Made by a program: the position numbers and the translations under genes. The notes beneath the pieces are model-generated. The model worked only from the letters and a program-made list of their open reading frames with translations, ran no database searches and was not told the origin of the DNA. A DNA stretch of 64,000 bases. Source: Planctomycetota bacterium. Lineage in GTDB: Bacteria > Planctomycetota > SZUA-567 > H5-PLA8. Location: positions 62,001-126,000 of the forward strand of contig JAOSKN010000003.1 of NCBI GenBank assembly GCA_027493525.1, in the 5' to 3' direction. This document shows, piece by piece, positions 1-64,000 of this stretch (positions within the stretch are counted from its first letter, which is position 1; every line of letters begins with the position of its first letter).

Positions 1-251
1 CCGGCGACGCGGCGGTGGTCAAGGCGTTCCTCGCCGAGGTGCCCGCGAACCTGGCGAAGCTGGACCTCAAGAAGGACGCCGACAAGGCGTCGTTCCTGAA
101 GCAGTTCGAGAGCTACAAGGGCGCGCAGATCGTCTCGTCGCAACGCATGGCCGCGGCGGGCATCGGGATGGTCAAGTACGCCGATGCGAACGGGGCCGAG
201 AAAGAGCAGCGCATGCAGAACGCCGGCGGGCGCTGGAAACTCGTTCTTTAG
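1..251 (+). CDS. C-terminal end of a small hypothetical protein (partial)
   Basis: The reading frame is open to the left edge of the window and stops with TAG at 249-251, so only about 82 C-terminal residues are seen. The last part, with KYADANGAEKEQRM followed by GGRWKLVL, resembles the final strands of NTF2-like (DUF4878 or SnoaL-type) domains, where a polar hairpin precedes a W-K-I/L strand. That resemblance is by eye only. The stop lies 3 bp before the ATG of the AraC regulator, so the two may be co-transcribed. The start and any signal peptide are outside the window. Confidence 0.6.
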   Translation, partial: GDAAVVKAFLAEVPANLAKLDLKKDADKASFLKQFESYKGAQIVSSQRMAAAGIGMVKYADANGAEKEQRMQNAGGRWKLVL

Positions 252-254
252 CGC

Positions 255-1178
255 ATGCCTTCCCGCAAGGCCACGCGGATGCGCCGGCTCGAACCGGTGT
301 TGGGCCGCTCGGCGGAGGATCTCGAGCGCACGGGCCTGCCCGTGCCGTGGGTCCGTTCGGTCGTCTTCAAGGAAAAGCGGCGGGACTACGTCTTCCCGGG
401 GGAGCGGCATCCCGGGCTGGAACTGTGCTACGTGGACCGCGGCGCGGTGCACGCGCACGTCAGCGGCGGGCGCGGCCGTGCCATCGATATGCTCGCCGCG
501 GCGGGCACGCTGCTGGCCTGGCTCCCTGGCGAATTTCACAGCCTGTACGCCGCGCCGGGTCCCGCGCCGAACATCGTTTCAATCCACGCGCTGGGTCCGC
601 TGCCGCCGGGAACCGCGAACCTTTCCAAGCGCGCCATCGTGCTTGAGGCCGCCGAGCGCGCGCTCGTCAAGCGGCTCATCGAAGAGCACGCCTCCGGCGG
701 CGCGGCGACGGCCCAACTCCAGAGCGCGCTGCTGCTCGAGCTGCTCGTGCCGGTCATCCGGCGCGCGCAGGCCGAGCGCGCGGCCCCGCGGCGCGCGGCG
801 CCCGACAACATCCACCGCTTGCAGGGCCTGCTGGTCGAGGAGGCGCGGGCCGAGATCGAGCGCCGGCTCGCGAGCCGCGAGGAGGTTTCCGTTACGGACC
901 TCGCGCGCGCGCTCCAGATCAGCCCGAGCCACCTCAGTCACACCTTTCGCGAGGCGGCCGGGCGGAGCGTGATGGCCTACGTCCGCGCAGAGCGCATGAA
1001 GCACGCCAGCGAGCGGCTGCGCGACTCGGCGCTCTCGATCACCGACATCGCGCGCGCCTGCGGGTTCGAGTCGATTCACGCCTTCAGCCGCGCCTTCAAG
1101 CGGGAGACGGGATACGCGCCGCGGGACTACGCGCGGAGCGTGAGGCCGGAAAAAGAGAATGCAAAACGTAAAACGTAA
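255..1178 (+). CDS. AraC-family transcriptional regulator
   Basis: A 307-residue protein. The N-terminal two thirds looks like a cupin-type sensory domain (residues about 30-120: YVFPGERHPGLELCYVDRG, then a stretch ending PGEFHSLY). The C-terminal 100 residues form the tandem helix-turn-helix of AraC proteins: VTDLARALQISPSHLSHTF is the first HTH and ITDIARACGFESIHAFSRAF the second, followed by the usual GYAPRDYR-type end. It probably binds a small ligand and controls a nearby operon; the target cannot be read from the sequence. The final codons (A-K-R-K-T-stop) are encoded by a 7-bp tandem repeat array, so the native C-terminus may have been altered by repeat growth. Confidence 0.9.
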   Translation: MPSRKATRMRRLEPVLGRSAEDLERTGLPVPWVRSVVFKEKRRDYVFPGERHPGLELCYVDRGAVHAHVSGGRGRAIDMLAAAGTLLAWLPGEFHSLYAAPGPAPNIVSIHALGPLPPGTANLSKRAIVLEAAERALVKRLIEEHASGGAATAQLQSALLLELLVPVIRRAQAERAAPRRAAPDNIHRLQGLLVEEARAEIERRLASREEVSVTDLARALQISPSHLSHTFREAAGRSVMAYVRAERMKHASERLRDSALSITDIARACGFESIHAFSRAFKRETGYAPRDYARSVRPEKENAKRKT

Positions 1179-1190
1179 AACGTAAAACGT
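1163..1190 (+). repeat. Heptanucleotide tandem array (AAAACGT)4
   Basis: Four perfect AAAACGT units plus a trailing AAAA. The array overlaps the stop codon of the AraC gene (1176-1178). The same unit recurs, slightly decayed, at 26046-26066, and its complement occurs at 1241-1261. Confidence 0.9.
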
Positions 1191-1240
1191 AAAAGAACCT
1201 TTGGCGCTCATGCATCGGGCAAATGCTTGTCGCAAGATCC

Positions 1241-1261
1241 ATTTACGACTCTCGTTTTACG
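1241..1261 (-). repeat. Decayed heptad array, complement of AAAACGT
   Basis: Three 7-bp units read ATTTACG, ACTCTCG and TTTTACG on the plus strand. The third is the reverse complement of CGTAAAA, so this short array faces the one at 1163-1190 and could pair with it. The rest of the gap to the acetyl-CoA synthetase gene shows no gene. Confidence 0.5.
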
Positions 1262-1440
1262 TCCTTAACCCGTCTGCGCATTCAAATGCGATTCTTAAAC
1301 CCGGTACGTCGCCGACACGGTCGGTTCACCCGACTTCTCCCTCGCCTTGACGCTCCACCTGCCAACCTCCATACTGATACCGACTTCCACGGAAATCCGA
1401 GAAGCCTGCCGCAGCGAAGCTAAAAGGGGAGAGCGCGCCG

Positions 1441-3471
1441 ATGGCCAAGGCCAAGAAGAAAGTGGCGAAATCGAAGCAGGGCGTTTCAAAGAAGACCGCC
1501 CGGCCCAAGCCCCGCCCGCAGGGGAAGAAGCCGCCGCGCCCCCAAGCGCCCGCCGGCGCGTACGTCCCGCCCGAGACTTTTTCGCGCCGCGCGCACGTGA
1601 AGTCGATGGCCGAGTACGAAAAGCTGCACCGCGAGTCGGCGAAGAATCCGGAGAAGTTCTGGGCGGGCGTCGCGAAGGAACTGCACTGGTTCGAGCCCTG
1701 GACGAAGGCGCTCGAGTGGAAGGCGCCCCACGCCAAGTGGTTCGTGGGCGGCAAGACCAACCTCAGCTACAACTGCCTGGATCGGCACCTGTCCACGCAT
1801 CGCCGCAATAAGGCCGCGATCGTGTGGGAAGGCGAGCCGGGCGACGTTCGAACCCTGACCTACCAGCAACTTCACTCGGAAGTTTGCCGCTTCGCCAACG
1901 CGCTGAAGAGCCTGGGCGTGGGCAAGGGCGACCGCGTGGCCGTGTACATGGGCATGGTGCCCGAACTGGCCGTCACGATCCTGGCTTGCGCGCGGATCGG
2001 CGCGATTCACTCGGTGGTCTTCGGGGGCTTCTCGACGAACGCCATCGTGGACCGCGTGCACGACTGCCAGGCCAAGGCGATCGTGACCTGCGACGGGGCC
2101 TGGCGGCGCGGGAGCGTCGTGCCGCTGAAGAAAACCGTGGACGAGGCCGTCGAGAAGTGCCCGACCATCGAGAACGTCGTCGTGTGCCGGCGCACGGGCA
2201 ACGACGTGGCGATGCACCCGGGCCGGGACCACTGGTGGCACGAACTCGTCGCCGGGGAGAAAGACACCTGCCCCGCGACCCCGCTCGACAGCGAGCACAG
2301 CCTTTTCATCCTCTATACCAGCGGGAGCACGGGCAAGCCGAAGGGCATCCACCACACCACCGGCGGCTACATGACCGGCACGTACCTGACCAGCAAGCTG
2401 GTCTTCGACCTGCGCGACGAGGACGTCTACTGGTGCACGGCCGACATCGGCTGGGTCACCGGGCACAGCTACATCGTCTACGGCCCGCTGGCCAACGGCG
2501 CCACGAGCATGATGTACGAAGGCGCGCCCAACCATCCGGCGCCCGACCGCTTCTGGGAGATCATCGAGCGGCACAAGGTCAACGTCTTCTACACGGCGCC
2601 GACCGCGATTCGCGCGTTCATCAAGTGGGGCGAGCAGCACCCGAACAAGCACGACCTTTCCAGCCTGCGCCTGCTGGGCACCGTGGGCGAACCGATCAAC
2701 CCCGAGGCCTGGCGCTGGTATCACGCGGTGATCGGGCACAAGCGCTGCCCCATCGTGGACACTTGGTGGCAGACCGAGACCGGCTCGATCATGATCAGCC
2801 CGCTGCCCGGCGCGACGCCCACGAAGCCCGGCAGCGCGACGATGCCGCTCCCCGGGATCTTCCCGGAGGTCGTGGACAAGGCCACGGGCAAGGCCGTGCC
2901 CGACGGCGAGCAGGGCCTGCTGGTCGTGCGCAAGCCCTGGCCTTCGATGCTGCGCGGGATCTGGGGCGACGACAAGCGTTTCAAGGACGTCTACTGGAGC
3001 GCCGTCGAGGGCAGCTACTTCACCGGGGACGGCGCCGTCAAGGACGCCGACGGCTACTTCTGGATCATTGGCCGCGTCGACGACGTGATCATCGTCAGCG
3101 GGCACAACCTGGGCACGGCGGAAGTCGAGAGCGCGCTGGTCAGCCACCCGTCCGTCGCCGAGGCCGCCGTGATCGGCGTGCCCGACGAGATGACCGGGCA
3201 TGCCATCGCCGCCTTTGTGACGCTCAAGGACGGCAAGGCGCCCGGCGACGCGCTGAAGGACGAACTGAAAGCGCACGTCGCTCACGAGATCGGGCCCATC
3301 GCCAAGCCCAAACAGATCCGCTTCACCGGCGCGCTGCCCAAAACCCGCAGCGGAAAGATCATGCGCCGGCTCCTGCGCGACATCGCCAGCGGGAAACAGC
3401 AGATCGGCGACACGACCACACTGGAAGATTACAGCATTCTGGCGAAGCTTAAGGAGAGCGACGAGGGGTAG
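1441..3471 (+). CDS. acsA: Acetate--CoA ligase (acetyl-CoA synthetase)
   Basis: A 676-residue AMP-forming enzyme of the ANL superfamily that converts acetate, ATP and CoA to acetyl-CoA, AMP and PPi in the cytoplasm. The P-loop [11 protein letters not shown] sits at 292-302. Other signatures are DTWWQTETG (A5), YFTGDGA and [16 protein letters not shown] around the domain hinge, and [11 protein letters not shown] near the C-terminus; its catalytic lysine is K639, the residue acetylated in regulated Acs enzymes. Length is close to the usual 650, but residues 1-45 form a Lys/Ala/Pro-rich basic tail not found in classical Acs. A purine-rich AAAGGGGA lies about 10 bp before the ATG. A 7-bp repeat array starts 5 bp after the stop codon. 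Confidence 0.97.
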
Positions 3472-3475
3472 GGTA

Positions 3476-3510
3476 GTTCCGAGTTCCGAGTTCCGAGTTC
3501 CGAGTTCCGA
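3476..3510 (+). repeat. Heptanucleotide tandem array (GTTCCGA)5
   Basis: Five perfect GTTCCGA units, 35 bp in all, starting 5 bp after the acsA stop. The unit differs from those of the other arrays in this window but has the same period of 7. Confidence 0.93.
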
Positions 3511-3575
3511 GCGGGATTCCTTGCCGGTCAACGGGTACGCGGCATGCTTCTAACGGGGTCGTGGCGAAAGCGCAT

Positions 3576-3872
3576 ATGCCCAACGAATCGCAAGCGCCGC
3601 AGGACGCCGCAGGCAAAGATGCCTTCGAGTACCACATCCTTTTCTGTCTCAACGCGCTGAAGCAGGGCGGCGGCAAGCACTGCGCGTTCTATATGGACGA
3701 TTTCGAAGGCTGCGACGAACGCACCATGCGGATCATCCAGAGCCGCGTGGGCGTGGTTGGCTACCAGACCAAGGATTTCACCGACCCAGCGGGGAAGTAC
3801 AAGGGGTTCTGGGCGTGGCATCCGAGCCAAGCGTCTTCCAGCAGCCTGCCTCAGTCGGGCGGCAAGTCCTGA
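3576..3872 (+). CDS. Small hypothetical protein
   Basis: A 98-residue protein (103 if the GTG at 3561 is used). It has a compact, gene-like composition: FEYHILFCLNALKQGGGKHCAFYMDDFEG, then RIIQSRVGVVGYQTKDF and KGFWAWHP. No domain is recognised. There is no signal peptide or membrane segment, so it is probably cytosolic. It sits alone between acsA and the zinc-ribbon membrane protein. Codon use resembles its neighbours, and the opposite strand has no competing gene. Confidence 0.55.
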   Translation: MPNESQAPQDAAGKDAFEYHILFCLNALKQGGGKHCAFYMDDFEGCDERTMRIIQSRVGVVGYQTKDFTDPAGKYKGFWAWHPSQASSSSLPQSGGKS

Positions 3873-4044
3873 TGCGCGGGGCGCTTATTCCGCCGTTCTC
3901 GAATTTTTGAAGCAATCTGCGCATTAAATTCACATTCCGAGAATTCGATTTATCCGAGTTAATCGCCGGCACTGTCTGGATTGGCGCGCCGCGTTGAATT
4001 ATTCTTGGGCTTCAGCAAGCGTGAATCGCGCGGACAAATCCAGC

Positions 4045-5340
4045 ATGAAATTTTTCTTCTGCGAGACCTGTGGAAAGCGGCTGACCGACGGCGACCTCGC
4101 CGCCGGACAGGGGCGCGACAAGAAGCTCCGCGGCGTCTTCTGCAGCGCGTGCGCGCAGGGCGTGATGACGCTGGAGACGTTGCCGCTTTCGGAACGCGAG
4201 GCGCGCAAGGTGGTCGCATCGGAGGCCGCTGCGGACCGGGGCGCGCGCTCTTCCGAGCAACTACCCGCCGGCGCGCGCGCGCAACCGCGCGCCGGCGCTC
4301 GACCTGGCGCATACGGTTACACGCCGCCCAAGGCCAAGGTGGGCGCGGGAACCTGGCTCGGGACCGCGGTCGCCGGCGGAGTGCTTCTGGCGCTCGGCGT
4401 GCTGCTGCTGGCCGGCGGCGGCACGACGCCGCGCGCGCAGCCTCGCGCTCCCGCCGACGGCTCGCTTGCCGCCGCGGCCGAGACGAAGACCGAGCCCATC
4501 GCCGCGCCGCCGGCGCAACCCGCGCCCGCCCGGCCTCCCGAACCGGCGTCGCCCCCCGCGGAAGCCGGTTCGAGCGCGCCCGACCTGGATCGCCATGCGG
4601 CGGCGGCCTTCGAATCCCTGAGCCGCTTCGAGGGGCTCGCGCCCGACGATTGGGACGGGCGGCTCGCGCGGATCGAGGCGTTCCTGAAGGAGCACGGCGG
4701 GGCCGTCTTGCCGGCCGCGCGCGCGCGGGCCTTGCGCAGCGAGTTCCTTGCGCGGAAGCACCATCTCGAGTTCCGTGTGCCGCAGCATAAGGAGAGTTCG
4801 ACGGCGCCCGCGCCCGCCGCGCCCGCCGCGGCCGGCGGAAGCGTTGTGGCCCTCTTTAATGGGCGCGATCTCGAGGGGTTCGGCGCGGGCGCGGAGCGCT
4901 GGCAGGTGAGGGACGGCGCGCTCTATACCAACGCCTCCGACGGCAAGGCGAACATGCTCTTTCGCTTCAACTGCCTGCCCAAGGACTTCGACCTGAGCGC
5001 GCGGGTCTCGACGCGGGAGGGCGGTTACCGCTTCGGCTTTGGGTGCGAGGGTTTCGACCTGTACGTCGGGCGCGCTCTTGACGGCAGCGTGACCCTGTCG
5101 CGCTACGAGAGCAAGGCCGAGAAGACGTTGGGGACCGCGGCGGGCAAACTCAGCGGGGACGCGCACACGTTCCGCATCCGGGTCAAGAACGGGGACTTGA
5201 AGATTTTCGTCGACGGGCAGGCGTTCTTCGACGAGCCCGGCGCCGCCGGGCACGGCCAGCCCATGCGCCACCTTTATATTTTCAGCAGTTGGCGCGGCGA
5301 GACGACGATTCACGAGCTTGGCGTAGCGCCCGCCGAGTAG
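4045..5340 (+). CDS. Zinc-ribbon membrane protein with C-terminal beta-sandwich domain
   Basis: A 431-residue protein from the ATG that gives MKFFFCETCGKRL. Residues 1-40 hold two CxxC knuckles (CETC, CSAC). A low-complexity stretch follows, then one membrane helix (about 95-120, GTAVAGGVLLALGVLLLAGG), a Pro/Ala-rich linker, a short helical region and a C-terminal domain of about 170 residues. That domain begins VVALFNGRDLEGF, the signature opening of DUF1080 (3-keto-disaccharide hydrolase/concanavalin-like) domains, and continues with FDLSARVSTREGGYRFGFG and LKIFVDGQAFFDEP. The topology suggests a cytosolic zinc ribbon and an extracytoplasmic sugar-binding-type domain. The protein at 40563-41918 has the same layout. 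A TTG 51 bp upstream is in frame but unlikely as a start. It ends 2 bp from the convergent TPR gene. Confidence 0.8.
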   Translation: MKFFFCETCGKRLTDGDLAAGQGRDKKLRGVFCSACAQGVMTLETLPLSEREARKVVASEAAADRGARSSEQLPAGARAQPRAGARPGAYGYTPPKAKVGAGTWLGTAVAGGVLLALGVLLLAGGGTTPRAQPRAPADGSLAAAAETKTEPIAAPPAQPAPARPPEPASPPAEAGSSAPDLDRHAAAAFESLSRFEGLAPDDWDGRLARIEAFLKEHGGAVLPAARARALRSEFLARKHHLEFRVPQHKESSTAPAPAAPAAAGGSVVALFNGRDLEGFGAGAERWQVRDGALYTNASDGKANMLFRFNCLPKDFDLSARVSTREGGYRFGFGCEGFDLYVGRALDGSVTLSRYESKAEKTLGTAAGKLSGDAHTFRIRVKNGDLKIFVDGQAFFDEPGAAGHGQPMRHLYIFSSWRGETTIHELGVAPAE

Positions 5341-5342
5341 AC

Positions 5343-6113
5343 TCATTTGGGCTCGGCGGGCGGTTCCGGCCGCTCCAGCTTGTCCAGCAGGTCCTTGGCC
5401 ATCCGCGCATAGTACAACTCGGGCGGGAACTGCGCGGCCAGCGCCAGCGCCTCGCGGGCTTGGGCTGGGCGGCCGGTGTGCAGGTAGTGGTATCCGAGCA
5501 GGCACTGCTCCAGCGCCTTAAAGGAAGGGTCGATGTAGACGATCGTGAAGCCCGGCAGCCAGGCGCGCCGAGGCGGCCGGCTCAAGTAGTCCTCCACGCA
5601 GCGTTCGGCTTCCTCGGCCTGGCCGCGGCGGAGTTCGAAATGCGCTCGTGGCAGGAGCGTGTAGGGGAGTTCGCCCAATTCGGCCTCTGCGGCCTCGAGT
5701 TGTCGCGCGACAATCACCCCTTCCTGGCCCATGAAAAGGTCGTTCAGGGCCGCGTTGAGGAAGTAAAAACCGCGCACCTTGCCGGGCAGGTCGCGCGAGT
5801 CGACGCTTTCCAGGGTCGCGCGGCTCTCTTCGAACCTTCCCAGCCGGTGCAGCATCACGCCCACGTTGTAGCGCAGCACCGGTTCCTGGCGCTGGCCCTG
5901 GTACTTGCGGGCGAGTTCCTTGGAGACGGCGAGGGCCTGCGCGTACTTGCCTTCGCGCGAAAGGCACATCGGGACGCGCAGCGGCTTCATGCGCCGCATG
6001 ACGCCGTCGACCGCGACCAGCGCCACGAAGACGATCAACGCCAGGACCGACTGCTGGGCCACGAGCAGCGCGAGGCAGAGGCCCAACCCCAGCATCCACC
6101 CCAGGCAGCCCAT
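5343..6113 (-). CDS. TPR-like membrane protein
   Basis: A 256-residue protein. The first 40 residues form one or two hydrophobic helices (MGCLGWMLGLGLCLALLV, then VLALIVFVALVAVDGV). The rest is alpha-helical with tetratricopeptide-like helix pairs: GKYAQALAVSKELARKY, YNVGVMLHRLGRFEESRATLE, and LLGYHYLHTGRPAQAREALALA. It is probably a membrane-anchored scaffold or assembly factor; no partner can be named. It lies 22 bp downstream of a Gfo/Idh/MocA gene on the same strand. A longer frame continues upstream, but its translation is Ser/Pro/Arg-rich and is only the shadow of the neighbour. Confidence 0.75.
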   Translation of the reverse strand: MGCLGWMLGLGLCLALLVAQQSVLALIVFVALVAVDGVMRRMKPLRVPMCLSREGKYAQALAVSKELARKYQGQRQEPVLRYNVGVMLHRLGRFEESRATLESVDSRDLPGKVRGFYFLNAALNDLFMGQEGVIVARQLEAAEAELGELPYTLLPRAHFELRRGQAEEAERCVEDYLSRPPRRAWLPGFTIVYIDPSFKALEQCLLGYHYLHTGRPAQAREALALAAQFPPELYYARMAKDLLDKLERPEPPAEPK

Positions 6114-6135
6114 CGTACGTTCCTCGCGCGCCTGC

Positions 6136-7182
6136 CTACGCGGTGATGCGCACTTCGCGCCCGGTCGCCGCGGAACGGTACAGCCCGTCGAGGACGCGCT
6201 GCACGCGCAGCCCGTCTTCGGGGCCGCCCAACGGCTCGCGGTTCTTGCGGACCGCCTCGACCATGTCGGCGTAGGACGAGAGGTTTCCGGACTTGGAGAC
6301 CTGGACGGTCCCGCTGAGCTTTTGCCCGTTGCGTTCGGTGTGAAATTCGCCGACGAACTGGTAGGTCCCATTCTCGTTGCGATGGACCAGGGTCCCGGCG
6401 GTGCCCATGACGGTGGTGTTCATCGATTCGGCGTCGCCCTGGTGCCCGCCCCAGGAAATCTCGAGGACCAGCGAGGCGCCGTTGTCGAAGCGAATGAAGC
6501 CGCAGGCGAGGTCTTCGCAGTCGAACTTGGCCTTCTGCTTCTTCGCCTTGGCTTGGGCAATCCGTTCGTGTGCCGCGCCGCTGACGCTGACCGGCCGCAC
6601 CTTACCCAGCAGCCACATGGCCAGGTCGATGCGATGGACGCCCAGATCGATCAGCGGGCCGCCGCCGCTCATGGCCTTCAGCCCGAACCAGCCCCCGAAC
6701 TTGGGGAACCCGTCGCGCCGCGTCCAGCGCGTGAGGGCGTGGTAGGGCGTCCCGAGGAATCCGTCGTCGGCGAGGTCCTTGAGCGCGCGGGCGGCCGGCG
6801 TGAAGCGGTACGAGAGGTTGATGCCCAGTTTGCGGCGCTTCTTTCGCGCGGTGTCCGCCATGCGCTGCGCCTGGGCGACGTTCATGGCCATGGGTTTTTC
6901 GCAAAGCACGTGCGCCCCGGCTTTAAGGCATTCGAGCGTCGTCGGCGCGTGCAGGCAATTGGGCAGCGCGACCGAGACCAAGTCAGGCTTCTCGACCTTC
7001 AGCATCTTGAAGTGGTCGGTGTAGCAATGCTCCTGCCCCACGGTGGACGCCCATTCGGCGAGGCGGTTGGGATCCAGGTCGGCGACGGCGCAGAGTTCGG
7101 CGTCGGGGCATTCCTGATACCCCTTGGCATGATTGCGGCCCATGCCCAGGCCGATGACGGCGCAACGGACCTTCGAGGACAT
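6136..7182 (-). CDS. Gfo/Idh/MocA-family oxidoreductase
   Basis: A 348-residue NAD(P)-dependent oxidoreductase. The Rossmann motif VIGLGMGRNH is at the N-terminus, the family EKP motif appears as CEKPMAMN near residue 95, and the C-terminal alpha/beta domain includes GGGPLIDLGVHRIDLAMWLLG with the usual catalytic D-x3-H. Family members oxidise or reduce sugars, inositols and related polyols; the substrate is not predictable here. The start is fixed by a strong AAAGGAG ribosome site 8 bp upstream. It probably forms an operon with the TPR protein downstream. A paralogue lies at 18173-19216. Confidence 0.93.
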   Translation of the reverse strand: MSSKVRCAVIGLGMGRNHAKGYQECPDAELCAVADLDPNRLAEWASTVGQEHCYTDHFKMLKVEKPDLVSVALPNCLHAPTTLECLKAGAHVLCEKPMAMNVAQAQRMADTARKKRRKLGINLSYRFTPAARALKDLADDGFLGTPYHALTRWTRRDGFPKFGGWFGLKAMSGGGPLIDLGVHRIDLAMWLLGKVRPVSVSGAAHERIAQAKAKKQKAKFDCEDLACGFIRFDNGASLVLEISWGGHQGDAESMNTTVMGTAGTLVHRNENGTYQFVGEFHTERNGQKLSGTVQVSKSGNLSSYADMVEAVRKNREPLGGPEDGLRVQRVLDGLYRSAATGREVRITA

Positions 7183-7376
7183 CGCGGCGCTCCTTTGTTC
7201 CAGGTGGCTTGCCTCTTGGATGGTGGCGACTGGAAGACAAGGTATATTCAGCGGCCGGTATGCGCTCAAGTGACGCCGGGAGCCTGATTTGGTTGTCCGA
7301 ACGCCGGAAGCGCGGCCTACCAATGCCTGCCGAAGACGAGGCCTCCTTTCGCAGCGCCCCAGGTTGGGAACGACTC

Positions 7377-8831
7377 ATGCGCCGGACGCACCCGTTCGAA
7401 CTCCTGCTGCTGGCGATCTTCGCCGGATGGCAGACGCCAGCTCTGCCGGCAGGGGAAGGGGGGCTGGATGCGCTCACCCAGGCCGAGGCCGACGCCTGGG
7501 GTGAGCAGCTTTTCGCGTTGGTGGTCCAGGTTTCCGGCTGGCCCGCGCCGGAAAAGCGGCCAGGGATCGTCCTCGCGCAGGGCGAACAAGCCGGCGAACT
7601 GCTGGAGGCGGAATACGCCCGCTTCCTGCCTCAATTGCAGGGCGCGCTGCCGGAGGCCAAGCATCTCGGTGAGCAGGCGCTGGCGCGCTACCTTTTTAAC
7701 CGACGGGAGGTGCTGCTGGCGCCGGCCAACCTGGCCCTTGCCCCCGGCGTGGAAACGCTCGATCCGGCTGAGCGCGCCAAGGTGCTCAAGCTGGTCCTCG
7801 TCTACGCGCTGGACCTGGCCCTGCTTGACGCCAAGGTTCCGTTCGCGCCGGCTTATTACGCGCCCGGCAACCTGGACGCAACCCTGGCCCAACGCGCGGT
7901 CTGGGAAGGCCACGCCCGCCGGGCGCAGCGCGCCGCGGCCAAGGAACTGGGCTGCCGCGAGGAACTCCTGGATCTGGCCATTCAGCAGAGTTTCGCCACC
8001 CAGGCCCTGCGCCGCGAGGCTTCCCCCGAAGAGCGCGAACTGCGCCGCATGCAGAGCGCCAGCATCTGGCGCTTGGGCGAGGTCGGCGAGGCCTTCGTGC
8101 GCGCGGTCCTCGAAGCGCGCGGCCCGGCGGGGATCGAGCAGGCGCTCAAGGCCCCGCCTTTCCGCACCAGCCAGATCTTGTCGCCTTCGGACTGGCTCGA
8201 CGAAAAGAAGGCGGGCCGTCCGTCCGCCGAACAGCTCGCCCGCACTCTGGCCGACGCGGCGGCCGACTTCTTCCAGCCCGACGAATGGCGCAACGAGAGC
8301 CATCCGGTCGGCGCCCTCTCGCTGCGGGACTGGAATGCCTCGAAACTCTGGGCCGGCGGCGCGGGGCCGCGCTTCGAGGTGGCGCGCTCTTTCGATTACG
8401 ACTACCTCGCCGGTTGGGCGCTGATCGGCAACCGGCGCGAAGGCCTGGGCCAGCGCGCGGCCTCGCTGCATGCCTTTCGTTCGGCGCATGCCGCGCACCG
8501 CTTTTTCATCCATAAGGCCGAAGAGACCCGCGCGGACTGGTTCCGGCTGGCCGAGCAGCAGTATGTCTTCTCCCGCAGGGAGGTCCTTGCCGGGAAACAA
8601 CTGCTCATCCCGCCATCGCCCCTGGGGCTGGTGGATGAGGGCCTGGCGATGCTGGCGACCTTCTCGGCGACCCCGGCGGGCAAATCGGCGACGAGCAACT
8701 ACTACCTGTTGCGCAAGGGCACGTGGGTCCTGGAACTCGACGTGGACGCCGAACCGGAGCCCAAACATATGGAACTGATCAACGCGGCCTTCCTTAAAGG
8801 GTATCAAGCCTTGGAACTTACTGGCAAGTAG
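7377..8831 (+). CDS. Secreted hypothetical protein
   Basis: A 484-residue protein starting MRRTHPFELLLLAIFAGW, a plausible signal peptide ending near residue 28. The mature part is mainly helical and has no recognisable domain. Notable segments are YLFNRREVLLAP, a central block of charged helices with SPEERELRRMQS, and a C-terminal half with FDYDYLAGWALIG, RFFIHKAEETRADW and YYLLRKGTWVLELDVD. The last third, with a Y-Y-L-L-R-K-G strand, may be a small alpha/beta domain. Upstream in-frame starts exist but would hide the signal peptide. It is transcribed alone, divergent from the Gfo/Idh/MocA gene. Confidence 0.75.
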   Translation: MRRTHPFELLLLAIFAGWQTPALPAGEGGLDALTQAEADAWGEQLFALVVQVSGWPAPEKRPGIVLAQGEQAGELLEAEYARFLPQLQGALPEAKHLGEQALARYLFNRREVLLAPANLALAPGVETLDPAERAKVLKLVLVYALDLALLDAKVPFAPAYYAPGNLDATLAQRAVWEGHARRAQRAAAKELGCREELLDLAIQQSFATQALRREASPEERELRRMQSASIWRLGEVGEAFVRAVLEARGPAGIEQALKAPPFRTSQILSPSDWLDEKKAGRPSAEQLARTLADAAADFFQPDEWRNESHPVGALSLRDWNASKLWAGGAGPRFEVARSFDYDYLAGWALIGNRREGLGQRAASLHAFRSAHAAHRFFIHKAEETRADWFRLAEQQYVFSRREVLAGKQLLIPPSPLGLVDEGLAMLATFSATPAGKSATSNYYLLRKGTWVLELDVDAEPEPKHMELINAAFLKGYQALELTGK

Positions 8832-9187
8832 CGCGGGAGCGGCTGAGATGTCTATTGGATAGACCTGTCTGGGCGAGCCGGCATTCTAATGAGCTAGTGC
8901 ACTTTAGAATGAAGTGGGAGCCCGCTCCGGCGGGGCTAACCTATTAGCATTTCTTCAATTGAAACCAAAGGAAAGTCCACAAGCGGTAAGCAATCCGAAG
9001 GCAGGAAATGGAAAAGTACCCTCGCGCGAAGGGAAATCGGCGTATATAGGTCACCGATCTCTCGGTGGACCAGGGATTCGCTCAACTTCGTGCCCTGTCT
9101 AACCTTGAGCACTTAGGACTGCGTGGCAAGATACCTGCGGGACAAAGGTCCCGAGGCAGGGCTTTGTTTGCCGGATGGAGGCGGATT
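8832..9187 (+). other. 356-bp structured leader before the MoxR operon
   Basis: No gene is seen. The stretch is less GC-rich than its surroundings and carries several hairpins: GTCTAT-TGG-ATAGAC at 8850-8864; an 8-bp inverted repeat CATTCTAA/TTAGAATG at 8882-8911; CACCGA-TCTC-TCGGTG at about 9052-9065; and CCTGCGGGAC-AAAG-GTCCC...GCAGG at 9134-9160, followed by GCTTTGTTT, which looks like a weak terminator 20 bp before the MoxR ribosome site. It may be an untranslated leader with attenuation. It does not match a riboswitch or housekeeping RNA that I recognise. Confidence 0.35.
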
Positions 9188-10369
9188 ATGCCGATCACCA
9201 AGTGTGGCGAGTGCGGTCGAACCTACAACCTCAAGCCCGAGCAGTACGGGCGGGTGAAGTGCAAATGCGGTTCGATTCTGAATGGCCCAACGCCGGTGGA
9301 AGACGCCTCGGAGGAGAGCCCGCTCCAGCAGCAGTTGCAGGGCGACCTCTCGGACCTTGAGGCGGTCAAGGTGCTGAAGGAGGCCTACGAAAGCCTGCGA
9401 GAGCAGATCGCGCAGGTGATCGTGGGGCAGGAGCAGGTTGTCGAGGAACTCCTGATCGCGATCTTCGCGCGCGGGCACTGCCTGCTCGAGGGCGTTCCCG
9501 GGCTGGCCAAGACGCTGCTGGTCAGCACGCTGGCCAAGGCGCTGCACCTGTCCTTCAAGCGCATCCAGTTCACGCCCGACCTGATGCCCACCGACATCAC
9601 GGGCACGGAGGTGATCCAGGAAAACAAGGCGACGGGCGAGCGGGAATTCCGGTTCATCAAGGGCCCGATCTTCGCCAACATGATCCTGGCCGACGAAATC
9701 AACCGTACGCCGCCCAAGACGCAGGCCGCGCTGCTGGAGGCGATGCAGGAGAAATCCGTCACCGTCGGCGGCACCAACTACGTGCTCGACAAGCCCTTCT
9801 TCGTCCTCGCGACCCAGAACCCGCTGGACCAGGAAGGCACGTACACGCTGCCCGAGGCGCAGCTCGACCGCTTCATCTTCAAGATCTTCGTGAATTATCC
9901 CAGCGACGACGAGGAACTGGAGATCATGAAGCGCGTTACGACGCCTTCAAAGGTCGAGATCCAGCCGGTGCTGGACGCCGGCCAGATCCTGAAGCTCCAG
10001 GAGATCGTGCTGCGCGTGCCGGTGGCCGACCACGTTTACCATTACGCGAAGAAGATCGTGCGCAGCACGCGCCCGGCGATGGGCGAGGCCCCCGATTTCA
10101 TCAAGGACTGGATCAGTTGGGGCGCCGGCCCGCGCGCGAGCCTGAACCTGATCCTCGCCGGCAAGGCCCGCGCGATCCTCAACGGGCAGTTCCACGTGAG
10201 CTGCGAGGACATCGCGGCGGTGACCCCGGCGGTGATGCGGCACCGCATCGCCTGCAATTTCACCGCGCAGGCCGAAGGCATCACCACCGACAAGGTCGTC
10301 GAGAAGCTGATCGAGTCGATTCCCATGAACCAGAAGCTGGAAGGGGAATCCAGCGAGGCGGCGGATTAG
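9188..10369 (+). CDS. moxR: MoxR-type AAA+ ATPase with N-terminal zinc ribbon
   Basis: A 393-residue protein. Residues 1-32 form a zinc ribbon (CGEC at 6-9, CKC at 25-27) that ordinary MoxR proteins lack. The AAA+ core follows: Walker A GVPGLAKT at 102-109, Walker B MILADE at 165-170, sensor-1 ATQNP at 208-212, and LPEAQLDRF, the Arg-containing motif of the MoxR family. MoxR ATPases act as chaperones that work with VWA-domain proteins, four of whose usual partners follow directly. A GGAGGCGG ribosome site precedes the ATG, and the start is chosen because it includes the complete ribbon. It is the first gene of a co-directional block reaching 17927. Confidence 0.95.
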
Positions 10370-10402
10370 GCCCGCGCCCCGGCGCGCGACGGGCGACCGA
10401 AC

Positions 10403-11350
10403 ATGAGCAAATCCCCCGCCTCCGACACCGGCCAGAAGCGGCCCTCGCTCTCGCGGTACCTGGACCCCAGGGTCCTCAACCGCGTGGACCGCCTGGAGCT
10501 GAACGCGCGGCGGATCGTGGAAGGCTTCATGGCCGGCGGGCACCGCAGCCCGTTCCACGGCTTCTCGGTCGAGTTCGCGCAGCACCGCGAGTACGCCGCC
10601 GGCGACGACCCGCGGCACCTGGACTGGAAACTCTTCGCCAAGGCCGGGCGCTACTTCATCAAGCAGTACGAAGTCGAGACCAACTACGTCGCGTACATCC
10701 TCCACGACGCCAGCGAGTCCATGCTCTTCGGCAGCCCGCGCGCTGCCGCCAGCAAGCTCGAGTATGCCAACCACCTGACCGCCGCGCTCAGCTACCTCGT
10801 CGTGCGCCAGACCGACGCGATCGGCGTGGGCATCTTCAACGAGGGCCTAGTCAGCTACATGGAGCCCAAGCAGTCCTTCGCGCACATTCACCGCATCTGC
10901 CACGAACTCGAGAATACCCAGCCGAAGAAGAAGACCGACACGGGCGGGATCATGCACGAGTTCGCCGAACGCATCAAGAAGCGCGGCCTGGTCCTCGTGA
11001 TCAGCGACCTGCTCGACGACCCCGCGCGGATCCTCGACGGGCTCAACCACCTGCATTTCGCGCGCCACGAGGTCCTGCTCTTCCACATCATCGATCCCTA
11101 CGAACTGGAGTTTCCCTTCGACGGACTGATCAAGTTCGAGGGGCTCGAGGGGTACGAGGACCTGCTCTGCCAGCCGCGCATGCTGCGCAAGAGCTACCTC
11201 CAGGCGCTGAACGAGCACATCCTGGCGGTGCGCAGCGCCTGCGAGCGCAACCGCGTGGATTACGTGATGCTGAACACGGGACAACCGCTGGAGGTCGCGC
11301 TGCAAAGCTTCCTGCAGAGCCGCGCGCTGCAGCGCGTGGCGCGTCGATAG
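10403..11350 (+). CDS. DUF58 domain-containing protein
   Basis: A 315-residue protein with the DUF58 core: GHRSPFHGFSVEFAQHREY, then AAGDDPRHLDWKLFAKAGR and YFIKQYE. The C-terminal half has the VWA-like fold typical of this family (YILHDASESMLFG, LVISDLLDD). It starts 33 bp after moxR. In characterised MoxR clusters, DUF58 and VWA proteins are substrates or adaptors of the ATPase in envelope-stress or complex-assembly roles. No membrane segment is seen, so it is likely cytosolic or peripheral. Confidence 0.92.
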   Translation: MSKSPASDTGQKRPSLSRYLDPRVLNRVDRLELNARRIVEGFMAGGHRSPFHGFSVEFAQHREYAAGDDPRHLDWKLFAKAGRYFIKQYEVETNYVAYILHDASESMLFGSPRAAASKLEYANHLTAALSYLVVRQTDAIGVGIFNEGLVSYMEPKQSFAHIHRICHELENTQPKKKTDTGGIMHEFAERIKKRGLVLVISDLLDDPARILDGLNHLHFARHEVLLFHIIDPYELEFPFDGLIKFEGLEGYEDLLCQPRMLRKSYLQALNEHILAVRSACERNRVDYVMLNTGQPLEVALQSFLQSRALQRVARR

Positions 11351-11437
11351 GCCGGAGCCGGAGCAGCGAATCGCGATGAACGCCGACGCCAAACCGCGCG
11401 CGCATGAACCCGGCCCCCGCAGGGCGAGGAAGAGCGC

Positions 11438-13657
11438 ATGGCCTTCCTGAATCCCGTCCTGCTCGGCTTCATGGCCCTGGGCAGCGTGCCGATCATCATC
11501 CACCTGCTCAACAAGCGGCGCTTTCGCCCGATCCAGTGGGCGGCCATGGAGTTCCTGCTCAAGGCGCTCAAGCAGAACAGCCGCCGGCTCCAGATCCGCG
11601 ACCTGATCCTGATGGCGATCCGCACCCTGGCCGTGCTGGCGCTGGTCATGGCCCTGTCCCGTCCGACGCTCTCCGGGCACCTCTCGCTGCCCGGCGCGCG
11701 CAGTCAGACCGGCGCGGTGATCCTGCTCGACAACTCCTTCTCGATGGCCTACCACAACGGCCGGGAGACCCGCTTCGACGTCGCCAAGCGCCTGGTCAAG
11801 ACGATCCTGGCCCAGCTCGACAAGGGCGCCTGGTGCGCGCTCTACACCTTTAACGAAGACAGCGACAACCCGCTCGGCGACCCCTCGCCGAACCTGGCGT
11901 ACATCGAGCAGGAGCTGGACCGCTTCGTCTTCCTCTCCGACGGCGCGACCCACGTGGACAAGGCTTTCAAGCAGACCAAGAAGCTCTTCGAGACGCACTC
12001 CGAGTTCAAGGCCGCGAGCAAGGAGATCTACGTCGTCACGGACATGCAGGCCCGGGCCTGGAATTCCAAGCACGTCTCCGCCGACTTCGGCAAGCTGCTG
12101 CAGGAATTGACCGCCGAGTCCAGCATTTTCCTCGTCGACGTCGGGGACGCCGCGGCGGAAAACGCCGGGATCCTGAACATCGAGCCCTCCGACACCCTCG
12201 TGACCGTGGACATGTCCGTGAAGTTCGCCGTGAAGATCAAGAACTTCGGCAACGCGGACATCGGCGGCCTGGCCGTGGACTTCTTCGTCGACGCGGCCAA
12301 GGGCGGCGACGAGCGCCCCGTCGAGCGGCAGCTCGTGGACATCCCCAGCGGCGAGGTGACCAGCGTTACGTTCGAGACGCTTTTTCAGACCGGCGGGGAC
12401 CATAAGGTCGAGGTCCGGCTCGCCGACGACCGGCTCGCCGCCGACAACCGGCGCTTCTGCACGGTCGAGGTCGTGGACGAGACCCATTTCCTGCTCGTCG
12501 ACGGCCGCGACATGCGCGACAACGACCCGCGCACCAGCGAGACCGGCTACCTGCAGTTCGCCCTCGCGCCCAAGGATCCTGAAGACCCCGAGGCCAAGAC
12601 GGTGGTGGTCTGCGAGCGCGTGCCGCACTACCGCCTGGGCGAGAAGAACCTCGCCAACTACCAGGCGCTCGTGCTGTGCAACGTGGACAAGCTCAATCCG
12701 GCCGCCGTGCAGGTCATTCAGCGCCAGGTCTTCAGCGGCATGGGGCTCCTGATCTTCCTCGGCGACCAGACCGATCCGACCTATTACAACCAGACCTTCG
12801 GCGAGGCGGCGGCCAAGCTGCTGCCGGCGGAGATCGGCGAGACGTGGGGCACGGTGCCGGAGATCGGCGCCGATCTGCCGCCCTCGCGAAGCTTGGCCAA
12901 CGACGCCGACCGCGTCAGCCATCCGATCATGGCCGCCTTCGCCGACGCGCTGATCAAACCCATGCTGGCCCAGATCAAGGTCTACAAGGCCTTCGAGCTG
13001 AAGCCGGCGCAGAGCGAAGACGTGCAGGCGGTCGCGTTTCTCGACGACGGGCGGCCGCTGGCGGTCGAGCGCAAAGTTGGAACGGGCGGCGTGCTGCTCT
13101 TCGGCGTCCCGGCCACGACGATGTGGTCGAACCTTCCGACGCAGCCGGTCTTTCCGATTACGATGTTTCGCGCCGCGCAGCGGCTCACCCAGGGCAACCG
13201 CCCGGCCAAGAACCTGCCGGTCGCGACGCCCATTCGCGGCTACGTCAGCCTGGCCGACCAGAAGACGAAGGTAAAGATCGTCGCGCCGCCGCCGGTGGGC
13301 GAGCGCGAGACGCTGCCCGAGCCGACCGGCGACGGGCGCGCGGCCTTCGATTACCCCGATACCGACCGCGCGGGCTTTTACGAGGTCACGCTCGACCGCG
13401 CCGGCTTCACTCCGCGCGTCTACAGCCTCAACGCCAACGCCGAGGTCGAGTCGGACCTGAGCACCGTCCTCGCCGAGAGCCTGAAGCAGGAGTATCCGGG
13501 CTTCGACTTCACCTACGTGGCCAAGAACGAGGACCTGAAGAACAAGCTGATCAGCGAAAAGCACGGGACCGAGATCTGGCCGTGGTTCATGACCCTCGTC
13601 TTCCTGTTGCTGGCGACCGAATCGATCCTGGCGCACCTTTGGGCGCCGCGGGACTGA
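11438..13657 (+). CDS. BatA-type membrane protein with VWA domain
   Basis: A 739-residue protein. The N-terminus is the BatA/aerotolerance module: a helix at 8-28 (LGFMALGSVPIIIHLLNKRRF) and another at about 55-77. A von Willebrand A domain follows, with an intact MIDAS motif D98-N-S100-F-S102. The middle is an Ig-like and GATase-like region (LLVDGRDMRDNDP, ALVLCNVDKL, GLLIFLGDQ), and a final membrane helix (WFMTLVFLLLATESILAHL) ends in LWAPRD. The VWA domain and middle part should lie between the membrane helices, outside the cytoplasm. It is co-transcribed with moxR and DUF58 upstream and a second VWA protein 10 bp downstream. Confidence 0.92.
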   Translation: MAFLNPVLLGFMALGSVPIIIHLLNKRRFRPIQWAAMEFLLKALKQNSRRLQIRDLILMAIRTLAVLALVMALSRPTLSGHLSLPGARSQTGAVILLDNSFSMAYHNGRETRFDVAKRLVKTILAQLDKGAWCALYTFNEDSDNPLGDPSPNLAYIEQELDRFVFLSDGATHVDKAFKQTKKLFETHSEFKAASKEIYVVTDMQARAWNSKHVSADFGKLLQELTAESSIFLVDVGDAAAENAGILNIEPSDTLVTVDMSVKFAVKIKNFGNADIGGLAVDFFVDAAKGGDERPVERQLVDIPSGEVTSVTFETLFQTGGDHKVEVRLADDRLAADNRRFCTVEVVDETHFLLVDGRDMRDNDPRTSETGYLQFALAPKDPEDPEAKTVVVCERVPHYRLGEKNLANYQALVLCNVDKLNPAAVQVIQRQVFSGMGLLIFLGDQTDPTYYNQTFGEAAAKLLPAEIGETWGTVPEIGADLPPSRSLANDADRVSHPIMAAFADALIKPMLAQIKVYKAFELKPAQSEDVQAVAFLDDGRPLAVERKVGTGGVLLFGVPATTMWSNLPTQPVFPITMFRAAQRLTQGNRPAKNLPVATPIRGYVSLADQKTKVKIVAPPPVGERETLPEPTGDGRAAFDYPDTDRAGFYEVTLDRAGFTPRVYSLNANAEVESDLSTVLAESLKQEYPGFDFTYVAKNEDLKNKLISEKHGTEIWPWFMTLVFLLLATESILAHLWAPRD

Positions 13658-13667
13658 GAACGGCACG

Positions 13668-16151
13668 ATGACCGACGCGCTGGCCTGGCTGCTGAGCATC
13701 GACCGCCTCGAAGGCGGCAAGGTGGAGCGTGTCTCGCTGCACTGGGCCAATCTCGAGACGAAGTTCCACGTGCTGCTCTTCCTGCTGGCCGGCGCCGCCG
13801 CCGCGTACGGGGTCTGGTGGTTCTACAAGCGCGAACCGGACTACTGCCCGAACAAGCGCCGCAAGATCCTCGCCGCGCTGCGCTCCGCGGGCCTGTTCCT
13901 GCTGCTGGTGATCCTGGCGGGCCCGGTGCTGCGGATCGTCAAGAGCGGGGTCGCGAAGAGCAAGGTCGTCGTCCTGGCCGACGTCTCGAAATCCATGACC
14001 CGCGTCGACAAGTACGTCAGCGAGCGCGACCAGCTTGTCGTGGCCCATACGCTGGGCCTCACCAAGCTCAACGAGACCGGGATCCCGCCCGAGGCGCAGG
14101 AGAAACTGACCACCACCGACCGCATGACCCTCGTCCGCGGGCTGCTCGAAAACCCCGAGATCGACCTGCTGGCCAAGCTCCAGGACGAATATGACGTGGA
14201 ATTCTGCACCTTCGCGCGGGCGGCCGATACCGCGCGGCTGGGCGGCGACGGCAAGTTGGACGCGTCGGTTCTCGAAGGCATCGAGGCCGACGGAATGGTT
14301 ACCGAGATCGGCGGAGCGTTGCGCGCCACCGTCAACCGCCTTAAGGGGCAGCCGCTCACCGGCATCGTCCTGCTCACCGACGGCGGGAACAACAAGCCCG
14401 AGGATCCGGTGCTGGTCGCCGGCGACATCGGTGTGCGCGTCTTCCCGGTCGGCTTCGGCGTGCCCGAGGCCAAGGACATCGCCGTCAGCTACATCCAGAT
14501 GGAGAGCAAGGTTTTCATCGACGACCCGGCCCCCATTTACGTGCACCTGAAACACAACGGCTTCGGCGGCGAGCAGTGCCAGATCGTGGTGACGATGGAC
14601 GGCGAGGAGCAGGCGCGCACGCCCGTCTCGCTCCACGACGCCGGGGAGCAGACCGAGGTCGTGCGCATCAAGCCCAAGAAGGCCGGCAAATTCGCCGTCA
14701 AGGTCGAGGCGCCGGTGCTCGAAGGCGACAGCGAGCCGGGCAACAACCTCAAGGAGAAGGAAATCGAGGTCATCGACGACAAGATCAAAGTGCTGATCCT
14801 CGAATCCGAGCCGCGCTGGGAGTTTCGGTTCCTCAAGACCGCGCTGCTGCGCGACAAGCGCCTGGACTGCAAGGTCCTGCTGCGCGTCCCGGATCTCGCC
14901 GACCTCGCGCGCGCCGGCAGCTCGTTCATCAAGAGCTTCCCGACCCGCGAGGAGCTGTTCGAATACGACGCGATCGTCTTCGGGAACATGCCCAACGACG
15001 GATTCTGGACCGAGCAGGACCTGGAAATGATCCGCGAGTTCGTCAACAACGAAGGCGGCGGGATCTGGTTCATCGCCGGCAAGAACCACTTCCCGGATTC
15101 GTACAAGGAGTCCAAGCTCGAACCGCTGATCCCGGTCGACTTCGAGACCAACCCGGAAGTGACGCTGGACCAGGAGCTGCACAACCCGATTCTCGAAGGC
15201 TACCGCGTCATCCTGACGCCCGAGGGGCGGACCGACCCGCTGATGCGGCTGGAGGTCGGCGGGGAGAACGCGCGCGACGACCCCGCGGAACTCTGGGACT
15301 TCATGCCGGAACTTTATTGGTGCCACCGCGCCACGCGCCCCAAGCTCGGCGCGCGCGTGCTGTTGGTCCAGGGCGGGGAGGGCAACGACCGGGCGGTAGG
15401 GCGCGACGGACCCACGCCGCTGTTCGTCTCGAGCATGGTCGGGCGCGGACGCGTGCTCTACGGCGCGATCGACGAACTCTGGCGCATGCGCTTCCCCCCG
15501 GAGCTTGGACCGGCGGCGCTGGAACGCTTCTACGGCCACGCCGTGCAGCACATCGGCCTCGCGCACTGCGTCGGGGGCACGGCGCGCATCCAGATCGACA
15601 CCGACCAGGAGGAATACGCGGTCGGCGACAAGGTGAAGGTCACGGCGCGCGTCCTGAGCAAGGCCACGTACGCGCCGTCCGGCGCCGAAAAGCTTGCCGC
15701 CGTCGCGACCGACCTTGAGAACGAAGCGAACGTGGCGCCTTTCGACCTGACGCCGGTGCCCGGCCAGCCCGGCAACTTCCAGGGTTCGCTGCAGGCCCGG
15801 GAGCAAGGCAAGTTCCGCGTCACCCTGCGCGACGAGGAAGAGGCCGAGGACGGCGCGTACAAGGATTACGCGGTGCGCGTGCCGCAGATCGAGATGGACG
15901 CGCCCGACATGAAGAAAGAACTGCTGGACAACGTGGCAAAGGCCTCGCGCCAGGGCGGCGCCGATTCGGCCGTCGCGCGCATGTACTACCCCGACGAGGC
16001 CGGGGAACTGATCAAGGAACTCCGCGAGTCCCAGCGCCGGCTGGAGGTGCGCATCGAGGATCCGCTGTGGGACGCGCCGCTGATGGCGCTGCTTTTCACC
16101 TTGTTGATGGGCGCCGAGTGGTTCATCCGCAAGCGCAGCGACCTGGTCTAG
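13668..16151 (+). CDS. VWA/GATase-like membrane protein
   Basis: An 827-residue protein. Two membrane helices (about 34-52 and 69-90) precede a VWA domain with MIDAS motif D105-V-S107-K-S109 and the second metal-site stretch GIVLLTDGGNN. Next come an Ig-like segment, a class-I glutamine-amidotransferase-like domain (KVLILESEPRWEFRFLKTAL, YDAIVFGNMPNDG, GGIWFIAGKNHF) without an evident catalytic Cys-His-Glu triad, and a C-terminal helix (MALLFTLLMGAEWFIRKRSDL). This layout recurs in planctomycete MoxR clusters. It probably pairs with the preceding BatA-like protein; the function of these clusters is not settled. Confidence 0.9.
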   Translation: MTDALAWLLSIDRLEGGKVERVSLHWANLETKFHVLLFLLAGAAAAYGVWWFYKREPDYCPNKRRKILAALRSAGLFLLLVILAGPVLRIVKSGVAKSKVVVLADVSKSMTRVDKYVSERDQLVVAHTLGLTKLNETGIPPEAQEKLTTTDRMTLVRGLLENPEIDLLAKLQDEYDVEFCTFARAADTARLGGDGKLDASVLEGIEADGMVTEIGGALRATVNRLKGQPLTGIVLLTDGGNNKPEDPVLVAGDIGVRVFPVGFGVPEAKDIAVSYIQMESKVFIDDPAPIYVHLKHNGFGGEQCQIVVTMDGEEQARTPVSLHDAGEQTEVVRIKPKKAGKFAVKVEAPVLEGDSEPGNNLKEKEIEVIDDKIKVLILESEPRWEFRFLKTALLRDKRLDCKVLLRVPDLADLARAGSSFIKSFPTREELFEYDAIVFGNMPNDGFWTEQDLEMIREFVNNEGGGIWFIAGKNHFPDSYKESKLEPLIPVDFETNPEVTLDQELHNPILEGYRVILTPEGRTDPLMRLEVGGENARDDPAELWDFMPELYWCHRATRPKLGARVLLVQGGEGNDRAVGRDGPTPLFVSSMVGRGRVLYGAIDELWRMRFPPELGPAALERFYGHAVQHIGLAHCVGGTARIQIDTDQEEYAVGDKVKVTARVLSKATYAPSGAEKLAAVATDLENEANVAPFDLTPVPGQPGNFQGSLQAREQGKFRVTLRDEEEAEDGAYKDYAVRVPQIEMDAPDMKKELLDNVAKASRQGGADSAVARMYYPDEAGELIKELRESQRRLEVRIEDPLWDAPLMALLFTLLMGAEWFIRKRSDLV

Positions 16152-16173
16152 CCGGGAACGAACGAGTGACGCC

Positions 16174-17927
16174 ATGCTGACGCTGAACGATTTGCAACGC
16201 CGCCTCGAGATCGTGCGCGCCAAGGAGCGCAGCGTGATCCTTGTCACCGGGGTGTCGCGCTCCGTGGCGGTCCTGATCGGCTCGGTCCTGGCCTACTTCC
16301 TGCTCGACTGGCTCTTCGATCCGCCGATCTTGGGGCGCTGGATCGCCGCGCTGGGTTTGTTGGGTTACTTCGGCTATACGCTCCGCAAGCACCTCTTGCA
16401 GCCGCTGCGGAAGATCCACGACGACGACGAGATCGCGCTGCGCATCGAGGCCCGCCATCCGGTCCTGCACGGGCGGCTCATCTCCACGGTCCAGCTCACG
16501 CGCGCGCAGAACAAAGGGCAGTTCGCGGGTTCCCCGAACTGCTGCAGGCGCTCGAAGAGGACACGCTGGAGCAGGCCGCGCCGCTGGACTTCCTGAAGGT
16601 GATCAACAAGGACGTGATGGTGAAGTTTCTGGCCGTGGCCGCGGCGGTGGTCCTGATCAAGGCCGCGATGCTGGTGCAGTTCCCCGATTACTTCGCCGCG
16701 CTGGCCGAGCGCCTCATCGATCCGAACCAGCAGTTCCCGACCAAGGTCCGCATTCGCGAAGTCCAGGCCCCCGAGCGCGTGGCCCGCGGAGACGCGGTGC
16801 CGGTCGCGGTCTTTCTCGACGAATCCTCCGAACTGCCCGAGGCGCCGGGCACGCTGGTCTTCCATACGCTCCAGGAAGGCACCGACATCCCGGTGGAGCT
16901 GGTGGCCGACGCCGACGGGGCCTACCGCGGCGCTTTGGCGAAGGCCCTCGAAGACATGCGCGTCATGGCCAAGCTCGGCGACGGACAGAGCGAGTGGGTC
17001 GACGTCAAGGTGCTCCCGCGGCCCGAGGTTCAGGACGGCACGATCCGCTTCAAGCCGCCGGAGTACGCCAAGCTGGAGCAATCCGCGCCCGAGAAGTTCG
17101 GCGGGATGACCGCGTTGCTCGGCAGCAGCGCCGAGATCGAGATCCAGACCAACAAGCCCCTCACCGCCTGCGTGCTCAAGCGCATGGACGAGCGCGACTT
17201 CCCGTTGGTCAAGACCGACGCCGAAGGCAAGGCTTGGCGCCTCGCCGAACCCATGCCCATCGACAAGTCCACCAGCTTCTACATGGACCTCACCGACCAG
17301 GACGGGCTGAAAAATAGCCAGCCGCCGGTCGTCTACCCGATCAACGCCAAGCCCGACCAGCAGCCCTTGATCAAGCTGCGCAAGCCGACGCGGGACAAGA
17401 CCGTCACGCCGCGCGCGCGGATCGACGTCGTCTTCGACGTTCGCGACGATTACGGGGTGCGCACCGTCTGGCTCTGCTTCCGGATCCAGCACGAGTCGGA
17501 GGCAACCGAGGGCGTCGGCCAGTCGCGGCGCTACGAACTCCCGCTGCCCGAGAAGCTGAAAGGCCAGCGCAACATCGGCGAGCTGCCGTTCAACTGGGAT
17601 CTCGAGGCGCTGAACCTGAAGGTCGGCGACCAGGTGATCTTCTGGCTGGAAGCCGACGACGATTGCGCCTCGAACAACATCCCGCCCACGCGCGCGCGCG
17701 GCGACAAGGATGAGCCAGCTAAGCCGCAGGAAGAGGAGTTTCCGCGCAGCGCCGACGTCAAGCTCAGCGTGATCAGCAAGGAAGACAAGATCGCCGAGTT
17801 GCAGGCCCTGGTTGCCCGACTTTACGAGCAGGTCCGCGGCTTGAACGACCGCCAGAAGGAATTGAAGGACGAGCTGATGAAGTTGATCGAAGGCGCTCAA
17901 AACGAGATCAAGAAGGAGTCCAACTGA
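16174..17927 (+). CDS. DUF4175-like membrane protein (apparent frameshift)
   Basis: Two frames together encode one protein of about 584 residues. The first (16174 onward) has helices at about 26-46 and 54-70, then RIEARHPVLHGRLISTVQL. It runs into nonsense after GSP near 16535; the frame shifted by -1 continues directly as ELLQALEEDTLEQAAPLDFLK and stays open to 17927. One extra C in the C4 run at 16532-16535 would restore the gene. The second part has a membrane helix, Ig-like domains and a C-terminal coiled coil (EDKIAELQALVARLYEQV). The helix-RIEARHP-helix start matches DUF4175-type proteins at the end of MoxR/BatA clusters. A read error is likelier than a real pseudogene. Confidence 0.8.
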
Positions 17928-17974
17928 ATCTGCCGGAATCTGGCGCGATTCGGTAGCCGAAGGCCCCGCCCATG

Positions 17975-18140
17975 TGGTAAAAGATAGCTCAAGCCTGATA
18001 ATCGGAGTCGGATTGCTGCTTTGGCCAACGTTTGGGAGGCGCGATGCGCTTCGGAAGCACGCGCTTGTAGAGGCCAAGGCCTGACAAGCTTGAACCTGAC
18101 GGTGTTTTGACGGGAGGCCGCGCGGCCTCCCCATTTTTTT
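17975..18140 (+). ncRNA. Candidate structured RNA ending in an intrinsic terminator
   Basis: The 245-bp gap between the DUF4175-like gene and the next oxidoreductase folds by eye into a rod: TCAAGC at 17989-17994 with GCTTGA at 18088-18093; TTGGCC at 18021-18026 with GGCCAA at 18072-18077; GCGCG at 18039-18043 with CGCGC at 18060-18064 around a TTCGGAAG loop region. The intrinsic terminator at 18112-18140 follows. Nested stems plus a terminator could be a small RNA or an attenuator for the downstream gene. It does not match SRP, 6S, RNase P or tmRNA signatures that I know. The 5' end is a guess. Confidence 0.3.
18112..18140 (+). terminator. Intrinsic terminator
   Basis: The 9-bp stem GGGAGGCCG/CGGCCTCCC is closed by a very short loop and followed by CA and seven T residues. 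It lies 33 bp before the ATG of the Gfo/Idh/MocA gene, so it either ends the MoxR operon or a small RNA, or attenuates the next gene. Confidence 0.85.
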
Positions 18141-18172
18141 GTCGTCACAATCGGGTCGAAGGAGTGCGCACG

Positions 18173-19216
18173 ATGAGCGCGAAGTCGAGCAAGAAGAGCA
18201 AGAAGGCGTCGCCGGCGGCAACGAACAAGCCGAAGGTTCGCATCGGCTTCATCGGCAGCGGCGGCATCATGAACTGGCACGTGGACCGGCTCAAGAAGGC
18301 CCCCGCGGAGATCGTGGCGCTGGCCGACACGGCCCAGGGGTCCATTGACCGGATGAAGGAACGCCAGCCGCAGCTCGCCGGCGCCGCCGAGTACCTCGAT
18401 TGGCAGAAGATGCTCGCCGCGGAGAAGCTCGACGCGGTGATCCTCGGCAGCCCGCACACGGTCCACTACGAACAGATTTGCGCGGCGCTTGACCACGGCC
18501 TGCACGTGCTCTCCGAGAAGCCCATGACCTGCACCAGCGCCCACGCCCGCGACATCATCCAGCGCGCGAAGAAGGCCAAGAAGGTCGTCGGCATCAGCTA
18601 CCAGCGCCACTTCCAGGGCGTGTACCGCTTTCTCCGCGAACTGGTCCAGACGCGCAAGTTGGGCAAGATCACCTACGTCGCGGCGTTCCAGGCGCAGGAG
18701 TGGCTGCACGCGGTGTCGGGAACCTGGCGCCAGACGCAGGCGCTCGGCGGCGGCGGGCAGATCAACGACTCCGGCTCGCACCTGCTCGACATGGTCATGT
18801 GGACCACGGGCCTGCAGGCTTCGGAGGTGAGCTGCCGGCAGGAGTTCTTCGGCACCGAAGTGGACATCAACAGCGCGGTCAACGTGAAGTTCACCAACGG
18901 CGCGCTTGGCACGATCTCGATTATCGGCAGCGCCCCGGTCGGGTTCTGGGAGGATTTCACGATCGTCGGCGACAAGGGCTGCGTCTTCAACCGGCAGGGC
19001 AAGGTGACGTGGCAGGATGCCGCCGGCGGGACGACCCTGGAACTCAATCGCAAGCCCGACTGGATGGATCCCGACACCAACTTCGTCGCGGCCATCCGCG
19101 GGGAAGCCGAGATCGGTTGTCCGCCCGAGATCGGCCTGCGCGTGATCGAACTCACCGAGGCCGCCTGGCGCAGCCATAAGCAGGGCGGCGCGGTGGTCAA
19201 GGTCGAGCGCAGTTAG
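18173..19216 (+). CDS. Gfo/Idh/MocA-family oxidoreductase
   Basis: A 347-residue protein with a Lys/Ser-rich N-terminal tail (about 20 residues), the Rossmann motif IGFIGSGGIMNWH, the EKP motif as SEKPMTCT, and LGGGGQINDSGSHLLDMVMW, which contains the catalytic D-x3-H of the family. The C-terminal domain is complete. It is NAD(P)-dependent and probably acts on a sugar or cyclitol; the substrate is unknown. The start is supported by GAAGGAG 10 bp upstream. It is flanked by an intrinsic terminator on each side, so it is probably a single-gene transcript. Confidence 0.93.
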   Translation: MSAKSSKKSKKASPAATNKPKVRIGFIGSGGIMNWHVDRLKKAPAEIVALADTAQGSIDRMKERQPQLAGAAEYLDWQKMLAAEKLDAVILGSPHTVHYEQICAALDHGLHVLSEKPMTCTSAHARDIIQRAKKAKKVVGISYQRHFQGVYRFLRELVQTRKLGKITYVAAFQAQEWLHAVSGTWRQTQALGGGGQINDSGSHLLDMVMWTTGLQASEVSCRQEFFGTEVDINSAVNVKFTNGALGTISIIGSAPVGFWEDFTIVGDKGCVFNRQGKVTWQDAAGGTTLELNRKPDWMDPDTNFVAAIRGEAEIGCPPEIGLRVIELTEAAWRSHKQGGAVVKVERS

Positions 19217-19248
19217 CCGCCCGATCGGACGTCCGCGGTACACATCGG

Positions 19249-19285
19249 ATCCCCCGTCTCGCCTTGCGAGCGGGGGATTTTTTTT
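19249..19285 (+). terminator. Strong intrinsic terminator
   Basis: A long stem ATCCCCCG/CGGGGGAT continues into an inner CTCGC-CTT-GCGAG hairpin and is followed by eight T residues. It ends the Gfo/Idh/MocA transcript 33 bp after the stop. Confidence 0.95.
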
Positions 19286-19372
19286 GAGCGGCCGCCGCCC
19301 ATCCCCCGTTGCAGCCTCGCCTCTGCCGTGGAAAATGGCCTGTTTACCCCTTCGCCCCGTCATGGAGCCTCG

Positions 19373-21565
19373 ATGGAAGTCGCCTCGTCGCAAGCGGATG
19401 CCGAGCGCGCCGCGCCGCCGCGCACGGACTGGGCGTCTCAGCCCCGCCTGCCCGTCGTCGAAGGCGAGGCGGAGGCCTCCGCCGAAGTGCGGCACGAACT
19501 CCGCGCGGCGTTCGAGGCCTGCGGCCTGCACCGCCCGTTCCGTTTGAGCCGCTACGATCCGGGTTCCGTGCTCGAGGTCAACCTGGAAGGCGTCGCGCCG
19601 GCCACGGCCGGGCGGGCGCGGCTGCGCCTGGAACGCTTCTGCGGCGGGGGGTTCGCGGGGCAGGTCTACCGCGCGCGGCTGGTCTCCCTGAGCTGGCGCG
19701 GGGAGCCCGTGCCGGGCCTGGAGGTCGGGAAGCGTTACGCGATCAAGCTGCTGCGCCCGCCCGGCTCCTTCGCCCGCGGCTTTCGCAACGCGCTCTATCG
19801 CATCGGCTTTCAGGCGCCGTTTTCCCTGCAGACCAACCGCGATGCCGTCCGCGCCGGCGCGCTCTGGCAGAAGCTGCTCCGCCGCGCGGTGAAGCTGCGC
19901 TTCGGTTCGGAGCGGCACGCCGCCGACGTCCACGCCACCTTTTTCGATCCGGGCCTGGAGGCCTTCGGCGAGATTCTTGAGTGGGTGGATGGGCGGCTCT
20001 GGAAGCTCGAGAGCGATGCCCGGCTCTTCGAGCGCGGAGCGTACCTGGCTTGGGAGCAGGCGCCCCCGGATGCGCCTTCGCCGGAGTACCTCGAGAAGCA
20101 CGTCTTCATGCGCAAGCTGGTCGCCTTGCTTCGCGAAGTCGGCGCGGAAGAGACGGCGCGGCAATACGAGTGGGGCACCTGGAAGAGCCAGCCCAACGTG
20201 CTGAAGCGCCTGGACGGCGCCGGGGAACTCTGCGCCATCGACTGGCGGCCCGGTCTGGCGCTGCTCGCGCCGCTGCCCATGAGCCCCGCCGACTTCGGGC
20301 TGGTCCTGCGCGGGCTGGCGCGCGGCCGGCTGGTGCAGTTCGACGGCGCGGACGTGAGCAAGCTCGAGGCGTTCGTCTCCGCGCACGGGGAAGCCTTCGC
20401 GGACCTGCGCCCCGCGCTGGCCGAGCTGAAGTCCGCCGAGGCCGCCTACCGCGCGGGGCTCCCCGACGGGTTGAACCGCCCCTGGAGGCTCCTGACGCGC
20501 CTCCCGTTCTGCGGCGAGGTTCGCGCGGCCGCCGCCGCGTCCTGGCAGCGGCTGGGGCTTCTGGACGACGGGAGCGCCGCGCGCACGGCTCGTTCGGCGC
20601 CGCGTTTCTGGCTCTGTTACGCGCTCTGGTGGCTGCCCATCGTGGGCCACTTTCTGCTGCGCATGCTGGGCTCTTCCTCCTATAGGCGCCATGTGGGCAT
20701 GATGCTTGGCAGTCCGGGCTACGCCGCGCGGGGCCTGCGCGGCTGGCGGATCGAGACGCTGCTGCGTTGGCATCGCAACGGGCGGGTGGGGGACCGCAAG
20801 GCGCTGGCGCGAGTGGAGCAGCCCGTCGAGTTTGCGCTGGAACGGCTCCTGGTCGGCTGGTGGCCGCGCGCGTGGCACCGCTTCGTCACCGACGGCGATT
20901 ACGCCAAGGCTCTGCTCAAGGCCTGGATCGGATTCCCGTTGCGCTTCTACGCCAGCGCCGAATTCCGCGAGGCATGGCTCCTCGAGCGCGTGCGCAAGGC
21001 CCTGGCGGAGGGCATGCTCGAGGCCGTCGAGGAAGCGCGCATCGAGGCGCACATCCGCGATCCCTTCATCCAGAAGTACCTCAAGTGCATGGCCGTGCAC
21101 CTCTGCCTCAGCCCGGTGACGACCTTGCTGCGCTTCGGCTTGGCGATCTACTTCTCGGTCTGGCTCGGCGAGAGTTGGCACGACAGCCTGGCCATTGCCG
21201 TGGCGGTGCTCGCGGCGATCCAGTTGCTCCCGGTGACGCCGGGTTCCGTCGCGCGGGGGCTCTACGTCATCTGGCTGATGATCCGGGAACGCAATACCCG
21301 CGATTACCGCATCGCGGCGTTTGTCTCGTTCTGGCACTACATTGGGTATCTGGGCTTCCCGTTGCAGATGGCGACGCGCTTCCCGGCGCTGGCGCGCTTC
21401 CTGACCGCGCGCTGGGCCAAGCGGATCGTCTCGTTCGTGCCGGTCTTTGGCGAGGCCGGCGGGCTGTTGGAGCACAAGGTCTTCGACCTGTTTTTCAATC
21501 TGCCGATCAGCTTGCATGCACGTTGGGCGGCTCCATCGCCCACCGGCGAAGAGATCCCGGCTTAG
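19373..21565 (+). CDS. Kinase-like domain fused to a polytopic membrane domain
   Basis: A 730-residue protein starting MEVASSQADAER, with GGAG 5 bp before the ATG. Residues about 85-130 look like a protein-kinase N-lobe: glycine loop GGGFAGQVY (91-99) and the AIK lysine (K125). Further on, SQPNVLKRL and AIDWRPGLALL could be the catalytic-loop Asn and the Mg-binding Asp of an atypical (ABC1/aminoglycoside-kinase-like) fold; no HRD or DFG is present. The C-terminal half has at least four hydrophobic segments (FWLCYALWWLPIVGHFLL, LRFGLAIYFSVWL, IAVAVLAAIQLLP, FVSFWHYIGYLGFPL). Whether it is an active kinase is unclear. It stands alone between a terminator and the PKD gene. Confidence 0.75.
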   Translation: MEVASSQADAERAAPPRTDWASQPRLPVVEGEAEASAEVRHELRAAFEACGLHRPFRLSRYDPGSVLEVNLEGVAPATAGRARLRLERFCGGGFAGQVYRARLVSLSWRGEPVPGLEVGKRYAIKLLRPPGSFARGFRNALYRIGFQAPFSLQTNRDAVRAGALWQKLLRRAVKLRFGSERHAADVHATFFDPGLEAFGEILEWVDGRLWKLESDARLFERGAYLAWEQAPPDAPSPEYLEKHVFMRKLVALLREVGAEETARQYEWGTWKSQPNVLKRLDGAGELCAIDWRPGLALLAPLPMSPADFGLVLRGLARGRLVQFDGADVSKLEAFVSAHGEAFADLRPALAELKSAEAAYRAGLPDGLNRPWRLLTRLPFCGEVRAAAAASWQRLGLLDDGSAARTARSAPRFWLCYALWWLPIVGHFLLRMLGSSSYRRHVGMMLGSPGYAARGLRGWRIETLLRWHRNGRVGDRKALARVEQPVEFALERLLVGWWPRAWHRFVTDGDYAKALLKAWIGFPLRFYASAEFREAWLLERVRKALAEGMLEAVEEARIEAHIRDPFIQKYLKCMAVHLCLSPVTTLLRFGLAIYFSVWLGESWHDSLAIAVAVLAAIQLLPVTPGSVARGLYVIWLMIRERNTRDYRIAAFVSFWHYIGYLGFPLQMATRFPALARFLTARWAKRIVSFVPVFGEAGGLLEHKVFDLFFNLPISLHARWAAPSPTGEEIPA

Positions 21566-21587
21566 ACATTTGGTTGAAGGCGTAAAA

Positions 21588-21790
21588 AGATGCACCATTG
21601 TGCATTCTGGATGGGCGCCACGTGCATGTACGCGGATTTGCTGGCGTGGCATGGGGACTCATCCCGATAACTTCAGACAAGGCTTGGCATCTAGGTGGGG
21701 GATGCTATTCTTGTCCGTTCCTGCTTTGCCGGTCCGATTTGGATTCTTGGTAAACCCAGCCTAAAGGGAACGCACGAAACGGCGTCCCTT
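21588..21790 (+). promoter_or_regulatory. Hairpin-rich leader of the PKD gene
   Basis: The 260-bp gap before the PKD protein has three clear inverted repeats: ATGCAC-CATT-GTGCAT at about 21590-21605, GCCACG/CGTGGC at about 21616-21649, and AAGGGAACGC/GCGTCCCTT at 21764-21790, which lies 35 bp before the ATG and could hide the ribosome site. No gene is seen. Confidence 0.35.
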
Positions 21791-21825
21791 CAGGAACTCG
21801 TGCAGTCCAGGAGCGCAGCAAGGCG

Positions 21826-23172
21826 ATGACGGCCATTGGTGGATTGAAGATCCGGCTCGGGATGGTGGCGCTCTGCGCGGCCATGGCGCTGTGCGGCGCG
21901 GCGCGCGCACAGGTGACGGCGGTGATCTCGGCCGACCAGACGATGGGCGACGCGCCGCTGGCGGTGGCCTTCGACGGCACGGGTTCGACCGGCGGCGTGA
22001 CGACGTACTTCTGGCGCTTCGGGGACGGGGGCGTCTCGACGGCCGCCTCGCCGGTGCACCTTTACAACACGCCCGGCACCTACGTGGCGGAACTGACGGT
22101 GACCGACGGCGGCTCGAACAGCGACACCGAGGAAGTGACGATCGAGGTGACGGGCAATGGCGCCGGCCCGGTCACGCCCGGAGTCAACTTCCGCCTGGCG
22201 CCCACGCGCATCCAGTTGAAGTTGAACCACGCCGCGCCCAACCGCGACTCCTTCGTTTTCAACTCGGTCTTCGCGACCATCGACCTGCCGCCGATCCTGA
22301 TCAACGTGCCCTTCGAGTTCTCCGTCAACGGGACGCTGGTCGCGGCGGGCGATTTGAACGCCGACGGCGAGTTCAGGCAGGCCTTCAACCGGAACACGCT
22401 GGTTCCGCAGGTGAACCTCCGGGTGGACCGCCACCGGCAGACGTTTTCCATCCGGATCAACCGTGCGGACCTGGCGGGCGTCTTCGATACCTCGTACCCC
22501 CCGGCCGCCGACGGCGATTTCACGAACATGCTGGGCGACGTGACGGTCCTGCTGCGCATCGGCTCGCAGAGCTACGAGATCACCGAGGCGCTGAACTACA
22601 CGTCCCGCGCGGGCCGCACGGGCACGGGGCTGTTTCAGCCCCGCGGGCGGCGCGGCGCGGTTCGAGACGGCTTCTTCGTGATCGATAAGGCCAGCGCCTT
22701 GGAGAACCCCGAAGGCACGGGCCACTTCTTCGATGTGCGCGCGTCCATCGCCCGGCCGAACGCGACCGACGACCCCTTCACCTTCTTCACCGTGCCGGTC
22801 CCGCTCGACGGCGTCATGATCGTGACGATCGGCGGGTTCGTGGACACCATCCCCGGCGACCGGATCCGCGGCAAGGCGGGGAAGTACCTGAGCGTGGTCC
22901 AACCCGAACGCGAGCGCGGCGGGGTGCGGCACATGTTTCTCAACATGGCCACCGGCCAACTGACGGTAAAGACCTGGGATCTCCCTGCCACCGGGGCCAG
23001 CGGCACCGGCCTGCCGCTGAAGGCCGACGTCTTTGTAGGCTACAACATGGTCATCCGGGTGGATTTCGAGCCCGTCATCGTGCCGCCGCTGGCCTTCGAC
23101 TTCCAGGCGGTGACCACCACGCGCCTGGAGCGGATCAACATCTTCGATGCGTTCTGGCAGACGGGGCGGTAA
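21826..23172 (+). CDS. Secreted PKD-domain protein
   Basis: A 448-residue protein with a signal peptide (residues 1-28, MVALCAAMALCGAARA). One PKD domain at about 30-105 carries the usual core (YFWRFGDGG, HLYNTPGTYVAELTV). A long beta-rich C-terminal part contains FEFSVNGTLVAAGDLNADGE and DVTVLLRIGSQSYEITEAL. A similar pattern (DFEVNG..., DVEVTLVLDG...) appears at the end of the esterase at 30340-32998, suggesting a shared beta domain. It is probably an extracellular adhesin-like or carbohydrate-binding protein. A structured leader precedes it and a heptad repeat region follows. Confidence 0.85.
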   Translation: MTAIGGLKIRLGMVALCAAMALCGAARAQVTAVISADQTMGDAPLAVAFDGTGSTGGVTTYFWRFGDGGVSTAASPVHLYNTPGTYVAELTVTDGGSNSDTEEVTIEVTGNGAGPVTPGVNFRLAPTRIQLKLNHAAPNRDSFVFNSVFATIDLPPILINVPFEFSVNGTLVAAGDLNADGEFRQAFNRNTLVPQVNLRVDRHRQTFSIRINRADLAGVFDTSYPPAADGDFTNMLGDVTVLLRIGSQSYEITEALNYTSRAGRTGTGLFQPRGRRGAVRDGFFVIDKASALENPEGTGHFFDVRASIARPNATDDPFTFFTVPVPLDGVMIVTIGGFVDTIPGDRIRGKAGKYLSVVQPERERGGVRHMFLNMATGQLTVKTWDLPATGASGTGLPLKADVFVGYNMVIRVDFEPVIVPPLAFDFQAVTTTRLERINIFDAFWQTGR

Positions 23173-23185
23173 GCGGCGTATCCGA

Positions 23186-23274
23186 GTCAAAAGTCAAAAG
23201 CTTGGGTCCCCAGAGAACTAGGCAACTATCCCCTTTGACCTTTGACCTTTGACCTTTGACCTTTGAGCTTTGAC
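23186..23274 (+). repeat. Facing heptad arrays, GTCAAAA and CTTTGAC
   Basis: Two GTCAAAA units (23186-23199) are followed, after 33 bp, by six CTTTGAC units (23233-23274; the fifth has one mismatch). The two arrays are near complements, so they could form one hairpin between the convergent PKD and glycosyltransferase genes. Confidence 0.88.
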
Positions 23275-23279
23275 CTTCC

Positions 23280-24479
23280 TCATCCCAACATGTTCATGAA
23301 CGGCTCGATATTCTTCTGAATGTCATAGCGCGCCTCGATCGCTTTCCGCGCGGTCTCCGCCCTCCGGCGGGCTTCGGCGGGGTCGTCCAGGCACGCGCCG
23401 AGCGCTTTCGCGAGGGCCGGCGGATCGCCGGCGGCGGCCACATACCCCGTTTGCGGGTCGAGGATCTCGCCCAGGCCCCCCGCGCTCGTCCCCACCACCG
23501 GGACGCCCAGCGCGAAGGCTTCCAGGACGATGTTCGGGACGCCGTCGCGGTCGCCGTCGGCCTGCTGGCGGTACGGCGCGACGAAGGCGTCGGCGCGCGC
23601 CAACTCCATATAGAAGCGAGGGCCGGCCTCCGGCGGATGCAGGAGCACCTTCGAGGCCACGCCGCGGCGGTCGATGTCCCGCTGTAGCGCCGCGCGGTCG
23701 GGGCCGTCGCCGAAGAGCGTCAGGCGCAGCGGGCGCTTGCGCAGGGGCGGGGCCTCCAGCGCGGCGAGGAGGTCCTGAAAGCCTTTCTTGCCCACGAAGC
23801 GCCCGGCGGCGACGGCCTCCGCGGGCTTGCCCTTGGCCTTCGGCTCGGGCGCGGCGCGAAAGGGGAAGCCCGCCAGCGGCAGGCCATGCGGCATCAGGAC
23901 GGCTCTCCGGCCGATGCCGGGAAGCGCCAGGACCCGCTCGTGCGCCTCGCGGTGGCAGGAGAAGATCGCTCGCGCATCCTGGGCCTTGGCGTCCAGCAGT
24001 TGCGCCTCGACGAAGAGGTCGCGCGCGTGGACGCTGATCGAGAGCGGGAGCTTCGCGTCCCGCGCGGCGATCCAGGCGATGGTGGACGGCAGGCTGGCGA
24101 AGTGGGCGTGGACGTGGGTGAAGCGGCCCTGGACGAGCCACTTCTGGAGCACGTGGGCCCGCGCGCAGCTCAGCACGCCGCGTGAGCCCATCTCGCGCTG
24201 AACGAGCGCGAGGCGCTCGCGCGCAGCTTTGGTGCGCAGGGTGGGCATGGCCTTCAGCGCCGCGGCGAGGGTCGGGGCCGAGGGCACCGGGGGCAGGACG
24301 CGGAGCAGCTCCGGCAGCCCCGCCCATTCCGGGTCTTCGCCGGGCGGCAGCGCGCCTTTCTTGAGCGCGAAGACGGTCAGCTCCACGCCGCGGCGGCGCA
24401 ATTCCCGCAGTTCGCGCGCGACGAAGCGCTCGCTCCAGCGAGGGAAGGTGTCGACGACGACGGCCAGCCGCGCGCTCAT
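23280..24479 (-). CDS. Glycosyltransferase, GT4-like (GT-B fold)
   Basis: A 399-residue protein with the N-terminal pattern VVVDTFPRWSERFVARELREL found in colanic-acid-type glycosyltransferases, VHAHFASLPSTIAWIAA and ISVHARDLF in the acceptor domain, and the C-terminal donor-binding motif GVPNIVLEAFALGVPVVGT, whose glutamate is the conserved GT4 residue. It transfers a sugar from an NDP donor to an exopolysaccharide or glycolipid intermediate on the cytoplasmic side of the membrane. It is upstream of no other polysaccharide gene here, so the product is unknown. The start MSARLAVVVD is the only reasonable one. Confidence 0.93.
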   Translation of the reverse strand: MSARLAVVVDTFPRWSERFVARELRELRRRGVELTVFALKKGALPPGEDPEWAGLPELLRVLPPVPSAPTLAAALKAMPTLRTKAARERLALVQREMGSRGVLSCARAHVLQKWLVQGRFTHVHAHFASLPSTIAWIAARDAKLPLSISVHARDLFVEAQLLDAKAQDARAIFSCHREAHERVLALPGIGRRAVLMPHGLPLAGFPFRAAPEPKAKGKPAEAVAAGRFVGKKGFQDLLAALEAPPLRKRPLRLTLFGDGPDRAALQRDIDRRGVASKVLLHPPEAGPRFYMELARADAFVAPYRQQADGDRDGVPNIVLEAFALGVPVVGTSAGGLGEILDPQTGYVAAAGDPPALAKALGACLDDPAEARRRAETARKAIEARYDIQKNIEPFMNMLG

Positions 24480-24518
24480 GCGCTCAGTTTCCGCCCCCGC
24501 CCCGGGGATTCCAGTGGT

Positions 24519-25283
24519 TCAGGACAGGCGCAGTCCGGCGAGGAGCGCCTCGGCGCGGGCCTCGCGGCGGCGCCGCAGCCACGCGCTGGCCGGCCAGCAG
24601 AGCTTCCAGGTCATCAGGCAGGCGCCCTTCCAGGTCGGGAGGTAGGCCGAGCCGTCCTCCGCGCGCCGCAGGTAGCCGGTGCCGACCTGCGCCTCGTATT
24701 CGCGCTGCATGCTCGCGATCACGAGCTGCGCCTGCGAGCCCGGCGCCGGTTCGGGCTTGGGCGCCGGGTGCGCGTAGGACTCGAGCAGCGCGCGATGGAT
24801 GCGATAGAGCCTGCGCGGGTCGCGCTCGGAGACAAAGGTCTCCACGCGGCGGCCCGGGATCGGCTCGAAGGGCAGGATCGTGGCGGTGTTGTTGGTCAGC
24901 AGGGCCTGCGCGCCGCCCTCGAAGGGCGTGAAGAATTCGACGAAGAGCGCCTGAAGCGTCTGGGCCGAGACGGCGCCCTGGAAGATCGCGGCGGCCATGG
25001 CCAGGTCCCGCCGCTCGCGCTGGACCAGCAGGCACAGGAATTGGGTCTGCCCGGGCAGCGGGTTGACCGGGGAAAGGAAGCCCATGACCTCAAAGCCGTC
25101 GGCGCTCAGCCCGAGGACGCTCTGGCTGAACAGCTCGTAGACTTCCGGCGGGAGCGACTCTTCGGGGTCCAGCTCGGCGAATTCGGGCTCGGCCGGGATG
25201 CGCTGGGTGAACTTCACCAGCACGGGGCCGAGCACGAACGGCGCGGCGACCAGCAGCAGGGGAAGCCCGAGATACCACCACAT
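24519..25283 (-). CDS. Membrane-anchored hypothetical protein
   Basis: A 254-residue protein with one N-terminal helix (WWYLGLPLLLVAAPFVLGPVLV), then a soluble domain with acidic PEFAELDPEESLPPEVYELF and a possible beta core (FLCLLVQRERRDLAMAAAIF, ALLTNNTATILPFEP). The last 60 residues are basic and helical. No family is recognised. It lies 12 bp downstream of the SGNH hydrolase on the same strand and is probably co-transcribed with it. Confidence 0.75.
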   Translation of the reverse strand: MWWYLGLPLLLVAAPFVLGPVLVKFTQRIPAEPEFAELDPEESLPPEVYELFSQSVLGLSADGFEVMGFLSPVNPLPGQTQFLCLLVQRERRDLAMAAAIFQGAVSAQTLQALFVEFFTPFEGGAQALLTNNTATILPFEPIPGRRVETFVSERDPRRLYRIHRALLESYAHPAPKPEPAPGSQAQLVIASMQREYEAQVGTGYLRRAEDGSAYLPTWKGACLMTWKLCWPASAWLRRRREARAEALLAGLRLS

Positions 25284-25295
25284 GCCACGCGGCTC

Positions 25296-25943
25296 CTACA
25301 TGCGGCTGACGGTGTCGTAGAGCGCTTCGGCCATGATCAGGTGCCCCAGGCGGTACGGATGGACCGGCTCGGGCGCGAAGTCCTGCGGCGGGCGGTAGCG
25401 CATTTGCTTCTCGTACAGCTTCTGGGTCTCGATATGCGCGGTCTTGTACTTCCTGGCCATGTCGCGGACGACCGCGAGGTACTTCGGGAGCAGCTTGAGC
25501 ACCTCGGCGCGCCGGCCCTGGTCGCCTTTCTCGGTGCTCAGGTAGAAGGGGTCGAGCAGCACGATCTTCGCCTTGGTGCGCTTGCGCGTGCGGGACAGGA
25601 TATCCGAGTAGAGTTCGCGGAACTTCTTGGGGTCGACGGGGTCGTTCCCGGCGAAGAGGGTGCGGTGCAGGTCGTTGATCCCGATCTTGATCGAGAGCCA
25701 GTCGGGCTTCTCGGCCAGCACGTCGTCCTCCCAGCGGTTGTAAAGGTCCAGGACGGTGTTGCCGCCGATCCCGCGATTGAGCCAGCGGATGTCCAGTTCG
25801 GGGCGCCGCGCGATGACCAGCTCGCGAAAGAGGCTCATGTAGCCCGTGCCGTAAGGCGCCTCGGCGCCGCGGCGGCCGCAGTCGGTGATCGAGTCGCCGA
25901 TGCAGAGGAACAGGGAACGGGACTTCACCGGGAAGCGGGGCAT
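25296..25943 (-). CDS. SGNH/GDSL hydrolase
   Basis: A 215-residue esterase-type protein. Block I CIGDSITD gives the serine nucleophile (S18), block II NRGIGGNT the oxyanion Gly, block III GINDL the Asn, and block V PVHPYRLGH the catalytic His; the usual acidic residue two positions before that His is replaced, so a variant triad is used. The lack of a signal peptide suggests a cytosolic esterase or acyl hydrolase. AAGGAG 7 bp upstream fixes the start. It leads a two-gene unit with the membrane protein downstream. Confidence 0.92.
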   Translation of the reverse strand: MPRFPVKSRSLFLCIGDSITDCGRRGAEAPYGTGYMSLFRELVIARRPELDIRWLNRGIGGNTVLDLYNRWEDDVLAEKPDWLSIKIGINDLHRTLFAGNDPVDPKKFRELYSDILSRTRKRTKAKIVLLDPFYLSTEKGDQGRRAEVLKLLPKYLAVVRDMARKYKTAHIETQKLYEKQMRYRPPQDFAPEPVHPYRLGHLIMAEALYDTVSRM

Positions 25944-26045
25944 GGAGGGCTCCTTGTGCGCTGGTCGGATGCAGGCTTCTTTCATACGCAGGTTGGGGAA
26001 GGGATGCAACGGCAAACGGTGGGTGAGAATCTGTGGCTTGATTTA

Positions 26046-26066
26046 GAAACGTAAAACGTAAAGCGT
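26046..26066 (+). repeat. Short heptad array of AAAACGT type
   Basis: Three units (GAAACGT, AAAACGT, AAAGCGT). It is the same unit as the array at 1163-1190, some 25 kb away. Confidence 0.75.
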
Positions 26067-26081
26067 GATGAGTGTATTCCG

Positions 26082-26158
26082 CCTCAAGCCTCAAGCCTCA
26101 AGCCTCAAGCCTCAAGCCTTAAGCCTCAAGCCTCAAGCCTCAAGCCTCAAGCCTCAAG
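26082..26158 (+). repeat. Heptanucleotide tandem array (CCTCAAG)11
   Basis: Eleven 7-bp units, 77 bp, with a single changed unit (CCTTAAG, the sixth). It is the longest array in the window. It stays open in one frame upstream of the next gene, but that gene's ribosome site lies well after it. Confidence 0.97.
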
Positions 26159-26232
26159 CCACCGCCTTTGTGCGATTGCGGCTCCCACCGCGCCCCTTAA
26201 AAGGGAATCTCTGGCGCCAGGAGAGCCCCCAC

Positions 26233-28449
26233 GTGCACGCCTCAGACCATGCCCTGCAAATACTTCAGTCTTGGCTGCCGTTCGGGATGCGCTACTGGTG
26301 GACGCCGAAGGGCGACGCGCGGCACGGCTGTTGGGGCACGGGGTACGCGCATTGGGGCGTGCAGAGCCATCAGAAACTCGTCGCGGCGCTGGCGGTTCTG
26401 GCCGACGATCCGTCGATCGACGCGAAGGCAGCGGGCCTTTCCCGGGACGAGGCGCTCGCGCGGGCGCTGGCGGGCCTGCGCTTCACGCTGGACCAGCACC
26501 TGGAGCACGGACTCCCCGGCCCCGACGGCGCGACGTGGGGGCACACCTGGATCAGCGCGCTGGGCGTCGAGCGGATGATGCCGGGCGTCGAACTGCTCGA
26601 AGCACACCTCGATGAGGCATACCGCGCGAAGCTCCGGGCGGTCCTGTGCAGCGAAGCCGACTACCAGCTTACGGTGAACGTGGGCGGCGACGTTTGGGGC
26701 CATACGAGCAAGAACAAGCCGGAGTCGAACATCTGGAACGGGGCGCTCTGCGCGCGCGCGGCCTTGTGCTACCCGGAGCATCCGCGGGCCGCGGCCTGGA
26801 TCGAGAAGGCCCACGAGTGGCTGCTGAATGGGATCTCGATTCCCGCCGATGCGCAGGACGATAGCGTCGTTGCCGGCAAGCCGCTGAAGGAATGGCACCG
26901 CGGACCGAATTTCTTCCCGCACTACAGCCTCGACCACCACATGTACCTCAACGTCGGGTACATGGTGATCTGCATCAGCAATCTCGCGATCCTGCATTAC
27001 GCCTTCAAGGCGCGCCGCGCCGCGCCGCCGGAGAGCCTGTACCACCACGCCGAGGCGCTCTGGAGCGTGATCCGCAAGTTCACCTTCGCCGACGGCCGGC
27101 TCTGCCGCATCGGCGGGGATTCGCGGGTGCGCTACTGCTATTGCCAGGACTACCTGCTCCCCGCGCTCTATTGGGCCGCCGACCATCTGCGCGACCCGCA
27201 CGCCTGGGGGCTGCTCGAGGGGCAGCTCAAGCTGATCGAGCACGAGCAGAAGCTCAGCGGCGACGGCGGGTTCATCTCGCGGCGCATGGAGCACATGAAG
27301 CGGGACAACGAGCTGTACTACACGCGGCTGGAGTCGGACAAGGCCTCCGGCCTGGCGCTGGTGCGGACGTGGTGGCGGCGTTTTCCCTTCGAGCCCGCGA
27401 AGCCGGCGCGCGAATTCGAGGCGACGGTGCAGGGCGGCTGGAGCGAGCCCGAGCACGGCGCGGTCTTTCACCGCAGCCCCACGCGCATCGCCAGCTTCGC
27501 CTGGCGGGCCTCCGAAGGGCCGATGGGGCTCTGCCTGGCGCCGGACAACGGGCACGACGCCGAATGGCAGAAGAACCTCGCCGGCGGCATCCGCTTCCTC
27601 GGCGAGACCGAGCCCAAGGGCGACGTCCACGAGAAGCATCTCGAGAGTTTTCCCGGCGGCTTCGTCACCAGCGGCGTGATGAGCGACAAGCTCAAGAAGT
27701 TCATCGGCGAGGGCTGGCGCAGCGAGGAGCACTGGCTCAAGCACAAGCTCGTCTTCGCCGCGCTGCCCGACGAGCGGACCGTGCTGCGGCTGGAGTTCGC
27801 CGCGCTGGAGCCGCGCCGGGTCTATCTCGACGCCGTGGAAGGCGTGAAGTGGGAGATCCCCAACGACATCCTGACCGGGCGGCGGACGTACGCCTTCGCG
27901 GGCGGCGAGCGGACGCTCGAGCCGCGCCTGGGCGCGAACGAGGTCATCGGCCTGGGCTCGGCCTGGGTAAACGTGGACGGGCGGCTGGGCGCGGTGGGGA
28001 TCTACGGCGCGGACACGTGGAGCATCGCGCGGCGCGGCACGCGGATCGGGGGGTACTCGGGAAGCATGCTCACCGACGCGCTCTGCTGGCCCTGCCGAGC
28101 GGGGCGCGAGGCCGTCGAAGGCCCGGCGACGCTGCTCGACAGCGGCGTGGCGCTCTTCGCTTCGACGGGCGCGGCCGCGACGAAGACCTACCACGAGCAA
28201 GGCCTGGCGAAGCGGCTGGAGGCGCCGGGGCTGCTGCGCGCGATCCTGGCGCTGGGGTTCGACGGGCGGCAGTACGTCCTGGCGGCGAACTTTGGCGCGG
28301 AGCCGGTCGCCGCGACGCTGGCCGCGCCGCTCGGGAACTGGATCGATCTGGCCGGCGGGCGCACGCTTTCGGCCGAACAGGGTCTCGACGTCCAACTCGA
28401 ACCGAATCGCGCGAAGCTTTTCCTTCGCGAGGGCCGGTCGGGCGCGTGA
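26233..28449 (+). CDS. Large toroid-type protein, possible polysaccharide-active enzyme
   Basis: A 738-residue protein read from a GTG preceded by CAGGAGAG; the frame is open further upstream but there encodes only the heptad repeat. The first half is helical with Trp, His and Tyr-rich helix ends (GYAHWGVQSHQKLVAAL, DVWGHTSKNKPESNIWNG, FPHYSLDHHMYLNVGYM, VRYCYCQDYLLPALYWAA), as in the (alpha/alpha)6 toroids of heparinase-like lyases and some glycosidases. The second half is beta-rich with LGSAWVNVDGRLGAVGIYGAD. No signal peptide is seen. The layout fits a heparinase II/III-like or DUF2264-like protein, but catalytic residues cannot be assigned by eye. Confidence 0.7.
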   Translation: MHASDHALQILQSWLPFGMRYWWTPKGDARHGCWGTGYAHWGVQSHQKLVAALAVLADDPSIDAKAAGLSRDEALARALAGLRFTLDQHLEHGLPGPDGATWGHTWISALGVERMMPGVELLEAHLDEAYRAKLRAVLCSEADYQLTVNVGGDVWGHTSKNKPESNIWNGALCARAALCYPEHPRAAAWIEKAHEWLLNGISIPADAQDDSVVAGKPLKEWHRGPNFFPHYSLDHHMYLNVGYMVICISNLAILHYAFKARRAAPPESLYHHAEALWSVIRKFTFADGRLCRIGGDSRVRYCYCQDYLLPALYWAADHLRDPHAWGLLEGQLKLIEHEQKLSGDGGFISRRMEHMKRDNELYYTRLESDKASGLALVRTWWRRFPFEPAKPAREFEATVQGGWSEPEHGAVFHRSPTRIASFAWRASEGPMGLCLAPDNGHDAEWQKNLAGGIRFLGETEPKGDVHEKHLESFPGGFVTSGVMSDKLKKFIGEGWRSEEHWLKHKLVFAALPDERTVLRLEFAALEPRRVYLDAVEGVKWEIPNDILTGRRTYAFAGGERTLEPRLGANEVIGLGSAWVNVDGRLGAVGIYGADTWSIARRGTRIGGYSGSMLTDALCWPCRAGREAVEGPATLLDSGVALFASTGAAATKTYHEQGLAKRLEAPGLLRAILALGFDGRQYVLAANFGAEPVAATLAAPLGNWIDLAGGRTLSAEQGLDVQLEPNRAKLFLREGRSGA

Positions 28450-28457
28450 AGCGCGCG

Positions 28458-29261
28458 CTATGCCTTCAGCCGCCCCTTCATCCGGCGCACGCCCAGCGCG
28501 CCCAGCACGATGGCCATCGTCACGAGCACGAGCGGGCAGGCCCAGGCCCACGCCACGCTGGTGTGCGCGGGACCGCTCACCACCAGCCGGAAGGTTTCGA
28601 TGGTATGAAAGAGCGGCGTCGCGTAGGCGGCGTACTCCAGGCCGTAGGGCAGCTCACGAACGGGGAAGACCAGGCCCGAGAGGAGCCCCAGCGGGGTAAG
28701 CCCGATCGTGAAGTAGAATTGGAAGTGATTGATGTTCTTGACCCACGAGGTCACCAGGTAGCTGATCCCGGCGAAGACGATGGAGTTCAGGAAACCGATC
28801 GCCGGGACGAGCACGGCCCAGGGCGTGCGCAGGTGTCCGAAGGCCAGGAGCACCAGCGCGACGATGGAGCTGAAGAGCAGTCCCTTGCTCCCGCACCAGA
28901 GCAGTTCTCCGGTGAAGATGTCGTGGCGCGTGAGCGGCGTCGCGAGCATGCCTTCGTAAGCTTTCTGGTAGCGCAGCCGGATGAAGGTCCCGTAGCTGGC
29001 CTCGAAGGCGGCCGTGTACATGCTGGTCATGGCCAGGAGCGCGGGGGCCATGTAGGCGTCGTACTCGAGCCCGTTGAATTCGCGGTGAATGTAACGCCCC
29101 AGGCCGAAGCCTACGGCGAGCAGGAAGAAGGTCGGTTCCAGCACGGCCGGCGTGGCGTTGGCGACGATGAACTTGCTGTAGACCTTCCAGTGGCGGTACC
29201 AGACGGCGCGCAGGCGCACGGCCTTGGAGGGCGCGCGGCGCGCGGGGGCGGCGTCACTCAT
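28458..29261 (-). CDS. ABC-2 type transporter permease
   Basis: A 267-residue integral membrane protein with six hydrophobic segments and the NodJ/ABC-2 pattern: AAFEASYGTFIRLRYQKAYE followed by GMLATPLTRHDIF, then GLTPLGLLSGLVFPVRELP before the last helices. It forms the membrane channel for the ATPase encoded just upstream, whose 3' end it overlaps by 8 bp. Such exporters move drugs, polysaccharides or lipids. The substrate is unknown. Confidence 0.93.
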   Translation of the reverse strand: MSDAAPARRAPSKAVRLRAVWYRHWKVYSKFIVANATPAVLEPTFFLLAVGFGLGRYIHREFNGLEYDAYMAPALLAMTSMYTAAFEASYGTFIRLRYQKAYEGMLATPLTRHDIFTGELLWCGSKGLLFSSIVALVLLAFGHLRTPWAVLVPAIGFLNSIVFAGISYLVTSWVKNINHFQFYFTIGLTPLGLLSGLVFPVRELPYGLEYAAYATPLFHTIETFRLVVSGPAHTSVAWAWACPLVLVTMAIVLGALGVRRMKGRLKA

Positions 29262-30168
29262 CGAGGGTCCTTCCGGTCAGTTTCAGGAACACGTCTTCCA
29301 GCGAGGTGGAACGGACCACCGCCGCGCCAAAGGCTTTTTCGCCGACCCAGCGGCGCAGCGCGGCCTCGTCGCGGTGGAAGACGAAGGCCCGGTCGCCGTG
29401 CCGCTCGGCGAGGGTTTCCGCGCCGAGGGCCACGAGCGTCTCTTCGTGGCCGCTCGCGTCGAACTCCAGCACCCACGGCGGGAGGTGCTCGGAGATCAGA
29501 TTTCGCGGCGCGTCCTCGGCGATGAGCTTGCCCTTGAAGAGGATGCCCACGCGGTCGGCGAGCTGGGCGGCTTCTTCCATGTAGTGCGTGGTGAGCAGGA
29601 TCGTCAGGCCGCGCTGCTTGAGCTGCCGGAGCGTGCCCCACATCGCGTGGCGGACCTGCGGGTCGAGGCCGGTGGTGGGTTCGTCGAGGACCAGGAGTTC
29701 CGGGTCGTTGAGGAGCGCGCGGGCGATCATCAGCCGCCGGCGCATGCCGCCGCTGAGCGCCTGGACGGCGTCGTCGTCGCGCCCCTCGAGCTGGACGAAC
29801 TTCAGGAGTTCCTGGATCTTCTTCTGAAACGCCGCGCCGCGCAGGCCGAAGAAGCCGCCGTAGATCTCGAGGTTCCGCCGCACGTCGAGGTCCTCGTCGA
29901 AGACTTCACTCTGCATCACCACGCCGAGGCGCGCCTTGACTTCGCTCTGCTCGATCCAGGGGTCGAAGCCGAGAACCTCCATTTGGCCGCCGTCGCGCGG
30001 GAGGACGGCGGCGATCATCTTCGAGAGCGTCGTCTTGCCGGCGCCGTTGGGCCCCAGCAGGGCGTAGCAGGTTCCGCGTGGGATGCGCAGATTTACCGAA
30101 TCCACGGCCGTCAAAGCGGCGTAGCGCTTCACGACCCCCTCAGTGTGCACGGCGGCCAGATTGTCCAA
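29254..30168 (-). CDS. ABC transporter ATP-binding protein
   Basis: A 304-residue ATPase of the NodI/CcmA-like (ABC-2) group. Walker A GPNGAGKT is at 39-46, the signature LSGG at 138-141, Walker B LLVLDEP at 158-164 and the H-loop histidine at 195 (LLTTHYMEEA). The extra C-terminal domain with HRDEAALRRWVGEK is common in this group. It energises the permease downstream. It is divergent from the esterase gene, with a 171-bp intergenic region. Confidence 0.95.
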   Translation of the reverse strand: MDNLAAVHTEGVVKRYAALTAVDSVNLRIPRGTCYALLGPNGAGKTTLSKMIAAVLPRDGGQMEVLGFDPWIEQSEVKARLGVVMQSEVFDEDLDVRRNLEIYGGFFGLRGAAFQKKIQELLKFVQLEGRDDDAVQALSGGMRRRLMIARALLNDPELLVLDEPTTGLDPQVRHAMWGTLRQLKQRGLTILLTTHYMEEAAQLADRVGILFKGKLIAEDAPRNLISEHLPPWVLEFDASGHEETLVALGAETLAERHGDRAFVFHRDEAALRRWVGEKAFGAAVVRSTSLEDVFLKLTGRTLDE

Positions 30169-30339
30169 GGGAATTGCTTTCAGATTCTAAGGTTAGCCCG
30201 ATACGAACGTCACGCTCCGGGGGGTAAGCCAACTACCATAGAGAGGCCCGGCGTAGGCGCAAGGGGCGCGACCCTACCTCTTGTTCTGGGGTAAGCATCC
30301 GGCTAAAGTAACCACTTCTCGTTACAGGGGATATCCCAC

Positions 30340-32998
30340 GTGCGAGTATGTGTTCTCATTTCGTGCCTCTTGGCGGCGCTGTATTGCGGCGCCTCGCGCG
30401 CCCAGACCGCCGGAGCCAACCCGTTTTCAGTTTATGTTTATACCTCGCCGGTGGACGACACGTTTCAGCCATACGGAGTTTACGTCCCGCTGGGCTGGGA
30501 CGCCTCGGCGACCGGCGAGGACCGGCATCCGGCCGTGATTTACCTGCACGGCTTCGGCGGGCGGCTTTCGACGAGCATCAGCGGCGCGCAGAAGACCTTC
30601 GCCGATGCGAACAAGTGGCTTATCGCCTACGCCGACGGGCGGGGGAGCGTGAACTACGACCATATCGGCGAACTGGACGTCCTCAAGGTGCGGCAGGAAC
30701 TGATCGACAACTTTGGGGCGCACCCGGACAAGATCTACCTGACGGGCTTCTCGATGGGCGGGCACGGCGTCTACCGGCTGGGCTGCCGCTTCCCGGACCT
30801 CTTCGCCGCCTGCCGCCCGGGCGCGGGCTGGACGGACTACAACGAATTCTACCCGCACTGGTACGAGCAAGGCAGCGCGCCGAAGCTCAGCGCGTACCTC
30901 GACCCCACCCGCGCCTCGCTGCTGGGACATACGGCCGCCGTGCCGCAGGTCGAGAACGGGCTGATGACCTCGTGGCGCGTCTACTACGGCACGGGCGACT
31001 CGGTGAATCCGCCGACCAACGCGACGCAGATGACCGACGCGTGGCAAGCGCTGGGGCACACCAGCCTGGTCAAGGTCTCGCACGGCGGAGGGCACTCGGA
31101 CGAAGCCCAGGATGTCACGTACGCGTTCTTCAACGGCAAGTCCGTGAACCGCAACCGCACGGAGGTGGTCTACCGGACGTGGCGTCTGCGCCACGACGGG
31201 GCGTACTGGATCCGGATCGACGATTTCCGCGAGCGCGAGCAGCAGGCGCGGCTCAAGGCCACCGCCAACCCCAGCACCGACGTCATCGACGTGGAGGCCA
31301 CGAACGTGGAGGCCTTCACGCTCACGCCGCCGGCCGCGGCGATCCCCGGCGCCGGCGAGGTCGTGGTGAACGTGAACGGAGTCGAGGCCTGGCGCGGGGC
31401 CTGGGACGGGGATCTGACCCTGCGCACGACCCGCGACGGCGACGGCTTCCCCGACGGCTGGACCGATGCCGCGCCGCTCGGCGGGGGCTACCATAAGATC
31501 AAGGGCCAGGAAGGGCCGCTCACCGATACCACGCGCGGGCCGTTCGTGGTCGTCTACGGCGCCTCGGGGCTGGACGCCGACCGCATCGAGGAGAACCGCA
31601 AGGCCGCGCTGCTCTTCTGCGGGCAGTGGAATTCCATGTGCGTCCTGCGCTGGGGCGGGGGGCCGCAAGTCGCAGCGGACTGGTACGAGACGCCCTACAC
31701 CTTCTCGACGGGCGCGCACATGTCCGTGAACAACAGCCGCATCGTCCAGCCGGTGAGCGACGTGGACGTCATCGGCCTGGGCATGGACCTGAGCGGGAAG
31801 AACAAGATCCTCTTCGGCGATCCCGACAGCAACCAGCTTATCGGCACGAGCTACGGCCCGCTTACGCTGCACACCGACGCCGAAGGCGGGGGATCACGGT
31901 TGGCAGCCGCACCTATGCCTTGTCCACGCACCGCTGGTGTTTCTGCTATCCCGACGCCGATGGGACGCTCACGATGGTCAGCAAGGGGCTCAACAGCAGC
32001 CTGCCCGACCTGAACTGGTCGCCTTTCGACGTGGCCAAGGACCTTGAACAGCTTCCGTGGCTGCATCCGGACTACGTGGTCTGGGACACGACCCGCGCGC
32101 CGACGGGAATCGGCAACCTGACCAACACCTACCGCTACCTTCCCGAGAGCTGGGTGGAGGCCGGCTTTTTCACGGCCGACTGGGAACTGGACGAGAACCC
32201 GCCGCAAGTGCGCGCCCGCTTCACCGGGACGCCCGTGCCGGGGCTGCCGGGCGTCTTCAGCACGGGGGGCAGGTAATCGCCGAGGCCGCCGACGGCCCAG
32301 GTGAAAGCGGTGTAGCGAAGATCGAGTACCGGCTCAACGGCGGCGCCTGGACGGAATACACCGGCCCGCTCAACGTGGCGGGCAACGGCGCGCGCGCGTA
32401 CGAATTCCGCGCGGCCGACCGCGGCCTTTCCTGGCTCTACGAGCCCGATCCGACCTACGTGCGCGCCACGCAGGCGCTCAACCGGACCGGCGAGGCGGCG
32501 CTGGACTTCGAAGTCAACGGCGCGGCGGTGGATCCCGACGGCTTGCGTCCCAAGCGTTTCAGCGGGTTGCTGCGCTCGCCGCTCGCGCGCCTTCAGCCCG
32601 GTGATAACGCGGTCCTATGGGTGGATCTGGGCGCGAACCTGTTGCCCGCGGGCGCCGAGTACGTTCCCGTCACGATCCTGCTGGGCGATCTGACGCTCGG
32701 GCCCTTCGACACGCTGCGGTACGGCGTCCTGAAATTCGACGCGCCGGGCGGCGCGCGCGTGCGGGGGCGTATCGTACTTACGGCCAGACGCCGCTACGCG
32801 CTGATCCGCCTGATCAACGTGGACCTGGAAGACGCGCTCGATATCGATCCCGGGGATCTGGACCGGCTGGTGGACGTGGAGGTGACGCTGGTGCTGGACG
32901 GGGTCTCCGCCGGACCGGTCGCATTTACGGCGCAGATGAAGCGCCGCAAGACCACCGTCAACGGGCGGCTCGTATTTATCGAAGGGCGGATTCCCTAG
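30340..32998 (+). CDS. Secreted alpha/beta-hydrolase (esterase-like), two apparent frameshifts
   Basis: Three frames joined at 31888-31892 and 32264-32269 encode one protein of about 885 residues. It starts at a GTG with a signal peptide (VLISCLLAALYCGASRAQ). The catalytic domain (about 20-270) has the nucleophile elbow GFSMGGHG, HPAVIYLHGFGG at the oxyanion side, and SHGGGHSDE with the likely His, as in PHB-depolymerase/feruloyl-esterase-type hydrolases. A middle beta-rich part, an Ig-like segment (GVAKIEYRLNGGAWTEYTGPL) and a C-terminal beta domain (DFEVNG..., DVEVTLVLDG) follow. The breaks lie in G5 and G6 runs and the reading sense resumes at once, so read errors are likely. Confidence 0.8.
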
Positions 32999-33082
32999 CA
33001 GCCGCTGAAAGGCGGCACGGTCTGGGCGTTCGAGCCGCCCGCGCTACGCAAGTAACTCGGTGGGGCTTTCGCGGCGGATCGG

Positions 33083-33589
33083 CTACTCGGTCTTGGGAAT
33101 CTTGTTATAGCCTTTCGAGGCTTGGCGCGCCTCGATGCGTTTCGATTGCAGGTCGCGCATTTCCTTCAACTCCGAGTACTTGGCGGACTCGCGCCGCAGC
33201 AGCAATGCGATGACCGAGAGCAGGACGAACGCCGCCACGCCGCCACCCAGCCAGACCCACCTGAGCCAAGGCGCATCTTGCGTAAGCGGAGCCTCGACGA
33301 CGGCGGGCGCCGCCGGTTCGGCCGGGATGGAATGAGGATCGGTTGAAGGCGGCAGCGGAGTGCGGCGAATGGCCAGCAACTGGTCGGCCATCTGGTTGTG
33401 CTTCAACTGCGCGGCCTTGTAATCCTTGTCCGCCTGGATCATCTGGACCTTCTGGTCGGTCAGGACCTGGTTGACCCTGTTTTCGGCGTCGCGTTCGGCG
33501 GTGGGCACGTCCACGGCGCCGAGCACGGAGCGTTCGGCACATAGGAAGCCGGCCAACAGAAGGATGCCAGCGATTCGAAAGGACGCCAT
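33083..33589 (-). CDS. Membrane-anchored hypothetical protein
   Basis: A 168-residue protein with an N-terminal signal or anchor (FRIAGILLLAGFLCAER), a helical, charged periplasmic stretch (TAERDAENRVNQVLTDQKVQ, then QADKDYKAAQLKHNQMADQLL), a Pro-rich linker, one membrane helix (WVWLGGGVAAFVLLSVIALLL) and a basic cytosolic tail with a short coiled coil. No family is recognised. It is on the same strand as, and 142 bp downstream of, the pseudopilin operon, so a link to that system is possible but not shown. Confidence 0.7.
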   Translation of the reverse strand: MASFRIAGILLLAGFLCAERSVLGAVDVPTAERDAENRVNQVLTDQKVQMIQADKDYKAAQLKHNQMADQLLAIRRTPLPPSTDPHSIPAEPAAPAVVEAPLTQDAPWLRWVWLGGGVAAFVLLSVIALLLRRESAKYSELKEMRDLQSKRIEARQASKGYNKIPKTE

Positions 33590-33731
33590 TGCCGGAACTC
33601 CTAGCCACCCAGCGCCCCGTGCGGGTCGCGCAAACAAAGCCGGCTTGAGAGTCGCCGGATGCGGGCGAGTCGCCCGCGCTTCACCATCCTTGCGGTCGCC
33701 GCGCCTGCGCGCGCGGACGACCCGCGTCGGG

Positions 33732-36050
33732 CTACTGGCCCGGGGTCATCTCTTCCCAGCTCAGGCTCTCGAACTTGGTGCCGACCGGGATGTAGATCTC
33801 GACGTGGCTGGACGGCTCCTTGTCCGAGACGCGCGGATCGTAGACGAAGCGCGCGTAATTATTGAAGAGGATCGCCTCGTCGCGCGCGACCATGGTGCCG
33901 AAAATCTTCATGCCGGTGCCGTTGGTGTTGCCCATGCGCCCGCCGAAGAGATGGTTGGTGTAGAAGATGCCGCTGATGTTCGCCGGCCGCACGTTGGTGG
34001 TCTGCACCGCGCTGTTGTTGCTGTCGTTGGGCGCGACGAACTTGGTGGTCCGGCCCGTGCCCGAGCCGGCGGTGCTGAAGGCCTTGAGGTAGTCGTCGGG
34101 GAAGACCGACTCGTAGTATTTCAACTTGGTGGTCGGCTGCGCGCCGTCGTCCCAGTTCGCCGCGTTGTTGTACTTGACCATGTTGAGCTTGCCGGTGCCG
34201 GCGTTGTAGTAGGTGGCGTTGTTCAGCGCGGCCGGGATGGTCCCGCTGGGGAACTGGGCGGTGGCGTCGGTGGTGACGTCGGCCTTGTAATCGCCCTTGA
34301 AATAGGGCGCGCCCGCCGAATAGTCCGTCACGTACCCGATGGCCGCGTCCGTGGGATCGACTTGGTACTTTTGCAGCGTGGCGTCCTGGAATCCCGATTG
34401 GAAGTAGGAATTCCTGACCGTATTCCACGAATCGTCGGTACGGTAGTACTGCCCCAAAACCATGCTGCCCTTGGCGGCGTATCCGATCAGATCCTTGTCC
34501 TTATTGGCTTCATTGGTCGTCGCGATATTCGGGTTGTTGATGTTCGTGCTGCTGTTGCCGTTGTTCGGGTCGCGGAAGGTCGGCGGGTCCGAGTAGACGA
34601 TGTCGCCGGGGATGCTCATGTTGCGGCCGATGTAAATCGTGCCCTGGCCCTTGACGGTGCCCGTGATCAGCAGGTCGTTGGTGACGACGACGGGCCCGGA
34701 GACGACGATCGGCTGCTGCGGCGTGCCGATGAGCGCGAGGTTCCCATTGCGCTCCTGGAGTTCGGGATTGATCTTGGTGGTGAGCGCATGGGTGTCCACG
34801 CTCATCGTGCCGCTGGTGGCGTCCCACGTGGCGATGCGGCCGTTCTCGTCGGCATCGTTGCCGTAGACCGAATCCTTCCCGGGACCGCCGACGATATAGT
34901 TGTAGTTATTGGGGTCGGTCGGATCGAGGCCCGGCGCCTTGAGCTGCTTGATCACGCCGCCCGTGCCGCCGGCGTCGCCGATGTCCGGGCGCTCCGGACG
35001 GACGGTGTTGTTGGCTTCGTTCTTGAAGAAGGCCATGTCGCCCAGGTAGGGGATGTCCAGGGGTTTCTGGCCGGTGACGGGCTCGTAGATGCCCTTCCAG
35101 CCGAGTTTGTAGTCGATCTTGTCGAGAATCCCGTTGCCGTTGGTGTCCTCGCCCGAGTTCAGCGCGCCGTTGTTGTTGGTGTCCTCCGAGTAGGCGGGAT
35201 TGGCGGGCAGCACCTGCTGGTCGGTCGTGGCGATGCCCTTGGGTCCCGCGCGATACTGGGTTAGGGTTTGGTAGGTCGGGACGCCGTTGATGACCCCGGC
35301 CGCGTTGATCGCGGGGTTGATGGCCGCGTACATCAGCCCGTTGATGGTCGGGCCGCCGGAGAAGCCCAGGTTGCCATTCGAGCCGATGTTGCCGTGGATG
35401 TAGATGGGCGTGCCGTACATCCAGCCGTAATTGTTCGCGAAGTAGGCGAAGTCGTAGATCTTGCTGTCGCCGATCACGCCGTATTTCACGAAGCGGCGCA
35501 CCTGGCGGTAGAGGTAGCGCCCCGAGAGCGGGTCGAGCATGCGCGCCTGAGCCTTCAGTTCGACGGTGGTGTAGCGGAAGCCCACGTTCGATTCGATCAT
35601 CCGGGCGCTGAGCTTGACGTCGCCCGGGCCCCACTCCCGCCAGCCGTCCAGGCTGCCCCAGCGGTTGATGAAGTTTCCGGTGGAGCCTCCGAGGTAATCG
35701 TAGGTCTTGGGATCCTCCGTGGTGCTGGAGCGGAGCTGGTTGCTGAGCATGGCGATGGGGGACTGCGAGGCGTCGCCGATCGGCGACATGGCGTTGTCGC
35801 CCAGTTTGTTCGCGTCGTTCTGGACGTCGAAGTTGCGGAAGATTCGTTCGACGTTCCAGTCGTTGGCGGACTCGGCCAGTTCCAGGGTGTAGGAGAGCGT
35901 CGAATCGCTCTCCTGCCGCGTCGCGTTGCTGCGCATGCGCTCGGCGAAGAAGAGCGTCATGGAAGCCAGCAGCGTGACCATCATCATGGCCAGGAAGAGT
36001 CCCGAGCCGCGCTGGTTGCGCCGCGAAAGGAGCGCTCGATGCGTCGCCAT
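33732..36050 (-). CDS. PilX-like pilus assembly protein with Ca-binding loops
   Basis: A 772-residue protein. The N-terminus RGSGLFLAMMMVTLLASMTLF, followed by FAERMRSNATRQE, matches the PilX/minor-pilin type (no classical prepilin cleavage motif; one hydrophobic helix and a Glu soon after). The rest is a large Asn/Gly/Thr-rich extracytoplasmic domain with dockerin-like calcium loops (EDTNNNGALNSGEDTNGNG, then ILDKID). Repeated short beta segments (PIYIHGNIGSNGNLGFSGG, LLITGTVKGQGTIYIGRN) suggest a beta-helix. It is the third gene of an operon with PilV- and PulJ-like pseudopilins, and probably caps or initiates a type II secretion or type IV pilus-like pseudopilus. Confidence 0.85.
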   Translation of the reverse strand: MATHRALLSRRNQRGSGLFLAMMMVTLLASMTLFFAERMRSNATRQESDSTLSYTLELAESANDWNVERIFRNFDVQNDANKLGDNAMSPIGDASQSPIAMLSNQLRSSTTEDPKTYDYLGGSTGNFINRWGSLDGWREWGPGDVKLSARMIESNVGFRYTTVELKAQARMLDPLSGRYLYRQVRRFVKYGVIGDSKIYDFAYFANNYGWMYGTPIYIHGNIGSNGNLGFSGGPTINGLMYAAINPAINAAGVINGVPTYQTLTQYRAGPKGIATTDQQVLPANPAYSEDTNNNGALNSGEDTNGNGILDKIDYKLGWKGIYEPVTGQKPLDIPYLGDMAFFKNEANNTVRPERPDIGDAGGTGGVIKQLKAPGLDPTDPNNYNYIVGGPGKDSVYGNDADENGRIATWDATSGTMSVDTHALTTKINPELQERNGNLALIGTPQQPIVVSGPVVVTNDLLITGTVKGQGTIYIGRNMSIPGDIVYSDPPTFRDPNNGNSSTNINNPNIATTNEANKDKDLIGYAAKGSMVLGQYYRTDDSWNTVRNSYFQSGFQDATLQKYQVDPTDAAIGYVTDYSAGAPYFKGDYKADVTTDATAQFPSGTIPAALNNATYYNAGTGKLNMVKYNNAANWDDGAQPTTKLKYYESVFPDDYLKAFSTAGSGTGRTTKFVAPNDSNNSAVQTTNVRPANISGIFYTNHLFGGRMGNTNGTGMKIFGTMVARDEAILFNNYARFVYDPRVSDKEPSSHVEIYIPVGTKFESLSWEEMTPGQ

Positions 36051-36069
36051 GGTTCTCTGTCTCCGGAGC

Positions 36070-36771
36070 CTAGAAGTTACGCAGACAGTAGGTGTCGTGC
36101 GTCACGATGGTCGTGAAGGTGGTGCCCTGGTCGGTGCGCATGGGCGTGACGTTTTTGCGGCCGATGCGGATTTGCAGGCGCCGTCCGGTCTTGATCACCA
36201 GGAAGCCGCTCTTGGGTACGTTGGTGCAGACGATGTCGAACTGCCCGCCGGGCCCTTCGCGAACCAGCCAGCCGTCGTCGTCGTCGAAGAGGCCGTTGTT
36301 GTTGTCGTCGATCCCGTTGCCCGCGATTTCCCGGTCGGCGTAGCGCCAATAGTACGTCAACGCCGTGGCGGTCGTTCCCAGATCGACGGTCTTGGTCGCC
36401 TCGTCGAAGCGCGGTTTGTTGAAGCGGACGGCTTTCGTGATCGGCCCGTTGGCCGATGGATAGCCCGAAGGCGGCGAGACGGTCAGGGAGGTTCCCGTGA
36501 CCGTGTCGGTGTTGGTTTCGCTCACGGTGCTGAAGTCCGCGAGCGCCGCGCTGATCGTGCGCATTTCTTCCTTCATGGTGTCCAGCGCCGTGCGCGTGCG
36601 AGTCTGCTGGTCGGAGACGATCAGCTCGAATTTCATGTGCTCCGAGGTCGTGTGCACCACGATGATGGTGACCATCACCACGACCGTGATGACGCTGATG
36701 CTGATCATCATTTCAAGCAGCGTGAAGCCTCGCGCGCGCCGGGCGCGTCCGAGCCTGGGGAAGCCGCGCAT
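36070..36771 (-). CDS. PulJ/PilW-like minor pseudopilin
   Basis: A 233-residue protein with the prepilin peptidase site RARG^FTLLEMM (cleavage after G15, Glu at +5) and the following hydrophobic helix (ISVITVVVMVTIIVV). The globular domain carries a calcium-type loop (GNGIDDNNNGLFDDDDG). The start is fixed by the one-base overlap (TGATG) with the PilV-like gene upstream. It probably forms part of a pseudopilus tip together with its neighbours; a major pilin and the ATPase are not in this window. Confidence 0.9.
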   Translation of the reverse strand: MRGFPRLGRARRARGFTLLEMMISISVITVVVMVTIIVVHTTSEHMKFELIVSDQQTRTRTALDTMKEEMRTISAALADFSTVSETNTDTVTGTSLTVSPPSGYPSANGPITKAVRFNKPRFDEATKTVDLGTTATALTYYWRYADREIAGNGIDDNNNGLFDDDDGWLVREGPGGQFDIVCTNVPKSGFLVIKTGRRLQIRIGRKNVTPMRTDQGTTFTTIVTHDTYCLRNF

Positions 36772-37706
36772 CAGGGGTGCTCCTTGGTGACGACCGCGAA
36801 GAGGTCGGAACGTTCCGGCCCGTACGGGCCCGTCCATTGAATGGTGACCACGATGGGCAGGAAGCGGAACCCGTCGATGACCGCGTCGTCCCGCTTGTCG
36901 ATGACGCTGGGCTTGGTCACGTCGCCGTTCACGTAGCCGTCCGGCGGGTAGCCGGTGTCGTTGGAGTCCCCGTCCCCGTTGATGTCCATGGGGAAGGGGT
37001 TCGGGGTGCTGTCCATGTAGTTGCGGTTGCCGGTGATGTCTATCCCGATCGGATTGCGCTGATACCACTTGCTGGCCGAGGAATTGGCGGGCAGGCCCAA
37101 TAACCTCCCGAAATCGCCCTCGTTGGGCTGTTCGTTGGTGATGATGGTGATCAGGCCCATCGGGCGGCCGGGGATCGGGTCGAGGTAGATGTCCAGCCGC
37201 CCATTGCCGTTCAGATCCTCGTCGGAATCCAGGATCCCGTTGTTGTTCGCGTCCTCGCCCACGATGAAGGTCGTGGAGTCGCCCTTCCCGGCGTTCGGCC
37301 CGCTCGTGTAGTAGAGATACCCGCTCGAATTCACGCCCACGTTCGACTCGGGAGCGCCCTTGATCGCGATGGTCCCGGAGGTCTCGATGCCGCCGTGCGT
37401 GACCGAGCCCGTGCCGATATCGCCGCCGCCGGAGGCTTCGCCGGTGGAGACCGAGCCCAGCATGGTGTAGTCGAGGGGGCCGTAACGCTGAAAGACCAGG
37501 TCGAGCGAGTCCCCGCTGGCGATGTGCATGCGGATCTCGTCGATCTTCGCCGCGGCGAACTGCATGGCCAGGCGCCGTTCTTCGGTCAGTCGCGCGCCCC
37601 GCATGTGCGTGGCGAACATCGTCAGACTCGCGGTAATGGCCACTACCAGAATAAGCGCGGCAATCATTACTTCGATCAGGCTCATGCCGCGAGATGGCTT
37701 CTTCAT
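36771..37706 (-). CDS. PilV/PulI-like minor pseudopilin
   Basis: A 311-residue protein with prepilin motif SRG^MSLIEVMIAALILV (cleavage after G7, Glu at +5) and an inner-membrane helix to about residue 27. The domain after it contains two calcium-type loops (GEDANNNGILDSDEDLNGNG and DINGDGDSNDTG). It is the first gene of the minor-pseudopilin operon; the ribosome site GGAGGAAG is 4-6 bp before its ATG. The 284-bp gap upstream is AT-rich for this genome and likely holds the promoter; I could not assign boxes with confidence. Confidence 0.9.
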   Translation of the reverse strand: MKKPSRGMSLIEVMIAALILVVAITASLTMFATHMRGARLTEERRLAMQFAAAKIDEIRMHIASGDSLDLVFQRYGPLDYTMLGSVSTGEASGGGDIGTGSVTHGGIETSGTIAIKGAPESNVGVNSSGYLYYTSGPNAGKGDSTTFIVGEDANNNGILDSDEDLNGNGRLDIYLDPIPGRPMGLITIITNEQPNEGDFGRLLGLPANSSASKWYQRNPIGIDITGNRNYMDSTPNPFPMDINGDGDSNDTGYPPDGYVNGDVTKPSVIDKRDDAVIDGFRFLPIVVTIQWTGPYGPERSDLFAVVTKEHP

Positions 37707-37990
37707 GCCTTCCTCCGTCCGACCTTTTCCTTACGCTCGGCTTACGCGCCAAGTGCAGGCAGGGCATTAGAGGTGAACTTGGCCAATCAAATTGGCTGGA
37801 TACTTTAGGATTGCCCCAACGAATTCCCCGGTGTTTCGTTATACCCCAATAAGCCCCTGTGACAATACGGGGGTGCTGGGTTTATTATTAAATTCTATGC
37901 GGTTAATGCACGGTGCGTAAGGCTTTATGTTTTTGATGTCAGCTAGGCTCTTGCGGCTTCTTTCTGTTCCTACACGCGAGAATAGTGGCT

Positions 37991-39390
37991 TCAGCGTCTC
38001 GGGCGAGGCGGCCCAAAGCCGAAATCCGCGTTACCTGTTTTGAAACTCCATTGGTGCGCGAAAGGCTTGCCGCCGACCGTGGCCGTAACGCGGACGGTGT
38101 AGGAAGCCTGCTCTTTCATGACGGTCTTGGCGATGAAACAGATCGTATTCATGTTGTCCTTGAACATCGCAGATGCCGGGTGTTCGGGATCCGAGGTCCA
38201 GCCGTCCACCGCGTCCTTGCCGTTTTCGAGCACTTCGATCTTGGCGTCCTTGGCCCCGCGCATGTTGGGCGGGAAGGTCAGGGTGATCGTTTCGCCTACG
38301 CCGCCGGGAGGGGGCGCCACGGGGATCGGCGACGGCCCTTCGCGGCCGTTCCAGCCCGGACGCACGTTCGAGGCGCCGTCGGGGGATAGCAGAGCGGGCC
38401 GGGCCACTGCGGGCTCTTGCGCGGGGTCCCATTCTGCCAGTCGAAGACGCCGAAGCGCCCGTTGGGATCGTACGAAACGGTGGTGAACTCGAGTTCCGGC
38501 CGGATCAGCGGGATGCGGTGAAAGAAACTGTCGAGGAGTCCCAGCAGCGATTCGCGCGCGTTGGGGCGCCCCTGCGCGAGGCACGAGCCCATCCCCGACT
38601 TATGCCCTTCGGCCGTGAACTTGGGATGATTTTTGTCCTCCGGGTGCGTAAGGCCCCCGACGGCGTTCATGTACTCCATGTGCTTGACCGCCCAGGCCTC
38701 GAGCTTCGGGTCGCGCTGAACCGGAGGAACCTTCAGCGAGGCACGGATCTGGTTCCAGAGGGCCAGCGTGTCGTCGGGGCCGCCGTCCCCGCTGGCCGTG
38801 CCGCCGTCGAAGGCGACGTAGGTCTCGAAGGTGACGCTCTTTCCCGATGCGGTGGCGGCCGCCTTGTAGGACTTGCCGTCCACGTCGAACTTCTCGCCCA
38901 GCTTGACGGCCAGTTTCTTGTCGTAAACGAGCACGTCCGCGCCGGAGTCGTTGAAGCGCCCGTTGCTGTCCTCGTCCAGCAGCGCGAAGGGTTTGCCCAG
39001 GAAGGCGCCCACCTGCGCGGTATGGCTGGCCAGGCCCAGGCCGTCCCCGTTCTTGACGACCTTGTAGGTGTAGCGGCCCATGGCGCCGTCATCGAACTTG
39101 GTATCGATGCCCCAGGCGTCGCCGACCTTGAAGATCCGCTGCCCGGCCATCGGATGGACATAGTAGATCGCATCGTCCCCGACCCGCGCCTTGATCGTCG
39201 AGCCGCCGGCGTCCTTGATCGGGACCTCGCCCGAGAAGGCCACCGCCGCCGGCGTGGGAAGATCCCAGCCCTGCAATTGATCCAGCGTCTGGGCTTTGGT
39301 GGGCGCCTGGACGGGGCCGTCCTGCGCCGCACGCGCAGCGCCGGCCCACATAAGCAGCGAGAGGGTGCACGACGTAAGGAGCCGATTCAT
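37991..39390 (-). CDS. Secreted CAP/SCP-domain protein (one apparent frameshift)
   Basis: Two frames joined at the G5 run 38381-38385 (plus strand) encode about 466 residues. The first starts with a signal peptide (LLTSCTLSLLMWAGAARA), then a beta-rich domain with a possible Ca loop (DEDSNGRFND). The CAP domain (about 205-320) has LALWNQIRASLKVPPVQ, AWAVKHMEYMNAVGGLTHP and SLLGLLDSFFHRIPLIRP. After CYPP the frame turns to nonsense, and the other frame resumes as DGASNVRPGWNGREG with an Ig-like domain (ETITLTFPPNMRGAKDAKIEVL). CAP plus Ig-like proteins are typical planctomycete-type secreted proteins; the function is unknown. Confidence 0.78.
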
Positions 39391-39446
39391 CGGGCATACT
39401 CCCTAATGGGCGCATCAGCCGGGGCGCACGACGACCACCTTACTAC

Positions 39447-39479
39447 ACTGGAACCCTATAGAAGATAAGGGAATCCAGT
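39447..39479. promoter_or_regulatory. Inverted repeat in a divergent gap
   Basis: ACTGGA and TCCAGT flank an inner CCCTAT/ATAAGGG pairing around AGAAG. It lies between the divergent CAP (minus) and SDR (plus) genes, so it could be an operator shared by both. No repressor is encoded beside it. Confidence 0.35.
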
Positions 39480-39631
39480 CTATTGCTGCCGCATTCCGCG
39501 TACTTCCATGCCTAACGAAGTGAGGCGCAAGGGCTTGCCGCGAAACTGGGCTTCGCGCGCTGAGCTTTCCCCTTACGACGCTTCAAAGTAGGCTGTCTCA
39601 AGTTGAATTCGGCATCCGCGGAGATCAGGCC

Positions 39632-40342
39632 ATGTCGCTCGCAGGAAAGGTTGCCCTCGTTACCGGCGGCACCGGCGCGCTTGGGCGCGCGGTGGTTCAG
39701 CGGCTCGTCCGGGACGGCGCGGCCGTCCACGTGCCGTGCATCGTGAAGGCGGAACTCGAGGACTGCCGCAAGACGCTCGGCGAGGTCTTCGCGCAGGCGA
39801 CGATTCACGAAGCCAACGTGGCGCGCGAGGCTGAAGTCGAGAAACTCTTCGCGGCCGTCGCGTCGAAGTCCGGACGCCTCGACGTGCTCGCCAATATCGT
39901 CGGCGGCTTCGCCTTCGCGGCTTTAAGCGAAACGGATCCCGCGACCTGGCAACGCATGCTGGAGCTGAATGCGACGACCTGCTTTCTGTGCTGCCGCGCG
40001 GCCGCGCCGCTGATGAAGCGCTCCGGCGGCGGGCGGATCGTCAACGTCAGCGCCGGTCCTGCCATCAACCGAGGCGTGCCCAACATGAGCGCCTACGGGG
40101 CCTCCAAGGCGGCCGTGCTGAATCTCACGCAGACCCTCGCACAAGAACTCGGCGCCGACCGGATCACGGTCAATGCGCTCGTGCCGAGCATCATCGATAC
40201 GCCCGCCAACCGGAAGGCCATGCCCGAAGCCGACACGTCCACTTGGCTCGCGCCGGCCGAGATCGCCAATGTGATCGGGTTTCTGGCTTCGCCGGAGGGC
40301 GCCATCGTCACCGGAGCCGCCCTGACGCTGAGCCGGGGTTAA
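39632..40342 (+). CDS. Short-chain dehydrogenase/reductase
   Basis: A 236-residue classical SDR. The nucleotide-binding TGGTGALG motif is at 11-18, NIVGG stands in place of the usual NNAG, and the catalytic S140, Y155 and K159 (YGASK) are all present. The C-terminal end (GAALTLSRG) resembles the substrate-loop end of FabG-like enzymes. It is probably an NAD(P)H-dependent reductase of a carbonyl or sugar; the substrate is unknown. It is transcribed alone from the divergent region. Confidence 0.93.
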   Translation: MSLAGKVALVTGGTGALGRAVVQRLVRDGAAVHVPCIVKAELEDCRKTLGEVFAQATIHEANVAREAEVEKLFAAVASKSGRLDVLANIVGGFAFAALSETDPATWQRMLELNATTCFLCCRAAAPLMKRSGGGRIVNVSAGPAINRGVPNMSAYGASKAAVLNLTQTLAQELGADRITVNALVPSIIDTPANRKAMPEADTSTWLAPAEIANVIGFLASPEGAIVTGAALTLSRG

Positions 40343-40392
40343 TCAAAGTTTTTCGGGCTGCCCCGTCCTTAATGCTTTCGCATTCGCTATAT

Positions 40393-40523
40393 CTCATGGT
40401 CTAGGGTTATATATGAGTCGAGTGCACCATGAGGTGTCGGAGTTCCCAGTGGTTCAGGCTTGAAACCCATGCGAAGCGGTGTATAGGTGGTCTAGACAGC
40501 CTTGGGGGAAGGCTGGCTACCAC
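40393..40523 (+). promoter_or_regulatory. Two inverted repeats upstream of the second zinc-ribbon gene
   Basis: A perfect 8-bp repeat CTCATGGT/ACCATGAG spans 40393-40433. A stem CAGCCTT-GGGGG-AAGGCTG at 40497-40515 extends by GTGGT/ACCAC to 40487-40523, about 40 bp before the start codon. The first may be an operator, the second a leader hairpin. The rest of the 220-bp gap shows no gene. Confidence 0.4.
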
Positions 40524-40562
40524 TTATCTATGGCTTTTGCTTGGGTCCGGACCATGCCGGCC

Positions 40563-41918
40563 ATGATTATCATCTTTTGCAGCAAGTGCGGTCAGCGCGT
40601 CGGCGCGGACGAGATCGCAAAACTCGATCTCCCGGCCGGCGAGACGCCCGCCGAGGTGCTGTGTGCGAAGTGCGCACCGGCCAGTGCGGCGGCGCCCGCG
40701 CCGCAGTCGCCCTCCGGATCGCATCCGACGGCTGGAAAGACGGGGCCTATCGGGCGGACCACGGCCAAGCGCTCCGCCGTCCGCGCGGCATCCACGGCGC
40801 GCGCGCGAAACGCTCCGAGTTCGCATGGCCTTCCGCCGGGCACGCGCCCGCATCCGAGCAAGGCGCCGATGATTCTCCTTGGCGCTGGCGCGGCGGTTTT
40901 CGTGCTGAGCCTGCTGGTGTTCGCGGGCGGGGGATCCTCGAATGAGGCGCGGCCTCGCCGCGAAGCGCCGGAGCCGCCGACCGCACGCGTGGAAGCGCCG
41001 CCGCGCTCCGCGAGCGCCACGCCGTCCCCGATCGGTTCGAACCAAGCCAATCCGCCCAAGTCCGATCCCACGCCAGAGCGCGCGGTAAACTCGCAGGGTC
41101 CCGCGGAGTCGGCGCGGTCGGCCGAGCCCATGCAGAAAGATTTCGAGGCCGTGCAGGCGAAACTTAGATCCGCCGAGGCCACGAAGGAGGAGAAACTCGC
41201 CGCGGGGCGGGCGTTTACCGAGAAGTACCCTGGCACGCTGGAAGCCTCGCGCATACGGGTGGAAGTCGAGAAGCTCGAAACGCCGCCGGTCGCGGCGGCC
41301 GAGACGCCCGCGGCGAGCCCGTCGGAAGCATCCGCTCCGGACCTGCTGGCGCTCGACGACGTGGCCGAATTGCGCCGGAGGCTGCTGGCGCTCGGAAAGG
41401 GTATCTCCGGCGCGCAGGACGCGCTGAAGATACTGGGCGAGTTGCCTCCGCCGGCCATGCCCGAGACGGTCGTCTACGCGGCGCCCTTCGCCAAGGGGAG
41501 CCGCGAGCGCTGGGACGGCGATTACGGTTCCAAGATTTCCATCGCGGACGTGGGCGGCGAGAAGGCTTTGAAGGTCGTGGACGGGAGCGACCGGATGGCC
41601 TGCTACGTCCACCTGAACGAACAAAATCTTTCATGCAACCGCACGCGCGCGCGCCTGCGCATCTACCAGCATGGGCTGAAAGGCATGCGCCTCTCGGTCC
41701 AGACCCCGGTCTTCCAGCGCTTCAACGTGAACTTCAACCCGCCCGAGGCGGATGGCTGGCATGACTTGACCGTGAATCTCGAGGAGGCCAAGGCCGGCGC
41801 GATCAAGTTCCAGAACATGCCCTTTGCCCACATCGAAGTGCACGGCTTCTGGAAGACCTCGAAGGCCGACGCTTGGTTCGCCCTTGCCGGGTTCGAGCTC
41901 GTCAGCGGCGGCGAGTAG
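40563..41918 (+). CDS. Zinc-ribbon membrane protein with C-terminal beta domain
   Basis: A 451-residue protein. The start MIIIFCSKCGQR is chosen by comparison with the paralogue at 4045 (MKFFFCETCGKR); an ATG 9 bp earlier is also possible. Zinc-ribbon cysteines are CSKC and CAKC. A Pro/Ser/Ala linker, one membrane helix (LGAGAAVFVLSLLVFAGG) and a long Ala/Pro/Glu linker with a short helical repeat (ATKEEKLAAGRAFTEKYPG) come next. The C-terminal 150 residues are beta-rich (SKISIADVGGEKALKVV, RTRARLRIYQHGLKGMRL, WFALAGFELVSGGE), a likely carbohydrate-binding-type sandwich, but not the DUF1080 type of the paralogue. The layout suggests membrane sensing or anchoring; the function is unknown. Confidence 0.78.
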   Translation: MIIIFCSKCGQRVGADEIAKLDLPAGETPAEVLCAKCAPASAAAPAPQSPSGSHPTAGKTGPIGRTTAKRSAVRAASTARARNAPSSHGLPPGTRPHPSKAPMILLGAGAAVFVLSLLVFAGGGSSNEARPRREAPEPPTARVEAPPRSASATPSPIGSNQANPPKSDPTPERAVNSQGPAESARSAEPMQKDFEAVQAKLRSAEATKEEKLAAGRAFTEKYPGTLEASRIRVEVEKLETPPVAAAETPAASPSEASAPDLLALDDVAELRRRLLALGKGISGAQDALKILGELPPPAMPETVVYAAPFAKGSRERWDGDYGSKISIADVGGEKALKVVDGSDRMACYVHLNEQNLSCNRTRARLRIYQHGLKGMRLSVQTPVFQRFNVNFNPPEADGWHDLTVNLEEAKAGAIKFQNMPFAHIEVHGFWKTSKADAWFALAGFELVSGGE

Positions 41919-41952
41919 GCCGGCGCTCCGCCGCGGCGTATCCGCCTCCGAT

Positions 41953-43207
41953 TCAACCTCCGCAACGCGCCGGATCGAACGGCTTGGCGTCCATGAAGGG
42001 GGCTTCGGCGCAGATAAGTTGTCCCAGCAGCCGGGCCGAGGGCAGCGCTTCGGTCACGCCGAGGTGCCCGTGGCCCGTAGCCAGCCACAGGTTGCGCTGC
42101 TTGGAGGAGCGCCCCAGGATCGGCAGGCCGTCGTAGCTGAGCGGGCGCAGCCCCGGACCAGCGTTCGAGCACCGGTTCGGGCCGGTAGTCCTTCAGATAG
42201 CGGGCGGGCGCGTCGAGGACCGCCTGCATGCGCAGGGGATCGGGATCCAGCCGCAAGCCGTCCAGTTCCAGCGTGCCGGCCAGCCGCAGTTCGCGCGCCC
42301 AGGGCGTCACCGCGACGCGGGCTTCGGCGAGCATGAGGGTCGTTGCGGGCGAGCGCTTCGGAGCGGCCAGCGTCACGCTGTACCCTTTGCCCGCCTGCAT
42401 CCACAGCTTGAGGCCCAGCCGCCGCGCGAGCGCCGGGGTGTGCGCGCCGGCAGCCAGGACGATCTCGCCGGCCTCGTAGCGCCGCCCCTGCGCGACGACG
42501 GCGGAGATCGAGCCGCTGTGCGTGTCGAAGCCTTCCACTTCGACGCCTTCGATCAGGCGGACGCCGCGGGCCTCGAGTTTCTTGGCCCATTGGGCCACAA
42601 ACGGGGTGGGGACGAGATCGGCCTCGGCGCGGAAACGGATCGCGCCGCGGACGGCGTCGAGCAGGGCCGGTTCGGCCTCGCGCGCGGCCTTGGCGTCGAG
42701 GACCTCGCAGGGGAAGCCGTGCGCGCTCAGTTCCGCGGCCTCCGCGCGCCGCCGGTCCAGGGCCTGTTCCGACAGGAAGACGCCGAGTTGGCCGCGCGCG
42801 CGAAACTCGCAAGCCAGGCCCTCGCGCTCGACCCGTTCGCGCGTCAGCGCCACGGCTTCGCGGTGCAGGGCGGCCAGGGCGGCCAGCCCGCGCGCGGCGT
42901 CCCGGGAATTGCAGCGCCGCCAGAAGCGCCAGAGCCAGACGAGGAGATCCAGACTGCAGCGCGGATGAATGCGAAAGGGCGCGTCGCGGCGGAACATCCA
43001 TTTCAACGCCTGCCAAGCCAGGCCGGGCTGGGGGAGGGGGGCGGCATGGCTCACCGCCAGCCAGCCGGCATTGCCGTGGCTGGCGCCCGCGCAGAGTCGG
43101 CTGCGTTCGAGGAGCGTGACGCTGCGCCCGCGCGCGTGCAGTTCGTGCGCGCAGGCCACGCCAAGCACGCCGCCGCCCACGATAAGCACGTCGCTGCGCC
43201 GGGTCAT
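41953..43207 (-). CDS. FAD-dependent amino-acid dehydrogenase, DadA-like (one apparent frameshift)
   Basis: The N-terminal Rossmann motif is VLIVGGGVLGVACAHEL. The protein follows the D-amino-acid dehydrogenase/glycine-oxidase pattern through ARYLKDYRPEPVLERWSG. There the frame breaks at a C4 run (42151-42154, plus strand); the neighbouring frame continues as LRPLSYDGLPILGRSSKQ, then NLWLATGHGHLGVTEALPSA, the conserved FAD-binding end of the family, and stops at 41953. The joined protein is about 417 residues, close to DadA length. It would oxidatively deaminate an amino acid and pass electrons to the respiratory chain. One base too many in the run explains the break. Confidence 0.82.
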
Positions 43208-43355
43208 GTGGGTGAAGCTACGCCTCGGCGCGCGGGTCGCAATGCGGTTTCGCGCGCCAAGGCCTACTCGAGTGCGCCGTTTGCGGAAGGCCTCCGGCTA
43301 TCCGGTTTCGGGCGCGTCTGAAATGCACTTGATGTGGGTGCGGCTCCGGTTCACC

Positions 43356-43781
43356 ATGAACTTCATGCCGATTCGCTACATGCGCTCCGCGCTGGGCGTT
43401 AGCTTGGCCGCGGTCTTCTCCATGGGCGGGCTGTGCGCGGCTTGGCTTCAGGCCCACGAGTTGGAACACGCAAATGTCGCGGGCTGCGCGCATGAGACGC
43501 ACGCGCACGGCTTGATGCACACGCATCTTCACGTTCAGGACCTCGAGACGGCTTGCGGCTGCCGAGGACATTCTACGGACGGACATGCGGCGATCCGCTT
43601 CGAGACCGCACCGACCCGCGAGCGCTTCCGCGCTTTCGCGCTGGATCATGACTTGGCCCGCGTTCCAAGCCTCATCTTTCCTGGCGCCGTTGCGCCGCGC
43701 CCGCGAGAAGCGCCGCGCGCGCGGAGCCTTCTTTTCGAACCGTTCCTTTCACGCCTGCGATCCGTTCGCCTGCTGACCTGA
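43356..43781 (+). CDS. Histidine-rich small secreted protein heading a metal-efflux operon
   Basis: A 141-residue protein. The signal-like stretch MRSALGVSLAAVFSMGG, then LCAAW, precedes a cluster of 13 His and 3 Cys within about 45 residues (HELEHANVAGCAHETHAHGL and MHTHLHVQDLETACGC), a plausible periplasmic metal-binding segment. The C-terminal part is Arg/Pro-rich without recognisable fold. Starts at 43380 or 43322 are also possible. It lies 80 bp upstream of the efflux lipoprotein and on the same strand, so it probably belongs to the operon; the histidine cluster fits a metal chaperone or sensor role, which is inference. Confidence 0.6.
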   Translation: MNFMPIRYMRSALGVSLAAVFSMGGLCAAWLQAHELEHANVAGCAHETHAHGLMHTHLHVQDLETACGCRGHSTDGHAAIRFETAPTRERFRAFALDHDLARVPSLIFPGAVAPRPREAPRARSLLFEPFLSRLRSVRLLT

Positions 43782-43861
43782 CGCCCCCTCGGTGTTTCGG
43801 CGCTCTCGCGGCCACACGGGCCGCGTGGGCCGTTTCGTATCGAGTCTCGTGGGGGTGGTCC

Positions 43862-45322
43862 ATGCCGTTTTTGCGCGCGCGTCATGCGCCTGGCCTATGC
43901 GTGCCGGCGCTATTGCTGGCCGGTTGCGCCTCGTACACGCCCAAGCCGCTGGCGCCGGAAGACGTGGTGGCGCGGGCCGCACTGACACGCGCGCAGCCGG
44001 ACGCCGAGGGGCCGGCGCCCGCCGGCCCGGTAACGTTCGTCCAGGCGGCGCGCTGGATGCTTGCCCACGGTCCGGAGGTTCGCGAGGCCGTCGCCGCGTA
44101 CGAGACGTCGCTGGCTCGCGCCGGGCGCAAGACCCCGCTGCCCAATCCGGGGTTGGAGATCGGCCCGCAATTCGGCTTCGGCCCGGACCAGGGCCCGGTC
44201 AACGCGTGGAGCCCCTTCGGCTCGATCGGCTTCACGATCCCGCTCGGCAAGCGCCTGCGCCGGCAGGACGAGCTGAACCGCGCGCTGGCCGATGTGGCGC
44301 GCGTGGAGGCGCTGGTCCGGCATCGCGAGATCTATCTGGAGCTGCGCGGGCGTTACAGCGAACTGGCGCTCGCGCGGCGCCGTGAGGCGGAGCGCGCCGA
44401 GATCGTCGCCTCAGCGCGCAAGGCCGCGCTGGCCGCGCGGAAGCTCGTCGAGGCCGGGCAGGCCACGGCGCTCGACGTGGCGCTCTTCGATCTGGATCTC
44501 ATGCAGGTCGAGGCCGAGTCGCTGGAAGCCCGCCGTGAGACCGCGCGGGCCGGGGCCGGACTGGCCCGCGCCGTTGGGGTCCGCGCGGATCTGTTTGCCG
44601 CCTTGCCCGCCGGCGCGTTGCCGGTCCTGCCTGCATCGATTCCCGGCGAGGAGGAGTTGAAGACGCAGCTCGTCGCCCACCATCCGGAGCTGGCGCGGCT
44701 CCGCGCGCGCTACGAGGCCGCCGAACGCGAACTGCGTCTGGAGATCGCGCGGCAGTGGCCCGACTTCACCTTCGGCCCATCCTTCGACAGCGAGAGCGGC
44801 GAGAAGCGCACGGTCGTCGGCCTGACGCTGGGCCTCGAGATCCCGTTCTTCGACCGCAACGAGCAGGGCATCGCGGAGGCCGAACGCCGGCGCGAGGAGG
44901 TCCGCGTGCGGTACGAGGCCGCGGCCAATCGCGCGCTGGCCGGTCTGGAGGCCGCGCGCGCGGACCTGGAGCTCGCGCGTTCGATGGCCGCGCTGGTGCG
45001 CGACACGATGGCGCCGCGCGCGGCGCGGAATATCGAACTGGCACAGCGCGCGGTCGAGGCCGGCGCCGGCGACGTATTGAAGCTGCTCGACGCCGAACGC
45101 AGTCACCGCGCCGTGCGCCTTCGGGCGCTGGAGGCGGACCTGGCCGAGCGCGCGGCCTGGGTCGCATTGGAGTCGGCGGTGGGGCAGCCGCTGCTGCGCT
45201 TCCCCGGGGAAGAAGCGGACGTCGAGGCGCCGCCCGGACTGGGCGGCGCGGAGAGCGCTCAGGACGGGGCCGACGAGGATGAGATGCCTTACCTGAACGA
45301 TGGAGAGGAGCCTGGCGAATGA
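43862..45322 (+). CDS. TolC-family outer-membrane efflux lipoprotein (CusC/CzcC-like)
   Basis: A 486-residue protein with a lipobox LAGC (lipidated C22) and two repeats of the outer-membrane efflux protein domain: helices around ELRGRYSELALARRREAE and RLRARYEAAERELRLEIAR, and the beta-barrel strand pairs ending IGFTIPLGKR and VGLTLGLEIPFFDRNEQG. Length matches CusC/CzcC. It forms the outer-membrane channel of a tripartite heavy-metal pump with the adaptor and RND genes that follow. The next gene's ATG overlaps its stop (ATGA). The acidic C-terminal tail is extra. Confidence 0.93.
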   Translation: MPFLRARHAPGLCVPALLLAGCASYTPKPLAPEDVVARAALTRAQPDAEGPAPAGPVTFVQAARWMLAHGPEVREAVAAYETSLARAGRKTPLPNPGLEIGPQFGFGPDQGPVNAWSPFGSIGFTIPLGKRLRRQDELNRALADVARVEALVRHREIYLELRGRYSELALARRREAERAEIVASARKAALAARKLVEAGQATALDVALFDLDLMQVEAESLEARRETARAGAGLARAVGVRADLFAALPAGALPVLPASIPGEEELKTQLVAHHPELARLRARYEAAERELRLEIARQWPDFTFGPSFDSESGEKRTVVGLTLGLEIPFFDRNEQGIAEAERRREEVRVRYEAAANRALAGLEAARADLELARSMAALVRDTMAPRAARNIELAQRAVEAGAGDVLKLLDAERSHRAVRLRALEADLAERAAWVALESAVGQPLLRFPGEEADVEAPPGLGGAESAQDGADEDEMPYLNDGEEPGE

Positions 45323-46986
45323 AGCAGGCGGCATGGACGTTGATCCTCGCGGCGGCCTTTGCCGCGATAGGTCTCGCCGGCGGCTGGATCGCCGCGCGTC
45401 AGACCCAGAGCGCCGGAGGCCACGGCGGGCACGAGGCGGGCGAAGGCGGGGACGAGCACGGCCACGGCGGGCACGCGCCCGCCGTGCCGGTTTTGTCGGA
45501 GCAAGCGCGGCTGAACCTGGGGCTCAAAGTGGCCGAGGCGGACACGGAGGATTATTGGAAGCGGCAGCCTGTGCAGGCCGTTGTCGCCGATTCGCCGCGC
45601 AGCCTCCAGCCCATCTTCGCGCCCATCGGCGGGCGCGTGACGGAGCTGAACGCGCTGCCGGGCGCGGTCGTGCCCGCCGGCGGCGTCGTGGTCACGCTGA
45701 TCCGCGAGCCGCTGCCCAGGCCGAAGCTGATTCTCACCGATCCGATCCTCAAGCCGGCGAACGAGGACTTCCATGGCGCGGTGGGCGAGATGCGCCGGGC
45801 CGCGCGCGGACTCGAACTGCTTAACGCCGAGCTTGAGCGCGTGCAGAAGTTCGTGGAAACGGGCACGCAGGACGGCCTGCCGATCCTGCCGCGCAAGAAC
45901 GTCATCGACCTGCGTTACGAGATCGCGCGCGGCGAGATGGAGGTTCAGAACGCCGAGCAGGAGTTGCGCCGGCACGGCGTCACTGACGCGCAGCTCGCCG
46001 AACTCGCCAAGGGCCGGGCCGCCGCGGTGCTCGGGCAGCAGGTTTGGCGCCAGGCGTTGCAGCAGAACGGGCTTTGGCCGGCCGCCGCCGAAGCGCTGTA
46101 TGCGGCGCTCCCCGCCGAGGCCCAGGCGCTGCCGTGGAGCGTCGCGGCCGTGGGCGAACTGGCCGCCGCGGGGATTCCGCTCGCCGACCTGACCGTATGG
46201 CTCAAGGCCGAACCCGCGGCCGCGGCGCATTTTATCGAGATCGCCGGACTGCTGCAGGAGGGCCACGCGCTCACCGCGGTCAAAGCGCTGCACGCCGTGG
46301 GGGGGCTGGAGGAGGTCGTCCGAATCTCCGCGCCGGCCCCGGACGGCGTCCCCGACTGGGACGTGCTGGCGCTCGACGCGAAACCCGGGCAGCAGGTTGA
46401 ACGCGGGCAGGTCCTCGGGACGCTGGCCAATCCGCGGGAACTCCAGTTGCGCGCGGAGCCCGTGGGGGGCGAGGTCGCGGCGGTCCTGGCGGCGGCCTCT
46501 CAGGGCGGAGAGATCGAAGCCGTGCCGCTGCTGAAGGATACCGGCCCGCACCTTAAGGGCTTGAAGCTGGCGTACGTCACGAGCGACCCCGACGGGCATG
46601 GAACGCTGGCGGTCCTGGGCGTCCCGAACGAAGCGCTGGAAACCCAGGCCGGCACGAAGCCCGAAGGGCGCACATGGCGCCTGCGCCCGGGCCTGCGTTA
46701 CACGCTACGGGTGCCCGTGGAGAAGTTCGGAGAGGCCTTCGTGCTGCCCAGCGATGCCGTGACGGACGACGGCCCCGACAAGGTGGTCTTCATCGAGGAC
46801 GGCGGCGGCTTTAAGCCTGCGAAGGTGGTCGTGCTGCACCGGGATCACGAGACCGTCGTGCTGGACTCCCGGTTTTCGGAACTCTTTCCCGGCGACCGGG
46901 TCGTGACGCGCGGCGCCTTCGGCCTGGGTGTGGCGCTCAAGGCCGGCTCGGGTGGCATCGATCCGCACGCGGGCCACAACCATTGA
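45319..46986 (+). CDS. RND efflux membrane fusion protein (CusB/CzcB-like)
   Basis: A 555-residue periplasmic adaptor. An N-terminal helix (WTLILAAAFAAIGLAGGWIAA) is followed by a His/Gly-rich stretch (GGHGGHEAGEGGDEHGHGGH), typical of metal-type adaptors, and the sequence ends DPHAGHNH. The barrel-sandwich halves are FAPIGGRVTELNALPGAVV and WDVLALDAKPGQQVERGQVLG. Between them lies an unusually long, partly helical insertion (about 160-290). The beta-barrel region includes LPSDAVTDDGPDKVVFIED. It joins the RND pump to the outer-membrane channel. The two His-rich ends fit Zn, Co, Ni or Cu/Ag export; the metal cannot be read from this. Confidence 0.93.
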   Translation: MKQAAWTLILAAAFAAIGLAGGWIAARQTQSAGGHGGHEAGEGGDEHGHGGHAPAVPVLSEQARLNLGLKVAEADTEDYWKRQPVQAVVADSPRSLQPIFAPIGGRVTELNALPGAVVPAGGVVVTLIREPLPRPKLILTDPILKPANEDFHGAVGEMRRAARGLELLNAELERVQKFVETGTQDGLPILPRKNVIDLRYEIARGEMEVQNAEQELRRHGVTDAQLAELAKGRAAAVLGQQVWRQALQQNGLWPAAAEALYAALPAEAQALPWSVAAVGELAAAGIPLADLTVWLKAEPAAAAHFIEIAGLLQEGHALTAVKALHAVGGLEEVVRISAPAPDGVPDWDVLALDAKPGQQVERGQVLGTLANPRELQLRAEPVGGEVAAVLAAASQGGEIEAVPLLKDTGPHLKGLKLAYVTSDPDGHGTLAVLGVPNEALETQAGTKPEGRTWRLRPGLRYTLRVPVEKFGEAFVLPSDAVTDDGPDKVVFIEDGGGFKPAKVVVLHRDHETVVLDSRFSELFPGDRVVTRGAFGLGVALKAGSGGIDPHAGHNH

Positions 46987-47020
46987 GCGTTCGCCCGCCG
47001 AAGCTTGGAGCTACGACCAT

Positions 47021-47048
47021 GCGGAATTCGGACTGCGGAATGCGGAAT
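47021..47048 (+). repeat. Heptad array (GCGGAAT)4
   Basis: Four 7-bp units, GCGGAAT, TCGGACT, GCGGAAT, GCGGAAT, in the 193-bp gap between the adaptor gene and the pump gene. Confidence 0.78.
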
Positions 47049-47179
47049 GAAGGGCAAGCGCGGAGGGTTCCGCCGCACGCGGGGCCGCGCATGCCGAGCT
47101 TTCCCATCCAGGATCAGCCCGGCGCTCCGATCTTGCGCCGCCGCGCCTTCGGCGGTTGGGCCATGCGAGGGGCTTCGCC

Positions 47180-50100
47180 GTGCTGAATCGGATCATCGCC
47201 TTCGCGCTGCGTAACCGGCTTTTCGTGGTCATGGCCGCGCTGCTGGTGGCCGGGTACGGATCCTACACGGCGCTGCGCATGCCCATCGACGTGCTGCCGG
47301 ACCTGAACCGCCCGACGGTGACGATCATGGCCGAGGCGCACGCGATGGTGCCGGAGGACGTCGAGCGGCTGGTCACGATCCCCATCGAGCAGATGGTCAA
47401 CGGCGCGACGGGGGTCACGCGCGTCCGCTCGTCGTCGGGTCTGGGGCTAAGCGTGGTGCAGGTTGAGTTCGGCTGGGAAACGGAGATCTTCCGCAACCGG
47501 CAGATCGTGCAGGAAAAGCTGCAACTCGCGCGCGCCAAGCTGCCCCCGAGGTGGACGTCAAGATGGCGCCCATCTCCAGCATCATGGGGCAGGTGCAACT
47601 CGTCGGATTCCAGAGCAGGACCGGGTCGACGGGGGTTTCCGAGATCCGCGCGCTGGTGGACCAGTACGCCAAGCCGCGGCTGCTTTCGATCCCCGGGGTC
47701 GCGCAGATCGTCTCGATCGGCGGCGCGCCGCGACAGATGCAGATCACGGTGGACGCGGATAAGTTGCGCGCGTTCGAGGTGACGCTGGACGAGGTCGCGG
47801 AGGCCGTCCGGAAGGCGAACCTGAACGCCTCGGGCGGGTTCCTGAACCTGGGCGCCAAGGGCCCCGTGATCACGGTCACTGGGCGGATCGAACTGGAAGC
47901 GCAGATGGAGCAGGCGGTGGTGAAACCGGACGAACGCCGGCCCGTGCGCATCGCCGACGTGGCGCGCGTGGAATTCGGCCCGGCGGCGATCCGCACGGGC
48001 GACGCAGGCGTGAACGCGCGCCCCGGGGTCATTTCGGTCGTCTTCAAGCAGCCCGGCGTGGATACCGTGGCGTTGACGGAACGGGTCAATTCGGAGCTGA
48101 AAGACCTGGCCACGGCCTTCCCCGAAGACGTCACCATCGTGGACGACGTGTTCCAGCAGGCCGATTTCATCCATCGCGCGGTGGACAATGTGGCCGACGC
48201 AGTGCGCGACGGGGCGGTCCTGGTGGTGTTCGTGCTCTTCGTCTTCCTGCTCAACTTCCGCACGACCTTCATCACGCTCACCGCGATCCCGCTTTCGGTG
48301 GCGATCACCGCGATCGTGTTTTCGCTGCTGGGGCTCTCGATCAACACGATGACGCTGGGCGGGCTGGCGGTGGCGATCGGCGCGCTGGTTGACGACGCCA
48401 TCGTGGACGTCGAGAACGTCTTCCGCCGGCTGCGGCAAAACGGCGGCGCGCGGCCGTCCCTCCAGGTGATTTTCAAAGCCTCCAGCGAGGTGCGGAACCC
48501 GATCCTCATCGGCACGCTGCTGGTCGTGGTGGTGTACCTTCCGCTCTTTTACCTTACGGGCCTTGAAGGCCGGCTGTTCACGCCCATCGGAATCGCCTAC
48601 ATCGTCAGCACGCTCGCCTCGCTGGCCGTCTCGCTCACCGTCACGCCCGTGCTCTGCTACTACCTTTTGGGGGAATTTCAGCGCCGCGCATCGCGAGGAC
48701 GGCTGGCTGGTCCGCAAGCTCAAGCTTGCCGCCGGCGCGTCGATCCGCTTCGGGATGAACCATCCCTTGCCGATCCTGGGGCTGCTGCTGGCGACGGTGA
48801 TGAGCGGCGTGTTCGTGCTGGCCACGCGCGGCTCGGAGTTCCTGCCCGAGTTCAATGAAGGCTCGTACCAGGCGAACCTGATCCTGCCGCCCGATACCGG
48901 GCTGGAAACGTCCGACGCCTACGGCAAGCGCCTTGAGGCGGTCATCGCTTCCGTGAAAGGCGTGAAGCACGTCGGCCGGCGCACGGGCCGGGCCGAGGGC
49001 GACGAACACACCGAAGGCGTCAACACCACCGAGACGATCTTCACCGTGGATGCCGCGGCCGGGCGCGCGCGGAACGAGATCCGCGACGAGGTCCAGGAAC
49101 GGCTCGAAGACGAATTCCCCGGCGCGGCGGTCGCGGTGGAGCAGCCGCTCGCGCACCTGCTCAGCCATCTCCTCTCCGGCGTCAACGCGCAAGTCGCGAT
49201 CAAGATTTACGGCCCCGAACTCGACGTGCTGCGCAAGACGTCCGCGGAAATCGAAGCGGCGATCCGGCCGATCCCCGGCGTCAGCGGGCTCTATACGCAA
49301 CCGCAGGTGCTCGTGGATCAGGTGGCGGTCGAGCCGAAGCGCGAGGTTCTGGCGGCGCTGGGCCTCAGCGTCCATGAACTGGCGGAGACGATCGAACTGG
49401 GCGGGGGCGGCGAGGAACTGTCCCGGATCAACGTCGGGCAGGTCAGCTACCCGATTGTCGTGCGCCTGGAAGAAAAGGACCGCCGCAGCCTGGAAAGCCT
49501 TCGCGGGCTGCCGCTGCGCGCAACGGACGGGCGCACGGTGCTGCTCTCCGACGCCGCCGCGGTGAACCTGGTCAAGACCCCGAATAACATCAACCGCGAG
49601 AACGTCATGCGCAGGGCGGTCGTGCAGCATAACGTCGCAGGCCGTTCGCTGGGGGAGGTGGTGGCCGACGTGGAGCGCGCCCTGGAACCGATCCGCGCGA
49701 AACTCGCCGCGCAGCCCGGATACTCGATCCGGCTGAGCGGGCAGTTCGAGGCGCAGGCCGAGGCGGAGAAGCTCCTGATCGCGCTCAGCTTCGTTTCCCT
49801 GGCCGCGATGTTCCTGATCCTGTACATGCATTTCCGTTCGGTGAACCTGAGCCTTCAGGTCCTCGCGAGCATTCCCATGGCCTTCGTCGGCGCCGCCGCG
49901 TACATCGTCGCCAGCGGGCAGACGATGTCCGTGGCTACGCTCGTCGGGCTGATCTCGCTCGGCGGCATCGCGGCGCGCAACGCGATCCTGCTGCTGGACC
50001 ACTACCTGCATCTGATGCGCGAGGAAGGCGAAGCCTTCACGCGGGAGATGATCGTGCGCGCCGGGCAGGAGCGGATGGTGCCGGTGCTGATGACGGCGCT

Positions 50101-50398
50101 CTGCAGCGGCATCGCCCTCGTGCCCCTGGCACTTGCGCCGGGCGAGCCGGGCCGCGAACTGCTTTACCCGGTGGCCACGGTAATCATCGGGGGCCTGCTC
50201 TCCTCGACGCTGCTCGACTTCCTGGTCACGCCGGGCCTGTTCTGGACCTTCGGGCGGCGAGACGCCGAACGCCTTGCCGCCGAGCCGCGGCATGCCGACG
50301 ACGCGGCCGAAGCCCTGGCGCGCGACTTATGCGCAAACGAGACGGCTTCAAACCACGGTGCGGGAACCCCCGCGAAAGGAGAATGGGCGCATGGATAG
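47180..50398 (+). CDS. Heavy-metal RND efflux pump (CusA/CzcA-like), two apparent frameshifts
   Basis: Starts at GTG with [17 protein letters not shown], the standard CzcA beginning, after GAGGGG. Three frames join at C5 47543-47547 and at T4G5 48665-48673 to give about 1072 residues, a normal pump length. Conserved signatures are [45 protein letters not shown] (helix IV acidic residues), the porter domains, and [20 protein letters not shown] and [15 protein letters not shown] in the second half. It is a proton-driven trimeric pump in the inner membrane. The breaks sit at homopolymers and each side continues in register, so read errors are likely. Confidence 0.88.
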
Positions 50399-50850
50399 GC
50401 GAATCGGCGGTTGCGCGCTGGCGTTGCTGGCGGCTTTTTGTCTTGGAACGCTCCGCGCGGAGGATCACGGCCACGATCACGGCAAGGAAGCAAAAGGCCC
50501 GCATGGCGGCGCGGTCCTGGAAGTCGGGGGATCCCGGCGACACCCACGCCGAACTCGTCCACGACCATGCCGGTGGGAAACTCACTCTCTACCTGCTCGC
50601 CAAGGACATGAAGAGCCCCGTCGCGATCAAGGAGGCTCCCAAGCTGAATCTGAAGGCCAAGGACGGGAACAAACAGCTCGAGATGAAGGCGGTGGAGCCG
50701 AAGGACGAAAAGGCATCTCAGTTCGTCGCCGAGGACGAGAGCCTCAAGGCCGATCCGCTCGCCGGCCGAATCTCCATCACCCTCGACGACGGCAAGAAGT
50801 ACAACGTGAAGCTGGAAGATCACGGCCACGGTCACGGCCACGATCACTGA
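50391..50850 (+). CDS. Histidine-rich periplasmic protein of the efflux operon (one apparent frameshift)
   Basis: It starts with [20 protein letters not shown] (signal peptide) after AAAGGAG, overlapping the pump gene by 8 bp. The mature part opens AEDHGHDHGKEAKGPHGGAV. After VLEVG the frame breaks in the G5 run 50526-50530; the other frame resumes DPGDTHAELVHDHAGGKLTL and runs to a final HGHGHGHDH. The joined product is about 153 residues. His clusters at both ends suggest periplasmic metal binding or buffering for the pump. A hairpin terminator follows 17 bp after the stop. Confidence 0.78.
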
Positions 50851-50866
50851 CGCGAGAGAGCGGCAT

Positions 50867-50902
50867 GCGAACGGTGGACCGCGCCCGCGGTTCACCGTTC
50901 GC
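50867..50902. terminator. Bidirectional hairpin terminator
   Basis: A 16-bp stem (50867-50882 with 50887-50902, one G-T pair) with a 4-base loop lies between the convergent efflux operon and pirin gene. There is no T tract on the plus strand, so it may act as a barrier or stability hairpin rather than a classic intrinsic terminator. Confidence 0.6.
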
Positions 50903-50923
50903 GTCCGCCTTCCGGCGCGGTAC

Positions 50924-51619
50924 TCAGGCCAGGTCAAAGAGCATCGCCTCGGCGGGGGCGCCGGCGGCGAGGAGGATTTCTGAGACGTCGCTCAGCGCGG
51001 CCCCGTCGCCCTCCTCCAATTCCTCCCCGTTAAGGCTCAGGTTCCCTCGGAGCACTTGCAACCAGGCATGCCGGCCAGGCGCGAGGGCATGCCGTTCGCG
51101 GCCGCCTTCCTTCAACTTGGCCAGATAGATCCGCGCATCCTGATGAATCGCCATCGCGCCGTCCCGTCCGTCCGGGGCGGCCACGAGGCGCAGGCCCGCT
51201 CCGGCCCGCGCGGGCGCGCGCAGCTCTTCGTAGCTCGGCGTCAGGCCCGCGCGCTCCGGAAACAGCCAGAGCTGGTAGAAATGGACGCCTTTGGCCGGCG
51301 AAGGGTTGAACTCGCTGTGCCGGATGCCTGTCCCCGCCGTCATGCGCTGAAGGTCCCCCGCGCGCAGCACCGAGCCGTTGCCGAGGCTGTCGCGGTGCCC
51401 CAGCGCGCCGTCCAGCACGTAGGTGACGATCTCCATGTCACGATGCCCGTGCGTTCCGAAACCCAGTCCGGCCTTCACGCGGTCCTCGTTCAGCACTCGC
51501 AACGCACGAAAGTGCTCATGCGCGGGATCCTGGTAGGCGCCAAACGAGAAGGTATGCCGGGTATCGAGCCAGCCGTGATCGAAATGACCGCGCTCGGCGC
51601 TCTTGCGTATCGCGATCAT
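50924..51619 (-). CDS. Pirin-family protein
   Basis: A 231-residue bicupin. The N-terminal RGHFDHGWLDTRHTFSFGAY, RVKAGLGFGTHGHRDMEIVTYVLDG and GTGIRHSEFNPS contain the three His and one Glu that bind the metal in pirins (YhhW-like), some of which have quercetinase activity in vitro. The C-terminal cupin is typical. It is cytosolic; the natural substrate is unknown. It is followed at its 3' end by the terminator hairpin and lies downstream of the SDR on the same strand. Confidence 0.94.
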   Translation of the reverse strand: MIAIRKSAERGHFDHGWLDTRHTFSFGAYQDPAHEHFRALRVLNEDRVKAGLGFGTHGHRDMEIVTYVLDGALGHRDSLGNGSVLRAGDLQRMTAGTGIRHSEFNPSPAKGVHFYQLWLFPERAGLTPSYEELRAPARAGAGLRLVAAPDGRDGAMAIHQDARIYLAKLKEGGRERHALAPGRHAWLQVLRGNLSLNGEELEEGDGAALSDVSEILLAAGAPAEAMLFDLA

Positions 51620-51701
51620 GAAACCCTCCTTTCGACGGGTTGGAAGACGGTCCTCGGCGGCGGCGCGCGCCGCCGCCGAGGTTCCTGCGGCCGGAGGACG
51701 T

Positions 51702-52454
51702 TCAGCGGTGCCCTCCTGCGATAAAAAGCGTTTCGCCGGTGATCCAGGAGGCTTCGTCGGAGGCCAGGAAGACCACTGCCGGGGCGATGTCGTTCGGGAG
51801 CCCGATCCGGCCCAGGGGCGTCGCGGCCAGGATCTGCCTTGTGAATTCGTGCTCGGGGTCGCGCGCCGCCGCGTTGCCTTCGGTCTCGACCATCCCCGGG
51901 TTGACCGAATTGACCCGGATCTTGCGCGGGCCGAGTTCTGCGGCCAGAGAGCGGGTTACCGCGTCCACCGCGGCCTTGGTCCCGGAGTAGACCGCGCCAC
52001 CGGGCAGCGCGAGGCGCGAGACCAGCGAGCTGACATTCACGACGCTCCCGCCCGCAGGTCCGAACTGCTTAGCCGCCTCCTGTGTGGCCAGGATCAGGCC
52101 CAGCACATTGAGATCGAACTGCCGGTGGAAGAACTCCGGCGTCACGTTTTCGAGCGGCGCAAATTCGTAGATGCCCGCGTTGTTCACCAGGATGTCCACG
52201 CGCCCGAAGGCTTGCTTGGCCTCCGAGAAGAGCCGGCGGACATCGGCTTCCTTCGCGAGGTTGGCCTGTACTGCCATGGCCCGCCCGCCGCGGCCCGCGA
52301 TTTCCGAGACCACGCGTTCCGCCCCGTCCCGGCTGGAGGCGAAATTGACCGCCACGGCGGCGCCCTCGGCCGCCATACGCAGCGCGATCGCCGCGCCGAT
52401 GCCCTTTGAGGCGCCCGTGACCAGCGCCACCTTCCCGCTCAGCTTCCGCGACAT
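51702..52454 (-). CDS. SDR-family oxidoreductase, TetR-controlled
   Basis: A 250-residue classical SDR with TGASKGIG at 13-20, NNAG at 91-94, S142/S143, and the catalytic Y156 and K160 (YSGTK). The end ...GETLFIAGGHR is FabG-like. It is probably an NADPH-dependent reductase. It is transcribed divergently from a TetR regulator, and the shared promoter region holds two matching operators, so this gene is very likely repressed by that regulator. Pirin, 82 bp downstream, may be in the same transcript. Confidence 0.94.
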   Translation of the reverse strand: MSRKLSGKVALVTGASKGIGAAIALRMAAEGAAVAVNFASSRDGAERVVSEIAGRGGRAMAVQANLAKEADVRRLFSEAKQAFGRVDILVNNAGIYEFAPLENVTPEFFHRQFDLNVLGLILATQEAAKQFGPAGGSVVNVSSLVSRLALPGGAVYSGTKAAVDAVTRSLAAELGPRKIRVNSVNPGMVETEGNAAARDPEHEFTRQILAATPLGRIGLPNDIAPAVVFLASDEASWITGETLFIAGGHR

Positions 52455-52480
52455 GATTCGTTCCTCCTCGGGGTGAGTTA

Positions 52481-52496
52481 TGTACCATTCGATACA
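52481..52496 (-). promoter_or_regulatory. TetR-type operator 1
   Basis: TGTACCATTCGATACA on the plus strand, an imperfect palindrome. Its complement, TGTATCGAATGGTACA, matches operator 2 at 12 of 16 positions. It lies 27 bp from the SDR start. Confidence 0.65.
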
Positions 52497-52502
52497 ATAT
52501 AT

Positions 52503-52529
52503 TCCGCTTGCGCCGCAGCGTCAAGCGGA
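52503..52529. promoter_or_regulatory. 8-bp inverted repeat between the two operators
   Basis: TCCGCTTG and CAAGCGGA flank an 11-bp centre with a further CGC/GCG pairing. It sits midway between the two operators, at the centre of the divergent control region. Confidence 0.5.
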
Positions 52530-52533
52530 TTAT

Positions 52534-52549
52534 TGTACTGAAAGGTATA
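52534..52549 (+). promoter_or_regulatory. TetR-type operator 2
   Basis: TGTACTGAAAGGTATA, 24 bp before the TetR start codon. With operator 1 it gives a consensus TGTAYYGAAWGGTAYA in opposite orientations, which suggests autoregulation as well as control of the SDR. Confidence 0.65.
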
Positions 52550-52572
52550 AAACGGAGGAGGACCGGGTAGAA

Positions 52573-53187
52573 ATGGGCAGGCCGCGCGCATTCGACGCCG
52601 AGCGGGCCCTGGACCGGGCCCTGGACGTCTTTTGGCGAAAAGGGTTTGAGGGCGCCTCGCTGCCCGATCTGACCCGCGCCATGGGCATCAATCGCCCGAG
52701 CCTGTACGCGGCGTTCGGCAACAAGGAAGAGCTGTTTCGCAAGGTGCTGGAGCGCTATGTGGACGGCCCCGCGCATTACGTGCGTGAGGCGTACGCGGCG
52801 CCAACCGCGCGCGAGGTCGCGCAGCGGTTGCTCTTCGGCGCCGCGGAATTGCTTACCGCGCCCGGCCGGCCCCGCGGTTGCCTGGTGGTTCAGGGGGCGC
52901 TCGCGTGCGGTCAAGAGGCCGACGGGGTGCGCAAGGAACTCGAGGCGCGGAGGGCGCAGAGCGAGTTGGAGTTGCGCAGGCGCTTCGAACGCGCGCGCGT
53001 GGAACGCGACCTGCCCGCGGGCGCCGACCCGGCGAGGCTATCGCAGTACGTCTGGACGGTGATCTGGGGCATGGCGGTGAAGGCGGCGGGAGGCGGGACG
53101 CGGGACGAACTGCGCGCGGTGGCCGAGGTGGCGTTGCAGGCCTTTCCCGCGGCGGCACGGGCATCCCGGCGGCCGCCTCGCGGTTGA
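52573..53187 (+). CDS. TetR/AcrR-family repressor
   Basis: A 204-residue regulator. The N-terminal HTH is GRPRAFDAERALDRALDVFW, followed by ASLPDLTRAMGINRPSLYAAFG and NKEELFRKVLERY. The C-terminal ligand domain (PRGCLVVQGALACGQEADGV) is of the type seen in regulators next to oxidoreductases and responding to aldehydes or other electrophiles. GGAGGAGG lies 12 bp upstream. It is divergent from the SDR with two operator-like palindromes between them. Confidence 0.94.
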   Translation: MGRPRAFDAERALDRALDVFWRKGFEGASLPDLTRAMGINRPSLYAAFGNKEELFRKVLERYVDGPAHYVREAYAAPTAREVAQRLLFGAAELLTAPGRPRGCLVVQGALACGQEADGVRKELEARRAQSELELRRRFERARVERDLPAGADPARLSQYVWTVIWGMAVKAAGGGTRDELRAVAEVALQAFPAAARASRRPPRG

Positions 53188-53235
53188 GTTCAATCTGCGC
53201 CTCCGAAGCGGGGATCCTCTTGTCATTTTGAAGCG

Positions 53236-53253
53236 CACGATATCGTGTTGACA
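53236..53253 (+). promoter_or_regulatory. 12-bp palindrome with TTGACA upstream of the Rieske operon
   Basis: The perfect palindrome CACGATATCGTG (53236-53247) is joined directly to TTGACA (53248-53253), a consensus -35 box. No convincing -10 box lies at 16-19 bp. In the 290-bp gap this is the best candidate for operon control; the rest shows no gene. Confidence 0.35.
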
Positions 53254-53477
53254 CGACGCGTGAAATTTGGCATGGCTAAGGTGTGTCGAATCCAAATGTG
53301 CCGTCGCGCGCCATGAGTTGATCTGGTTTTGGATACATGCCTTCGCGTGTCCGGATTTGGCGGCAATTTCCGTATGGGATTCTTGTGCCAGGCATTGCCT
53401 TTGCGGACTGTCTGGAATGAAAGGGTTTTGGCCCCCTATCGACTCGATGTGCCGGGAATCTCCGGGAGAGGGGATCC

Positions 53478-54011
53478 ATGAGCGAGCACGAGGTTCCCGG
53501 ACAAGGAGCGCGCGGCGAAGAAGGCGCTCCGCTGCCGCGGCGCGATTTTCTCACCCACGCGCTGATGGCCGGCGGGCTCTGCGCGGGCTACGGCGCGTTT
53601 GCCTCCATCGCCGCGCAGTACCTGTATCCTTCACATGCTGTGCGCAAGGGTTGGATGTTCGTCGCGGTCCTTGAGGACTTCCCCGTCGGCGCGGCGCTGG
53701 ACTACAAGACGCCGACCGGCGCCAGCGTCACCATCGCGCGGCAGAGGAGCGGCGGCGGCGTGGACGATTTCGTCGCGCTCAGCAGCGTCTGCCCGCACCT
53801 GGGGTGCCAAGTGCACTGGGAACCGCAGAACGAACGCTTCTTCTGTCCCTGCCACAACGGGGTCTTCAACCCCGCGGGAGAAGGCGTTTCGGGGCCGCCG
53901 GCCGGGCAGCGCCTGCCGAGCTACCCGCTGAAGATCGAGAATGGCCTGCTCTTCATCGAAACGCCGCTGGAGGGGCTGGCGCGCGCCTCCGGCGGCTTGG
54001 GGGAGGCCTGA
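53478..54011 (+). CDS. qcrA: Rieske [2Fe-2S] protein of a cytochrome bc-type complex
   Basis: A 177-residue protein with a twin-arginine type anchor (PRRDFLTHALMAGG, Arg21-Arg22, then a hydrophobic helix) and the cluster-binding boxes C105-P-H107-L-G-C110 and C123-P-C125-H126-N-G. It transfers electrons from quinol bound at cytochrome b to the next carrier on the outer face of the membrane. It heads an operon: cytochrome b starts 1 bp after its stop, then an octaheme cytochrome and a porin. No separate cytochrome c1 or f gene is present. Confidence 0.96.
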   Translation: MSEHEVPGQGARGEEGAPLPRRDFLTHALMAGGLCAGYGAFASIAAQYLYPSHAVRKGWMFVAVLEDFPVGAALDYKTPTGASVTIARQRSGGGVDDFVALSSVCPHLGCQVHWEPQNERFFCPCHNGVFNPAGEGVSGPPAGQRLPSYPLKIENGLLFIETPLEGLARASGGLGEA

Positions 54012-54012
54012 G

Positions 54013-55062
54013 ATGCCCGGTCCCGTCGCGTGGCTGCGCGAGCGCCTGCCGGTCTCCGGCGCGCGCCTGCAAGAGCTTACGAACGAGCCGGTCCCGAACC
54101 ATCTGCGGCGCTGGTGGTTCTGCCTGGGCGGCACGCCGGCGTACCTGTTCGTGGTGATGATCGTCACCGGCATCCTGCTGGCGCTCTATTACGAGTCCTC
54201 GCCCGCGCGAGCCTACGAATCCGTCCGGCACATCACGGAAGAAGTGGCCTTCGGCTGGTACCTGCGCAGCCTGCATAAGTGGGCCGCGACGCTGATGATC
54301 GCCTCGGTGATCCTCCACCAGATGCGGGTCTTCTTCACGGGCGCATACCGCAAGCCGCGCGAATTGAACTGGTTCGTCGGGATGAGCCTGCTTCTTTGCA
54401 CGCTGATGACCGGATTCACCGGGTACAGCCTGGTCTACGAGCAACTCAGCTTCTGGGGCGCGACGGTCGGCGCGAACATCGCCGAGACGGTGCCGGTCGT
54501 GGGACTCCATCTCAAGCGGCTGCTGCTGGCCGGGGACGCCTACAACACGCAGACGCTCCCGCGCTTTTTCGTGATCCACGCCGCGGTATTGCCCGCGACG
54601 ATCATCGGCTTGCTGGCGCTGCATGTCGCGATCCTGCGCCTGCAGGGAATCTCCGAACTGGAGTTCGAAGACGAGCCGGAAGGCCGGCCCAAGACCTACG
54701 ACTTTTTCCCCGATCACTTCTATACCGAGCTGATTATCGGCCTGGTCCTGATGGTCCTGCTCAGCGCGCTGGCGACGGTGCTGCCGGCCGAACTGGGGCC
54801 CAAGGCCGACCCGCTGGTCACGCCCGAGGTGATCAAGCCGGAGTGGTTCTTCTACGTCACGTTCCGGTGGCTCAAGCTCTTTCCCGGCGTCGCGGCGGTG
54901 CTCAGCATGGGCTTCATCCTGTTCGTGATGTTCGTCTGGCCGCTGATCGACGCCGCGGTCCGCCGCCGCAGGCCCGATTCGGAGTTCAGCGTCTGGGTCG
55001 GCATCGCCGCCGTGATCCTGATCGTCGGGCTGACGGTTTGGGAGGGGGTCGTGGCGCACTGA
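54013..55062 (+). CDS. qcrB: Cytochrome b of a bc-type complex (full length)
   Basis: A 349-residue integral membrane protein joining both cytochrome b halves. The heme ligands are H88/H102 and H189/H204; the second pair is 15 apart, as in cytochrome b6 rather than mitochondrial-type cytochrome b (14). The quinol-site motif is PEWFF (276-280), in place of PEWY. About eight helices end near residue 345. It oxidises quinol or, in reverse, reduces quinone together with the Rieske protein. The N-terminal 30 residues are soluble. Spacing to the octaheme gene is 34 bp with GGAG 8 bp before its ATG. Confidence 0.95.
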   Translation: MPGPVAWLRERLPVSGARLQELTNEPVPNHLRRWWFCLGGTPAYLFVVMIVTGILLALYYESSPARAYESVRHITEEVAFGWYLRSLHKWAATLMIASVILHQMRVFFTGAYRKPRELNWFVGMSLLLCTLMTGFTGYSLVYEQLSFWGATVGANIAETVPVVGLHLKRLLLAGDAYNTQTLPRFFVIHAAVLPATIIGLLALHVAILRLQGISELEFEDEPEGRPKTYDFFPDHFYTELIIGLVLMVLLSALATVLPAELGPKADPLVTPEVIKPEWFFYVTFRWLKLFPGVAAVLSMGFILFVMFVWPLIDAAVRRRRPDSEFSVWVGIAAVILIVGLTVWEGVVAH

Positions 55063-55096
55063 AGGTCTTGTGCGTCGGTCGTTTGGGAGCGAGCGA

Positions 55097-56749
55097 ATGG
55101 AACTTAGAACCAAGCGCAGCGTCATCGGGATTCTGGGCATCCTGTTCCTGATCTCGCTGATCTTCGTCCAATGGATGGAGGTCGTGCGGAAGCAGGAGGA
55201 GTCCGGGCGGCGCGAGGCGCCCGTGGCCGTGCCGGCCACGAGCCAGGCCTGCGTGGACTGCCACCGCAACGCGCAGCCTGGAATCGTGGCGCATTGGGAG
55301 GGCAGCACGCACGCGCGAAAGGGGATCGGCTGCGCCGACTGCCACAAGGCCGAGGAAGGGGACGCCGACGGTTTCGCGCACTATGGCGCGCACATCGCCA
55401 CGATTGTCACGCCGCGCGACTGCGGGAAATGCCACCAAAAGGAAGCCGAGCAGTTCGCGAGCAGCCATCATTCCAAGGCCGGCAACATCCTTGCATCGCT
55501 GGACAACTTCCTCGCCGAAACCGTGGAAGGTTCGCGTGTGCCGTTCGATCCTCACGGAGCGACGCCCGGCATGAGCGTGGTCAAGGTCCACGGCATGGCC
55601 AGCGCCGAGAGCGGCTGCCAGCAGTGCCATGGCAGCAAGGTCGCGCTCCTGGGCGCCGACGGAAATCGCATCGGCATGGACGAGCTGAAGCCCGATGAGC
55701 ACGGCCGCCCTACGGACCTTAACGCGGTCGCGCGCATTTCTCGGAGCGAGGACGGAAAGCCGCTCTTTCATGCCGGCACGTGGCCCAACACGGGAATCGG
55801 ACGGATTAACCTCGACGGCAGCCGCGGGTCGTGCAGCGCTTGCCACAGCCGTCACGACTTCTCCCCGCGCCGCGCGCGCCAGCCGGAGAACTGCGCCAAG
55901 TGCCACCTCGGCCCCGACCACCCGCAGAAGGAGATCTACGACGAGTCCAAGCACGGCGTCGCGTACCGGGACCTGAAGGAGCGCATGAACCTCGACGCCG
56001 AGGCCTGGGTGCTCGGGCGCGATTACACCGCCGCGCCGACCTGCGCCACCTGCCACATGTCCGCCAACACGCGCGATCCCGTCACCCACGATCCGGGCGA
56101 GCGGATCAGTTGGACCAACCGTCCGCCCATCAGCGTGAAGATGGACACCGACGCCGAGCACCGCATCGTGACGGAAGCCGATCCCGAGAAGCGCCGCGCG
56201 CAGATCGCCGATACCTCCGAGCAGAAGCGCACGCGCATGAAGAACGTCTGCGGGCACTGCCACGCGCCCGAATACGTCAACGGGTTCTACAAGCAGTACG
56301 ACGCGCTGGTGGTGCTCTACAACGAGAAATTCGCCCGCCCGGGCCAGCGGCTCATGGCTGTGCTGCTCGAGCAGGGCCTGCGCACGAAGACGGAGTTCGA
56401 CGAAGAGGTCGAGTGGACCTGGTTTTATCTCTGGCACCACGAGGGCCGGCGCGCGCGGCATGGCGCGTCGATGATGGCGCCGGACTATACACATTGGCAT
56501 GGTATGTTTGAGGTCGCCGAGCGGTTCTACATGGAACTGATCCCGCAGGCCCGCGAAATCGCCGCGCACGCCATCGCCCACGGCCGGGAAGCCCAAGGCA
56601 AGGCCGTCTACGCGGCGATCGACGAGATCCTGGCCCGGCCGGAGCACAAATGGTTCAAGGAAGGCGCCGAAGGTCAGACCGAGGCCATCCGGAAGGCGAT
56701 GCAGGAACGGTATGGGCAGGGCTCGTCCGGCGGCGCAAAGGAGCCGTGA
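55097..56749 (+). CDS. Membrane-anchored octaheme cytochrome c, hydroxylamine-oxidoreductase (HAO) type
   Basis: A 550-residue protein. The N-terminal helix (about 8-26) has no clear cleavage site, so it is probably a membrane anchor. Eight CxxCH motifs follow, with first Cys at 52, 79, 109, 174, 246, 266, 316 and 385. The spacing, the segment EYVNGFYKQYDALVVLYNEKF after the last motif, and DYTHWHG (Y464-H468) near the C-terminus fit the HAO family of octaheme cytochromes. In HAO a C-terminal Tyr crosslinks to the active heme P460; whether Y464 is that residue needs an alignment. The likely role is hydroxylamine or hydrazine oxidation, or nitrite reduction, linked to the adjacent Rieske/cytochrome b. 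A porin follows with the start overlapping the stop. Confidence 0.93.
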   Translation: MELRTKRSVIGILGILFLISLIFVQWMEVVRKQEESGRREAPVAVPATSQACVDCHRNAQPGIVAHWEGSTHARKGIGCADCHKAEEGDADGFAHYGAHIATIVTPRDCGKCHQKEAEQFASSHHSKAGNILASLDNFLAETVEGSRVPFDPHGATPGMSVVKVHGMASAESGCQQCHGSKVALLGADGNRIGMDELKPDEHGRPTDLNAVARISRSEDGKPLFHAGTWPNTGIGRINLDGSRGSCSACHSRHDFSPRRARQPENCAKCHLGPDHPQKEIYDESKHGVAYRDLKERMNLDAEAWVLGRDYTAAPTCATCHMSANTRDPVTHDPGERISWTNRPPISVKMDTDAEHRIVTEADPEKRRAQIADTSEQKRTRMKNVCGHCHAPEYVNGFYKQYDALVVLYNEKFARPGQRLMAVLLEQGLRTKTEFDEEVEWTWFYLWHHEGRRARHGASMMAPDYTHWHGMFEVAERFYMELIPQAREIAAHAIAHGREAQGKAVYAAIDEILARPEHKWFKEGAEGQTEAIRKAMQERYGQGSSGGAKEP

Positions 56750-58239
56750 TGCCCATGACTGGCGTTGCGAATCGCGTATTGGAGCGTCCTGAATTGGCGA
56801 AGATTCCATTTCTCGCGGCATGGCTGCTCGCCGCTTGCGCGCTCTGCGCGGGGGAGGGCGCGTACGCGCCGGGGCCACAGGAGGCCAAGGCCGAGGCGCG
56901 GAAAGCACTGGAGGCTCCGGCGCCCGCGGCCGAAGGCGCCGTGCCCCTTCCCGAACTCACGCAAGCCCTTGAAGTCGTCAAGAACATCCCCGTCGGGCCA
57001 GTCAAAGTCAGCTTTGGATTGGATCACCGCACCCGCGTGGAGGTCTGGGACCATCGTTTCCTGCCCGGCGGGAATCTGTATACCAACGGCGTGACGTTCA
57101 TGCGTAACCGGTTCTGGATGGACTGGGAGCTCCACGAACACCTGCGGCTCTTCGCGATGGGGCAGGACGCGCGCAAAGATGGCGACGTCCGCGCGCAGCG
57201 GCGCTTCTGGGAGGACAAACCCGACCTGCTCGAAGGCTTTCTCGATCTGCGCAAGCTCTTCGGCGCAGACCTTACCGTACGTCTCGGGCGGCAGCCGCTC
57301 AAGTACGGCAACGAACGGCTTGTCGGAACGTTCGAATGGTCCAACCCGGGCCGGCGCTTCGACGGCGTCCGCGTTTTCTGGAAGAGCAGGAACGGAGACT
57401 GGAGCGCCGACGGATTCGCGACGAAGGTCGTCGCGATCGACCCCGAGGGCTTCAACGAGTCCGAGCCGACCGAGGAATTCTACGGCCTCTATGCCGGATA
57501 CCACGGCATCGAGCGGCACCACTTCGAGGGTTACGCCTTCGCGCGCCTCAACGAGAACGATAAGATTCCCGACGAACTGCACAATCCCGGCGCGGGCGTC
57601 TCCAGCCTGGGCGACCTGCGCGTCTTCACCCACGGCTTCCACTTGTACGGTGGGAAGTTCTGGAATGCGCTCGACTACGACGTCGAGGGCGCGTTTCAAT
57701 GGGGCGGCGTGGGGCGGGGGAACCTGCGGGCCGGCGCGCTGCACGCCGAACTGGCCTGGACCTTCGCGCCGAGTTGGAAGCCGCGCCTCTCCGCCGAATA
57801 CAACTACGGGAGCGGGGACGGCGATCCCGACGACGGCGACAGCGGGACGTTTAACAATCTGTTTCCGACCAATCATCTCCATTACGGTTACAGCGACTAC
57901 GTCAACTGGTCCAATACCCACAACATCGGCCTAGGCTTCTCCGCTTCGCCGTACGCGGGAATCACCGTCTGGGCCAAGGCGTGGCAGTTCTGGCTGGCCG
58001 AACGCGAAGACGCCTGGCGCAACGCGGCGGGAGGCGTATTGGGGCGGGATCGAAGCGGAAATTCGGGTAATCGCGTGGGACAGGAGTACGACCTGGGCGT
58101 GAGCGCGAAGATAAACCGCCATATTTCGGCGCAAATAGGTTTCAGTATTTTCGAAGGGGGCCGATTCGTGCAGGAAACGCGCGACGGGCAACAGGAAATG
58201 AGCCGCTTCCTCTGGGCGCAAGCCGAGCTGAAGTTCTGA
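56749..58239 (+). CDS. Outer-membrane porin, alginate-export (AlgE-like) type
   Basis: A 496-residue protein. A signal peptide (FLAAWLLAACALCAGEGAY) is followed by an acidic linker and a beta-barrel domain with alternating strands: RVEVWDHRF, NRFWMDWELHEHLRLFA, VRLGRQPLKYGNERLVG, and TFNNLFPTNHLHYGYSDYVN, a region typical of the alginate_exp family. It ends in an aromatic residue (Phe), as outer-membrane barrels do. The start lies in TGATG, overlapping the octaheme gene, with AAAGGAG 6 bp upstream. Its place in the operon suggests it admits or exports a small charged solute for the cytochrome complex, which is inference. Confidence 0.9.
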   Translation: MPMTGVANRVLERPELAKIPFLAAWLLAACALCAGEGAYAPGPQEAKAEARKALEAPAPAAEGAVPLPELTQALEVVKNIPVGPVKVSFGLDHRTRVEVWDHRFLPGGNLYTNGVTFMRNRFWMDWELHEHLRLFAMGQDARKDGDVRAQRRFWEDKPDLLEGFLDLRKLFGADLTVRLGRQPLKYGNERLVGTFEWSNPGRRFDGVRVFWKSRNGDWSADGFATKVVAIDPEGFNESEPTEEFYGLYAGYHGIERHHFEGYAFARLNENDKIPDELHNPGAGVSSLGDLRVFTHGFHLYGGKFWNALDYDVEGAFQWGGVGRGNLRAGALHAELAWTFAPSWKPRLSAEYNYGSGDGDPDDGDSGTFNNLFPTNHLHYGYSDYVNWSNTHNIGLGFSASPYAGITVWAKAWQFWLAEREDAWRNAAGGVLGRDRSGNSGNRVGQEYDLGVSAKINRHISAQIGFSIFEGGRFVQETRDGQQEMSRFLWAQAELKF

Positions 58240-58260
58240 CTCCTGCTGCAGGCGGCGCTT

Positions 58261-59319
58261 TTACACCAGCGCGGCCGCCGCCTCGACCCGCTCCCGAGGC
58301 GCGTGCTTTTCCGCCGGGGGCTTCGGGGGCAGTTCGGGCTCGAATTGGTAGCCCGGCTCGGATTTCTGCCGTTCGAGGATCGCCGCGATCTGGGTCCACG
58401 TCTCGTACAGCCCGTTCGGGCAGTGCGGCATCTCCTTCTTGATCAGCCGGTGCAGCCGGCCAAGCTTGTAGCAGGGCACCGCCGCGTACATGTGGTGCTC
58501 GGTATGGTAGTTCATGTGCCAGTAGAGGAATTGCAGGATCGGATTGAGGTAGATCGTGCGGCAGCAGAGCCGGAAGTCGGGCACGTTGTCGCGCAGGCCG
58601 ACGTGCTGGGCGCTGTTGCAAAGAAAGTGCAGCCCGCCGCCAAAGCATTTCGGAAGGGAGAGCAACACGGGGATGATCCAGTACCCGAAGTAGATGCTCA
58701 CTGCGGCGATGCCGAGATGCCCGGCGAGCAGGAAACGCGACCAGTTGAAGAGCTTGCGCCGCTCGCGCGGGTTATCGTCGAAGAGATGGTGCTCCCACTT
58801 GCCCTCGAGCCGCCCGCGGCTCAGGCGCAGATTGCCCTTGATGAAGTGATAGGGCGCCCAGGGATTGAAGAAGGCCGTCTTCAGGACGCCCTTCAGCGAG
58901 TAGCGTTGAGGCAGGACCACCTCCAGGTCGTCGGGTGGATGTAGCGTGTACTTATGGTGCTCGGTGTGGCTGGCCCAGAAGGCGATGTGATTGTACTGGC
59001 CCAGGAAGCTGTAGACCCACAAGAAGAAGCGATTCAACGCGCGAGTCTTGAAGACCGAGTCGTGGATCAGTTCGTGGAAGCCGTTAATCAGGAAGTGCCA
59101 GCACACGCCGTGCAGGTAGACCCATGCCAGGGTCGCATACCAAGGCCAATAAAGGGAAGAAAGGAACGCCGCCGTCCCCGTGGCCGCCAGCACGCCCAGG
59201 AAGCCGGCCGTTTGCAGGAAGCCCAGGACGTCGCTGCGCCGGTTCAGCTCGGCCAGTTCGTCGCGGCTGACCTGGCAGCGATACCACTTGACCGCCTCAC
59301 CCTGCGTACGCTCGCTCAT
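58261..59319 (-). CDS. Fatty acid desaturase-family protein
   Basis: A 352-residue integral membrane protein with the three histidine boxes HELIH (82-86), HTEHH (118-122) and HTEHH (272-276) that bind the di-iron centre, and four main helices. It introduces a double bond or hydroxyl into an acyl chain or related lipid, using electrons from a ferredoxin or cytochrome b5-type donor. The C-terminal 50 residues are soluble and Pro/Glu/Ala-rich. It converges on the porin gene with 21 bp between stops. Confidence 0.93.
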   Translation of the reverse strand: MSERTQGEAVKWYRCQVSRDELAELNRRSDVLGFLQTAGFLGVLAATGTAAFLSSLYWPWYATLAWVYLHGVCWHFLINGFHELIHDSVFKTRALNRFFLWVYSFLGQYNHIAFWASHTEHHKYTLHPPDDLEVVLPQRYSLKGVLKTAFFNPWAPYHFIKGNLRLSRGRLEGKWEHHLFDDNPRERRKLFNWSRFLLAGHLGIAAVSIYFGYWIIPVLLSLPKCFGGGLHFLCNSAQHVGLRDNVPDFRLCCRTIYLNPILQFLYWHMNYHTEHHMYAAVPCYKLGRLHRLIKKEMPHCPNGLYETWTQIAAILERQKSEPGYQFEPELPPKPPAEKHAPRERVEAAAALV

Positions 59320-59623
59320 GACCGGCTACTCCTCGACCGCGGCATATCCCCGGAGCACATGTGTTGATATTTAATCTCGTGCCGCGGGGCTCGCGTACAC
59401 CATCCTATGAAAGATGTCCATGGTACTACGCCTGGCCAGGCGGCTCGCGAACGGGGCGGGCAAGGCGCGCGCGAAGCAGTAGAGTTATGCCGGTTAAGCG
59501 TTCCCGCATTCCAGGCGCTACCGAGGAGACTCCTCCGCTGCATGAAGCTCAACCTGCGTCCCGGGCATCCCCGGCTCTTTCTGGCGCCTGGCGAACTGAG
59601 CGCTTTCAGGCGCGCCGCGGCGC
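59320..59623. other. 304-bp gap without a gene
   Basis: Upstream region of the desaturase. It contains an AT-rich stretch at about 59362-59374 that may be part of its promoter, and a weak GAGGAG-ACT-CCTC hairpin near 59525. No coding region, strong hairpin or array is seen. Confidence 0.5.
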
Positions 59624-60100
59624 CTATTTCAGCACGACGTACAGTGCGTCCGCCGGAAGCTTCACCTGTTTCCCGCCCTCGGCGTCGCTCAGTTCGATCT
59701 TGCGGAGCGGCATGAAGTTCACGTCGCGGACGACCGCGGTATTCAGCGCGCTGTTTCGAATCGTGAGCGTCACGTCGGCGCCGACGATTTGCCAGGACGC
59801 CTTGCCGAAGTTGACGATTTCCTCGCCCTCCCGCTGGTCCTTGCTCACCTTGGCCGGCTTCGTCCGCAAACCCGTGGGCCGCTCGGTCGTCCCGACCTGC
59901 CCGAGCACCTGGGTGGGCTCGGCAAGCGGCCTGTCGTCGAGGCTCACGGCGAGCAACGTTCCGTACGGGTTGCCCAATACGATCGTCACCGCGCCGAGCT
60001 TGAATGCGCCGCCCTTCGCAAGAAACCGCGTTACGCCTTGGGCGCCGCAGCCGCATTCCGTGATTCGGGAACGGAATGCCAGATCGGGCAGCCTATTTAT
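59624..60100 (-). pseudogene. C-terminal fragment of an unknown protein
   Basis: A coherent coding stretch (KLGAVTIVLGNPYGTLLAVS, IVNFGKASWQIVGADVTLTI, KLPADALYVVLK) ends at 59624, but no start codon with a ribosome site is seen; the first usable ones are a GTG near 59989 or none. The end resembles the C-terminal beta sandwich of a larger secreted enzyme. A short AT-rich TTTTTTATAAAT lies at about 60096-60108. It is probably the remnant of a gene whose 5' part was lost when the AraC gene came to lie beside it. Confidence 0.5.
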
Positions 60101-60134
60101 AAAAAACCCATGCTGGGATGGCCCCAGCGGCAGG

Positions 60135-61032
60135 CTATTCGTGCCCGCCTTCCCGCAGCCGTTTCTGGAAGCCCTGCGGGGAGACGCCCATCGCGGCTTT
60201 GAACTGGGAGGAAAAGGTAAACGGATCCGGATAGCCCAGCTCCGCGGCGACACACTTCACCGAGTGTTGGGGGAGCAGCCGGCAGGCGCGCTGGATCCGC
60301 TGGCGGATGCGATAGGTGCCCGGCGAGACGCCAAGTTCCTCGCGGAAGTGCTTGCGGAATGTCGCGTACGAGAGCCCCAGGTCGCGGGCGATCTCTTCCA
60401 GGGGTTCGCGTCCGTCGGCGCTCTGCTCCAGCATCCGGCAGGCCTCGTGGATCCGTTTGCGCGCCTCGTCCTCGCTCGAACGCGCCCGCGCACGATCCCA
60501 AAGTCCGTTGAGGAACTGCAGGACTTCCACGAGCACCAGGCGCGACGGGGCTTCCCGCTCGGGAACGGCCAGGCGCGCCTGGAGTTTCCGGAACTCGCGG
60601 ATCAGGTTCGCGGGCGCGCCGATGTCGAGCACCGGCTGCGCGGGGGAGCAGCAGCGCGGCCTCCAGCCCCAGGCTCGTCGCTTCGTCCAAGACGATGAAC
60701 AGCTCGGTGTAGCCGCTGCGCGGATCGTACAGCGAACCGTGCCGCCGCCCTGGAAAGCGATGGAACAGCGTGCCGGGCTTAAGCGGCCACTCGCGCCCGT
60801 CCGCTTCCAGGTAGCGCCCCGTGCCTCGCAGCACCAGATTCGCCGCGAAGCCCGGCATGACCATGTCCGCGTGCTGCGGCGGGGGGTCGTCGTGTTCGAT
60901 GAACATCGCCACCACGAAGCGGATTTTGGAGTCGAGGTGGATCATCCGCGTCACGCCCGAGCGTGGCAGGACTTCGGGGGGCAATACGAAAGCGGATGGC
61001 ATGGCCGCAGTGTAGCGTAGCAATTCCCCCAT
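60135..61032 (-). CDS. AraC-family regulator (one apparent frameshift)
   Basis: The first frame gives a cupin-like sensory domain (VVAMFIEHDDPPPQHADMVM, GTLFHRFPGRRHGSLYDPRSGYT, LFIVLDEATSLGLEAALLLP). It breaks at a G5 run (60642-60646, plus strand); the other frame resumes as AQPVLDIGAPANLIREFRKL, then the tandem HTH (LEEIARDLGLSYATFRKHFREE and LLPQHSVKCVAAELGYPDPFTFSSQFKAA). The joined product is about 299 residues, a normal AraC length. One extra base in the run explains the break. The start could also be at 61002. Its target is unknown; it is divergent from no gene in the window. Confidence 0.78.
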
Positions 61033-61053
61033 GCCAGCCGGGGTTCGAGGAGG

Positions 61054-61674
61054 TCAGCCCCTGGCCAGGACCCCGTAGCTCGAGAGGCCCAGCAGCAGCG
61101 CCTGCGCCCACCAGACGATCGGAGGGAAGAGCGGCACCCGCTCGTCGGGCTCGCCCCAGTATTCGCGCAACACTTTGACCAGCGCCCAGAGCTGGAGCAT
61201 CGAAAATCCAAGCGCGGGCAGCAGGACCACGTACTCGCTCCGGGCCCATTCAGGGTAGGGGAACCAGGGCGAGGCCAGCCAGCCCAGCGGCAGCGCGAAG
61301 CTCAACGAGCCGACGAAAAGCGCCAGCGCATCGCGTCGCCAATTGGCTTTGCCCATGACCAGGTATACGGCTCCAGCGGCCGTCAGCCCCATCGGGAGAA
61401 TGGCCAGGATCAGCAAGACGGCTGCCTTCAGGCCCCAGCCCTTGCGCGGCCTGGCCTCGCCGCTGGCGGGCTCGGACTCGGATGACGGACGGGCGAAGAG
61501 GCGCGCGAGGACGTGCGAGGCCGCCGCGAGGGCCGTAAGCGCCACGCACAGCGCCAAGATTGCCAAAGCCAACTTGAGGCCCATGGTCAGCGCCGCAAAA
61601 CGCCACCAGGGCAACGCGAGCAAGTCGTGCCAGAGTCGTTCCAGGGCGCCGAATTCGAAGGCCAACATGGGCAT
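61054..61674 (-). CDS. Integral membrane hypothetical protein
   Basis: A 206-residue protein with five or six hydrophobic helices (TMGLKLALAILALCVALTAL, AVLLILAILPMGLTAAGAVYL, LFVGSLSFALPLGWLAS, YVVLLPALGFSMLQLWALV, WWAQALLLGLSSYGVLA) and a short charged loop. It resembles Yip1/DUF-type small membrane proteins only in general shape. No family can be named. It lies 22 bp upstream of the AraC gene on the same strand. Confidence 0.65.
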   Translation of the reverse strand: MPMLAFEFGALERLWHDLLALPWWRFAALTMGLKLALAILALCVALTALAAASHVLARLFARPSSESEPASGEARPRKGWGLKAAVLLILAILPMGLTAAGAVYLVMGKANWRRDALALFVGSLSFALPLGWLASPWFPYPEWARSEYVVLLPALGFSMLQLWALVKVLREYWGEPDERVPLFPPIVWWAQALLLGLSSYGVLARG

Positions 61675-61745
61675 GGCAGCACGCTACCGGCCGAGCCGCG
61701 CAACACAAGATACGCCCGGCGAGTCGCCGGCCGCGCGCCTTCCAC

Positions 61746-61774
61746 TTGAAACCGCGCCGCGGGGCAGTACGAAT
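61746..61774 (+). promoter_or_regulatory. Putative promoter of the tRNA-His gene
   Basis: TTGAAA at 61746-61751 and TACGAA at 61768-61773 with a 16-bp spacer, about 38 bp before the tRNA. Confidence 0.35.
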
Positions 61775-61811
61775 GTCAGTTCGCGCGGCCATCCGCGCTG
61801 CGCGTTCCGGT

Positions 61812-61889
61812 GGTGGCTGTAGCTCAATTGGTTAGAGCGCCAGACTGTGGCTCTGGAGGTTGGCGGTTCAAGTCCGCTCAGCCACCCCA
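61812..61889 (+). tRNA. trnH: tRNA-His (anticodon GTG)
   Basis: The cloverleaf is clear: acceptor GTGGCTG/CAGCCAC, anticodon stem CCAGA/TCTGG with loop CTGTGGC (anticodon GTG), T-arm GGCGG-TTCAAGT-CCGCT and an encoded CCA. G-1 (61812), the identity element of tRNA-His, faces C73 (61886). Its 3' half overlaps the end of the serine recombinase reading frame on the other strand, which suggests a tRNA-associated integration site. Confidence 0.97.
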
Positions 61890-63034
61890 TACCCTGAAAT
61901 TGCCGTTTTCGCGACTTCGTCGAACGGGCAACGCCAGGTCAGTCTTAAACTTACCTCGTCCAATTCCCGGTTCGTGCAGAGAATTTCGAGCAGCTCCCGC
62001 CTGACCGAGTTGCACGAACCGAGCCAGGTTTCCGCCGCTTTCTGCGTCAGGTCGAAGATCGCCGTCGCCATGTCCGCGAACTCGGCGTTGACCTTGGTCT
62101 CCGAGGCCATTTCTTCCTGAACGCGCGCCAACTCGGCCTTGAGGCCCTCATTCTTCTCCTGGAATGTCTCCTGCTCGACGTCACCGGCGAGATACGTGTC
62201 GAGGAGCTTGGCTTTCTTGTTGAATAGCTCGGATTCTCTCTTCTGAAGGACGCGCCGGATCTTCTTCCGGTAGGTCTCCTCGTCGGACAGCGAGGCGCGC
62301 AGGGCCTCCCGGAACCAGGCCGTGACCTCGGGGGGGAGCCTGAGGCCGTTGAGCTGATCGACGATGGCCTGCTTCAGGTCGCTCGCCCGCCAGCGGACCT
62401 TCGGATGGCTCGGCGGCATGTCGTGGTTCGAGCACCGGTAGTACACGTGATTCTTGAAGGTTCCGTCACTCTGTCGCTTTTTAATCTCCTCGCCGGTAAT
62501 CGCGTATCCGCAGTACCGGCAGCGGAACAGGCCGCCGGAGAGTGGGAGGTTGACCTGCCTGATTCTCCGGTTTCGACCTGAGAGCAGGTCCTTGCAGACC
62601 TCGAAGGTCCCGCGGTCAATGAGCGGCTTGTGCTTGCCGGGGAACCGTCGTCCGTGCCAGTTGATGTCGCCGGCGTAGAAGGGGTTGTTCAGGATGTAGG
62701 ACACGGTCTTCCAGCGGAACCGCGGATTGGCAGGCTGGTAGACGTACCCCTCCTCGGCGAGCTTTTCCCCGACGCCATCGAGGGTCAAGTCGCCCAGGGA
62801 GAACAACTGGAACATCCGGACCACGGCGGGGCTGTGCTCGGGATGGACCTTGATGGGTTCCGCAGGATCGTCCGGATCGTTCACGTAGCCATAGGGCGCA
62901 TGGGTGGGAAGCCAGCCTTGCTGGACCTTCTCGTTGAGGCCCTTGAGGGTCTCCTCGCGGAGGTTGTCGGAGTAGAACTGCGCGACGGAGGCGGGGGTAT
63001 TGTCAAAAGTTGTGGATGGCGAGAGGAGAATCAT
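61868..63034 (-). pseudogene. Large serine recombinase lacking its catalytic domain
   Basis: The frame begins inside the IS end; real recombinase sequence starts about PASVAQFYSDNLREETLKG and holds the Recombinase domain (GWLPTHAPYGYVNDPDDP, RWKTVSYILNNPFYAGDINW), a zinc-ribbon (CRYCG, then YYRCSNHDMPPSHP) and a C-terminal coiled coil (QKRESELFNKKAKLLDTYL). The N-terminal catalytic domain with its serine nucleophile is missing, replaced by the IS256-type element, so the protein is inactive. Its last codons lie in the 3' half of tRNA-His, so the C-terminus was probably set by the integration event. Confidence 0.85.
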
Positions 63035-64000
63035 GCGGCGTTTTCCTTGATGCCGTCCACGAAACGGATGCCTCGAATCACGTCTTCCAGCAGCTTATGG
63101 CCGTTTAGTTTCCGCCAGCGCTTCTCGGCAACCTGAGCGAGTTTGAACACCATCGCCAGCGTGGCTTGGCGCGTGCCGCAGCCTTTGGTCTTGTGCGTCC
63201 GCAAGCGCACCGTGGCGAAGGCGGACTCGATCGGGTTCGTCGTTCTCAGATGCGCCCAATGCTCGGCGGGGAAATCGTAAAACGCCAACAGCGCGTCTTG
63301 GTCCTTGAGCAGACACTCGACCGCCTTGGGATGCTTGGCTTGGTACGTCGCCACGAACGCATCGAACGCTGCCTGCGCATCCTTGCGCGTCTGGGCCATC
63401 CAGATCTGATGCAATTTCTCCTTGGCTGAAGGCTGTAATTTCTTGGGCAGGCCGTTCAGCACATGCATCGTCTTGTGAACCCAGCAACGCTGCACCCGGC
63501 ACTTGGCAAAGGCTTTCGGAAGCGCCGCCCAGAAGCCCAACGCACCGTCGCCGATGGCCAGGTCCGGGCCGTTCTTCAAGCCGCGCGCTTTCAGGTCCGT
63601 CAAGACCTCAAGCCAGGACTGTTCGCTCTCCCGCACGCCGTCATGCACGGCGACCAGTTCCTTCTTGCCGTCGGCCGTGGCCCCCATGACCACCAGGATG
63701 CACGAGCGGTCTTCCTCCAGGCGGACGTTGAAGTAGATGCCGTCCACCCACAGATACACGTAGCGCTTGCCCGCCAAGGACCGCCGGTTCCAGCTCGCGT
63801 ACTCGGAGGCCCAGACGTCCTTGATCCGCGTGATCGTATTGGCCGAAAGCCCCTTGGCTTGCGGCCCCAACAGCGCGCTCAGCGCCTCCGGAAAGTCCTG
63901 CGTGGAGATGCCCTTCAAATAGAGCCACGGGATCAGGTCTTCCATGCTCTTGGTCCGGCGCAAATAGGGCGGCAGAATCTTGCTCGTAAAGGGCTCTCGC
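62990..64000 (-). mobile_element. IS256-family insertion sequence (partial)
   Basis: The IS contains the transposase below and runs beyond the right edge. Its near end is judged from the motif ATCCACAACTTTTGACAATA with a few C residues after it, read on the minus strand at about 62995-63022, which resembles the terminal repeats of this family. The other end and the target duplication are outside the window. Confidence 0.7.
63031..64000 (-). CDS. IS256-family transposase (5' end cut by window edge)
   Basis: Reads REPFTSKILPPYLRRTKS at the edge, then GISTQDFPEALSALLG, the first catalytic Asp in VWVDGIYFNVR, the second in IGDGALGFW, the RCWVHK motif typical of the Mutator/IS256 group, and the catalytic Glu in TTNPIESAFATVRLR. 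It moves the IS by a copy-out type mechanism. About 323 residues are seen of a usual 390-410, and no frameshift is found. Its stop overlaps the start of the residual recombinase frame by 4 bp. Confidence 0.95.
   Translation of the reverse strand, partial: REPFTSKILPPYLRRTKSMEDLIPWLYLKGISTQDFPEALSALLGPQAKGLSANTITRIKDVWASEYASWNRRSLAGKRYVYLWVDGIYFNVRLEEDRSCILVVMGATADGKKELVAVHDGVRESEQSWLEVLTDLKARGLKNGPDLAIGDGALGFWAALPKAFAKCRVQRCWVHKTMHVLNGLPKKLQPSAKEKLHQIWMAQTRKDAQAAFDAFVATYQAKHPKAVECLLKDQDALLAFYDFPAEHWAHLRTTNPIESAFATVRLRTHKTKGCGTRQATLAMVFKLAQVAEKRWRKLNGHKLLEDVIRGIRFVDGIKENAA

Follow-up and report, generated by a model that had tools for sequence, protein, structure and literature searches.

The heptad arrays in a 64-kb stretch of a planctomycete genome are one case of a genome-wide habit: tandem repeats of seven-base units, built from many different units, that lie mostly between genes and are nearly absent from a species of the same genus. 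By the features examined, they belong to a known class, the heptanucleotide long simple sequence repeats. We put at about two in three the probability that strand slippage, or a comparable misalignment, produced them where they lie, with growth and shrinkage in seven-base steps, and the best reading is that they are mostly neutral.

Heptad arrays and genes in the window

The window, meaning the whole 64-kb stretch analysed, corresponds to G000:C3:62001-126000, G000 being an assembly of 7.46 Mb in 6 contigs, with 88% completeness, and the one genome by which its species is represented. Its heptad arrays, and the genes flanking the longest of them, are as follows.

26081..26160, no strand: (GCCTCAA)11.4 heptad array (equivalent to CCTCAAG), between divergent genes
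26047..26066, no strand: small array of the AAAACGT unit (as AAACGTA), 2.9 imperfect copies, 92% matches, score 33 (Tandem Repeats Finder)
1163..1194, no strand: perfect (AAAACGT)4.6 array, overlapping the end (1178) of the preceding gene
3475..3511, no strand: perfect (AGTTCCG)5.3 array, directly after an acetyl-CoA synthetase-like gene (1441-3471)
23232..23277, no strand: (CCTTTGA)6.6 array, between convergent genes, adjoining the end of a glycosyltransferase gene (23280-24479)
47019..47049, no strand: weak (ATGCGGA)4.4 array, 83% matches, after an HlyD-like gene ending at 46986
25296..25943, minus strand: GDSL-like hydrolase gene, left of the GCCTCAA array; open reading frame readable from 26015, conservation from about 25943
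26233..28449, plus strand: gene right of the GCCTCAA array, conserved in the congener G001

The two side-by-side arrays of period 7 described in the original prediction are thus real, with 14 bases between them, and the unit of the first does recur elsewhere in the window, in the perfect array at 1163-1194. With 97% matches and a score of 153, the GCCTCAA array was the top of 53 rows that Tandem Repeats Finder returned for the window, and its sole altered base is a C-to-T change in copy 6 (GCCTTAA). The small AAAACGT array is weak taken alone, as about 25 exact heptads of two to fewer than three copies are expected per 0.30 Mb of intergenic DNA. Across the whole assembly, three copies of CCTCAAG were found at 6 places and three copies of AAAACGT at 4. 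The AGTTCCG unit reads AACTCGG on the opposite strand, and AACTCGG is frequent elsewhere in the genome.

Alignment with the start of the G001 counterpart suggests that the right-hand gene, which has no Pfam match up to E 0.1, likely begins at the GTG at 26233, and the GCCTCAA array then lies 72 bp ahead of this start; on its other side, 137 bp separate it from position 25943, where conservation of the GDSL-like gene begins. A longer open frame (26065-28449) crosses the 80-base array and would render it as a protein repeat of seven residues, LKPQASS. This repeat is probably not translated, because the start aligned with that of G001 lies at 26233. Elsewhere in the window (46990-50398), an RND-type pump gene (ACR_tran) is in pieces in different frames, covering profile positions 1-121, 121-499 and 525-1020, and is either a pseudogene or the product of assembly indels.

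Period 7 dominates across the genome

The original prediction would have failed had other periods been as common as seven. The sample examined consisted of 60 stretches, each of 20 kb, from across contigs C1-C3 and, together with the window, amounted to 1.264 of the 7.46 Mb. Of perfect arrays with at least three copies it contained 50 at period 7, compared with 10 at period 5 (nine of them of G+C only), 7 at period 6, none at period 8, 2 at period 9, none at periods 10-13 and one each at periods 14 and 18. One first-order Markov copy of the same 1.264 Mb gave two such arrays at period 5 and none at periods 6-24, and the long GCCTCAA array is therefore far beyond chance. When mismatches were tolerated, 78 tracts were found at lag 7 (none in the Markov copy), with 15, 0, 17 and 11 at lags 6, 8, 9 and 12, respectively, while the 48 at lag 14 are a harmonic of lag 7. 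If the sample is fair, the whole genome would hold about 460 lag-7 tracts.

Using a gene finder written for the analysis, we placed 69 of the 78 lag-7 tracts mostly in intergenic DNA; at lags 6, 9 and 12, with a lower cut-off, this was so for 2 of 32, 5 of 37 and 2 of 33 tracts, the remainder being mostly coding. The intergenic DNA (0.30 Mb) yielded 47 period-7 arrays with at least three copies, against 8 of period 4 and no more than one for each of periods 5, 6 and 8-15. Shorter repeats, of two to fewer than three copies and outside the tracts, exceeded the Markov mean at all periods from 5 to 9 (379 observed against 276 at period 5, 132 against 79 at period 6, 59 against 25 at period 7, 7 against 3.8 at period 8 and 9 against 0.8 at period 9), and some of the 59 at period 7 may be remnants of worn arrays. 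Because this excess of two-copy repeats extends over several periods, but intergenic arrays of three or more copies are nearly all of period 7, the counts give a sign that what sets seven apart is mainly growth past two copies, more than the first duplication.

Units change in register

The 78 tracts contain 38 different main units, of which AACTCGG (11 tracts) and AACAGTG (8 tracts) recur. Several arrays change from one unit to another that differs by a single base, keeping the register, as in nine copies of GCGAAAT followed by eleven of GCGAAGT, or eight of CAGTGAA followed by eight of CGGTGAA. Among the 23 tracts of mixed units we counted 90 switches, against 131.1 upon shuffling the units; the block pattern is often not significant in single tracts (permutation fraction above 0.1 in 13 of 23), and the window's GCCTCAA array gives no block signal (2 switches against 1.8). 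Neighbouring arrays of different units are also akin: on either strand, 9 of 14 pairs are at most two substitutions apart, a distance found for 20% of random pairs of the genome's own units and 16% of random heptamers, and 3 and 2 of the 14 are three and four apart. Beside CCTCAAG arrays in other genomes, neighbours at most two substitutions apart made up 40 of 56. Both the reduced number of switches and the kinship of neighbouring units would be expected if a mutated unit is copied locally. The five of 14 pairs differing by three or four bases count against slippage.

Slippage might instead be driven by structure, hairpins of the single-stranded repeat causing the expansion, and the minus strand of the 80-base array does fold at -17.3 kcal/mol (z -7.7). 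This fold depends on G-T pairs, however, and there was no excess over shuffles for the plus strand of the same array, for either strand of AGTTCCG or for the plus strands of AAAACGT (z -0.65) and CCTTTGA (no fold), making such an origin very unlikely.

Several further features of the units were followed and set aside. Degenerate units showed no convincing polarity, 29 of 44 tracts being more repeat-like on the contig left and 15 on the right, or 23 to 21 relative to the unit. Stop codons were built into units about equally in sense (16) and antisense (14) among 52 tracts, and the flanking 8-mer GCCGTTAC, found beside 8 of 66 tracts, remained beside only 3 once heptads were masked. Among the matches listed, AACTCGG differed in orientation between C1 (11 plus, 4 minus) and C2 (1 plus, 7 minus; p = 0.009), but a follow-up with AACAGTG (6 plus, 5 minus against 7 plus, 9 minus; p = 0.70) did not bear out this hint of replication-strand orientation, and the units carry no firm strand signature of replication.

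Arrays lie close to the 3' ends of genes

We compared 61 intergenic tracts with random positions in the same spacers, after setting aside 8 of the 69 that lacked a neighbour, showed an overlap or had a spacer above 1500 bp. A gene 3' end lay within 20 bp of 25 of the 61, against 13.1 +- 2.7 at random, and none of 2000 simulations reached this count. Starts lay within 20 bp of 6 of 61 (8.5 expected), which is not the Maribeggiatoa-type position upstream of start codons. No sense-strand preference was seen among the intergenic tracts tested. Nine of the 67 tracts with two neighbours lie between divergent genes, and the window's GCCTCAA array belongs to this minority.

That array's position between divergent genes fits a regulatory role for the arrays, as binding sites or RNA elements of the kind suggested for the TAACTGA repeats of Beggiatoaceae. 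As a general explanation this is decidedly unlikely: the tracts have too many main units, they are enriched at 3' ends and not near starts, they prefer neither strand, and the GCCTCAA array is absent from the matching spacer of the congener. For this one array, a putative role may lie in changing the spacing of promoters.

A congener nearly without arrays

G001, an assembly of 8 contigs, belongs to the same genus and shows 67-78% identity over its eight longest matches to window positions 15000-34000. It has 2 lag-7 tracts per 0.958 Mb, a density about 30 times below that of G000. Its block matching 19.5-28.3 kb of the window is wholly inverted, and the genes flanking the GCCTCAA array are still neighbours; the stretch between the matching edges at this locus is about 92 bp shorter and without arrays, and the array at 23232 is also missing from its matching spacer. 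At a single site, gain in G000 and loss in G001 are not distinguishable, the spacers being too diverged for an exact empty site, while the contrast in density speaks for gain in the G000 lineage. Since the congener has so few tracts and an arrayless matching spacer, the heptad burst is lineage-specific. The prediction that such arrays are not commonly reported in this type of genome agrees both with the near-arrayless congener and with the open-licence literature, in which we found no paper on heptad arrays in Planctomycetota.

The host itself reads as a planctomycete and not a cyanobacterium by its 16S gene (L290), which has exact target sites for EUB338-II and PLA886 and a 16/18 site for PLA46. 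Among 294 planctomycetes, G000 included, three copies of CCTCAAG occur in 5, against 2 for a backward control, so this unit was dismissed as a special one shared across phyla; it likely recurs by chance. Three copies of AACAGTG occur in 3 of the 294 (backward control 0), with 106 matches in G000 and 25 in G002, a member of another genus of the same family, and none in their respective congeners G001 and G006. Three copies of AACTCGG occur in 2 of 60 relatives, G000 included, the second being G039. Three units were tested in G003 and G006 and two in G005. No lag-7 tract was found in 100 kb of G002 or 31 kb of G004, although G002 has AACAGTG arrays.

A mobile element as an unlikely source of the arrays

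An alternative is that some mobile or dispersed element spreads heptads to new sites and that the arrays are its parts or footprints. Units do recur at many loci (AACTCGG in 11 of 78 tracts), AACAGTG is shared by G000 and G002 and missing from their congeners, a dispersed repeat of about 130 bp abuts two arrays, and Y1 transposase matches number 22 in G000, compared with 0-9 in each of six relatives. The surroundings of the arrays argue otherwise. Among 156 masked 150-bp flanks there were 29 similar pairs, compared with 17 in an equal number of random intergenic flanks; one similar pair extended over 133 bp and the others over at most 40 bp, none joining arrays with the same main unit. Only 2 of the 14 matches to the dispersed repeat in the sample adjoin tracts, ACGGC..GCCGT dyads lay within 60 bp of a tract in 1 of 54 cases (0.55 expected), the array-bearing G002 has 9 Y1 matches, the same as G004, and a viral collection has three copies of CCTCAAG in 12 stretches and of AACAGTG in 13. 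A mobile element is thus an unlikely source.

The dispersed repeat itself covers about 70-150 bp at 77-93% likeness (L187:908-1057, L195:3656-3805, L186, L171, L183, L144, L145), and its two copies that abut heptad arrays do so next to different units. GC-rich, hairpin-like intergenic motifs (L183:19244, L192:9015, L148:921, L171:546 and others) were matched 31-42 times each in 1.26 Mb (as queries they overlap partly in kind), and 1-3 of these matches lay within 30 bp of tracts. By these counts the arrays do not generally sit with palindromes, as they would in REP-like palindromic elements. By their scores, ten of the Y1 (IS200-like) transposase matches in G000 (118.9-121.8 bits, 155-residue frames, two with an internal stop) read as a recently spread insertion sequence; these ten lie, among others, at G000:C1:2207072, C1:2375757, C2:372453, C2:998584, C3:671322 and C3:1357831.

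Heptads in other bacteria and known repeat classes

With one genome per species, four copies of CCTCAAG were found in at least 115 stretches, from Pseudomonas, Stutzerimonas, Vibrio, Acidobacteria, Planctomycetota, Wallbacteria and others. In the DNA around the arrays listed (0.846 Mb), 58 further heptad arrays reach at least three copies, most of them close by, against 5, 9 and 4 arrays at periods 6, 8 and 9. More than 1 kb from the CCTCAAG arrays of the 115 loci listed, the numbers were 11 at period 7, 4 at period 8, 3 at period 9, 2 at period 6 and 1 at period 11, a modest excess and weaker than in G000. Thirty of the 115 listed loci, picked by title as Pseudomonadaceae, contain 14 tracts of other units, and AAGC is common to the units of 12 of them, a pattern that drift from common seeds would leave.

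An assembly artefact is countered by G001, likewise in few contigs and almost arrayless in its 0.958 Mb, and by similar arrays in named isolates of several genera. The window's pump gene, perhaps broken by assembly indels, and the 88% completeness would be in keeping with one, but perfect in-register units, the many different units and the intergenic bias would not, and we consider an artefact exceedingly improbable.

Long simple sequence repeats in bacteria were surveyed in 2007, reportedly by Mrazek, Guo and Shah. As that survey is cited in passages of PMC4679880 and PMC4692102, heptanucleotides led the classes of long repeats in a majority of its genomes, or were over-represented in many. 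The G000 arrays share with this class, as there described, a dominant unit of seven, a largely intergenic position and a phylogenetically scattered occurrence, to which we add as a likeness that longer units are said to be commoner in large, G+C-rich genomes; they differ in their planctomycete host, the congener contrast and the two-copy repeats not confined to seven. In G000 the seven-base unit is the commonest of those of 5-11 nt, and the arrays are beyond chance length and mostly non-coding.

Tandem heptanucleotide repeats are also known as the STRR of cyanobacteria, to which the original prediction likened the arrays. They are comparable in kind, as tandem heptanucleotides, though in a host that is no cyanobacterium; heptads are no cyanobacterial speciality, to judge from excerpts of PMC4679880 and PMC4692102 and from the occurrence of fourfold CCTCAAG in many phyla. 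The TAACTGA repeats of Beggiatoaceae, Cyanobacteria and Bacteroidetes, as portrayed in part of PMC4679880, likewise form heptad arrays, with mixed units in some hosts and, as at the G001 counterpart of the GCCTCAA locus, shorter repeat-free spacers between the same neighbours in relatives; in other phyla they are similarly patchy, and indels between two close strains are mostly in 7-nt increments. Here there are many units and not one, none of the 38 main units found in the 78 tracts of the sample is TAACTGA, and the arrays favour 3' gene ends and not start codons. The GGGNATC-type repeats of Xanthomonas and Nostoc, in the corresponding part of PMC4692102, also are intergenic heptads of variable units; no such (G-quadruplex) heptad is among the 38. 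A 2019 survey (PMC6749651), in its relevant passages, names Rhodopirellula baltica among satellite-bearing genomes and traces some families of bacterial satellites to heptamers and hexamers; passages of PMC4060949 make no mention of heptamers. New in the present case are the planctomycete host, the sister-species contrast and the sign that seven matters more for growth past two copies than for the first duplication.

Probable slippage and the seven-base step

In-place slippage that prefers a step of seven bases accounts for the in-register changes, for the kinship of nearby units and for the arrayless congener. Short direct repeats would arise by chance or through small duplications of several lengths and, in the G000 lineage, mainly seven-base repeats would grow further, some part of the replication or repair machinery presumably favouring that step. 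A point change in one unit would then be copied along the array, and arrays would persist where seven-base insertions are tolerated, often directly after stop codons. Slippage alone gives no account of why the step is 7 rather than 6 or 8, nor does it explain why AACAGTG is common to G000 and G002 but not to their congeners.

One idea in print for seven is the length of DNA contacted by DNA polymerase, given in passages of PMC4679880 and PMC4692102. Two species of one genus should not differ in this contact, yet their densities of tracts are about thirtyfold apart, and some additional factor specific to the lineage is therefore likely. In a stronger version of this idea, which is speculative and which we think rather unlikely, some lineages (the G000 species and perhaps G002) would have gained or lost a specific factor that copies in seven-base steps, a molecular ruler turning a two-copy heptad into an array. 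Matches across G000-G006 to Y1 transposases (22/7/9/6/9/0/6), Y-family polymerases (2/3/2/1/2/1/2) and reverse transcriptases (1/3/1/2/2/1/1) were considered as such a factor, and none tracks the arrays. If there is a ruler, it should be findable by comparing G000 with a close relative, since that relative lacks the burst.

To conclude, why long bacterial repeats favour seven has apparently been open since 2007. The G000/G001 pair narrows the question to a difference between lineages, and points to the growth of arrays more than to the first duplication; dozens of tracts per Mb in one species and about two in its congener would not follow from a polymerase contact that all bacteria share. G000 is a striking case of a known and still unexplained heptad habit of bacteria.

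Follow-up and report, generated by a model that had tools for sequence, protein, structure and literature searches.

A Planctomycetota bacterium encodes a Rieske protein, a cytochrome b and a membrane-anchored octaheme cytochrome c in a row, and these three proteins probably make up a quinol:nitrite oxidoreductase, that is, a Rieske/cytochrome b complex with an octaheme that reduces nitrite in the place of cytochrome c1. Judging from the sequence comparisons below, we give this reading a probability of about 0.62. How would such a complex work? Cytochrome b and the Rieske protein would oxidise (mena)quinol at the Qo site, on the outer face of the cytoplasmic membrane, and the two electrons would be split as usual. 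The high-potential electron would pass from the Rieske head to the hemes of the octaheme, which, anchored by its N-terminal helix, would stand in for cytochrome c1 or f. Periplasmic nitrite would be reduced at the five-coordinate heme of the octaheme, with NO or ammonium as the product. The nitrite might come from an adjacent NapA in many relatives, and in the host from the surroundings or from some other reduction of nitrate. If the reading is right, nitrite respiration would conserve energy, presumably with proton translocation, because the electrons pass through the Rieske/cytochrome b complex.

The genes lie in a stretch of 64,000 nucleotides, which is called the window here, and their coordinates are given in Table 1. 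All four genes are co-directional and tightly packed: the Rieske and cytochrome b genes are separated by 1 bp, the cytochrome b and octaheme genes by 34 bp, and the octaheme and porin genes overlap by 1 bp (a gap of -1 bp). By Pfam and a neighbour check there is no gene for cytochrome c1 or f at the locus, and the octaheme alone follows the Rieske/cytochrome b pair. The locus thus has the Rieske motifs and the four-His cytochrome b of a bc1 or b6f complex, and lacks the c1/f partner gene. This layout, with the same gaps and no c1 or f, had been given in a preliminary description of the DNA and agrees with the coordinates and Pfam matches. The eight CxxCH motifs and the membrane anchor described there are also confirmed, by motif count and by an N-terminal hydrophobic helix that is modelled as a single helix over residues 3-35.

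Table 1. Genes of the Rieske/cytochrome b/octaheme locus, in window positions
Feature	Position	Strand	Product and start	Pfam match
Rieske [2Fe-2S] protein	53478..54011	+	177 aa, ATG 53478, stop 54011	Rieske, 39.5 bits
One-piece cytochrome b	54013..55062	+	349 aa, ATG 54013	Cytochrome_B N- and C-terminal parts
Octaheme cytochrome c, membrane-anchored, putative nitrite reductase	55097..56749	+	550 aa, ATG 55097, 8 CxxCH	Multi-haem_cyto, 74 bits
Outer-membrane porin, Alginate_exp family	56749..58239	+	496 aa, ATG 56749	Alginate_exp, 228 bits

Is the association of the three genes more than chance? A scan of named genomes gave at least 572 relatives of the octaheme, and the best 80 of them were examined as loci. 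Rieske, cytochrome b and octaheme genes follow each other intact and in the same order in 62 of the 69 loci with enough upstream sequence among these best 80 of at least 572. Rieske, cytochrome b and octaheme therefore form a real unit, and the octaheme, which the preliminary description took as the obvious third subunit of the complex, is supported in that place. Among the same best 80 the records are labelled Planctomycetota, Gemmatimonadota, Acidobacteriota, Krumholzibacteriota and Myxococcota (Deltaproteobacteria), along with some doubtful bins. Within Planctomycetota, if every octaheme group is counted, a relative at E 1e-20 or better occurs in 87 of 294 genomes. Anchored octahemes accompany Rieske/cytochrome b, while the relatives without Rieske/cytochrome b, in Anaeromyxobacter and in an NrfD-linked group, have signal-peptide-like starts; a crude signal-peptide test on the AxA motif did not separate the anchored from the secreted octahemes.

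The Rieske protein begins with a twin-arginine-like RRDFL and has a single N-terminal anchor. Its cluster motifs, CPHLGC and CPCHNG, are conserved among relatives, and among proteins of solved structure it comes nearest to AioB and the b6f Rieske proteins. In bc1 Rieske proteins a Ser and a Tyr raise the midpoint potential, as is known from mutants. Here the second motif reads CPCHNGVF, with Gly and Phe at the Ser and Tyr positions, and nearly all relatives keep this Gly and Phe; from general knowledge, a low potential would be predicted, which would fit menaquinol as the donor. Cytochrome b has the four His heme ligands in pairs spaced 14 and 15 (b6f-type) and PEWF at the Qo site. It is nearest to b6 across its first half, and the C-terminal domain is matched too. 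A Cys stands at the position of the b6f heme c_n, but many relatives have Ala there, and this Cys was dropped as a defining trait of the unit's cytochrome b.

The octaheme is, by its sequence, a member of the HAO superfamily, but it groups neither with HAO or HDH nor with the HAO-like proteins of anammox bacteria. Its best solved match in sequence searches is 4qo5 of the archaeon Ignicoccus hospitalis (6e-43, 151 bits, or 209 with a profile; about 24% identity), for which no Rieske/cytochrome b partner is known, followed by the reducing HAO-like protein 6h5l of Kuenenia and then by HAO, HOX and HDH. Foldseek also places 4qo5 and 6h5l as the top two for the AlphaFold model of the octaheme (pLDDT 74.5); since the TM-scores of this model, which was built without hemes, are near 0.3, no residue geometry is drawn from it. 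The preliminary description had seen the CxxCH spacing of the HAO family in this protein, which does not hold: the spacing is 27-30-65-72-20-50-69 in the window and 29-19-44-11-20-47-45 in an anammox HAO/HOX-type protein, and the two agree in no more than the step of 20 residues and the next one, of about 50 residues.

A tree of 55 octahemes was built. A branch with 100/100 support sets apart the anammox HAO/HOX-, HDH- and HAOr-like proteins, and the window clade, with all of its own Rieske/cytochrome b-linked members, has support of 100/99. The IhOCC-like rows and the larger window clade are joined by a branch of low support (89/60), and long branches make the deeper branching order uncertain. 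The preliminary description had made its reading depend on a place among HAO-like octaheme families; the protein falls outside HAO, HDH and HAOr but is still within the wider octaheme superfamily.

Could the enzyme then work in the oxidative direction, oxidising hydroxylamine or hydrazine and feeding the quinone pool? It is an octaheme of the right superfamily and it keeps the catalytic Asp-His, D274-H275 of the window protein aligning with D267-H268 of Nitrosomonas HAO and being invariant in 44 aligned sequences. However, the Tyr that forms the cross-link in HAO (Y467) is missing. In an alignment of distant sequences, this column holds Trp467 in the window protein, Trp in the HAOr-like proteins and the rest of the window clade, Phe in the IhOCC-like proteins, and Tyr in the HOX- and HDH-like ones. 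Thus the protein has the eight hemes and the Asp-His of an oxidative HAO or HDH, and neither the cross-link Tyr nor the clade placement. According to the literature, reductive octahemes are marked by the lack of this Tyr, and the window protein, some of whose relatives lie beside genes for nitrate reduction, fits that description. The host also has no detected hydrazine synthase, and the NapA neighbours described below point to reduction, so that oxidation is hardly to be expected. Of the substrates named in the preliminary description, hydroxylamine and hydrazine for oxidation are disfavoured on these grounds, while nitrite remains the likely one.

The strongest pointer to nitrite reduction comes from the genes next to the unit. 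NapA is directly downstream of the octaheme in 17 of the 70 loci with enough downstream sequence (among the best 80 of at least 572), and it is also found within a few hundred bases after the octaheme in seven Planctomycetota genome stretches. One neighbour NapA was tested and scores above both curated NapA cut-offs. A tetraheme cytochrome usually follows NapA, and the one tested exceeds the cut-off for NapB. Octahemes of a sister group, which have signal peptides and no anchors, sit between DsrO/DsrP-like subunits and NapA. It is this swapping of the quinol module, while octaheme and NapA stay together, that speaks most for nitrite as the substrate. Over 294 genomes, the two octaheme groups together co-occur significantly with NapA (24 of 60 against 28 of 234, p 4e-6) and also, at p 0.0015, with qNOR, p-values which ignore kinship. 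For the window's octaheme group alone the association is marginal, with p 0.047 for NapA and 0.039 for qNOR, kinship being ignored here too. This marginal association speaks against the main reading, as does the lack of NapA both beside the window's copy and in the 88%-complete host genome.

Note that the same neighbours would suit an octaheme that only transfers electrons, receiving them from the Rieske protein and handing them on to NapA, soluble cytochromes or oxidases, and has no chemistry of its own. NapA and a NapB-like cytochrome follow the octaheme in the 17 loci, and in Campylobacter, Nap is driven by a Rieske/cytochrome b (Qcr) complex. But the catalytic Asp-His of HAO is kept and invariant, NapA is not beside the unit in most loci, including the window's own copy, and the host genome has other quinol:cytochrome c systems; we therefore regard pure electron transfer as unlikely. 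Another explanation is a reductase of some other substrate, such as hydroxylamine, NO or sulfur oxyanions, that serves mainly in detoxification. Octahemes are known to act on a wide range of substrates, and a few loci have genes for Rrf2-type regulators close to the unit. This leaves the NapA neighbours unexplained, and a Rieske/cytochrome b donor suggests respiration rather than detoxification, which makes such a role quite improbable.

What other nitrogen and respiratory enzymes does the host have? The preliminary description had proposed a search of the whole assembly. The genome is 88% complete, so the absences given here are provisional. Hydrazine synthase was not found in it, while the Kuenenia-like control was positive, and neither NirK, NirS nor a NapA-type nitrate reductase was found in this 88%-complete genome. 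No convincing NrfA was found either: a weak match to the NrfA model (26.6 bits over 66 positions) coincides with the position of the ACIII pentaheme of locus L199 and was not credited. A nitrate reductase-like protein is nearest to formate dehydrogenase and NasC-type models, below their cut-offs. The octaheme of the window is the only HAO-like octaheme in the genome. By family matches and reading, the genome encodes two qNOR-like proteins, an aa3-type oxidase and a cbb3-type oxidase accompanied by an ACIII cluster; near a heme A synthase gene there is also another cytochrome b, of the b6 type. Since ACIII/cbb3, aa3 and b6-type complexes are present separately, oxygen respiration can do without the unit.

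The porin was counted in the preliminary description as the fourth member of the set, and this did not survive comparison. A genome of the same genus (G056) has the three other genes and no porin, and among the best 80 of at least 572 loci a porin occupies the window's position in only one (L087). A role as a subunit is thus ruled out on conservation; the porin is probably cotranscribed, by its position, but it is not conserved as part of the unit. A sequence search gave no solved relative for it. These facts bear on a further explanation, in which electrons would run from quinol through Rieske/cytochrome b, octaheme and porin to a metal or another acceptor outside the cell. The overlap of the porin and octaheme genes and the arrangement in L087 would agree with it, as would a match of cytochrome b to ExtP of the Geobacter Ext operon. 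However, that match, at 222 bits, is below the model's cut-off of 290, the porin is an Alginate_exp barrel and not an MtrB-type conduit, and it is absent from the same-genus genome and from most relatives, so we consider an extracellular acceptor very unlikely.

Is a complex of this kind already known? In Caldithrix abyssi, genes for a Rieske protein (Cabys_2558), a cytochrome b (Cabys_2557) and the octaheme eHao (Cabys_2556) adjoin Nap, without cytochrome c1; it was proposed that a quinol-oxidising Rieske/cytochrome b feeds eHao as a nitrite reductase, directly or via NapM, with ammonium as the product (PMC5317091). Likened by gene order and description, the window shares these three genes and their order, but has no adjacent Nap. 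Since the Caldithrix set has been published for the same role, the window is a new case of a kind already proposed. In cable bacteria, a periplasmic multiheme candidate for nitrite reductase lies beside nap, and Rieske and CytB appear in the same respiratory scheme (PMC10030654), a likeness to the window that is based on the published description.

The anammox bacteria offer another parallel. Their Rieske/cytochrome b complex 3, Kuste4569-4574, contains an HAO-like octaheme proposed to reduce nitrite and comigrates as one complex (PMC12954380, PMC12485887). A locus in a Kuenenia-like genome (L165 in G088) fits it, with a Rieske protein, an NAD(P) oxidoreductase, cytochrome b, a subunit IV-like protein, a hexaheme and an octaheme. 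Kuenenia HAOr makes NO. The analogy with anammox drawn in the preliminary description holds for the architecture but not for the parts: complex 3 has a split b6-type cytochrome b with subunit IV, a hexaheme and the NAD(P) oxidoreductase, all absent in the window, and its octaheme belongs to the HAOr branch and has a C-terminal anchor, whereas the anchor of the window octaheme is N-terminal. Orthology with the Kuste4574-like octaheme was rejected, for when the latter is forced into the window clade the lnL is 194 lower and the AU test gives p-AU 1.35e-5. Thus Rieske/cytochrome b and an octaheme would have been joined at least two times, unless the octaheme was replaced within a kept association. 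The nearest anammox relatives (L067-L069) are about 50% identical and have no Rieske/cytochrome b neighbours.

Compared with the published descriptions that we found, the new points are the spread across phyla, the tie between the anchor and the Rieske/cytochrome b linkage, and the evidence for a non-anammox type. A wider scenario may be put forward tentatively, with the odds somewhat against it. There might be a widespread class of Rieske/cytochrome b complexes, of origin separate from the anammox complex, in which an anchored octaheme nitrite reductase takes the place of c1 and nitrite respiration is coupled to the Q cycle; nitrite reducers would then exist among many Planctomycetota, Acidobacteriota and Gemmatimonadota that are scored as lacking NirK, NirS and NrfA. 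If this is true, organisms that surveys based on these markers count as non-reducers respire nitrite by means of a common but unassigned operon. The comparison also tells apart two look-alikes, the anammox and the window-type Rieske/cytochrome b complexes, each joined to a different branch of octahemes.

The sister group of octahemes is served by a different set of genes. Its operon encodes a tetraheme, a DsrO-like protein, a DsrP-like protein, the octaheme, NapA and a NapB-like protein (loci L215 and L216), and the DsrP-like subunit scores above the DsrP cut-off. The DsrO/DsrP-like set is a second quinol module serving the same kind of octaheme.

The nearest anammox relatives of the window octaheme, found in three anammox-family genomes (L067, L068 and L069), have about 50% identity to it; they are secreted-type and are not adjoined by Rieske and cytochrome b genes. 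The Anaeromyxobacter octahemes (L142 and L147) are 61-67% identical to that of the window, have a signal peptide that looks cleavable, and likewise lack adjoining Rieske/cytochrome b genes. Their hosts are cultured isolates, and the proteins are convenient for biochemistry.

Features of the compared loci, the window and its genome (G000)
Feature	Location	Strand
Sister octaheme operon	L215 3259-4707 and neighbours; L216 6351-13906	
Open frame, 1706 codons	G000:C2:485885-491005 (L213 5886-11003)	
Two qNOR-like NO reductases	G000:C3:1149762-1152059; G000:C3:1336658-1338856	
Recombinase-like ORF and Mutator-family transposase, abutting	window 61871-63963	-
RND efflux set and small His-rich protein	window 43862-50850	

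Neither NirK nor NirS was found in the window's genome, which carries both qNOR-like genes; an Rrf2-like regulator gene, as judged by reading, adjoins one of them. The last 730 residues of the 1706-codon frame are a molybdopterin oxidoreductase. In the genome of the same genus the frame is split in two; the single frame may be a fusion or a frame artefact.

In the window, the recombinase-like ORF has Recombinase and zinc-ribbon domains with no catalytic N-terminal domain detected, and the transposase beside it is without the first ~100 profile positions. The RND efflux set is of the heavy-metal type and consists of an outer-membrane factor, an HlyD-like adaptor and an inner-membrane pump; after it comes a small His-rich protein with the C-terminal end HGHGHGHDH.
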